Below are positions 1 to 33,710 of a stretch of 33,710 bases of DNA, in pieces. Position numbers and translations under genes: made by a program. The notes beneath the pieces are model-generated. The model worked only from the letters and a program-made list of their open reading frames with translations. It searched no databases and was not told where the DNA came from. Positions within the stretch are counted from its first letter, which is position 1. Every line of letters begins with the position of its first letter. The stretch covers positions 1 through 33,710 of the IMG/VR virus record IMGVR_UViG_3300006868_004576; one strand, written 5' to 3'. The DNA is from a virus.

Positions 1-240
1 CCGAGCAGACCACTGACCCGGACGACCCCCCTTCGAACCAGCCATGATCCGACGCTTCAAACGCTCACGCAACTCCGGCTTCGTGTACGACATGCCCTTC
101 ACCTCAGGGCCATCGCCCTCCAAAAACATGCCAACCGCAACATCAACCCACTCCACAGAACGACCAGACCAGTCCCGTTTCGACTCGACAGGCAGCACCC
201 AGTCACCACGAACAACATCATCAAAACCTTCACGTCCCAT
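1..240 (-). CDS. DUF5872-like protein, C-terminus cut by window edge
   Basis: The reading frame is open from an ATG at 240 to the window edge, so the C-terminus is missing. Near the edge it encodes a Lys/Arg-rich stretch ending SKGG-RPGQWSAR. I recognise this as the core of the DUF5872 family of viral and bacterial proteins of unknown function. The start at 240 is preferred because a GGGAG lies 9 nt upstream. An in-frame ATG at 300 would add a very hydrophobic leader (MRFVLLFLLFVLVVVW), but that stretch is strongly G/T-biased on the coding strand and may be compositional rather than a membrane segment. The gene lies downstream of the SGNH genes on the same strand across a 177-nt gap. The function is unknown. 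Confidence 0.6.
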   Translation of the reverse strand, partial: MGREGFDDVVRGDWVLPVESKRDWSGRSVEWVDVAVGMFLEGDGPEVKGMSYTKPELRERLKRRIMAGSKGGRPGQWSAR

Positions 241-417
241 CCACACATTCTCCCACACAACAACCAACACAAATAGCAAAAACAACAACACGAACCGCAT
301 CAAACTGATACGAAACGTCACACCCACGAGTCTTCAGCCCCGAAACTTTTCCGCGCACGCCACGCCCGCCGGGCGGCGGTGTGAAATATTTTGGGTTGTG
401 GCGTTACTTGATTAGAT
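241..417. other. Intergenic region with composition flip and small GC hairpin
   Basis: No gene is convincing here apart from the possible N-terminal extension of the left-edge gene. Positions 241-300 are 52/60 A+C on the plus strand, while 421-480 are 50/60 G+T, so strand bias reverses within about 120 nt. Between them, 363-375 can form a short hairpin (CGCCC, loop GCC, GGGCG). No U-tract follows on the minus strand, so it is not a standard intrinsic terminator. A promoter for the left-edge gene may lie here, but I see no convincing -35/-10 pair. Confidence 0.5.
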
Positions 418-1263
418 TTATCCGAGTTGTTGGAGTTGTTGGTTGGTGATGGTTTGTTGGGTGAAGTGTTCGGCGATGTGGATTTGTGTGTGGAGTCCGG
501 GGTGTCGGTTGTCGGTTGCGACGTCCCAGTGTTGTTGTTGTTGGGGTGTTTGTGGGGTGTGGGTGCAGTGTGGGGGGTGGAATGGTGTGAGGTTGGCGTC
601 TGACCATTTTGTGAGTGGGGTTTGTTGGGGGTGTTGTGGGTGGTGTGGGTTGATTTGTTGGATGTTGGTGAGGGTGTTTCGGGTGGTTTGGTCCCAACTG
701 GTGATGAGGTGTTGGATGTTGTGGGTTTGTGTCCACCATTGAAGGAGGTAGAGGTGGTCGAGTGTTTTTGTTGTTGCTTGTTCTGGGTGTATTGGGTGTG
801 GTTTGTGTAGTGGTTTTTGTGTTCCGGGTGCTGGTTTGTGTTGGTATGGGGTGTGGTGGTTTTTGGGGTTGTTGATGGTGTAGGTGTGGGTGTGTTGGTC
901 CCAGTTGAGGTAGGTGTGTTGGGTTTTGTTGGGTGTTTGCCAGATGAGGGTGTGGGTGCGGTGTTGTTCTGGGGCGAGTGTCCAGATGTTTTGTGGTGTT
1001 CCGTGTTGTTGTGTGTGTTGTGCGAGTTGTTGTATTTGTGATGCGAGGTTGTCGCCGGGGTTGGCGAGGTTGTTGATTTTTGTGTTTGTGGTTGTGGCTG
1101 CGATGTGGGGCCATGCGTAGTTGGGTGGGAGGAAGGAGCCGTAGGTGATGCTGCAGCCGAGTGTGATGGTGTTGGGGTTTTGGTGGTGTGGGTGTTGTGG
1201 GGGTTTGTGTGGGTATGGGTGTTGGGGGTAGAGGTGGTGTGCGTTTGGGGTTGGTTCGATCAT
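418..1263 (-). CDS. SGNH/GDSL-hydrolase-like protein 1, A/C-only codon style
   Basis: This 281-aa protein has an SGNH-like plan. Block I is GCSIT at residues 36-40, with Ser38 the expected nucleophile, followed by LPPNYAWPHIA. A block II-like NPGDN comes next, and a block V-like TDNRHPGLH lies at about 250-258, giving the Asp and His of the usual triad. It is paralogous to the two genes upstream but lacks about 80 N-terminal residues and their C-terminal tail. Family members are usually esterases, lipases or acyl/acetyl hydrolases; the substrate here is unknown. Codon use is extreme: the 40 codons after the ATG all end in A or C, and the protein is correspondingly rich in His, Thr, Pro, Gln and Asn. 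It starts 4 nt after the 24-aa gene and ends the coupled cluster. Confidence 0.7.
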   Translation of the reverse strand: MIEPTPNAHHLYPQHPYPHKPPQHPHHQNPNTITLGCSITYGSFLPPNYAWPHIAATTTNTKINNLANPGDNLASQIQQLAQHTQQHGTPQNIWTLAPEQHRTHTLIWQTPNKTQHTYLNWDQHTHTYTINNPKNHHTPYQHKPAPGTQKPLHKPHPIHPEQATTKTLDHLYLLQWWTQTHNIQHLITSWDQTTRNTLTNIQQINPHHPQHPQQTPLTKWSDANLTPFHPPHCTHTPQTPQQQQHWDVATDNRHPGLHTQIHIAEHFTQQTITNQQLQQLG

Positions 1264-1267
1264 GGTG

Positions 1268-1342
1268 TTAGTAGGTGTAGGGGGTTTGTGGTTTTTTGCG
1301 GTTTTTGATGCGGCGGTAGATGTGTTTGATTTTGTTGATCAT
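1268..1342 (-). CDS. 24-aa basic peptide coupled to SGNH gene 2
   Basis: The ATG at 1342 overlaps the TGA of the preceding SGNH gene as ATGA, and the frame closes with TAA at 1268, 4 nt before the next SGNH start. The peptide begins MINKIKHIYRRIKNRKK and ends in PYTY. It is strongly basic and carries the same A/C codon bias as its neighbours. It resembles the 31-aa peptide at 2560-2655 in position, in ATGA coupling, in an IYR..K.R basic core and in a Pro-rich end closing on Tyr. The recurrence after two paralogous genes is the main reason to accept so short a gene. No function can be assigned. Confidence 0.5.
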   Translation of the reverse strand: MINKIKHIYRRIKNRKKPQTPYTY

Positions 1343-2523
1343 GTTGGTGGTGTGATTGTGGTGTTGTGCCAGAAGGGGTGGAGGGTTTTGAGGGTGTTGT
1401 TGTCGATTTTGTTGCCGGTGAGGATTTCGTAGTAGTGGATTTGTCGGTGTAGGCCGGGGTGGGGGTTGGGGTGTTTCCAGTGTTTGTTGGCGGCGTGGTC
1501 CCAGAGTTGTTGTTGGTGTGGTGTTTGGGGTTGTAGGTCGCAGGGGCAGTGGGTTGGGTGTGCGAGCCATTTGGTGATGTGGGGGTGGTTGATGTTGCCG
1601 AATTCGTGCCAGTTGGGGTCTGTTGTTGTGGGTTCGTCGGGTTGTTTGTGTAGGTGGGGTGGGATGTGGTGTTGGTGGTGGGGGTAGTTGAGGATGTGGA
1701 GTGTGGCGTTGGTGTTGGGTTCCCAGCCGAGTGTGGTGAGTTTGATGTTGTTGGTTTGGGTGTAGGTGGTGAGGAGGTCGAGTGCGGTGAGGTTTTGCCA
1801 GATTGCTTGGTTTTGGCTGGGGGTGGTTTTTTGGCCGTTGAGGTTGGTGTCGCGGTGTTTTGCTGGGTTGGTTTTGTTTGGTGTTTCGTATTGTTGGGTG
1901 TGTGGGTTGTTGTGGAGTGTTTGTGTGCTGTAGGTGTTGAGGGGGTGTTGGTTGTGTGGGCCGGTGTGTCGGTCGAGTGGGGGTGTGAGGAGGAGTATTT
2001 GTTGTGGGTTGCCGTATTGTTGGATGTGTTTGAAGAGTTTTTGGACGTTGTACCAGATGTTTTGTCCGGGTGTTGCGATGTTGTTGGTGGTGTGTCCGGT
2101 GTGGTGTTGGTGGATGTAGGGCCAGCCGTAGTTGTGGGGGAGTGCTGCTGCTGCTGTGACTGAGCAGCCGAGGGTGATGGTGTGGGGGTTGTGTTGGTGT
2201 TCGTGCCAGTGGTCTCCGTCGGTGTTGATTTGGTGGAGGAGTCCGGGTGTGTCGTGTTTGGGGCGTTCTGGGTTGTGTTGGTGTGCGTACCAGTTGCCGC
2301 CGGTGTGGTAGGTGATGCCGGTTTGGGGGTCGGTTTGGGCGTTGAGTTGTTGGGGGGTTGCTTGCCAGCATCCCCAGTTGTGGAGTGGGTGTTTGTGGTT
2401 GAGGCGGTCGAAGGCGGTGATGCGCCACCATTGGTTGTGTTCGTGGTCGTAGGTGGGGTGGTTTTCTTGTTTGAGGGCGTGGAGGTGTTGTTGTATGGCT
2501 TTGCGGTGGTCGTAGTCGTTCAT
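1339..2523 (-). CDS. SGNH/GDSL-hydrolase-like protein 2, A/C-biased
   Basis: This 394-aa protein aligns along its length with the product of 2652-3827. Shared features are GLLxxINTD near residue 95, block I GCSVT at 119-123 with Ser121, LPHNYGWPYI, TPGQN, a WEPNTN segment, a CxC before a Gln-rich stretch, HPGLHRQIH and a final LHPFW. The Asp that precedes the block V His in paralogue 3 (ADDRH) is replaced here (AANKH), so the usual catalytic dyad may be altered. Asp-free SGNH enzymes exist, so loss of activity is only a possibility. The coding strand is almost exclusively A/C, enriching His, Thr, Pro, Asn and Gln. The ATG at 2523 follows the 31-aa gene by 36 nt, with only an A-rich leader and no clear Shine-Dalgarno. 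Confidence 0.7.
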   Translation of the reverse strand: MNDYDHRKAIQQHLHALKQENHPTYDHEHNQWWRITAFDRLNHKHPLHNWGCWQATPQQLNAQTDPQTGITYHTGGNWYAHQHNPERPKHDTPGLLHQINTDGDHWHEHQHNPHTITLGCSVTAAAALPHNYGWPYIHQHHTGHTTNNIATPGQNIWYNVQKLFKHIQQYGNPQQILLLTPPLDRHTGPHNQHPLNTYSTQTLHNNPHTQQYETPNKTNPAKHRDTNLNGQKTTPSQNQAIWQNLTALDLLTTYTQTNNIKLTTLGWEPNTNATLHILNYPHHQHHIPPHLHKQPDEPTTTDPNWHEFGNINHPHITKWLAHPTHCPCDLQPQTPHQQQLWDHAANKHWKHPNPHPGLHRQIHYYEILTGNKIDNNTLKTLHPFWHNTTITPPT

Positions 2524-2549
2524 TTTTGTTTCGCGTTCTGTGGGTGCGG

Positions 2550-2560
2550 TTAGATTTATC
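2550..2560. repeat. TTAGATTTATC repeat, copy 2 of 3
   Basis: The 11-mer TTAGATTTATC occurs at 412-422 (over the stop codon of SGNH gene 1), 2550-2560 (between the 31-aa gene and SGNH gene 2) and 3214-3224 (inside SGNH gene 3). Copies 2 and 3 lie in a small palindrome, TAGAT-TT-ATCTA. Similar sequence (TTAGATTTAGCC) occurs near 3595. It could be an operator or a duplication remnant, but an 11-mer match between two sites in 3 kb can also arise by chance. Confidence 0.3.
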
Positions 2561-2655
2561 TAGTAGATGTGTGGGGGTGGGAGTTTGTCTCTCCATCGTT
2601 TCCATCGGTAGATGATTCGACGGATTTGGAGCCGCATCATTTGATATGGGTTCAT
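2560..2655 (-). CDS. 31-aa basic peptide coupled to SGNH gene 3
   Basis: The ATG at 2655 overlaps the TGA of the SGNH gene upstream (ATGA), and the frame ends at TAG 2560. The product starts MNPYQMMRLQIRRIIYRWK, is rich in Arg, Lys and Trp, and ends in a Pro-rich PPPHIY. It has the same place, coupling and layout as the 24-aa peptide at 1268-1342. The two look like duplicated accessory peptides, each made with one SGNH protein. The role is unknown; a basic nucleic-acid- or membrane-binding peptide is possible. Confidence 0.5.
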   Translation of the reverse strand: MNPYQMMRLQIRRIIYRWKRWRDKLPPPHIY

Positions 2656-3827
2656 GTGTGTGATCTTAATGTGTTGGGCCCGTAGTAAGGGGGCGGGTTT
2701 TCTGCTTCTTCCCAGAACGGGTGGAGAAGGTCGATGTCTTCTTGGGTGATTCGGAATTGGCCGAAAATTTCTGCGAAATGAATTTGGCTGTGCACCCCGT
2801 GATGCGGATGGTTGCCTGAGTGCCGGTCGTCTGCCCATGTCCACACTTGTTGCACGAATTCGTTTGGTGGCGGCGTTTTGCCGCATGTGCAATAGTCGGA
2901 GTGCCATAACGCATGTTCTTTCGGCAAAGCAACACCTTGGTGCTGTTCCTGAAGGCTTGGTATCGGAGAGTTCGTGAACGGGTCGATCAACCCGTTTTCT
3001 CGCCAGATTTCCAGACGTTCCGACCCTGTGGTCCAGTGTTCTGGGAGTGGCTGCATTTGCTGCTGTAACCGCATTTGACCTAAAGCGAAGTTTGTGTAGG
3101 GCTCCCACGAGTAGGTTCGCAGTTCGATGTTCATTGCATCGCAGAGGCCCGCGAACGTTTCGAGAAGGAGGAGGTTGGTGTGAGCAACAATATCCGGACT
3201 GATCGTCAACGGTTTAGATTTATCTAAGAGTTTGGATTGGAGTTCTAAGGGGACGGGTCGTCCTTTTTTGTCTCCGACGACGTATTGACGTTGAACGTAA
3301 TCGAATACAGCAGTCGGTGAACCGTGTAGATCGAAGCGGAGGATGTCTGGCAACAGAAAGCACAGCACGTCCGGAGGGCCGTAGCGTTTTATCATTGCCG
3401 TAGCATTAGCGATAATTTCCGCCACACCGGCTCCCGGCATGCCGAAAGCATTGATGGAAACATCAAGTTGCGTTGCCATGATGTGTGGCCAAGAGAGGTT
3501 GTATGGCAGCCCCATGACATGTGTTTGTGAGCATCCGATTGCCATGTAGTCGGGGTTTGACACAAAATTTGGGCCAACAAACTCATCGGTGTTGATTAGA
3601 TTTAGCCGACCTTGCTCGTATTTTTCTTGATTGAACTGAGTGCCCTGATATGAGCAAGGGCCAAGTTCGGGATGGATAAAAACGTCATCGCCCCCGTTTG
3701 TTGGTCTCAGTTGCTGCTGACCGCGTTTGTATGGCCAGCGATTACCTATTTCGAATTCCCTGATTTGGGCTATGTCTATGTAATGCTCCGCTGTCTCGTA
3801 TTCACTGCGGATTTCATTGTTTACCAT
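2652..3827 (-). CDS. SGNH/GDSL-hydrolase-like protein 3, normal composition
   Basis: This 391-aa protein is the ordinary-composition member of the three paralogues. Block I is GCSQT at residues 98-102 (nucleophile Ser100), followed by LPYNLSWPHIMA. GMPGAG fits block II. A hydrophobic strand (DVLCFLLPD) precedes the middle, a WEPYTN segment is shared with paralogue 2, and the C-terminal WADDRH...HHGVHSQIHFAEIF supplies Asp and His in a block V-like position. A CTC triplet of residues before this block is also shared. No signal peptide is evident, so a cytoplasmic role is likely. Its ATG lies inside the end of the P450 gene (7-nt overlap), which suggests coupled translation and a shared pathway. 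The substrate is unknown; acyl- or acetyl-group chemistry is the family norm. Confidence 0.75.
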   Translation of the reverse strand: MVNNEIRSEYETAEHYIDIAQIREFEIGNRWPYKRGQQQLRPTNGGDDVFIHPELGPCSYQGTQFNQEKYEQGRLNLINTDEFVGPNFVSNPDYMAIGCSQTHVMGLPYNLSWPHIMATQLDVSINAFGMPGAGVAEIIANATAMIKRYGPPDVLCFLLPDILRFDLHGSPTAVFDYVQRQYVVGDKKGRPVPLELQSKLLDKSKPLTISPDIVAHTNLLLLETFAGLCDAMNIELRTYSWEPYTNFALGQMRLQQQMQPLPEHWTTGSERLEIWRENGLIDPFTNSPIPSLQEQHQGVALPKEHALWHSDYCTCGKTPPPNEFVQQVWTWADDRHSGNHPHHGVHSQIHFAEIFGQFRITQEDIDLLHPFWEEAENPPPYYGPNTLRSHT

Positions 3828-5062
3828 TGGACTTTCATCCGCTTGATTCCGTTACCCCACTTACTGAAACCGTATTCGATTTCGTCAGCGTAACGAATGT
3901 CGGGCATTTTCTCGATCAGGTTTGCGAAGACCGAACGAAGTTGTGCTCGCGCAAGCGGTGCCCCAATGCAGTGGTGGATTCCGGGTGCGCCATATGCGAC
4001 GTGAGATGGGTGAGTGTCGCGCGTTACGTCGAACGTTTCGGCGTTACGGAAAACTGTTTCGTCACGATTCGCAGAGTAGTACCAGACGACAACTTTGTCA
4101 CCTTTTTTGATTTCGGTGCCGTGCAACTCGGTGTCTTGGGTTGCGGTTCTACGGAAATACATGGCGGGTGTCTGGAGGCGCGCCATTTCTTCGATGGCGG
4201 TTTTCCAGTGGTCGTCGTAGTTGTCCCACAAAAGTTTTCTTTGATCCGGGTTTTCGGTTAGCCGTTTGATTCCACCCGAGGTGACGTGCTGGGTTGTTTC
4301 GATACCACCCATGATGAGCACCATGAACAACGATCCGAAATCGGCATCGTTGAGCACACCACCTTCTTTTGCGTTGACCAGAAGACTGGTGAGGTCGTTC
4401 TTGGGATTTTGGCGCCGTTCTTCGGCGAGTCGCCCTGCGTACTCGGTGATTGAGATGCATGCGTTGAGGAACGTGTCAGCGCGCTCTCCGCCGTGATACT
4501 CCGGATCGCTGTTCCCCGTAATTTCACGAACCCGGTCGTGCATCCATTTTTTGTCTTCGTCGGCAACACCCATCATTTCGCATGTGATTTCTGTCGGGAT
4601 GCGCGCGGAGAGTTCTTGATGGATGTCGCACGTGCGTTCCGGATATTTTTCAATAATTTCGTCGATGATCTGGGGGGTGATTCTTTCAACAAGTTTTGTG
4701 ACGTCTGCGATTTGGGTTGGCCCGAATGCTCGCTGGACGATTGACCGCACTTCGTGGTGTCGCGGGTTGTCGAGAGCCAGTAGCGAACCGAAATATTCGA
4801 AAATGTGTTTCGGTAGGTCAGTGATTAGGTAGCCCTCGCTTGCGCAAAATAGTTCTGGGTTTCGAGATACGTATGTTGCGTCGTCGTAAAGGGTGACGGC
4901 CCAGTACCTTTTGTCCGGAAGATCTTTTTTGGAAAATTGGGGCAGCCCATGGAAGTGGGTGTATGCGCGGAAGTGCGCGAATCTTTGATCTCGTTTCGCT
5001 CGATCGGCGTCGTTGAGGCACCAGTCAGAAATCCAGTTGTCGGCGAAATGTTTGTCGCTCAT
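3821..5062 (-). CDS. Cytochrome P450
   Basis: This 413-aa protein has full-length bacterial class I P450 size and all the usual marks. The I-helix motif is GGIETT at 252-257, and the ExxR motif is E292/R295. The region around FRRTATQDTEL is typical of actinobacterial P450s, and the heme loop YGAPGIHHCIG has the Cys ligand at 365, with Tyr in place of the usual Phe at its start. The wording of the 303-350 region resembles the CYP125/CYP124 group of sterol and lipid hydroxylases, but that is too little to name a substrate. No ferredoxin or reductase is encoded nearby, so host redox partners would be needed. The ATG overlaps the carbamoyltransferase TGA as ATGA, tying it to that gene. P450s are rare in phages. 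Confidence 0.93.
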   Translation of the reverse strand: MSDKHFADNWISDWCLNDADRAKRDQRFAHFRAYTHFHGLPQFSKKDLPDKRYWAVTLYDDATYVSRNPELFCASEGYLITDLPKHIFEYFGSLLALDNPRHHEVRSIVQRAFGPTQIADVTKLVERITPQIIDEIIEKYPERTCDIHQELSARIPTEITCEMMGVADEDKKWMHDRVREITGNSDPEYHGGERADTFLNACISITEYAGRLAEERRQNPKNDLTSLLVNAKEGGVLNDADFGSLFMVLIMGGIETTQHVTSGGIKRLTENPDQRKLLWDNYDDHWKTAIEEMARLQTPAMYFRRTATQDTELHGTEIKKGDKVVVWYYSANRDETVFRNAETFDVTRDTHPSHVAYGAPGIHHCIGAPLARAQLRSVFANLIEKMPDIRYADEIEYGFSKWGNGIKRMKVQW

Positions 5063-6501
5063 GAGACGATCCTTACTTGTGGGTTAAGTTCTTTCCATAT
5101 TAAGACATCGAGTTCGTCGTTCAACATTGGCTGATCCCTAACGTTGAGGCTTGTGTTCAGCAGGATTGGGATGCCTGTTTGTCTGTTCCACATGCTTAAT
5201 ACGTCGTAGAGGCCGGGGTGTTGGTATTCGTTGACTGTTTGGACCCGGGAGGTTCCGTCGGCGTGGACGACCGCTGGCATTAGGTCAGGGCGTCGTGCTT
5301 TCACGGCAAATTGCATGTAGGGGGCGGGCCGGTCGAGGTCGAACCACTCGTCGGCGTGTTCTTCCATGACGATGGGTGCGAATGGACGGAAGGGTTCACG
5401 ATTTTTTACTTCGTTGACCCTGTCTTTCATGTTTTTGGGTCGCGGGTCGGCGAGCAGGCTGCGGTTGCCGAGTGCTCTCGGTCCGAATTCTGCTGCTCCG
5501 TTTGCTACAGCAACAATCCCGTCGGTTGACAGGATGTCAATGATGTCTTCGCTGGGGTAGAACTTGTTGCCAATTGCGTGCCCAAGGTATGGCCCTCTCC
5601 ATGGGACGTGGCTGTTGTGGGCAGCGAGTGCTGCGCCGAGGCTTGATCCAGCGTCTCCCGGGTTGGGCATGATCCACACTTCGTCCCACATGTCGAGGAG
5701 TTTTGTGTTGGCGGCGCAGTTGAGCGCGCAGCCTCCCATAAAAACGAGATTTTGGGTTGCCGAGTCTCTGCGAACGTGACGCATCAAGTCGATGAGCCGG
5801 TTTTCGTAGATCAGTTGGACTGCTGCGGCGATGTCAAATTTATCTTGGTCTGTTTCAATTTGGTGAGGCCAGTCAACACCGAGATGAAAGTTTTGTGTTT
5901 GGCTGTTCCAATTGGGGAACATTGCGTTTACTTCGCCGGCGTATCGTGCGGGGTCACCGTATGCCGCCATTCCCATGAGTACGTATTCATCGAATCCGGG
6001 TTTTAGTCCTACGAGTTGGGTGAATGCGCTGTAGAAAAGCCCATACGAAACGGGGTACCGAAGTCGTTCGCGTTTTTGGATGTGAGTTCCCCAAGCGTCC
6101 CAAACTGTTGCGGTTTCGAACTCGCCGATTGCGTCGAGGACGACGACGACGGCTTCGTCAAACGTCGATGTGTAATACCCGGCGGCGGCATGCGAAAAGT
6201 GATGGGAGACTTGTATTTCTCTGGGCCACGGATAGTTATACGTCTCTTTGTATAACTTGTTGTATGTACCGTTTATGCCTCCGTACAAAAATTTGCGGAG
6301 CCGCTTCAAAGATCGTTTTTCAAAATACGCGATTAAATCTGGGGGTTCGGAAAGCGCCTCTTCAAGGAGTTCATCGGCTAACTCGAACGTATTTTTTTGT
6401 TTGTTGTACCGTTCGCTGTGCGCGGCAAAAACAATTTCGCCGTTGTCTACGACGCTGACTGCTGCATCGTGACTTGAGTCGTTGATACCTAGGATCCGCA
6501 C
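5059..6501 (-). CDS. NodU/CmcH-type carbamoyltransferase
   Basis: This 480-aa enzyme has the signatures of O-carbamoyltransferases of the NodU/CmcH/TobZ family. These use carbamoyl phosphate and ATP to make carbamoyl-adenylate and then transfer the carbamoyl group to a hydroxyl. The N-terminus MRILGINDSSHDAA is the start of the Kae1-like domain. HHFSH at 100-104 is the metal-binding motif, with GGCALN at 256-261. EFGPRALGNRS at 338-348 and DGTSRVQTV at 415-423, with LLNTSLNV, form the C-terminal domain. It is somewhat shorter than many members. The start is the GTG at 6501, which places ILGIND at the family N-terminus; no strong Shine-Dalgarno is visible. The acceptor is unknown: a hydroxylated small molecule, sugar or 5-hydroxymethyl base are options, and neighbouring oxygenases could create the hydroxyl. 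Confidence 0.92.
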   Translation of the reverse strand: MRILGINDSSHDAAVSVVDNGEIVFAAHSERYNKQKNTFELADELLEEALSEPPDLIAYFEKRSLKRLRKFLYGGINGTYNKLYKETYNYPWPREIQVSHHFSHAAAGYYTSTFDEAVVVVLDAIGEFETATVWDAWGTHIQKRERLRYPVSYGLFYSAFTQLVGLKPGFDEYVLMGMAAYGDPARYAGEVNAMFPNWNSQTQNFHLGVDWPHQIETDQDKFDIAAAVQLIYENRLIDLMRHVRRDSATQNLVFMGGCALNCAANTKLLDMWDEVWIMPNPGDAGSSLGAALAAHNSHVPWRGPYLGHAIGNKFYPSEDIIDILSTDGIVAVANGAAEFGPRALGNRSLLADPRPKNMKDRVNEVKNREPFRPFAPIVMEEHADEWFDLDRPAPYMQFAVKARRPDLMPAVVHADGTSRVQTVNEYQHPGLYDVLSMWNRQTGIPILLNTSLNVRDQPMLNDELDVLIWKELNPQVRIVS

Positions 6502-6520
6502 GTTGCAGATATTAGCCGAT

Positions 6521-6538
6521 AGCAGTTTTACAACTGCT
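6521..6538 (-). promoter_or_regulatory. GNRA-capped hairpin around a stop codon
   Basis: On the minus-strand RNA, AGCAGUU pairs with AACUGCU (7 bp) around a GUAA loop, a GNRA tetraloop. The UAA stop of the gene at 6528-7010 is the last three bases of the loop. The hairpin sits 20 nt upstream of the GTG of the carbamoyltransferase gene, which lacks a clear Shine-Dalgarno. There is no U-tract, so termination is unlikely. A role in translational coupling or RNA processing is possible but unproven. Confidence 0.4.
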
Positions 6539-7010
6539 CTAGATCGTCGACAGAAATTACGCGTGTGTTTTCTGGATCGTATTTTGCGGGCTGGCCGATT
6601 TCCCATGCGTCGTCATATTTTTTCCAACCAAATACTTCGACTTGCATCATTTCGGGAAGTATTGGTCGGGCAACGAACAAAACCAGCCCTTTTCCCAACT
6701 GGTGGCGTCGGACAGCGGCGGACATTTGGGTTCTGATCCGACGAACTTCGATATTGTCGCCGACGTCTGGAAGATCTCGATACAGGTTGTGTTCCGATTT
6801 GTGCCAGACGTGACCAGACCAGTATCTATTGGTTGCTTTTGCTACCGCCAACTCGCATACACATGCTGCGGCTTGAGCAGTTCTATCGTCTTCCATGTTT
6901 TTGCGGTGGTAATGGGGTGCGTCTTGTTTTCCCCAATTTGCTGCGTGACGTCGAGCGGCGATTTGTAGTGCGTGGTCATATTCCCACGGGTATAGGTCAA
7001 TTAGTTTCAT
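6528..7010 (-). CDS. Possible PD-(D/E)XK nuclease-fold protein
   Basis: This 160-aa protein has a helix-rich N-terminus, then ELAVAKATNRYW, then LPDVGDNIEVRRIRT, then a hydrophobic strand (LVLFVARP) and VEVFGWKKYDDAWEIG. The order Glu-helix, D-x(n)-EVR and a late FGW strand is like phage proteins of the PD-(D/E)XK nuclease fold. This assignment is by pattern only, and a catalytic Lys is not evident (EVR rather than ExK). The start is the ATG at 7010, which overlaps the primase-helicase TGA as ATGA; a longer frame beginning in the primase gene is less likely. It is translated between the replication gene and the carbamoyltransferase, so a role in phage DNA metabolism is plausible. Confidence 0.6.
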   Translation of the reverse strand: MKLIDLYPWEYDHALQIAARRHAANWGKQDAPHYHRKNMEDDRTAQAAACVCELAVAKATNRYWSGHVWHKSEHNLYRDLPDVGDNIEVRRIRTQMSAAVRRHQLGKGLVLFVARPILPEMMQVEVFGWKKYDDAWEIGQPAKYDPENTRVISVDDLEQL

Positions 7011-8788
7011 GATATGTCCATAAATTCTAGTACTTCGAATGGGAATTTTTTGCCGCGTGTCATTTGGACTGGCCACGCTCGTAGGTCACGGGCACCACGG
7101 AAGTGGTTGACGTCGTAAATGTATTGTCCGTGTGCGGTTGGGTCAGGCTGTAAGGCCAAACCGAACTCTGGCCATCTGGACCACACTGCGGAACCGAATG
7201 GTCGAAGTTCGCGGGAGGTCATAGTCTGTCCGAGTGGAGCGTGATGCTCCAGCCAGAGCGCACAGTTGTATGTGGATCTGATTCGGTCCAAATATTTGGC
7301 CACCTCGATTGCTACTGCTTCTGACGTTTTGGTTCCGGGGTCAAGAAACGCCTTGTAGATCGGTCCCATCACCAAAAGTTCGGGTTCCACCTTTTCTATG
7401 TGCTCTTCAAGGATGGTTCGGTCAGCGACCGAGAGCAGGTTCAGGCCATCCGGCTTGATGACAAGGTGTACGTCGCCGGTGCGTTCATAACCCATTGAGC
7501 GTGCAGCGCCAATTATCGATGTTGAGGTTCGACGGATAATCCGCTCTGGGTTTTCGAGGTCAACTGTAAGGGTGCGAATTTTTGGCATCCGCTGAAAGGT
7601 GAACGGGTGCACCCCGAAGCCTGAGCAGATCGCGATTTGACGGGCAAGCATCGTTTTACCGACGCCCTCTGCCGCAACCACCATCACTCGTTCTTGTCGC
7701 TCAAGCAAGCCGGGCAACAGCCAGTCGTAAGAGTCGTCGACTTCTTCTTCAATGAAGTCAACCCAGTTGACTAATTTGCCTTCATCTCGTTCGACAACCT
7801 GATCATCTCCCGCGAGGGCGATGTCAGCGATTTTGAGTAGGAGTGATTGGGGTTTGCGGTCTGTCTCTAGGAGTTCTGCAATTTTCTGTAAGGCGCGTTC
7901 TTGCGGGGTGAGTTCTTCTTCTGCAATTTCTGGTTCTTCACCGTCTTCGGGCTGTTCCTCAGCGACAACATCTTGCCCTTCAAATTCTGCAGCGAGTTCG
8001 GAAACCTCGATTTGGACGACGTCCGTGGTGGGGAGTCCGGCTTGTAGGTGGTCGTAGATGTCTTTATGGTCAGGACACCTCCATACCGCAACATCGCTGC
8101 CAGCGTCTGCGAGGAGTCGAGCGACGAGGAGAGCGTGTCGTCGTCCGGGTTCGTCGTTGTCGACGATGATGTCCACGACTGCTCCAGACAGAGCCTCAGT
8201 GTGTATGTCGAGCCATTTACCTGCCCCTCCGGGCATAGTCGTGGCACAAGCACCCAGCGCGATGAGGGCGTCAGCATCTTTTTCTCCTTCTACGAGGAAG
8301 ATGGTGTCTCCCTCTTCTTTGGCTTTTAGTACTGCAGGTAGGTTGTATAGGACTTTCGGTGTATCGCCGAGTTTGTATGTCCACCCGCCTTGTCCGTCGG
8401 GTTTACGCTGGCGAAATGTTTTCTTTCCGTCAGGTTCTACGTAGCGGACTTTTTCAAATAGCAGATGTCCGTCGGAATCTTTATATTCGTATTTGGCGAC
8501 GAATTTGAGTTTGGGGCGGTCTTGTTTCGGGTATGGGTTGTCGTCGATGATTCGGTCTGATTGGGGCCATAGGTCTTTGACGTCTAAGCCTACGGATTTG
8601 CAGATTTCTGGCGTGTTGCAACCACCGTTGCGATGACAGAAAAGAACGATCTTGCCGTCTTCGTTTTCGTGGACGGAAAGCGACGGGTTTCGGTCATCTT
8701 GTCGGCATGGGCATCGCGCTTCCCACCCGTTGGCTGACGATACGACTCCGTCTAATCTCGATAGGAACTCACTTGTATGTTGAAACAT
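7007..8788 (-). CDS. Bifunctional primase-helicase (Toprim + RecA-like)
   Basis: This protein of about 593 aa combines primase and helicase parts. Near the N-terminus CPC (26, 28) and CHRNGGC (51-57) form a CHC2-like zinc finger. A Toprim domain follows, with VEGEKDADAL near 165 and IVDNDEPGR near 207. After a Glu-rich linker there is a RecA-like ATPase with Walker A AAEGVGKT at about 372-379, a strand TLTVDLENPE and a Walker B-like LLVMGPIY. It should prime and unwind DNA at the phage fork, like T7 gp4-type proteins. The ATG at 8788 gives MFQHTSEFLS and a 20-nt overlap with whiB; a GTG at 8809 would add seven residues. It ends in an ATGA overlap with the next gene. Confidence 0.9.
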   Translation of the reverse strand: MFQHTSEFLSRLDGVVSSANGWEARCPCRQDDRNPSLSVHENEDGKIVLFCHRNGGCNTPEICKSVGLDVKDLWPQSDRIIDDNPYPKQDRPKLKFVAKYEYKDSDGHLLFEKVRYVEPDGKKTFRQRKPDGQGGWTYKLGDTPKVLYNLPAVLKAKEEGDTIFLVEGEKDADALIALGACATTMPGGAGKWLDIHTEALSGAVVDIIVDNDEPGRRHALLVARLLADAGSDVAVWRCPDHKDIYDHLQAGLPTTDVVQIEVSELAAEFEGQDVVAEEQPEDGEEPEIAEEELTPQERALQKIAELLETDRKPQSLLLKIADIALAGDDQVVERDEGKLVNWVDFIEEEVDDSYDWLLPGLLERQERVMVVAAEGVGKTMLARQIAICSGFGVHPFTFQRMPKIRTLTVDLENPERIIRRTSTSIIGAARSMGYERTGDVHLVIKPDGLNLLSVADRTILEEHIEKVEPELLVMGPIYKAFLDPGTKTSEAVAIEVAKYLDRIRSTYNCALWLEHHAPLGQTMTSRELRPFGSAVWSRWPEFGLALQPDPTAHGQYIYDVNHFRGARDLRAWPVQMTRGKKFPFEVLEFMDIS

Positions 8789-9110
8789 TTTGCACTCGTT
8801 TTGTTCCACGTCCGGGCATGTTGATCATGCCTTGCCGTTGAGGGAAAATGTTTCTTTTTATACGGACCTCGTGCCGTTGCGACTCGTCAAGCCCACCCCA
8901 TATTCCATATGGTTCCCAGTGCAGCGAGTATTCGAGGCACTGGTCTTTTACTGAGCATCCGGAGCAAATTTCTTTTGCTTTGCGGATGTTTTCCTCTATT
9001 TTTCGGTGGACGTCGCGTGTCCTCTTCATGTCTCGAAGAGGAAACCACATTTCGACGTCGTGGCCTTTGCAGGCACCTCCTGTTGGTGGCGCTTCGGGTA
9101 TTGCTGTCAT
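8769..9110 (-). CDS. whiB: WhiB-family Fe-S transcriptional regulator
   Basis: This 113-aa protein has the four Cys that bind the 4Fe-4S cluster: C14, C49, C52 and C58, with C-x2-C-x5-C spacing in the last three. The GIWGG turn at 69-73 is followed by the basic C-terminal tail used for DNA contact. WhiB-like proteins bind the primary sigma factor of actinobacteria and redirect transcription, and they respond to redox or NO. In mycobacteriophage TM4 a WhiB homologue inhibits host WhiB2. The ATG overlaps the preceding TGA (ATGA), and the 3' end overlaps the primase-helicase start. The gene is the best single indicator that the host is an actinobacterium. Confidence 0.95.
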   Translation of the reverse strand: MTAIPEAPPTGGACKGHDVEMWFPLRDMKRTRDVHRKIEENIRKAKEICSGCSVKDQCLEYSLHWEPYGIWGGLDESQRHEVRIKRNIFPQRQGMINMPGRGTKRVQNVSTYK

Positions 9111-9520
9111 GGTCCCCCAATGATCCGGTAGATGTCGTCTTTTGAAAGGTAGACCACCGCGTATTGGACGCTACTCCTACCAGATTCTTGTATTTCTTGA
9201 TGCAGACCTATCGCTTCCGTTGGGACCCCCAGTGTTTTGGCCAGTCGGGAAGCGAGTTGGTTGGTGGTGATTTCATCTTGGGCGATCTGAGCGCCAAAGT
9301 CAACAACCTCGACGTTTACTTGTTGTAAACCTTCTGGTTCTTGGCGATTTTTGACACGCAGACATGTGACGCACCCGAGTTTTGGGGCTGTCGAAGCGCG
9401 CGGGCGACTCTCGATGTGGCCGCATTCAAGATGATGTAAATATTTTACGTTTCCCCAGCCGCCGACACGGTCGATCGACTCGACGGTCTTGCGTGGGGCC
9501 TTACGATGTTCGGTAGTCAC
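9107..9520 (-). CDS. Unknown protein with a CxH...CxxC putative zinc site
   Basis: This 137-aa protein is of no family I recognise. ECGH (C33, H35) and CVTC (C50, C53) could form a zinc knuckle after a basic N-terminus. The second half is predicted to be helical (NQLASRLAKTLGVPTEAIGLHQEI) with a final strand-rich segment. The start must be the GTG at 9520: an in-frame TAG precedes it directly, and no other ATG, GTG or TTG occurs before the Cys motif. That GTG lies in the loop of a hairpin (9507-9530). The gene couples to whiB by ATGA and sits in the replication/regulation part of the operon. Confidence 0.75.
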   Translation of the reverse strand: MTTEHRKAPRKTVESIDRVGGWGNVKYLHHLECGHIESRPRASTAPKLGCVTCLRVKNRQEPEGLQQVNVEVVDFGAQIAQDEITTNQLASRLAKTLGVPTEAIGLHQEIQESGRSSVQYAVVYLSKDDIYRIIGGP

Positions 9521-9530
9521 CTACCGAATA
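9507..9530 (-). promoter_or_regulatory. Hairpin holding the GTG start codon in a GNRA loop
   Basis: TTCGGTAG (9528-9521 on the minus strand) pairs perfectly with CTACCGAA (9516-9509) around a 4-nt GTGA loop. A flanking wobble and a T-A pair may extend the stem to 10 bp. In RNA the loop is GUGA, a GNRA tetraloop, and its first three bases are the start codon of the 137-aa gene. The purine-rich GGUAG that could act as a ribosome-binding site is locked in the stem. This would favour translation only when the hairpin is melted, for example by ribosomes finishing the upstream gene 11 nt away. As DNA it could also be an operator. Confidence 0.5.
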
Positions 9531-9878
9531 TTACTCAGATGCCTCGTCGGCCTCAGTCGCCTCGTCGGGCTTTTCGGTGTTGACGAGCGTGATCAGGATG
9601 CGGGCGTAGCGCTCCATCGTGGGAAGGTCAAGCGGGAACGGCAGGTCCTCTTCGATTGTGTGGTGCCCGATGATCTCGTACATGAAAAGCGCATTGCCGT
9701 CATCGTCGAACATCTGTACGGGCTTAAGGACGTGAAGCGTCTTGTTGTCGTATCGGATGTCGTAGGAGCCCCACTCGTCAGTGTGCAAAATCACACCTTG
9801 GTAGTGGCTGCCGAGATCCATGACGGCCTCGACCTGATCTGATTCGACTGCTGGGAGATCTTCGACTGATTCGCTCAT
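9531..9878 (-). CDS. Small acidic protein of unknown function
   Basis: This protein of 115 aa starts MSESVEDLPA and is strongly acidic at both ends (C-terminus EKPDEATEADEASE). The middle has alternating hydrophobic strands: VMDLGSHYQGVILHTDEWGSYDIRY, then HVLKPVQMFDDDGNALFMYEIIGHH. This suggests a small beta-rich fold. I do not recognise the family. The ATG at 9878 is 20 nt after the upstream dioxygenase stop, and no good Shine-Dalgarno is visible; an ATG at 9929 inside the preceding gene is an alternative. It lies between the dioxygenase block and the replication block of the same operon. Confidence 0.65.
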   Translation of the reverse strand: MSESVEDLPAVESDQVEAVMDLGSHYQGVILHTDEWGSYDIRYDNKTLHVLKPVQMFDDDGNALFMYEIIGHHTIEEDLPFPLDLPTMERYARILITLVNTEKPDEATEADEASE

Positions 9879-9897
9879 GACGGCAAATATACCATTT

Positions 9898-10641
9898 TCA
9901 CTCGTCGTCCGGTAGAGGTTCTGATCCATCCGGAGCCTCGTTGCCCGGGTTTGTCACCAGCCGGTCTACCTTATGGCAGTCGCGCCATTTCATGCGCCAC
10001 GTGTCGTCCAGTTCTGCGTGCTGGACCATGGCGACGGTCTTGGCCCGAGTCCAAAAATGGGCGGAAATGAATCGTTCACCACCGAGGATTTTCCTGACGC
10101 CGTGGATATACGGGTCGGTGCATGGCATCATCACGAGCATTCCGGCGGATGGCTTGATCTGCAGTTCGGGTCGGTAAAAATAAAGTTCTCCGCCATCAAA
10201 ATCGTCGTTGTAATACAAGATTGTTGCTATGTCGTGAAAGGCGATCGCCGCTGGCGTCTGTCCGTCTCCGTCTTTTTGGCGGAAGTCCAATGTCCAATCA
10301 GCGTGCGCGGAGTCGTGGTGCAACCCCTGCTCCATGCCGGCAACCCACTTGCGAAAATACCAAGTCGAGTTGGTCAAAAACGTTTCACCGAATTTATGTT
10401 CGACGGCAGCGTTGATCTTGCCAACCAGTTCAGACTCTTTACGCTCAACGTGAGGCCAGTGCATGGCATCAGGGTTGATGGAGTAATGGTTCGGTTGATC
10501 TAACTGTTCGTGGTGATCATTTGGGGGGATCTCATTCCAGAAGCCCTCATTGCGAACATTTTTTTGCCAGAAGGACAGTTCATCTCCACTGATGAAGTTG
10601 GGGAAAATGTAAAGTTGAGGGTAAGCCTCGCGTAGATCCAT
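9898..10641 (-). CDS. 2-oxoglutarate/Fe(II) dioxygenase, prolyl-4-hydroxylase-like (A1)
   Basis: This 247-aa protein has the double-stranded beta-helix signature of the 2OG-Fe(II) oxygenases. Iron ligands are H108-x-D110 in LHHDSAH, and the distal His is probably H180 in DPYIHGV. R190 in GGERFISAHFW should hold the 2OG carboxylate. YYNDDFDGGELYF is typical of the P4H-like subfamily, and an NFISGDELSFW N-terminus is shared with the next gene. These enzymes hydroxylate proteins, small molecules or nucleic acids; the target here is unknown. It is separated from its paralogue upstream by one base (TGA-C-ATG), a recent-looking tandem duplication. It is the last of four adjacent dioxygenase genes. 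Confidence 0.88.
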   Translation of the reverse strand: MDLREAYPQLYIFPNFISGDELSFWQKNVRNEGFWNEIPPNDHHEQLDQPNHYSINPDAMHWPHVERKESELVGKINAAVEHKFGETFLTNSTWYFRKWVAGMEQGLHHDSAHADWTLDFRQKDGDGQTPAAIAFHDIATILYYNDDFDGGELYFYRPELQIKPSAGMLVMMPCTDPYIHGVRKILGGERFISAHFWTRAKTVAMVQHAELDDTWRMKWRDCHKVDRLVTNPGNEAPDGSEPLPDDE

Positions 10642-10642
10642 G

Positions 10643-11329
10643 TCAGTCCTCTGGCGGTCGGGATTCAGTGTGTTCCAGCATTTTTAAGGCATCTTGTGGG
10701 TTTCGGTAAATCCACTCCCAGTTGCTCATGTCGGGTTGGGCGATTGCCATTGCGACAGTTTTGCATCGTGTCCAAAAGTGGGCGCTCATGAAGCGCTCTC
10801 CCGCAGTTACTTCTAGGACTTCATGCACATGTGTGCAGGGGAACATGATCAGCATCCCGGGTGTCGGTTTGATTTTCAAATCGCAATCCGGGAATCGAAT
10901 TTCCCCACCTTCATAGTCGTCGTTGTAGTACAAGATGGTCGCGAAATCGTTGAACGCCATTGGCAGGCGGTTTGGGTACTTGTTTTGTAAGTCGAGTTCG
11001 TAACGCTGGTAAAACGCGTCGCTGTGCTCTACAAGGCGGAAACCTTTTTCCCATTTGCGGAACGAAATTGAGTGGTCAGATAAAACTTTTTCGCCGAACG
11101 TGTTTTCGACTTCCTCGTTAATCCGGTTGACTAATTCCCTTTCGCCTTTATAAAACGCGTCGTGGTCGTCGACGTCTTGGAAAATCAATGGGAATGCCTG
11201 TTGGTCAAAAACTAGGTGTTCGCCAGCCAGTTTGTAAAAACCCGGTTTCGTAAAATAACGCATCCAAAAAGAAAGTTCGTCTTTCGACAAAAAATTCTCG
11301 TTTACATGGATGGATTTACTGCTTTTCAT
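10643..11329 (-). CDS. 2-oxoglutarate/Fe(II) dioxygenase, prolyl-4-hydroxylase-like (A2)
   Basis: This 228-aa protein is a paralogue of the preceding entry. Shared features are ENFLSKDELSFW, H102-S-D104 in VEHSD, YYNDDYEGGEIRF, a distal His in CTHVHE (H169), R179 in AGERF, and the same SAHFWTR-CKTVAMA ending where A1 has TRAKTVAM. The active site appears intact. The start is the ATG at 11329 (MKSSKSIHVN), 14 nt inside the previous gene; a longer frame is open upstream but would lie wholly within that gene. The two P4H-like copies differ most in the N-terminal half, which often sets substrate choice, so they may act on different targets. Confidence 0.87.
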   Translation of the reverse strand: MKSSKSIHVNENFLSKDELSFWMRYFTKPGFYKLAGEHLVFDQQAFPLIFQDVDDHDAFYKGERELVNRINEEVENTFGEKVLSDHSISFRKWEKGFRLVEHSDAFYQRYELDLQNKYPNRLPMAFNDFATILYYNDDYEGGEIRFPDCDLKIKPTPGMLIMFPCTHVHEVLEVTAGERFMSAHFWTRCKTVAMAIAQPDMSNWEWIYRNPQDALKMLEHTESRPPED

Positions 11330-11963
11330 CAGGTTTCTTTGGCTGATCAACGATTGGTCGTTCCCAGTATACCGACCAGTCGGCATTCGGACTGAGTGTT
11401 GGCTCTACCGGACCCCAGTTCATACTGACTACAAGCCGAGAATCTTGGCTTTTATGTCGCGATGTCATGTGCTGGATGAACGAGTTGAAAATGACTACGG
11501 TGCCAACTTCTGGTTTGACGCTGACAGTGCTACTCATTGTCGCGCAGTAATCAACATTGAACACCAATTCCGCTGACCCTTCTGGTACTTGCGGGTAGTA
11601 AGTAACACTGAAGAATTCGTGTGGGTGAAGGTGAAGATTTGAGTGGTGGGAGTGGGCGATGACGCTCTGGTTGTATTCGAGGTCAACTGCCCACGTATCG
11701 TGAAGCATGTAGTCGCGTCCGGTCAAATGTTTGAGCCGGTCATGAACGGCCTCCTGCAGTTTGACCACTTCTGGGGTGATTGGCATGACGAGATCTTCGA
11801 ACTGAACGAAGCCACGGGAAATAATCCCGTACTCCGGGCATGCCTGCTCAATTGTCTGTGCGTAGTTTTTTATATCGGATGCGATCTGGAGCGGGTCAAC
11901 GTCATCAATTTTCCCAGTCCAGATCCCGAGGTCGATCAGCGAAACGCGTTCTAGGTCAATCAT
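11316..11963 (-). CDS. Putative 2OG-Fe(II) oxygenase, TIGR02466-like
   Basis: This 215-aa protein resembles the putative 2OG-Fe(II) oxygenases described as TIGR02466. It has LHDTWAVDLEYNQ, a His cluster at 104-115 (HSHHSNLHLHPH) before FFSVTYYP, and P151-GTVVIFNSFIQH with H165 as probable distal ligand. R176 in SRLVVSMNW probably binds 2OG. The exact ligand in the His cluster is not clear by eye. This is a different subfamily from its neighbours on both sides. The ATG at 11963 overlaps the upstream TGA as ATGA, so the longer open frame is not used. Members are common in phages and their targets are mostly unknown. Confidence 0.8.
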   Translation of the reverse strand: MIDLERVSLIDLGIWTGKIDDVDPLQIASDIKNYAQTIEQACPEYGIISRGFVQFEDLVMPITPEVVKLQEAVHDRLKHLTGRDYMLHDTWAVDLEYNQSVIAHSHHSNLHLHPHEFFSVTYYPQVPEGSAELVFNVDYCATMSSTVSVKPEVGTVVIFNSFIQHMTSRHKSQDSRLVVSMNWGPVEPTLSPNADWSVYWERPIVDQPKKPDEKQ

Positions 11964-12640
11964 TCGGTAAAGAAATCTCCGGTTTGGAGAGCGGAAGGCG
12001 GGCAGTCCTTGTGCCACACGTTGATGACCATCACCTGCCTTTTGCCGCTCAAAGTTCTTGTTGTTTCGTGAAGCCGGTGACCGGCGTCAAAAACGACGAG
12101 GCGGTTCGGACGGTACTTGATTCGCTCCCGTTCGTCAATCGTCGACAGGTGTTGATCGATGACGTCGCGTTCCAACTGCTCTGAGCCTTCGGGGACGACG
12201 CTGTTGTGAAGTTCCAAAAAACCGCCGGTCGCTTCGCTTGTTCCGTACCAGACGCAACCAATTTTTGGTCCATGGAAAATCTTGTCGCTCGCATACAGGA
12301 ACGTGTCCTCGTCGCAGTGGGGAGCGAGGAACTGGCCGACACCGAACGTGCGTGTCCAGTATTCGAAACCGACGATGTCTTCGATCGGATACGGCAGGAT
12401 GCCGGGGGTAGACCAAATCGCTTCGATAACTTTTTTGCGATTCGTGTCTGCGGGCGAGCGCCACCATCCGTCCCAAAACATGTACGGCGCGTAGCAGTCG
12501 CATTCCGTATCGTGGAACTCGTTTAGGTATTCGCCGATGTTGTCGTGCCCGGACATGTCGTCAGGGAAAAACGTGGGGTCAGCGTCTACTGCTGCCAGCA
12601 GGTCGCTTGGGATGAAGTCGTCCTGCACCCGCAGAAACAT
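11960..12640 (-). CDS. 2-oxoglutarate/Fe(II) dioxygenase-like protein (third type)
   Basis: This 226-aa protein has APHCDEDTF with H108-x-D110, a GGFLELH strand and a C-terminal GHRLHETTRTLSGKRQVMVINVWH. There H188 or H191 is the distal iron ligand and R201 the 2OG-binding residue. It begins MFLRVQDDFIP, the usual opening of P4H-like folds, but differs in length and wording from A1 and A2. It is translated first of the four dioxygenases. The ATG at 12640 follows a GGTAGG-rich leader that overlaps the end of the 39-aa gene, an acceptable ribosome-binding site. The substrate is unknown. Confidence 0.85.
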   Translation of the reverse strand: MFLRVQDDFIPSDLLAAVDADPTFFPDDMSGHDNIGEYLNEFHDTECDCYAPYMFWDGWWRSPADTNRKKVIEAIWSTPGILPYPIEDIVGFEYWTRTFGVGQFLAPHCDEDTFLYASDKIFHGPKIGCVWYGTSEATGGFLELHNSVVPEGSEQLERDVIDQHLSTIDERERIKYRPNRLVVFDAGHRLHETTRTLSGKRQVMVINVWHKDCPPSALQTGDFFTE

Positions 12641-12642
12641 CG

Positions 12643-12762
12643 CTACCTACCTTTTTGGCGTTTCAGAATTCGTTTCGCCCGTTGAAGGGTCATTTGCCGT
12701 TTTGGCACTCCGGAAAATATTGACGCCAGACGGATGATTTCCTCTGCGTCCTCGTTGTTCAC
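12643..12762 (-). CDS. 39-aa basic protein of unknown function
   Basis: A GTG at 12762 overlaps the TGA of the histone-tail-like gene as GTGA, and the frame ends with TAG at 12643, 2 nt before the first dioxygenase ATG. The product begins MNNEDAEEIIRLASIFSGVP and continues with a Lys/Arg-rich helix (RAKRILKRQKGR). The tight fit between two coupled genes supports it as real. No family is recognised. Confidence 0.6.
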   Translation of the reverse strand: MNNEDAEEIIRLASIFSGVPKRQMTLQRAKRILKRQKGR

Positions 12763-13055
12763 TTCTTGAACTTCGTCACGAGGCGAGCGATCCATGACGG
12801 CTTCTCCAAGATGATTTCTTCGGTAATTTCGACGGCTGGTGCTGGTGCTGGTGCTGGTGCTGGCTCTGTGGCGGTCTTGGGCTTGGGTGCCTCGGCGTAA
12901 GGCCCGGTTGGCTTTTGCTTTGGCGGGTTCTTTTTGGCGGGCGCCTTCTTCGCGGGTGACTTCTTAGCAGGCGCCTTTTTCGCGGCTGTGGCCTTTGCCG
13001 GGGTCTTCTTGGCTGGCGTCTTCTTGGCCGGCGTCTTTTTCTTATTGGTGCTCAT
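12759..13055 (-). CDS. Histone-H1/HU-tail-like Lys-Ala-Pro-rich protein
   Basis: This 98-aa protein consists of about 50 residues of KTPAK/KKAPAKK repeats, then a Pro-rich linker with an APAPAPAPA run, then a short C-terminus ending SWIARLVTKFKK. The repeats match the Lys/Ala/Pro tails of histone H1 and actinobacterial HU, which bind DNA without sequence preference. It may coat phage or host DNA. The low-complexity sequence means homology to a named family cannot be shown. It is the first gene of the leftward unit, divergent from the plus-strand gene that begins within about 50 nt, so the leftward promoter must lie in or near that gap. I see no clear -35/-10. Confidence 0.75.
   Translation of the reverse strand: MSTNKKKTPAKKTPAKKTPAKATAAKKAPAKKSPAKKAPAKKNPPKQKPTGPYAEAPKPKTATEPAPAPAPAPAVEITEEIILEKPSWIARLVTKFKK
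12835..12863. repeat. GCTGGT hexamer tandem repeat
   Basis: Nearly five copies of the hexamer GCTGGT (the last ends GC) lie inside the histone-tail-like gene and encode its Ala-Pro run. Copy number could vary between related phages by slippage, changing the linker length without a frameshift. Confidence 0.8.
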
Positions 13056-13101
13056 TTGAGGTTCATCTTCCTGTTTGATTTTTCGACTATTGTTCCTTTG
13101 T

Positions 13102-13731
13102 GTGGATTTCTACCCCGACACATATTCCAAGTTAGCGCTTGCGCTGTCTAGTGCGCAGGTCGCCAAGGAGTCTTTGGTTGCTGAATTTGGCGTCGGTGAA
13201 GACGTTCCTTTTAATTTTATCGGATGGATTGACGATCGTCTGGCAATGATTGTTCAGATGAAGCGGGATCGAATGAAAAACTCGATTGAGGAGAGGTTTT
13301 CTATCTCGTCGGGTGCGCTTCATGTGATGGGTGCTTACTTTGGTTGCGATGAACTAACGATGGTGGCCGAGGGTTATCATAACAAAACGCCGGAGATCCC
13401 AAGGACGAAAACGATGGCCGAGTCGTTTGCTGCCGGTGACCCGAACATCGCTGAATGCCTCACGGTAACGCACGTGACACTGCCCGATGGTTATGATCCT
13501 GAAGCAACATTAATAAGTGCACCTTATCAGTATCTAGCCGATAAATTCATTTTGTGGGCAGATAGCCTTGCCTACACACGCGGAGTTGGGAAAATTTTGC
13601 GCGACTCGCCGTTCCCCGCTATGATGGCCATGTCGCTGCGTGCGGATTACGAAGATCCGGACGAAGATGAGCGGTTCAGAATTCTTGAAGCGCTCGGAGA
13701 AAACGGCTTCAATACGCAAATTTTCATGTAA
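13102..13731 (+). CDS. Unknown protein on the plus-strand island
   Basis: This 209-aa protein starts from the GTG at 13102 (MDFYPDTYSKLALALS); TTG starts at 13075 and 13090 are possible but would push it into the divergent promoter gap. The N-terminal third is helical (SSAQVAKESLVAEFG), the middle contains HVMGAYFGCDELTMVAEGY, and the C-terminus is acidic (DPDEDERF). I do not recognise the family. It ends 5 nt before the next gene, so the two are probably co-transcribed toward the ribonucleotide reductase. Confidence 0.65.
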   Translation: MDFYPDTYSKLALALSSAQVAKESLVAEFGVGEDVPFNFIGWIDDRLAMIVQMKRDRMKNSIEERFSISSGALHVMGAYFGCDELTMVAEGYHNKTPEIPRTKTMAESFAAGDPNIAECLTVTHVTLPDGYDPEATLISAPYQYLADKFILWADSLAYTRGVGKILRDSPFPAMMAMSLRADYEDPDEDERFRILEALGENGFNTQIFM

Positions 13732-13736
13732 CACCG

Positions 13737-14084
13737 ATGGTGTACGATGGGGGAATGATTGGTTTTGACGGGGGTTTTGGCATCGGGCGTCGCGCTGACA
13801 CAGTTTGGGTCGGCGGTCGTGAAATCCGTGTGTCACGAGCCACCGGCGAACCGTGCCCGGTTTGCGGAGAACCAAACGGCAACTGCGCTGGCGAACTTGG
13901 ACCGCCAGATCACATTGCCGGATTTAACGAGATCGAGTCACTTGTGGGGACTCAAACATTTCTGGTGGAGGAGGACATCTGGGAAGAAAAACAAATAACC
14001 CCATTCACAAAAACTAAAGTCCTCAAATATCCTGCCGGAAAGCACATTCCTCTGGAGGAAGCGCGAAATCTAGGATTGGCTTAA
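13737..14084 (+). CDS. Small protein with CPVC...C putative zinc site
   Basis: This protein of up to 115 aa has VWVGGREIRVSRATGE followed by CPVCGEPNGNC, a CxxC-x7-C that may bind zinc with another ligand. The C-terminus is strand- and Lys-rich (TKTKVLKYPAGKHIPLEEARNLGL). The ATG at 13737 is used here; an ATG at 13755 directly behind a G-run is an alternative and would remove six residues. Small proteins with this CPVC layout occur next to structural or DNA-metabolism genes in actinophages, but no function is known to me. Confidence 0.65.
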   Translation: MVYDGGMIGFDGGFGIGRRADTVWVGGREIRVSRATGEPCPVCGEPNGNCAGELGPPDHIAGFNEIESLVGTQTFLVEEDIWEEKQITPFTKTKVLKYPAGKHIPLEEARNLGLA

Positions 14085-14086
14085 CG

Positions 14087-14114
14087 CTTTCAGTATTTTG
14101 CGACGCGCTACAAT
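14087..14114 (+). promoter_or_regulatory. Candidate promoter before the ribonucleotide reductase
   Basis: A TACAAT at 14109-14114 is a good -10 match. A weak -35 (CTTTCA, 14087-14092) lies 16 nt upstream. The 88-nt gap and a separate ribosome-binding site (GGAG at 14163-14166) fit independent transcription of the reductase gene. The gap is too short to hold a cobalamin riboswitch. Confidence 0.35.
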
Positions 14115-14172
14115 CTTCTAACGGGTGCTGCAAACGGACCCGGCAAACCAATTTAAACAAACGGAGCACCCA

Positions 14173-16098
14173 ATGACCCTGCTTACTGATGAATTTGTAG
14201 CCTCTTACGCCCTAAAGACGCCCCCGTGGGGTTTCAATGGAATGGGTGAAATCGTTTACCTGCGTACCTATTCTCGCCCTAAGGAAAACGGCGAGATCGA
14301 GACATGGCCCGAGACAGTCCAACGTGTCATCAACGGCGCCATCGAAATCGGCGTTCCATACACCCAGAAGGAAGCCGAAACACTTTTCGACCACATGTTC
14401 AACCTGCGCTGCTCGTTCTCTGGTCGCGCCCTCTGGCAATTGGGAACACCTCTGGTTCAGCAGTTCAATGCTGCGTCGCTGAACAACTGCTACTTCATCA
14501 ACATTGAGACCATCGAAGACTTTGAATTCCTGTTCGACCATCTCATGCTCGGTGGGGGCGTCGGGTTCTCTGTGGAGCGATCCAAAATCCACGAACTGCC
14601 CAAGGTGAAGTCTGGGGTCAGCATCACTCATGAAAAAACGAACGACGCTGACATCATCGTCCCCGACTCTCGTCAGGGCTGGTCACGTCTCGTTCACTCC
14701 GTGCTGAAGTCGTACTTCTACACGGGCAAATCGTTCTCTTACTCCACTTTGCTCATCCGTGAGTACGGCGCTCCGTTGAAGAAGTTCGGCGGCACAGCGT
14801 CAGGTCCGGGCGCCCTCATCGACGGTATCGAAGACATCTGCAAAGTGCTGGAAAATCGGGCTGGCAAAAAGTTGCGTTCAATCGACGTGCTCGATATTTG
14901 CAACATCATCGGTCGTATCGTTGTCTCTGGTTCTTCTCGCCGTTCAGCGCAGATCGCAATTGGTGACCCTGACGACGTGTTGTTCCTTCGAGCCAAGAAC
15001 TGGGCGAGCGGTGAGATTCCAGCGTGGCGCGCCAACTCGAACAACTCGATTTATGCCGACTCGTGGGACGAGATCATGCCCGAAGTCTGGGGCGGCTACG
15101 ACGGCTCTGGAGAGCCCTACGGCCTCGTTAACCGCAAGTTGGCCCGCAGGTACGGGCGTCTCGGAGAGAAGCGCACAGACAACTCCATTGAGGGCTACAA
15201 CCCTTGTGCGGAGATCGCGCTGGGGGATGGTGAATCTTGCAACCTCTCAACGATTTTCTTGCCAAACGTCGAGTCATTGAAGCAGATGAAAGAGATTTCC
15301 CGTCTTCTTTACATGTGCCAAAAGCAGATCACCCGTCTCGAATACCCTTACGAGAAGACAACGAAAATTGTTCGCAAGAACGCTCGCTTGGGGCAGTCAA
15401 TCACAGGCGTTCTGCAGGCTTCGACCGAGCAGTTGTCGTGGATGGACCCGACGTATGTTGCTCTGCGTGAGTTGGATGAGAAGTATTCGACAGAACACGA
15501 TTTCCCGGAAAGTGTTCGTTTGACAACCGTTCAGCCTTCAGGGACGTTGGCTCTTCTTCCGGGTGTTACCCCGGGCGTGCATCCTGCGTTCGCCCGCCAC
15601 TACATCCGCCGAGTTCGGTTCGGTTCCTCTGATCCGCTTGTTGATGCATGTCGTCGTCGTGGCTACAACGTCCAGTTCGATGTGGGTATTGATGGTCGTG
15701 AAGACCGCACCCGGTATGTTGTCGAATTCCCCTGTGAATCGCCAGCAGACGCCGTTCTGGCCGCCGATATGACGGCTGTGGACCAGTTGGAGTGGGTCAA
15801 GCGTATGCAGACGGAGTGGGCAGATAACGCTGTGTCCGTGACTGTCTACTACCGCTTGCACGAACTGGATGAGATCAAAGAGTGGCTGTCCAAGAACTAT
15901 ACGAACGGCTTGAAGTCGGTGTCGTTCTTGCTTCACTCCGATCACAACTTCCCGATGCCTCCGTACGAGGAGTGCACTGAGGAGGAGTATCAGAAGATGC
16001 TGTCGAAGATCGATTTCACCGTTCCGTTGGTGCAGTCGTCGTTCACTGATGAGGTGGTTATGGACGATTGTGCGACGGGAGCGTGCCCGATCAAATAG
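14173..16098 (+). CDS. nrdJ: Class II (B12-dependent) ribonucleotide reductase
   Basis: This 641-aa enzyme makes deoxyribonucleotides using adenosylcobalamin. It matches the monomeric RTPR-like form. SLNNCYF (C106) and SCNLSTIFL (C356) give the redox cysteine pair, and NPCAE (C345) is the radical cysteine motif. TVQPSGTLALLPGVTPGVHPAF is the barrel loop, and the C-terminal DCATGACPIK carries the C633/C638 pair that re-reduces the site. No radical-generating NrdB-type partner is encoded or needed. The ATG at 14173 has GGAG at 14163-14166; a longer frame from 14125 is less likely. The host must supply the cofactor. The gene ends overlapping the convergent minus-strand gene by 8 nt. Confidence 0.95.
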   Translation: MTLLTDEFVASYALKTPPWGFNGMGEIVYLRTYSRPKENGEIETWPETVQRVINGAIEIGVPYTQKEAETLFDHMFNLRCSFSGRALWQLGTPLVQQFNAASLNNCYFINIETIEDFEFLFDHLMLGGGVGFSVERSKIHELPKVKSGVSITHEKTNDADIIVPDSRQGWSRLVHSVLKSYFYTGKSFSYSTLLIREYGAPLKKFGGTASGPGALIDGIEDICKVLENRAGKKLRSIDVLDICNIIGRIVVSGSSRRSAQIAIGDPDDVLFLRAKNWASGEIPAWRANSNNSIYADSWDEIMPEVWGGYDGSGEPYGLVNRKLARRYGRLGEKRTDNSIEGYNPCAEIALGDGESCNLSTIFLPNVESLKQMKEISRLLYMCQKQITRLEYPYEKTTKIVRKNARLGQSITGVLQASTEQLSWMDPTYVALRELDEKYSTEHDFPESVRLTTVQPSGTLALLPGVTPGVHPAFARHYIRRVRFGSSDPLVDACRRRGYNVQFDVGIDGREDRTRYVVEFPCESPADAVLAADMTAVDQLEWVKRMQTEWADNAVSVTVYYRLHELDEIKEWLSKNYTNGLKSVSFLLHSDHNFPMPPYEECTEEEYQKMLSKIDFTVPLVQSSFTDEVVMDDCATGACPIK

Positions 16099-16363
16099 TT
16101 CGGTGGGCGTCTTTCACCATCTGTGGTTTGGTCTGTGCGGTGGCAAGAAGAATTCCTTGTTCACCGCAAGACCAGCACTCAGGGCCATCTATCCAGTAGA
16201 CCTCGCATGGGTAGCACCCGTATACGTCGGAGGTCAACGGCATCAGCGAGATAATTTTCACGTTTTCTCGTAGCCGTTTAATCATGATCGCCTTTTTCGG
16301 CGTTCCGTCCAACTCCCACTCCATGTCGCTGGGATCAACCCACCAGCCGGGAGTGTCGCTCAT
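16091..16363 (-). CDS. Zinc-ribbon-like small protein
   Basis: This 90-aa protein begins MSDTPGWWVDPSDMEW and has a central GCYPCEVYWIDGPECWSCG. Its CxxC-x9-CxxC spacing suggests a zinc ribbon. The N-terminal Trp-rich segment and IKRLRENV helix are not diagnostic. Its ATG overlaps the thermonuclease TAA by one base (TAATG), so the two are translationally coupled. Its 3' end overlaps the 3' end of the ribonucleotide reductase on the other strand, leaving no room for a terminator. Confidence 0.7.
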   Translation of the reverse strand: MSDTPGWWVDPSDMEWELDGTPKKAIMIKRLRENVKIISLMPLTSDVYGCYPCEVYWIDGPECWSCGEQGILLATAQTKPQMVKDAHRTI

Positions 16364-16719
16364 TATCGCTTGCCGCCAAAGTACTCAACTGCGTGGCCGC
16401 TGTCAACGAGTTGTTCGTTGAGGCAGACTTCTAGGCTCATGTCGGCGAAAATATTTGCGAGGATCCGCCCGTACTTTCCCTTTGCATCTTTGTACGTCTG
16501 TACGTAAACCTCTGGGTGGCCATCAAACCAGTCCTGCACGTATGCTTTTGCGGCTAAACCTTTTTCTTTTTCTTTAAGGTCTTTGGTGCGGGATTCTGGA
16601 GCATTAACTCCGAGGAGACGGACCCGGCAAGAGTAATGAATGTCAAAGCCGAGGTCGAGAATCAAATCAACAGTATCTCCGTCTACGACACGCTCAACTT
16701 TGGCTCTGTACGTGAACAT
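16363..16719 (-). CDS. Staphylococcal-nuclease-like (thermonuclease) protein
   Basis: This 118-aa protein has the SNase fold motifs: VVDGDTVDL (D13, D15), RVRLLGVNAPES with R34 and E42 in the places of catalytic Arg35 and Glu43, and KGKYGRIL with R85 in the place of Arg87. The calcium ligand Asp40 of the staphylococcal enzyme is Asn39 here, so metal use may differ. There is no signal peptide, so it should act in the cytoplasm on DNA or RNA, perhaps degrading host DNA for nucleotide reuse alongside the reductase. The ATG overlaps the 57-aa gene's TGA by one base. Confidence 0.88.
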   Translation of the reverse strand: MFTYRAKVERVVDGDTVDLILDLGFDIHYSCRVRLLGVNAPESRTKDLKEKEKGLAAKAYVQDWFDGHPEVYVQTYKDAKGKYGRILANIFADMSLEVCLNEQLVDSGHAVEYFGGKR

Positions 16720-16892
16720 CAGTTTCCTGATTCATCTACGTATCGAAGCGCTTGCTTTTTTCTTTCAATTCTGACGTGCTTGTCATCCTCGGTTGCAAGA
16801 TCTTCGAGTTCTTCTGCTGAGCCACGGAAATCTTTGCCGTATCGGCGGTACTCTTCCCAGTAATCGTTGTCGGCGTTGCTGTTCTTTGCCAC
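16719..16892 (-). CDS. 57-aa charged protein of unknown function
   Basis: A GTG at 16892 opens a frame of 57 codons ending with a TGA that shares one base with the thermonuclease ATG. The product begins MAKNSNADNDYWEEYRRYGK and is dense in charged residues, likely one long helix pair. The coupling to the next gene and the terminator just upstream support it as the first gene of a three-gene unit. No family is recognised. Confidence 0.6.
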   Translation of the reverse strand: MAKNSNADNDYWEEYRRYGKDFRGSAEELEDLATEDDKHVRIERKKQALRYVDESGN

Positions 16893-16913
16893 AACACTAT
16901 TTTACACAAAGGA

Positions 16914-16942
16914 AAAGCCCCCGGGTTTTACCCCGGGGGCTG
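16914..16942 (-). terminator. Intrinsic terminator of the capsid gene
   Basis: A perfect 10-bp stem (AGCCCCCGGG at 16917-16926 with CCCGGGGGCT at 16933-16942) closes a 6-nt loop. In the minus-strand direction it is followed by TTTTCC. It lies 40 nt past the capsid stop codon. The U-tract is short, but the stem is very GC-rich. It would separate capsid transcription from the thermonuclease cluster. Confidence 0.85.
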
Positions 16943-16981
16943 ATCCGTAGCGGTTATTCACCGCCAAGTATGTTCCCTAGA

Positions 16982-18316
16982 TCAGGGAGCGACCGGGCCG
17001 CCGTTGGTGAAGTCAATCTTCACGAAGGCCTCCGGACGCTTGACCGCGAGGGCCAGACGCTGCTCAGCGAGCACGACGATCGCGTTGCGAACGAAGAAGT
17101 CCGAGTGCTGCTCGGAGATCCGGATGTTCGCCTGCTCACGGTCGTACAACTGGGCGCCGGTACCGAACGCACCGACGAGAGCGGTGCCCTCGCTGATGGC
17201 CGGGGTCTCGACGACCGGCATGCGCCACACGCGAGGCTCGCCACCAAGGGCGACCGACACGGCGACGAGGTACTGGCCGTTGCTGTCCTTCGTCAACTCG
17301 ATGTCCTCCCAGTCGTTCGGGTGAAGAACGACACCGGTCGGCTCGTAGTAGGCGAGGAACGCGAGGGTAGCGGCGCGACGAATCGCGTCAGCCTTGGTGT
17401 CCGGAACCGGGGTCAGAGCGCCGTCGCTCCAGTCATAGGTCTGGATGCCCGTGGTCTGAAGGACGCCGGTCAGGTTCTCACCAGTGCCGTCACCGTCGAG
17501 GATCTGAGCGTCCTCCTGAAGACGGAGGCCGTACATCAACTCGTTGTCGATGATCGAACGCAACTGCGGCTCGTCGGCGAGCACGTTGCGGTGAGCAGCC
17601 TCCCAGTGCGCGATGGTCCGAACGGGGGCCTGCACGCCCTCGAAGGTCATCGTCGACTGCGGCTTGGCGCCGAAGACGGGGTTGCCACCCTCAGTGCCAC
17701 GCTCCGCGACGGTCGCCGCGTTGTTGGTGAAGCCGGTCATGCGGAAGTACTCGATGATCGCAGCCGAGGTGGTGCGAACCGGGAACAGGTCACGGACGCG
17801 CTTGGTGCGCTGCGGCGGGATCACGATCGGATCGCGCTGGATCGAACCAAACTGACCCGGGGTGCCGGAAGGCATGGCCGAGTAGATGTCCTTGACGTTG
17901 TAACCGTTAGCGGTGGTGAGAGCACCCTTGTACTGGAACGGCGAGTGCATGTTCGCACCGTTCTTGCCGCCCTGAAGGCTCTTGAACTCTTCCGACTCAA
18001 GGAAGGCCTCGCCCACGGTGCCGAACTTGTGAGCGACCTCTTCGCGAACCGACTCGAAAGCGGCAGCCTTGGCGGCAACGCTCTCGTCGGCCTGCGAGGA
18101 ACCCCACTGGTCGACCTCGTTGAGGCTCTCAAGGCCAGCGATGAGGCTCTTGATTTCCTTGATGTCCTTCATGTTCTGGTCGAAAGCGGACTTCTGCGCG
18201 GCGTCAACGACGACCACGCCTTCCTCGACCTTGAACGAATCGGCGATCGCCTTGTTTTCGGCGGTCTTCTCTTGGAGCGCGGACTGCAACTCCTTGATGC
18301 GGCTGGTATCTGCCAT
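16982..18316 (-). CDS. HK97-fold major capsid protein
   Basis: This 444-aa protein has the plan of HK97-type major capsid proteins. A helical N-terminal delta-like domain (about residues 1-110, with EIKSLIAGLESLNEV) may serve as the built-in scaffold removed by the prohead protease. The mature core follows, with RVRDLFPVRTTSAAIIEYFR, APVRTIAHWEAAHRNVLAD, LQEDAQILDGDGTGENLTGVL and a C-terminal FFVRNAIVVLAEQRLALAVKRPEAFVKIDF strand that is characteristic of phage capsids. The ATG at 18316 has GGGAG nine bases upstream. It has its own 133-nt leader and a strong terminator, fitting high and separate expression. Confidence 0.95.
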   Translation of the reverse strand: MADTSRIKELQSALQEKTAENKAIADSFKVEEGVVVVDAAQKSAFDQNMKDIKEIKSLIAGLESLNEVDQWGSSQADESVAAKAAAFESVREEVAHKFGTVGEAFLESEEFKSLQGGKNGANMHSPFQYKGALTTANGYNVKDIYSAMPSGTPGQFGSIQRDPIVIPPQRTKRVRDLFPVRTTSAAIIEYFRMTGFTNNAATVAERGTEGGNPVFGAKPQSTMTFEGVQAPVRTIAHWEAAHRNVLADEPQLRSIIDNELMYGLRLQEDAQILDGDGTGENLTGVLQTTGIQTYDWSDGALTPVPDTKADAIRRAATLAFLAYYEPTGVVLHPNDWEDIELTKDSNGQYLVAVSVALGGEPRVWRMPVVETPAISEGTALVGAFGTGAQLYDREQANIRISEQHSDFFVRNAIVVLAEQRLALAVKRPEAFVKIDFTNGGPVAP

Positions 18317-18449
18317 GTTGATCTTCTCCCTGTGATGAAGATTTTTAAAGATGGATGGTTTTACAGCGCTAGGTAAGCACCCGCCCTATCACATCTAATT
18401 TACAACATGTCAGTGTTATGTATGGGAACAACCGTACTTTTTTGGGTAT
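18317..18449 (-). promoter_or_regulatory. Capsid gene leader with ribosome-binding site
   Basis: This is the only sizeable gap in the structural block. A clear Shine-Dalgarno (AGGGAGAAG, core at 18326-18330) lies nine bases before the capsid ATG. A weak promoter candidate is CTGACA (18413-18408) with a 17-nt spacer and GATAGG (18390-18385), where only the -35 resembles consensus. No gene or strong hairpin is seen in the rest. Confidence 0.45.
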
Positions 18450-20069
18450 TTAATTTTCGGGTGTTCTGGACTGAGATTGCCAATATCCCAGCACTTGTTG
18501 GGCCCCACGGGCTCCAAAGAAGGCAGAAAATGCCTCATCGTCATTGATTTCGAACTCGCCATCAGGGGTGCGTTTTGCAATCAGTGAGGGTGGTTGAACG
18601 TTGTTGTTCCACAAGTAAAATTCGTCATATAGCCCGCTGGTGATCTGGCGCGGAACGATTGCACGCATTTCTCCTGCGATTTGGCTACCGAAATGGCCGG
18701 GAAGAACAGGTCCGCCTTGTTCCCTGTTTCTAGCGTTGCGTTCGGCAAGACGTTTGTCGGCAACGTCATCTGGGATGTACACAAAATGGCCAGCAGTGCT
18801 GTATCCGTTATTGCGTGCCCACTGCAAGTGCTCAGTACGCTTACCGGTGCCAGTCACAACGATGTCAGTGCCTAAATCCCGTGCGGAATCCATGGTTTTG
18901 TCAGTTGCTTGACGTGATGCTTCATGCACCAAACTGGCGCCTCGACCGTTGTCGTAGCCCTCTAGACCTTTCTTGATCTCGTCGGGATCAATAACGGCAG
19001 CCGCATTCGAATCGGGAACGTTCAGCGTTCCGTCTTCCATCAACGTGGTTTTTCCAGCACCTGTTGTTCCGCCGACAAAATGCACTTTTCGTGATCCGGG
19101 TGGCTTGTTGCGGTGCTGCGGTTCGACTTTGTCCAAGATTTTCTTTGCAGCGGTTCGTCCACCAGCACCGATACGCGAGTGCCGCATTCCGTCCTGAATT
19201 TCGGCGAAGCGAGCCCGGTTTTCTGGGGTGATCCCTGAAAGGACAGACGCGGGTGCTTCACGCATGTAACCCGGATCGTCTTGAAGCACCGAGTTCCACA
19301 ATTTCGTGTGCTTTTTCAGATCGAAAGCACTTGGAGCCTTTGGGGTCACAGGACGCTGGAAAGCGCTTCCGTCCTGAACCATGCCGTCGTTGTCACCATC
19401 AACAGCATTCGGATCGAAGCGTTGAGCCCGCCGACCCAACGATTTGCCATTGAGTTCTTCGTGCAGGGAAACCTTGCGTTTGTAACGCTTGCGCGTCCTC
19501 AGGAACTCTTCTTCAACGAGACGGCGCGCTTCTTGACGAGCCAACCTCGCCTGATAACGACGTCCCAGAGCAGTAGTCCCTGTCCGGCGTGCGTAGTCGG
19601 TGATGTTGCTGCACGGCGTCCAGACAGTTGTTCCGTTTCGTGAACGACGCCGAGCGACACCAATGCATCCCAATTGGCGGGCGCGCCTGCGTGCGGATCT
19701 GATGTCGGTGAAAACATCTTCGTCGCCTTCGTGTGGGATGGCTGAAGCCGCTTTGCCTACGGATCCAGAAACAAGGCCTCCGCCGGGGATGGTGTCAATC
19801 GACGCAACTCCGCGTTCGCCAAGTTTTTCCCACGTCTTCTTGTTTTTCTTCTTTTTGCGACGGCCTTTGCGTTCACGGACGCTTTGGAAATCATGCATTC
19901 GGGAAAGAACCGATTTTTCTTCCCGTTCTTCCTCAGCCTCAAGGCGTTCGTATTCTTCGTGGGTTTCGCACGCCATCCAGCCGCCGTCGGGGTGCTTGTG
20001 CGCGCCAGAACAGCCAAGTTCTTGTGCTCTCCGCAAAGCGGAAGCCTTGTCCTTGGCCTCCCCTGACAT
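18450..20069 (-). CDS. Virion-type protein with zeta-toxin-like kinase domain
   Basis: This 539-aa protein has two copies of an RAxxLGCxG...W..C...Y.R unit (near residues 14-42 and 128-162), a very basic linker (GRRKKKKNKK), and a FDPNAVDGDNDGMVQDG loop near 217-232. The C-terminal P-loop domain has Walker A GGTTGAGKT near 333-341, then IDPDEIKKGL and VVTGTGKRTEHL. This matches zeta toxins/UNAG kinases, which phosphorylate UDP-N-acetylglucosamine and block cell-wall synthesis; no epsilon-type antitoxin is adjacent. The N-terminal half resembles the other large virion proteins here, so the kinase is probably an accessory domain carried in the capsid. It lies directly before the capsid gene. 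Confidence 0.8.
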   Translation of the reverse strand: MSGEAKDKASALRRAQELGCSGAHKHPDGGWMACETHEEYERLEAEEEREEKSVLSRMHDFQSVRERKGRRKKKKNKKTWEKLGERGVASIDTIPGGGLVSGSVGKAASAIPHEGDEDVFTDIRSARRRARQLGCIGVARRRSRNGTTVWTPCSNITDYARRTGTTALGRRYQARLARQEARRLVEEEFLRTRKRYKRKVSLHEELNGKSLGRRAQRFDPNAVDGDNDGMVQDGSAFQRPVTPKAPSAFDLKKHTKLWNSVLQDDPGYMREAPASVLSGITPENRARFAEIQDGMRHSRIGAGGRTAAKKILDKVEPQHRNKPPGSRKVHFVGGTTGAGKTTLMEDGTLNVPDSNAAAVIDPDEIKKGLEGYDNGRGASLVHEASRQATDKTMDSARDLGTDIVVTGTGKRTEHLQWARNNGYSTAGHFVYIPDDVADKRLAERNARNREQGGPVLPGHFGSQIAGEMRAIVPRQITSGLYDEFYLWNNNVQPPSLIAKRTPDGEFEINDDEAFSAFFGARGAQQVLGYWQSQSRTPEN

Positions 20070-20070
20070 G

Positions 20071-20403
20071 TCAGTCCTTGTACTGGCTCAAAAACTGTGG
20101 TGCGATAACGACGAGATTGTCGTCTCCCATGGACATGTCGGCAAGTTCCGCTGCGGCCTGCTGCGCCTCGAAAGCACCTTCAACCGTTGTCCCATAACGC
20201 TTCTGGTACATCTCGGCATCTTCGATTTCCTCGGCGAACTCCTCACCGATTTTCTCGAAGTCTTCGACGCTCTCAGCCTCACGCACCTTCATAAGGAAAT
20301 CTTTATGAACGTCCTCATCGAGTGAGAACGGAGGGTACGAGGCGACCAGAGACATCTTGTTGTGCATCTCTGCAAACGCTGTGGGGTCTTTTTCTTCAGC
20401 CAT
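20071..20403 (-). CDS. Small acidic helical protein in structural operon
   Basis: This 110-aa protein is acidic and mostly helical (ESVEDFEKIGEEFAEEIEDAEMYQKRYG) and ends PQFLSQYKD. It lies between the 1733-aa and 539-aa genes, 14 nt after the former and one base (TGA-C-ATG) before the latter. Its size, charge and place next to the capsid gene would fit a scaffold or head-assembly chaperone, but no motif proves this. Confidence 0.7.
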   Translation of the reverse strand: MAEEKDPTAFAEMHNKMSLVASYPPFSLDEDVHKDFLMKVREAESVEDFEKIGEEFAEEIEDAEMYQKRYGTTVEGAFEAQQAAAELADMSMGDDNLVVIAPQFLSQYKD

Positions 20404-20417
20404 GCTTAAATCCTAAC

Positions 20418-23400
20418 TTATGGGAACTTAACCCCATCGCCCTCTTTGGCCTTGCTCAACATCTGGCTGGCTTCTCCGCCGCTGATTGCGCTAGCGGTAT
20501 CAGCCACAGCAACCGTTCCACGGTTGTGTACGAGGGTTACGCCGTTGTGCTCGACATAGTCGTAGCCAAGGAATGCGGCGTAATAGCCAGAGTCGAGACG
20601 GGTGAGGTCTTGGAGGTACTCGAACGAATCCCATGCGTCGGATCGGCCAGCATCATCCGGCTTCATTCCGGCATACATGTCTAGCCACTGGCTATAAATC
20701 TGACCCATTTCGCTTTCCAAAAGACCAGCGACTCCAAGACGCTCTTCCGCTTCTTTGATGCGGGTACGAATCTGAGTGACGGCGTTTGCGGGATCTTCGC
20801 CTTTCAGCGCGCCATCTCCCAATTCGGCCATCAGAGCAGACAGTTCCTTGCGGAGAGTGTTGTGCTTGTCTTTGATGCTTTCGATGTCTCGGCCGCTGAT
20901 CTTTCGTCCGTTGGGGTCGACGAACCCGACCATGCCTTTGCCGTATCCACCCCAGTGTCCGCTTCCTTCAGGAGCCCAATATTCACCGGTGCCGTAGGCG
21001 CGTCGATGCGGGTCTGAAATGAAGCGAGAGTCGCGGTCTTCACGGTAAGCATCGGAGTACTGGTTGGCTGTTCCGTCTGGCCCAACACCACGGTGAAGTG
21101 GCTTCCAGCCTGCATCGAGGAGTGCTTGCACCTCGTCTTCTGAAAGGATTTCGGGGAGTGCGTTCATGTTGCCGTTTTCCCACAGGTCACGAAGGAAATC
21201 GTCCTTCGTTTCGCTGTTCCGCTCACCACGATCGCGTTCGTCCTTGAGGCGCTTCAGGCTGGACATGTGCTTGAGGAATTCTGCGTCAACGACTGGACGG
21301 CCGAGTTTGTCGCGCTTCAACGGGTGTGCTGAACGCTTCGCTTCAAGAGCCTCGCGAATCGACTTCTCGTTCCTTTCACCACGCAGACGTCGACGCAAAC
21401 GACGCATCTGACGGGCAAGCCGGCGACGCAAACGAATTGTTTCAGCGAGGTCCACATCGGTGGCTCGACGTCCACCACGTCCCTGACGGCGGGCACGACG
21501 GTTTGCTCTACGCTGCGCCCTGCTGGGGTCTGGGTCAAGGAGACGGTCGAAAAGAGGACGGCGACGCTTGCCACGGCGACGGGCTGCTCGCTCAGACACG
21601 GTCTCGGCCGCACCCTGAGCAGAACCAAACGCCTCTTCGTTGAAGAACGTTGACTCGCCGGCACCGTCCAAAGCGGCAAGAGTTGGGATGCTCTTATCTT
21701 TGGATCGTGCCCGCTTCACGATTTCCTTGCGAGAAGGTTCGTGGAGGTGCTCGATGAAATCAAACTTGTTCGATTCACGCATGTTGTTGAGCGTCTTGAT
21801 GTCGTTCAACTGTTTCTGGAAAGCCGCATGGGCCTCCTCGGTGATGTCGCCATCACGAAGCGCGTCGTCAAGCCGCTGCTGCATGCGAGGAATCAAGTCT
21901 GTGTCGATAGGGACACGCTTTCTTTCATCGAGAGACATGCCTTCGTAGCGCCCATCGTCTTCCATCGTGTTGCGGATGGGGCGGAACAGGCCGTTTTGTG
22001 TCATCGCCCAAGCCAACTGGCCTTCGCGCTCCTTGATCGCTTCGATCATTTTTTCGCGTTGTTCCGGCGTCAACTGCTCCATGATCTTGCCGTCACGGTC
22101 ATCAACTTTCTTGATGCCGTTACGACCGGAGCCGAAGCGGCGACGGCCAGCACGCATGCCGCCTCCAAGTCCGGATGCGCCGGTGATTTCGTCCTGTGCG
22201 CCACGAATTCGTGAACGGCCACCGCGTGCACTTTGCATGCCGCCACCAGATGACACAACTGATGGCACGTTGCCAACCTTGCCGATGCCATCATTCTTGG
22301 CGTTCTTCTGCATGTCAGCCCAAGCGCCTTCGCCATAAACCTTTTCGACGCGCTTCTTGAGTTCACGAATGACTGACTGGTTGTTGCCCTGCTTCGGATG
22401 AAGCCCGAATTCGCGCGGAACAATCCCGCCACGCATAAGGCGCTCACCGAATTGCTGCTTCCATGAGTCAGGTTGGCGTTTCGCCCATTCATAGAAACGG
22501 TCAGGCGGAGCAAACCTGATGTTGCCATTTACCGGACCTTGCCAAACCCAGCCGTTCGCGGCCAGCATCTGCAAATCCTTACGGACATCCTTCATCGATT
22601 TCGGGATGTATGTTCCATAAGTTTTCGGGTTGCTTGAAGGCTGGCTAGGGGCGAGCGAGTTCGCAGTATCTCCGCCTCCACGGCTGGCCCGAAGACCGCC
22701 ATTTCCGCTGATTTTCTGCACTCGTTCAATTGACGGTGCGTCTTCAAGGCCGCTGCTGTAAGTAATGCGGGTGCCGTTAGGCGTGTCCACGGTCAGCGTC
22801 TGAGTTCCTTCAAGAGACTCGCCCGGATCGTCGAAAGTATCTTCCGAATAAAACTCGTTGCGGTTGAATGTCCAGCGCGATCCCTCCATTGGCCCGTCAG
22901 GGAAAATGCCTTCTCTGACTTCGTCGCTTTCGCTGACGCGGGCGCCCCATGACGTGCGCTGTCCGGTTGGCCCTCCACGCGATTCGCCGGCGTCTTCGAT
23001 CTCGCCCGGCCATTCAGCGGAGTCGTCATCGAACGGGAGATCGTCGATGTATTTCTCCATCTCGGCGTACTCTTCATCGCTGACGCCCAGTTCGCGTGCT
23101 GCACGGGAGCGCAGGTCACGCTCCATCTCGTTCCGTTTTTCCGCCATCTGTTCTGGGGTCATTCGGCGTGAAGCCAAACCACCGCCACCTTCGAATCGGG
23201 ATGGTGTGTCATCGGGGGAAATTGTGTCAAGGTCGCGCCACTCCGACGTGCGGTTCATGTTGTCGTAGACGAGCGCGCGGTCTCCGTCGATTTCCTCAAC
23301 GTTGTAGCGGGCTTCTGGTCCGAAGGATTCACCTGCCCGGACACGCCTTCTACTACCCATGCCTCCGGTCGAGAGGCGGGTGCCACCATTGTCTTCGATT

Positions 23401-25619
23401 GAAGGGGAAACCCACACGCCATCGGGTGAGTCGATTGCGCGTCCTAGAAGGTCTAGAACGTCGCCCTCTTCTGGGGATGGGTTGCCTTGTTCGACTTCTG
23501 CGGTGTAAAGATCTTCGAGCATTTCGCGAAGTCGTTCCGCGTCAGCGCGGTCGAGACGAACAACGTCAACTCCGGCAGCAGCATCTTCGATTGCGTCGGA
23601 AAACTCTTGCCACAGTTCGTCGGCTTCAGAGTCGTTAGCCGCTGCGATGTCGTCACGGATGCTGTCGACAATGTCGGACAAGTAGCCGACTTCTTCCATC
23701 GTCAAGTCGATATCTACGAAATCGCCTTCGGGAACCGATCCATCTTCGTTTTCTGATCGGCGTGAACGCATTCCACCCATCTTTGGCTGCAGCATAGAGT
23801 GCCGTCTAAGAGCGTCGTTGATCTGCTTTTCTAACTCTCTACGATCCTTTGGCTTGATGTCTTTGTTGTCTCTGACACCGGTAAGGGCAGCCAAAAGGAA
23901 ATCAAAAGCGTCGTCTGAGTTTGCGTCCGTGTTGCCGTCGAGGTAGTCGGCAGCAAACCTGATGTTGTCAAACAAGTCATCGCCAAGAGAGGCATAGCCG
24001 CCTTCGGCTTTATCAATACGAGAGAGCGTTGCCCGAATGTCGTCTCCAGTGGCACGCTGTGAACGCAGTCCATTACTCCCATTGAACTGCGAAAGACTGT
24101 CGGCTTCTGCGACTCGTTGAACTTCTTCCGCTGTGTCAAACTGCCGTTTGTCGCCATCACGGATGGAAATCCCTTCAGTGTCGTAATCAGAAAATCCCGT
24201 TTGCCGTCCAAAGAATTTTCCAGTCTCGGTGTTCCTGTAGATTTCTTCGAGGCGCCCAAACTCATCGCGACGCTTTGCGACCAACTCGCTCTGCGGATCA
24301 TTTCGCAAATAGAAAGGCTTTCCATCGCCCGTCCAGTCAGTCCTTTGAGATTGACGCTGTGAACGCATTCCGCCTCTATCGCGTGCCGGTGGTTCTGGGA
24401 TAACTCGGCCAGAACGTTCGCGAACAGCGCGACGTGATGGGCCACCATCAGCACCCGGAGTGTTGATGATGCGGTTTTGGCGTGCGCGGCCAGACGGGCT
24501 GGTTTCTTGAACGAAACGCTCAAGGCGCAGACGAGCCACTCTCTCTGGATCCATGCGCGGATAATCTTCGTTTCCGGGTCGATTCCTTTTCGGTCCCAGT
24601 AACTCAGCGCCTCCGCCAATCCGTCCGGTTCGGCGGGTAGCGCGACGAGACTGCTGCCCCTGCGTCCCCGGAGCCGCTTGCAAGAATCGGGCGTCATTGC
24701 CCAGACGATCGTTGAGAGTCGCCTGATCAATACCGAGGTCTCGCTCGCCGGCACGGCGACGCTTCTCAATCTCCATCGAGTCACCTTCAAGGGCCCGCGA
24801 CACGCGGCGCGCCATGCCCTGAGGGACGATGAACCGAGGGATGATTGGGCGCTCCATGCCAGTGACACCCTCGAAAACGATTCCGTCTCGGTCGCCGTCA
24901 ACACGACCAGTGATGTCGACAAATGCCATTCCTCGTGGGGCTGCACGCAGGCCACCGCCAAGTTTGGGCCCAAGTGCTTTCACGTGAAGATCAAATTGGT
25001 CGTCTAGTCGGTATCCGTCGTGATCGTCAAGGATGTCCTGCTTGGCGTGGAAAACATCTTTGGCTGCTCGACGCAGCGGACCATATCCCATGGCCATGTT
25101 GGCGAGGTCTTCACGGAGATACTGGTCGTTGTTGCGTGACTTGAAAACCAGTCCCTTGCGCTCGATACCCAATTTTGAGTTGCGGGCTTTTGCGAGCACG
25201 GAACCGCGAGCCATGTCTGAAATGAAAGCGCGCACCTTGTAGTCGACGGCTTTTTCCGCCGACTCGCCAAAGAACGCAATCGGCGCGTCCTTTACCGAAA
25301 TCGGGTCGGTAGCAATGTCTGTGCGTTGAGAGTCGATCAAAGTGAGGACGTCACGGTTGGGGAGGCGGAGGTCCTGCTTGGTTAAAGCCATTTCATTAAC
25401 GATGACTTCTTCCGCTTCTGTCATGCCACGGAAATCTCCGATGCGGACACCGTATGGCAGGTCGTCATCGAGCGACTTGGTGTGCATGTCGTTGAAGCCG
25501 TCTGCCCATGCTTCAGCGTCGGTTTTTACAGCGAGGCAGGTTTCTGAACCGTTTTCGCGGATTACGACACCGTATGTATCTCCGGTGATCGTGTCTTTTA
25601 CCAGTGCGTACTGCTTCAC
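20418..25619 (-). CDS. 1733-aa modular virion protein with ADP-ribosyltransferase-like C-terminus
   Basis: This very long protein starts at a GTG (25619) with a strong GGAGGT six bases upstream, overlapping the previous TGA as GTGA. The first 210 residues form a conserved-looking head. HVKALGP and DGDRDGIVFEG near 240 match the Asp-rich loop of other proteins here. Nine GG(L/M)-type motifs lie near residues 223, 418, 520, 617, 755, 813, 977, 1128 and 1155. A very Arg-rich stretch spans about 1340-1430. The C-terminal 230 residues contain GWKPLHRG, a GTGEYW segment and GYDYVEHNGVTLVHNRG. These are also found in the right-edge protein and resemble phage ADP-ribosyltransferases of MuF type. It may be an internal head protein injected with DNA. 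Confidence 0.75.
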   Translation of the reverse strand: MKQYALVKDTITGDTYGVVIRENGSETCLAVKTDAEAWADGFNDMHTKSLDDDLPYGVRIGDFRGMTEAEEVIVNEMALTKQDLRLPNRDVLTLIDSQRTDIATDPISVKDAPIAFFGESAEKAVDYKVRAFISDMARGSVLAKARNSKLGIERKGLVFKSRNNDQYLREDLANMAMGYGPLRRAAKDVFHAKQDILDDHDGYRLDDQFDLHVKALGPKLGGGLRAAPRGMAFVDITGRVDGDRDGIVFEGVTGMERPIIPRFIVPQGMARRVSRALEGDSMEIEKRRRAGERDLGIDQATLNDRLGNDARFLQAAPGTQGQQSRRATRRTGRIGGGAELLGPKRNRPGNEDYPRMDPERVARLRLERFVQETSPSGRARQNRIINTPGADGGPSRRAVRERSGRVIPEPPARDRGGMRSQRQSQRTDWTGDGKPFYLRNDPQSELVAKRRDEFGRLEEIYRNTETGKFFGRQTGFSDYDTEGISIRDGDKRQFDTAEEVQRVAEADSLSQFNGSNGLRSQRATGDDIRATLSRIDKAEGGYASLGDDLFDNIRFAADYLDGNTDANSDDAFDFLLAALTGVRDNKDIKPKDRRELEKQINDALRRHSMLQPKMGGMRSRRSENEDGSVPEGDFVDIDLTMEEVGYLSDIVDSIRDDIAAANDSEADELWQEFSDAIEDAAAGVDVVRLDRADAERLREMLEDLYTAEVEQGNPSPEEGDVLDLLGRAIDSPDGVWVSPSIEDNGGTRLSTGGMGSRRRVRAGESFGPEARYNVEEIDGDRALVYDNMNRTSEWRDLDTISPDDTPSRFEGGGGLASRRMTPEQMAEKRNEMERDLRSRAARELGVSDEEYAEMEKYIDDLPFDDDSAEWPGEIEDAGESRGGPTGQRTSWGARVSESDEVREGIFPDGPMEGSRWTFNRNEFYSEDTFDDPGESLEGTQTLTVDTPNGTRITYSSGLEDAPSIERVQKISGNGGLRASRGGGDTANSLAPSQPSSNPKTYGTYIPKSMKDVRKDLQMLAANGWVWQGPVNGNIRFAPPDRFYEWAKRQPDSWKQQFGERLMRGGIVPREFGLHPKQGNNQSVIRELKKRVEKVYGEGAWADMQKNAKNDGIGKVGNVPSVVSSGGGMQSARGGRSRIRGAQDEITGASGLGGGMRAGRRRFGSGRNGIKKVDDRDGKIMEQLTPEQREKMIEAIKEREGQLAWAMTQNGLFRPIRNTMEDDGRYEGMSLDERKRVPIDTDLIPRMQQRLDDALRDGDITEEAHAAFQKQLNDIKTLNNMRESNKFDFIEHLHEPSRKEIVKRARSKDKSIPTLAALDGAGESTFFNEEAFGSAQGAAETVSERAARRRGKRRRPLFDRLLDPDPSRAQRRANRRARRQGRGGRRATDVDLAETIRLRRRLARQMRRLRRRLRGERNEKSIREALEAKRSAHPLKRDKLGRPVVDAEFLKHMSSLKRLKDERDRGERNSETKDDFLRDLWENGNMNALPEILSEDEVQALLDAGWKPLHRGVGPDGTANQYSDAYREDRDSRFISDPHRRAYGTGEYWAPEGSGHWGGYGKGMVGFVDPNGRKISGRDIESIKDKHNTLRKELSALMAELGDGALKGEDPANAVTQIRTRIKEAEERLGVAGLLESEMGQIYSQWLDMYAGMKPDDAGRSDAWDSFEYLQDLTRLDSGYYAAFLGYDYVEHNGVTLVHNRGTVAVADTASAISGGEASQMLSKAKEGDGVKFP

Positions 25620-27577
25620 TTTTTACCTCCGAGGACTTCCATGAGTTGCTCTCGGCTCTGTCGAAGCACGTCAACGCGATTTTCGACGATCTTTTGGATG
25701 ATGTTCAGATGGACTTTTTCGGCGCCGCTCAGTTCTCCGTCCCTGTAAAGACGATCTCTGAATTTTGTGAAGTTAAATTCGCGGGCTCGCTCAATCAGTT
25801 CAGCGATCTGTTGCTGCATGAGCCTTTGTTGATCTTCCTTCAACTCTCTATAATACTTGCTGTAAAGGCCGTTCCCAGAGACCGAACGGAAGTCACGGAT
25901 CCGTGCTTTTGTACGTTCCGTAACGCTTACTTCCGACAAATTAATCAGTTCGCTCTTTGATATATCAGGAAATGCGAGCATTTCGTCGTCTTTCTTGAGC
26001 ACCGCAATACTGTTGCTCTTGCGGTCGGTGATATCCGAAATGATGTCAGAAACAAGCATCGACGCCATTTCGGTTGTCGGAATGTCGCTCAGTTTGACGT
26101 CTTTTTGCAGGGTTGCGCCCTCAATTACGCTATCAGCAACCTCGACCAAGTAATTCTTCTTGTCGCCCTTGCCGACTGGCGCGATGTCGGGGGAGTTAAG
26201 CCCAAGGTAGGACTGCATTTCCGCAGCAAAACTGGCTGAAATGTGGTCACCTTTGCCGTTTGACTTCTGCATGCGGTATGTGCCAGCACGATTTGTTTCG
26301 TACAAACCATTGTCACGCTTGAACATATTCGCCTTCGTCAATGCTTCCTGCAAAATTGACGGAGCGATCGCGGAAAGAGGCCCGCCGTCACGGATGATGC
26401 GCGCCGCCTGAGCGATATCAGTAACTTCCTCAGTTTCTTCCTTCGGCGCAGGCGCTTTCTTGGGGGCCTTACCGCCACTCGAAAGGATCTGATCAATAGT
26501 TTTGCCACCAGACAGGTTCTCTCGGTACTGAATCCCATCACCCGTCTCGTCGGACACGAACTTGAGACGCGCAGCCGAATCAGAGTCGTTAGACGTTTTG
26601 ATGCCCTTGTTGACGGTTCGACCGAGTTTGCGGCGCTCACCAGTCGTCAAATTTCTAACTTTTTCGAGTTCCAGCGTCGAGCCGCCCGGCAGCACATAGG
26701 TGAGTTTGGTGATGCCGGTGTTTGACAAAAGCCCAAGTTCTTGGCCGCCAATGTCGTTCTTGCTACGCGCAGTCAAGAGATATGTTGCTTCGACCATGTC
26801 GCGGTTATCAGGAATAGTGCGCAACACCTGCGCTGAAACCACCGGCTCAAGAATAAATCCATCACGTCGAACAAGACGGGCAGCCTCCACACCCTTGGGG
26901 CTCATGCCCTTTACGATTTGCTCTTCACTCTTCGAGCGGGCCTGCTTATTGGTTTTCTGAGCAACGCGCGGAATCTGCGGAGCACGAGGGTTCACCACGC
27001 TTCGACCACTCGAACCACTACTGATAGCCCTAGGTTCAGTTGTTGAACCTTCTGGCGCGGGTGTCCTTGCTGCGGCACGACGGCGAATCTGTGAAATGGT
27101 TTCACCCAAATCGCTCGGCATGTCAAACAATTGCTGGCCGCAAGTGGTGAACTCGTTGTCAGTAAACCGACCACCGTACTGATATCCCTCTGGGCAACGT
27201 GCAGTTCGTCCACGACCGGGGATCCCACGGCCTCGACGTCCTCCCGGCGTCAACGCGCGGGCAATACCGGAACGGATTGGGCTTCGGGCTGGGGAAATAT
27301 TTCCGGGGGCCGCGTAAGTGCCGATTGACTGAGCGACCTGCCCAAGTCGGCTTCTTGAACCAAAAAGACCGACACGCTTCTCTTCGAATTGGCGCAGACT
27401 ACCAAGACGCCGCGCAAGCGCTTTGAACTCAACGACTTCTTCGGATTTTGCGCCCATGCCACGGATGTGGTCATGGTTTACCTTCGTTGACAGATCAGCG
27501 AGGATTGTCCTCTTGATCAGGATTGGCGGACAGGCTTCGCAACCAAAATCGCGTTCGTAGACATATGACTCAACCAT
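25616..27577 (-). CDS. 653-aa virion-type protein, possible HipA/PI-kinase-like domain
   Basis: Near residues 125-153 there is RCPEGYQYGGRFTD and TTCGQQLFDMPS, a Cys-containing module I associate with actinophage structural proteins. An Arg/Pro/Ser-rich linker and an EPVVSAQVLR...TYLLTARS region follow. From about 430, GTYRMQKSNGKG, then FAAEMQSYLGLNSPDIAPV, then ITDRKSNSIAVL (near 519) and MLAFPDISKSEL recall the DRxxN and Asp loops of HipA- or PI3/4-kinase-like folds. That match is weak and by eye only. The C-terminus is a long charged helix. The ATG shares a base with the TGA before it, and the end overlaps the 1733-aa gene. Confidence 0.6.
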   Translation of the reverse strand: MVESYVYERDFGCEACPPILIKRTILADLSTKVNHDHIRGMGAKSEEVVEFKALARRLGSLRQFEEKRVGLFGSRSRLGQVAQSIGTYAAPGNISPARSPIRSGIARALTPGGRRGRGIPGRGRTARCPEGYQYGGRFTDNEFTTCGQQLFDMPSDLGETISQIRRRAAARTPAPEGSTTEPRAISSGSSGRSVVNPRAPQIPRVAQKTNKQARSKSEEQIVKGMSPKGVEAARLVRRDGFILEPVVSAQVLRTIPDNRDMVEATYLLTARSKNDIGGQELGLLSNTGITKLTYVLPGGSTLELEKVRNLTTGERRKLGRTVNKGIKTSNDSDSAARLKFVSDETGDGIQYRENLSGGKTIDQILSSGGKAPKKAPAPKEETEEVTDIAQAARIIRDGGPLSAIAPSILQEALTKANMFKRDNGLYETNRAGTYRMQKSNGKGDHISASFAAEMQSYLGLNSPDIAPVGKGDKKNYLVEVADSVIEGATLQKDVKLSDIPTTEMASMLVSDIISDITDRKSNSIAVLKKDDEMLAFPDISKSELINLSEVSVTERTKARIRDFRSVSGNGLYSKYYRELKEDQQRLMQQQIAELIERAREFNFTKFRDRLYRDGELSGAEKVHLNIIQKIVENRVDVLRQSREQLMEVLGGKK

Positions 27578-28224
27578 CAGTCACACCCGCAATCTTCCTC
27601 GGATTTCACAAACGCTTCAGTGCGTAGCGAACCGTTATCGTCTTCGCCTTCAAGTTCCCAGTTGTCGTAATCACGCAGATAGGCAACAAAATCAGATTCC
27701 ATTTCCATGAAATCGGAAAGCACGTCCATTGCGTGTTTGTAATCCATTTCAGTGACTACGGGATTCTGTTCGTCATCAAACCCAAGTTCTTTGCGTTCTT
27801 GGAAGTCGCCGAAAAACATGTCGTCGACATCTTCCCAGTACGCTCCGTCAAGGGACTTCTTTCCTTTTTTGAAACGCTTTTTCATGCGTCGCGCAAAGTT
27901 CTTGTCGGTCCAAATCTTTTTCTTGAGTTTGCCTTTACAGTTCTTCATGCCGGGGTGATGGCACCCCTCGTTGGGCCACAAGCCGGTGGTTTCATGGTGC
28001 AGCCACGCACAGATCCGCTCCAAGGGGTACAACTCGGGGTGGTCGGCAAGGATGATCCGACAGCGACGAAAGCCGCCCGGCTTTTTCATAATCGGGCGCC
28101 AGTAGCGCAAAAGACGTTCCAAATTGCCGCGACGGGGTCCACGACCACGAGTGATCGCGGTAATGCGCTCCTGCGGCAGGTCTAGAATTACATCCTGCGG
28201 TCCCTTGACTTCGATTTCATCCAT
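27577..28224 (-). CDS. Conserved-looking structural-operon protein, function unknown
   Basis: This 215-aa protein has a basic N-terminal half with RGRGPRRGNLERLLRYWRP, then GGFRRCRIILADHPEL and ICAWLHHETTGLWPNEGCHH, with Cys and His residues that might bind metal. The second half is acidic and ends EEDCGCD. The RRGNLERLLRYW and LHHETTG wording seems familiar from actinophage head-gene clusters, but I cannot name a function. It starts at an ATG at 28224, 17 nt after the upstream stop, and is coupled to the next gene by TGATG. Confidence 0.65.
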   Translation of the reverse strand: MDEIEVKGPQDVILDLPQERITAITRGRGPRRGNLERLLRYWRPIMKKPGGFRRCRIILADHPELYPLERICAWLHHETTGLWPNEGCHHPGMKNCKGKLKKKIWTDKNFARRMKKRFKKGKKSLDGAYWEDVDDMFFGDFQERKELGFDDEQNPVVTEMDYKHAMDVLSDFMEMESDFVAYLRDYDNWELEGEDDNGSLRTEAFVKSEEDCGCD

Positions 28225-28241
28225 GGTGTACCTATTTTAGT

Positions 28242-28589
28242 CTATTTGTTACCGATGATACGGTTGCGCTTGGCTGCCAATTCGAAAATGTCAAAATTTT
28301 TCGCCATTCTTTCAGACGGCGGGATCATTACTTCGCCGGTGATGAACATCATCCAAATTTGAGTGTCCCTCTCGTCTCGGTACATCTCTTTCGGGGATGA
28401 CATCAATATTCCAGCGCGTTCCAATTCTTCGCCGATGTTCCGACGTTCTTTTTTGTATGGGTCTTTACCATCTTCGAGTTCGCGGAAGATGCCAATCAAC
28501 TGATCACGACTGTGACTCTTCTGTGCATCGCGGAAAGGAACTCCAAGGATGTCTTCAATAAATTTGACATGTTTCTCTCGCGCGGTCAC
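28242..28589 (-). CDS. Unknown 115-aa protein in structural operon
   Basis: The GTG at 28589 overlaps the upstream TGA as GTGA. The product is charged and helical: KHVKFIEDILGVPFRDAQK, a Lys/Arg/Glu-rich middle (DPYKKERRNIGEELERAG), and a hydrophobic TQIWMMFITGEVMIPP. No family is recognised. The tight coupling to the 839-aa gene suggests a partner or chaperone role. Confidence 0.65.
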   Translation of the reverse strand: MTAREKHVKFIEDILGVPFRDAQKSHSRDQLIGIFRELEDGKDPYKKERRNIGEELERAGILMSSPKEMYRDERDTQIWMMFITGEVMIPPSERMAKNFDIFELAAKRNRIIGNK

Positions 28590-31105
28590 AGCGTTAACTC
28601 ACCTTCTGGCCATAGCCACTTCAACAACTTGCTCATCACTTTTTTCTCAACGTCGTTCAGAGTGCGCATTCCGGAACCGTCTGGAACTTTGATTTCTGAG
28701 CCAAATAGTGCTGCGGCGCCGAGTTCAGCCAGCAATTCCATGTAGCGCTGATTGAAAAATAATCCTTGGAAGGAATCTATATGAGTAAACGTCCCCATGT
28801 AAGAGGCGTACTCTCCACCACCTGTAAGTTTAGCAATACGCACAGCGATGGCCTTCTCCCGAGGGGAAAGATCGTCCATCAATTTTGGCGCAATGATTGC
28901 TTGTTCGACTATGTATGCTCTCAGGCGTTCTTTTTGCGCGTCGCTCATCGAAGTGTCCATAGAAATTTGGGTAAGAGCGTTAGCCAGCCATTCCTGCGCG
29001 TTGCTACTCATGATTGCCCGCATAATGCCCGGGCTATCCTCCCAAATTGCGCCACCGACCACTGGGATCGAGTCATCAAAGTCCCATTGACTAATATCGG
29101 GATCTAGACGAAACATCGTAGCAACCTGCGCCACTGCTTTTGTGAGGGTGTGAGTATCTTCAACGCTAATTGCCGGTAGTCCTCGTGTTTCCGGCAACCC
29201 GAGGTCCCACACCTCTTGAAACTTGATCATGCCCATGCTTCCGCCGTTAGCCAAGTCAAGTTTGCTGGCAGCAGTGTTTCGGCCCCATGCGGACCGCTTA
29301 TAGTAGGGATCATCCTTGTCGGACCAGACTGGTCGTCCTCCTGCGCCGGGAGTGAAGAAGAAGGGCAGGAGATCGTCTACATGCAGAGGGTCATCCGCGT
29401 CATGTTGGGTGCCGTTTGGCTTGGGCCAGCCGACAGCCTGTAGCCATCTAGCAATAGATTCACCCTTTTTAAGATCGTTACCATCGGGATCTTTGAGAGT
29501 TTCAGTTACCAGCCGCTGAAGAAGTATCTTGTCGCGTGGATTGGTGCTTTGGATAAGCCTTTGATATTCAGCAGCGAAGCGGAACATCGCTTCTGGCGCG
29601 GTTACGGACAACTCCCTGAGGTCGCTTCTAATTGCCGCTTGGCGAATTGCATCATCTCCCATGTCGGCAATCGGTTCGAGAACCCCCTGCTGAATTGCTT
29701 CATCTACGCTAAGTGATTCAATTCCTCGGTCCTTAATTGCTTCTTTGTATGCTTGCGCATAGTTGGAAAGGTGCGTCATTTCGTGCAGGTTGACACTGCG
29801 CGCTGCCATTGCCCGTGCTTCTTCCCATGCTTTTCTGATCGCGTCGGTATCTTCCGGACTGAGATTTTCTTGCGTGCCTGTCCCTTCAAGGATTTGTTGC
29901 AATGCCTGCAAAAGGGCGCTTGTGTCAGAAAATGCTGTGGGGGTGTCTTCGAGCATCGTGATGAACATTTTGTGTGTTTCCAACTGAAAGTTGCCTAAAA
30001 CACGAACATCCTCTATCTGGTCGTACGACGTCTGGTCGGCATACATCATTTCAAGACGCGGCTTTCGGTCCTTGGCAACGGTTCGCCATCTGTACCCGTT
30101 GACTTTGTTTCGGTCGCGACCAATTTTTCCGCGTGCACCGTACGCCACTGCGCCATCGGCGCCTTCGATGGGGTCCTTGCCTAAACGTCGACGTGATTCA
30201 CGGCTAAGGATTTCCACATCGATGTCTTTGATACTTGGATTCATCAAGACGCCAAGCAGAAACGCGTATGCGTGCTCTTTGTGCGCCATCGAGATTGGTT
30301 CGTCCTCTTTGAGTAAACCAATTTCGACGTAGTCGGCCATGGACGTTCCTGCGGCGAAACCCGGATGCGCCCGCGTAAATGCAGAAGCGATGTCGCCGTA
30401 CGTCTTTAGCGGCTTTCCACCGTTGAAGGCATCGTCAACTCGTTTGGACTGCTTTGCGTAACGGTCACGGTAAAACTTTTTGTCACGCGACTTGAATCTC
30501 TCAATTACACCAACCCTCGGGAGATAACTGCGGCGTGCCGCCATGCCGCTGTCCCTAGACATCGCATTGGCTGCTCGTTGCACTCGTCGGGCGCGACGTG
30601 CCGGTTTAGTGCCGGGAGTCGCTGGTCTCGCAAATGTAGTTCCGTCCTGAACAATGCCGTCACCATCGCCATCTTCGGCGTTGGGATCGAACCGTGCTGG
30701 GCGAATGCGGGGTCCAAGTGCTTTTTCGTGGAAACCTGTTTCAATCGCAACTTTAAATGTGTCGATGATTTCGATTTTTTCGTTTATCGCGTCGTAGCGG
30801 GCATCTTTTTTCTTGGCTTCAAGGTTGGAGAGCACGTCGACGCCAGCGAGCATGTGCTCCGGCACCTGTTGCACCTTGTACACGACAATGTTTTCCCACC
30901 GGTCGTTGGGTTTGTCAACTCCATCCCATAAAAATTTATGGAACTTACTATTCGTAATCCGGCTCACTTTCTTGCGGGTTACGAAAGACAAAAAACTGAC
31001 AGGCTTGACATCACGAGAAGGAGTGACGATTGCGCCATCGGTGTCCCCGTCAATGACATAGAACAAGTTGCCACCAGACACACGACCGACCATCACCGCC
31101 TTCAT
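28586..31105 (-). CDS. 839-aa virion-type protein with HExxH metalloprotease motif
   Basis: The N-terminus has VIDGDTDGAIV, and a second Asp-rich loop, FDPNAEDGDGDGIVQDG, lies near residue 145 after KALGPRIRPA. It is followed by a basic linker with an SGMAARRS copy of the GG(L/M)xSxR-type motif. Near 440, NLHEMTHLSNYAQAY gives an HExxH zinc-protease site. MELLAELGAAALFG near 790 could supply a third ligand, as in several phage metallopeptidase domains. The rest is helical without known motifs. The protein may cleave other head proteins, the cell wall or a host target. It is coupled on both sides by ATGA and GTGA. Confidence 0.7.
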   Translation of the reverse strand: MKAVMVGRVSGGNLFYVIDGDTDGAIVTPSRDVKPVSFLSFVTRKKVSRITNSKFHKFLWDGVDKPNDRWENIVVYKVQQVPEHMLAGVDVLSNLEAKKKDARYDAINEKIEIIDTFKVAIETGFHEKALGPRIRPARFDPNAEDGDGDGIVQDGTTFARPATPGTKPARRARRVQRAANAMSRDSGMAARRSYLPRVGVIERFKSRDKKFYRDRYAKQSKRVDDAFNGGKPLKTYGDIASAFTRAHPGFAAGTSMADYVEIGLLKEDEPISMAHKEHAYAFLLGVLMNPSIKDIDVEILSRESRRRLGKDPIEGADGAVAYGARGKIGRDRNKVNGYRWRTVAKDRKPRLEMMYADQTSYDQIEDVRVLGNFQLETHKMFITMLEDTPTAFSDTSALLQALQQILEGTGTQENLSPEDTDAIRKAWEEARAMAARSVNLHEMTHLSNYAQAYKEAIKDRGIESLSVDEAIQQGVLEPIADMGDDAIRQAAIRSDLRELSVTAPEAMFRFAAEYQRLIQSTNPRDKILLQRLVTETLKDPDGNDLKKGESIARWLQAVGWPKPNGTQHDADDPLHVDDLLPFFFTPGAGGRPVWSDKDDPYYKRSAWGRNTAASKLDLANGGSMGMIKFQEVWDLGLPETRGLPAISVEDTHTLTKAVAQVATMFRLDPDISQWDFDDSIPVVGGAIWEDSPGIMRAIMSSNAQEWLANALTQISMDTSMSDAQKERLRAYIVEQAIIAPKLMDDLSPREKAIAVRIAKLTGGGEYASYMGTFTHIDSFQGLFFNQRYMELLAELGAAALFGSEIKVPDGSGMRTLNDVEKKVMSKLLKWLWPEGELTL

Positions 31106-31305
31106 GATTCATATTCCTTCATGGCAGCCTCATACCAGTCACGGTGCTGTTCGAGAACGTCTTCTGGTTTTGCGCGTTCTTGGAAGGCCGTAACGAAATA
31201 CGCAATCGATTCAGGGTCCTTACGCTTTACAACCTGCATACTTTCGGTCGCAAGAAATTTTTTGACGTCGTCGTCACGTCCCCATTTGGTGCTGTCGTCA
31301 ATCAT
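31102..31305 (-). CDS. Unknown 67-aa protein in structural operon
   Basis: The ATG at 31305 overlaps the upstream TGA as ATGA, and its own TGA overlaps the next ATG in the same way. The product starts MIDDSTKWGRDDDVKKFL and is helical and charged (ESIAYFVTAFQERAKPEDVLEQHRDWYEAAMKEYES). A longer frame upstream lies inside the preceding gene and is not needed. No function can be assigned. Confidence 0.65.
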   Translation of the reverse strand: MIDDSTKWGRDDDVKKFLATESMQVVKRKDPESIAYFVTAFQERAKPEDVLEQHRDWYEAAMKEYES

Positions 31306-33710
31306 CCGAGTTCTCCCAGCCTGCGTTCTGTTTCTTGCAGAATCCACTCTGTTCGTTCCGCTCCCTCAAGACCGACAGGCAGATTGTGTGCTTCGGCGAG
31401 CGCTTTGGCTCGCACCTCCAGTTTTTCCCACGGCTTCAATTCATTATATTGATCGGCACTTAACAAGTTGCTAGACAGCAAAACCGCTGAACGGTTGTAC
31501 AAAATGACGCGGTTGTCTGCGGAGTTGGAGCCATAACTGGCGAGCCCATCGTAACCTTGAAGAAGCGCAATTACCGCAGAGCCGTTCGGGAACTCCCCAT
31601 TGTTGTCTGATGACGCTGTGCCGACCATCAAGTCCAATGCTTCGACCATTTCGGTATCGCCAGAGGCGACCAGTTCGCGACGCAAGTCAAGTAAAGGGTT
31701 AGCGCCTTCACTGTAGTTCTGGGGTATGCCCGCTTGCACCTCTAGGCGATATGCCTCGCGCTGAGTCGCTATGGCATTCGGACCGGCAAAACGTGCAGAG
31801 GGCGAAACGACGCCTTGCATCACAGCACCATTTTCTCCAGCGTATACGGCAGCATCAAAGTGTTCATTGATGCCCATTCGTTCGGTTCCTCCCTGTACAG
31901 CGAAGTAAACACCGGCGCCATCAACGCCTTCGCCAATCGGGTAACCATCTCCCTCAATATGACGACGCGCCATTTCCGGGTTGCCGCCACGCGAGACAGG
32001 GGTCCACCCATCGACGTATCTCAAGACGTCAATTTCGTCGTCTGTCAGAAGAGTTGCTGCTGCATCCATGCCTCGCGCATGTACCAAGGCATCTACCAGT
32101 TCTCGTCCTGCGTAGTATGCCCCCGACCGAGTTTCTACTTCTATGTCGTCGTCGTCTAGGTACCCACCGGAAGCGACGCGTTCACGGATTAAGTCCAATG
32201 CTGCTTTAACTCGCGGGTTCTCAAGTAGCAGTTTGCGGAGTTCTTCACGATGTTCTGGCTTGAGCAGGCTGTCAGCGACAACCATGCCATCCTTGCTGAG
32301 TTGTACAAGATCGTCGATAGATCGCAACGTGTCTGGGTCAGGCACACTTGGTTCGTGGTCTGGATTGTGTGGTCGCGCAACTGTTGCTTCACCGACTGGT
32401 GCTGTGCGGTCAAGGACATCGTTTTCGTCAAGGAGCCGGAAGTATCCAATACGGGCTTCTGACCGCGTCAACTCAGACTCAACCTCACGTTGAGTTTTTT
32501 CTCTGCGCTCACGTGTTTCTTTTCGCTTCTGGAAATCAGCGAGTACCGAGCCAAAATTTTCGAAGAAAGATTCTGGCATCGAATCGAAAATTTCGTCGAT
32601 CTGCTGGTCGAGTTGTTCAGCGGTCGGCGGCACAAATTCTGCTTCTGGCCCATCGTCACCAAAAGGATCTCGGCTACGACCCGGCGGCTTTGATGTTGAC
32701 ATTCCAACGCCTGCCAACTGAGACAGCCCTTTAACGGTTTGCAGGTCTTCGACAACTCGGGCTTTATCTTCATCGCTCAAATCGGAGGCTTGCACCGCTT
32801 CGATCGCGTAATCGAGGTCGCCCGAGTAGGAAGAAAAATACGTTTCATCCTTATAGTTTGTTTGAGTGAAGGATTCGCGAATTGTTTTGCCTTGTCCCTC
32901 ACCCCACGGGTCAGGAAGGCGAATGTCGCCAGCAATATCAACAATGTTTTGATAATAAGTCTGGTCAATCGAATCCGGGTTATGTGACATGTCAAGACCA
33001 AGTCGCCTCAACTGTTCTGGGTTCTCACCTCGAAGAGCAGGAACCTCGCTGCGGATGCTTCCCCGTCGTGACGCCATGCCGCCGAATGGATCCCATGTCC
33101 CTGAAGACGCAGGAAGAGCGGGGGTGTCTGGTTCGGATCCGCGACCGAGAATCCTGTCTCTTGCGCTGTCGAAGACGTCCATTCCTCGGTCAACGATGTC
33201 TAGTTCACGAACGCGTTGAGCAGCGGCTTCGCCAAGCGCACGCGCTTTGTCGGCGGCGGCAGAGTCCCAAACGTCTCTGGCTGTATCGCCAATGGCTGCT
33301 GTAATTTCATCCGGCAAACCTTCGGGGGCAACAGTGTCTGCGGCTCGCATAATGCGACGCGCTTGAGTATCTGTAAGCCACCCCTGCTCGACGGCTTTTT
33401 GCACGCCAAGTTCGATCGCTTCACGACTGCCACGGCGAGCAAGAACAAGGCCAACACCGGCTGGGCCAGAGGTTCCGAACGCAGCCGCCATTTCGCCAAC
33501 GAAACGAATGTTGTCGATGTCGTTTGAGTCGAGGCCAGCCCTACGGAAAAGCCTTTCTGCTTGGTCAGAGTTCAACAGTCGAGAACCAACCGCCTGAACT
33601 CCACTATGCGGAACTTCACGTTGTCGGATTCGTCGACCAAGACCGCCGATGCGGCTCGTTGCTTCAGATGTGACTCTCTCACCGAGCATTTCTTGGGCGC
33701 GGCGGCGAAT
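31302..33710 (-). CDS. Large virion-type protein with ADP-ribosyltransferase-like C-terminus, 5' end missing
   Basis: The frame runs through the window edge (IRRRAQEMLGERV), so the start is probably outside. Early on it is helical and Ala/Arg-rich. A GGMASRRGS motif near 33,070 matches the repeats of the 1733-aa protein. A long charged coiled region follows (KRKETRERREKTQREVESEL). The C-terminal third has GWTPVSRGG, GAGVYFA, INEHFDAAVYAG and, near the end, LLQGYDGLASYG with ILYNRSAVLL. This order, an Arg strand then G-YFA then a late YNRSA, resembles phage ADP-ribosyltransferase domains and parallels the end of the 1733-aa protein. The catalytic Glu is not certain by eye. It probably acts as a head-borne effector or minor head protein. 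Confidence 0.7.
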   Translation of the reverse strand: MRRRAQEMLGERVTSEATSRIGGLGRRIRQREVPHSGVQAVGSRLLNSDQAERLFRRAGLDSNDIDNIRFVGEMAAAFGTSGPAGVGLVLARRGSREAIELGVQKAVEQGWLTDTQARRIMRAADTVAPEGLPDEITAAIGDTARDVWDSAAADKARALGEAAAQRVRELDIVDRGMDVFDSARDRILGRGSEPDTPALPASSGTWDPFGGMASRRGSIRSEVPALRGENPEQLRRLGLDMSHNPDSIDQTYYQNIVDIAGDIRLPDPWGEGQGKTIRESFTQTNYKDETYFSSYSGDLDYAIEAVQASDLSDEDKARVVEDLQTVKGLSQLAGVGMSTSKPPGRSRDPFGDDGPEAEFVPPTAEQLDQQIDEIFDSMPESFFENFGSVLADFQKRKETRERREKTQREVESELTRSEARIGYFRLLDENDVLDRTAPVGEATVARPHNPDHEPSVPDPDTLRSIDDLVQLSKDGMVVADSLLKPEHREELRKLLLENPRVKAALDLIRERVASGGYLDDDDIEVETRSGAYYAGRELVDALVHARGMDAAATLLTDDEIDVLRYVDGWTPVSRGGNPEMARRHIEGDGYPIGEGVDGAGVYFAVQGGTERMGINEHFDAAVYAGENGAVMQGVVSPSARFAGPNAIATQREAYRLEVQAGIPQNYSEGANPLLDLRRELVASGDTEMVEALDLMVGTASSDNNGEFPNGSAVIALLQGYDGLASYGSNSADNRVILYNRSAVLLSSNLLSADQYNELKPWEKLEVRAKALAEAHNLPVGLEGAERTEWILQETERRLGELG

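Follow-up and report, generated by a model that had tools for sequence, protein, structure and literature searches.

Origin-like loci with extreme strand-asymmetric base substitution in a group of never-grown phages

Two SGNH-like genes in the window analysed here, the 33,710 bases of an IMG/VR phage record, were described in the initial annotation as having almost no G or T on their coding strand, raising the question of what drives such a composition. The bias is stronger than that description. The coding (minus) strand is 84% A+C in SGNH1 (418–1263) and 81% in SGNH2 (1339–2523), and third positions are A or C in 96% of codons of either gene, against 61% in the paralogue SGNH3 (2652–3827), whose normal composition had been recognised from the start. 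At silent third positions A or C occupies 607 of 608 sites over the two genes, with a single exception (four-fold sites 288/289, two-fold sites 319/319). By our own arithmetic the chance of such saturation is ~10^-109, taking an A/C frequency of 0.66 as typical for neighbouring genes. Plus-strand blocks of 100 bases reach 92% G+T, in agreement with the stretches of 90% or more reported initially, and SGNH3 and the genes rightward of it are of ordinary composition.

Segmentation of base composition placed the skewed stretch, hereafter the strong lobe, at 371–2590, and the last G/T silent base of a small ORF at its far edge lies at 2620. Besides both SGNH genes, the stretch (~371–2620) takes in a small basic ORF (1268–1342) and intergenic DNA. 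The bias is strongest at the freest sites and reaches first and second codon positions, remaking the proteins: the amino acids favoured are His, Gln, Asn, Thr, Pro and Lys where the coding strand is the A/C strand, and Val, Gly, Leu, Phe and Trp where it is the G/T strand. Codon alignment to SGNH3 gave the proposed excess of G-to-A and T-to-C changes on the coding strand (171 against 34 in the reverse direction for SGNH2, 115 against 20 for SGNH1). It did not bear out a process limited to transitions, as G-to-C and T-to-A changes were equally biased (144:23 and 129:13); with 28% identity to the paralogue and this transversion bias, the alignment alone cannot show a transition-only process. The purine share of four-fold sites is 0.28–0.55 inside lobes and overlaps that outside (0.26–0.55), which fits transitions as the main path. 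A run of 40 A/C-ending codons near 13050 was considered as another lobe and rejected, as it belongs to the gene of an alanine/lysine/proline-rich protein (12759–13055); this small histone-H1-like protein is conserved in relatives (L132:782–1126). Elsewhere in the window, the capsid gene (16982–18316) has A at only 2% of third positions and a G+C content above that of its neighbours.

The GCSxT, PG and HPG-x-H motif residues listed initially are present, and G98–S100 and H342/H346 are invariant across all three SGNH paralogues. The GCSxT block and the HPG-x-H motif are shared with SGNH/GDSL hydrolases; however, a curated-family search returned no significant match for the window SGNH proteins, which would be passengers and not the source of the bias. 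The Lipase_GDSL_2 match of a skewed relative (L132:6250–7113) was weak (E 0.006, below the cut-off), an AlphaFold model for the SGNH fold was too poor to use (mean pLDDT 35), and a search of cultured phages found no homologues of SGNH2 or SGNH3. Small basic ORFs with ..PY.Y-like endings follow SGNH genes in the window (1268–1342, 2560–2655), L119 and L122; they are similar by eye and seem to form a conserved pair with the SGNH genes. The window SGNH genes share a cluster with P450, carbamoyltransferase and several 2OG-Fe oxygenase genes (3821–12640), to which the cluster of a related phage, G017, adds a tryptophan halogenase (L136:16584–18065). Read from its gene content, the cluster would serve some DNA, glycan or small-molecule modification. 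A carbamoyltransferase that modifies cytosine was reportedly described in eLife in 2021.

The bias had been presented as a property of two genes, and this did not hold. Contig L018 (G002), which overlaps the window at 99.6% and extends leftward, carries the LEFT gene (L018:1610–2350, window 327 leftwards), transcribed in the same direction as the SGNH genes. The LEFT coding strand is ~89% G/T-ending, with 91% G/T at four-fold sites. The skewed stretch is one half of a bipolar feature, in which LEFT is biased oppositely. The sign reverses at window 370 by segmentation, or at L018:1559 (window 378), and the element containing the reversal is flanked by a strong lobe of ~2.2 kb and a weak lobe of ~1 kb (Table 1). 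Across 34 loci of more distant phages the LEFT homologues show ordinary third-position composition, and LEFT has therefore changed in place. Beside one more distant homologue (L035), a weaker flip from 0.37 to 0.62 G+T is seen at ~6540, ~500 bases upstream of the gene.

Table 1. Features of the flip and the adjoining lobes, in window coordinates
Feature	Position	Strand	Remarks
LEFT gene 5' part, DUF5872-like	1..327	-	opposite (weak) lobe, coding strand G/T-ending; extends to L018:2350
Flip element, origin-like, conserved noncoding	327..425	-	GATAAATCTAA(C), A-tract, C-rich hairpin, GCGCGGAAAAGTTTcGGGgCT; bias sign reverses within; six-genome alignment
GGAAAAGTTTCGGGGCT block	336..352	-	conserved in L119, L132, L122, L110
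Hairpin CGCCC-GCC-GGGCG	363..375		sequence and strain variants
Strong lobe	371..2620		plus strand 82% G+T; minus strand A/C-only at silent sites, one SGNH exception
GATAAATCTAA motif	412..422	-	strong lobe's flip end; conserved at flip in five relatives
SGNH1, SGNH-like hydrolase, 281 aa	418..1263	-	putative passenger, strong lobe
Small basic ORF (MINKIKHIYRRIKNRKKPQTPYTY)	1268..1342	-	separates both SGNH genes; read from sequence
SGNH2, SGNH-like hydrolase, 394 aa	1339..2523	-	putative passenger, strong lobe
Second motif copy (CTAGATAAATCTAA)	2550..2563	-	near strong lobe's far end; equivalents L119:8912, L122:13542, L132:6186
Small basic ORF (MNPYQMMRLQIRRIIYRWKRWRDKLPPPHIY)	2560..2655	-	crossed by lobe's far edge; translation and silent bases
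SGNH3 paralogue, normal composition	2652..3827	-	outside strong lobe; further motif copies at 3214, 3596

The short motif of the flip is rare except at or near the flip and the far edge of the lobe; its core TTAGATTTA has four copies in the window, against 0.02 expected, and SGNH3 contains two of the four. The few positions at which the window differs from the near-identical contigs L018 and L021 include four (362, 364, 365 and 378) that cluster in the flip hairpin, which is kept. The few differences among near-identical contigs include no C-to-T or A-to-G excess in the lobe, where little such polymorphism would be expected anyway at saturation; ongoing hypermutation was rejected, there being no sign of it among these contigs. 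Contig ends are unusually frequent in and around the skewed region: the window itself begins there, G002 begins at 1936, G001 and L006 stop at 2262 and 2574, and G006 stops ~6 bp or less from the flip. This may be an assembly effect. Comparison of overlapping contigs for circularity of the window phage gave no overlap.

Relatives were found by searching viral contigs with the helicase-primase and carbamoyltransferase. The search for homologues and mapping of skew limits in related phages, as proposed initially, located an A/C lobe, a sharp flip and a G/T-ending LEFT, all at the same place, in L119, L132/G017 and L122, and a fragment (L110) has a related pattern. The genes in the slot differ. 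In L122 and L132 it holds an SGNH gene and an HNH endonuclease (HNH_3, E 9.5e-10). In L119 the slot gene lies on the opposite strand, with 100% G/T at coding-strand third positions. Stop codons are rare in such DNA and ORF length alone is therefore no evidence; this gene was recognised by its strong three-base periodicity. A TauD-like oxygenase was not supported as its identity, and it was left unnamed. Other lobes carry WhiB and C-5 cytosine methylase genes, and one G009 gene (L153:3470–3823) has A/C-ending codons at its start and G/T-ending codons at its end, placing the flip inside a single gene. Given the varied slot genes and the opposite-strand gene of L119, the bias follows strand and position, not gene or direction.

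The WhiB-like genes and a helicase-primase resembling those of Arthrobacter and Gordonia phages suggest Actinomycetota as hosts; LEFT gene DNA had no match in the bacterial genomes searched. G017 also encodes a 1132-aa protein with an Mtd N-terminal domain (L137:11027–14425, E 2.5e-18), and a search of its genome for a reverse transcriptase gave none. A family-A or pol III DNA polymerase was sought in the relatives and none found. PF00383 proteins occur in three relatives; they look by eye like ordinary dCMP deaminases, and a PF00383 deaminase was set aside as the mutator on that ground.

Two relatives were taken as complete or nearly so from their end repeats: G017 (137,029 bp, with a 141-bp exact repeat) and G009 (137,166 bp, with a 298-bp repeat of 96.6% identity). 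Both genomes contain a pair of sharp flips, at ~1.45 kb and 104.6 kb in G017 and at ~43.6 kb and 18.0 kb in G009, and the bias is confined to these two loci, sites A and B. The polarity runs from A/C on the left to G/T on the right at all four flips, and in the other genomes after orientation. A flip statistic computed with 600-bp half windows was 0.41–0.54 at the flips and at most 0.16 elsewhere in these genomes (the top values in L151 and L110 mark other lobe edges, not the flip proper). It stayed at or below 0.13 in T7, lambda and Arthrobacter phage Ranunculus, and did not exceed 0.26 across 80 other viral loci (855 kb). The bias is thus positional and strand-linked, with a sharp sign flip that is conserved in relatives and present at two sites per genome. 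Site A adjoins a gene matching the helicase-loader family PHROG 2289 (E 1.9e-6 in G009, 8.1e-5 in G017). The conserved element at the flip of site B, common to six genomes, comprises ATAAATCYAA, an A-tract and a C-rich stretch, with a GGAAAAGTTTGCGGGRCT-like block in five. Outward from site B the sign persists as a weaker skew over distances of several kb to tens of kb, including a weak gradient to its left in G017 and G009. The strong lobes point away from the 25–34 kb arc separating both sites, and lobes end after 1–2.6 kb, abruptly in the window and G017 and as a gradient in some genomes (L119, L122).

In a maximum-likelihood tree of 17 SGNH proteins, four switches between the skewed and unskewed states are required. 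Well-supported branches force three or more of these, and none of 200 bootstrap trees (0%) had a single change. The skewed G017 and L122 pair (third-position A/C 0.93–0.95) is sister to G009 and L120 copies that lie in lobe-free stretches (0.31–0.36). On this tree the skewed SGNH genes are polyphyletic, with the A/C bias estimated to have arisen on no fewer than three occasions. Several rows have a composition that breaks the assumptions of the tree model, and the argument is therefore carried by the well-supported groups and not by the exact placement of SGNH1 and SGNH2.

Between the skewed genes of L122 and L132, 24 of 27 four-fold differences are A–C exchanges and two-fold sites hardly differ, as expected at the boundary of a one-way process; purifying selection on strand composition would look alike. 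In the weak lobe, two-fold sites retain A at 9/159 and C at 31/127, A being more depleted than C. In the LEFT genes of L018, L119, L122 and L132, silent C after A was kept at 18/31 sites before A or T and at 6/68 before C or G, counts that come from non-independent homologues. In the C-5 cytosine methylase gene of G009 (L151:16538–17770), both ends are A/C-saturated and a middle patch is less skewed, as if recently recombined and still being changed.

We consider it likely that these loci are replication origins with extreme, probably mutational, strand-asymmetric substitution. Their polarity, the conserved element at the flip, the putative helicase loader at site A and the outward skew from site B together suggest two origins, and by established replication geometry the polarity would be that of an origin, not that of a terminus or of 5'-resected ends. 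On both sides of the ~100-bp element (window ~327–425), the G/T strand would be the leading strand of the outgoing fork, which has the same sequence as the displaced lagging-strand template. Its partner would be driven to A/C by one-directional substitution until silent sites were at or near 100%. Genes in the lobes would be altered passively in either direction, the SGNH pair being passengers that retain core motifs. The abrupt lobe ends in the window and G017 count against an origin, since fork-linked skew should fade gradually.

That the force is mutational is argued with less certainty than the origin itself. Deamination of exposed single strands is a textbook cause of strand skew, and in the single-stranded state cytosine deaminates over 100 times faster (review PMC3269012). 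The force may be deamination in a D-loop-like bubble whose single strands persist for long. Simple cytosine deamination would not give the observed pattern, in which both strand-changes are equally saturated and A is lost more than C in the weak lobe. Alternatively, G–T wobble errors made while the first kilobases of the leading strand are copied would yield both changes together. A more specific scheme, which we put forward only tentatively and with some doubt, would have two mirrored origins with stable bubbles of 1–2.6 kb and a dedicated one-way process, either a deaminase acting on C and A in single-stranded DNA or a wobble-prone initiating polymerase; genes in the bubble would be rewritten in a two-letter alphabet and still function.

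Skews on bacterial chromosomes are usually small and megabase-wide. Two papers (PMC3174206, PMC3269016) describe a change of skew sign at one point, with the leading strand richer in G and T regardless of gene direction. The phage flips share the sign change, the outward G/T enrichment and the independence of gene direction, where the G/T strand is the leading strand only if an origin sits at the flip. They differ in that silent sites approach 100% within 1–2.6 kb, the flip occurs inside ~100 bp, and there are two per genome. In vertebrate mitochondrial DNA, strand-displacement replication leads to C-to-T and A-to-G changes on the strand left single-stranded (review PMC3269012). By analogy only, the phage pattern resembles this strand-specific pair of changes; it differs in being bipolar and local, A loss in the weak lobe equals or exceeds C loss, and the D-loop here is putative. 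Some phage origins lie beside helicase-loader genes, as in the SPP1 type, and site A would share this arrangement through its PHROG 2289 match.

Among the causes offered initially, strand-specific base change fits the evidence and the others do not. Selection against G in mRNA is contradicted by LEFT, the L119 cassette gene and the 3' half of L153:3470–3823, all G/T-rich on the coding strand. Selection could instead act on the strand itself, for instance if a recombinase or primase is loaded on a G/T-rich single strand or if a strand free of structure keeps the origin bubble open, with purifying selection holding A/C. One exception in 608 sites does exceed ordinary mutation bias, and the near-restriction of L122/L132 differences to A–C exchanges would be its signature; but a mutational boundary predicts the same shortage of transitions. 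The extension of the bias into first and second codon positions with its peak at the freest sites is a mutation-pressure pattern, and the less skewed methylase patch in G009 indicates that the locus tolerates unskewed DNA. We regard such selection as unlikely. A genome end, packaging or recombination site, where resection or terminase processing would leave one strand unpaired, appears less likely still. Contig ends do crowd near the flip, although low-complexity sequence is another cause of broken assemblies. With 5'-to-3' resection or 3' ends left unreplicated, it is the other strand that would be exposed, and the polarity would be reversed. In G017 both sites lie in one molecule with a 141-bp end overlap, the assembly reading through each.

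The transcription-linked bias suggested initially would require divergent promoters or a stable R-loop at the element. The G/T coding strands of LEFT and the L119 cassette gene are what non-template damage would give, but SGNH1/2, the SGNH and HNH genes of G017/L122 and WhiB are arranged oppositely. Neither site B nor the site A flip itself coincides with a change of gene direction; the sign reverses at ~370 with transcription direction unchanged, the L119 gene runs the opposite way and the G009 gene is split. This makes a transcriptional cause very unlikely; a primer transcript may still set up the origin bubble. It is highly improbable that the skewed cassette came in as a mobile unit and brought its composition with it, despite motif copies at both boundaries, an HNH gene inside it in two phages and a lower four-fold divergence than its neighbour between L122 and L132 (0.19 vs 0.64). 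LEFT, outside the cassette, is oppositely biased in every relative examined, no fewer than three changes are required on the SGNH tree, and site A flips alike with unrelated genes. Plain import from a genome of such composition, raised in the initial annotation, is rejected on the same tree and on a bias limited to two loci in 137-kb relatives. Cassette exchange among phages probably occurs, and is not the cause of the bias. Targeted diversification of SGNH genes by a hypermutation system could be read from the fact that two of the three paralogues are hit and that one relative has an Mtd_N tail protein. This is scarcely credible, as no reverse transcriptase (PF00078) was found in seven related records, some of them partial, there is no excess of polymorphism, and unrelated genes are affected equally.

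The feature is real and unusual, and belongs to the locus, not to two genes; it is best read as replication-linked strand asymmetry around a probable origin. A limited literature search found no report of such local saturation in phages, an absence that proves little. In DNA of this kind rare stop codons produce long spurious ORFs, and calling horizontal transfer from composition would mislead. If the loci are origins, they would be among the most strongly strand-biased double-stranded DNA known to us, sequence alone would locate candidate origins to within ~100 bp in phages not yet cultivated, and the cause of replication skew would become testable at saturation. The HNH nuclease, WhiB, cytosine methylase and SGNH hydrolases in the lobes indicate how far base composition can push proteins while core motifs persist.
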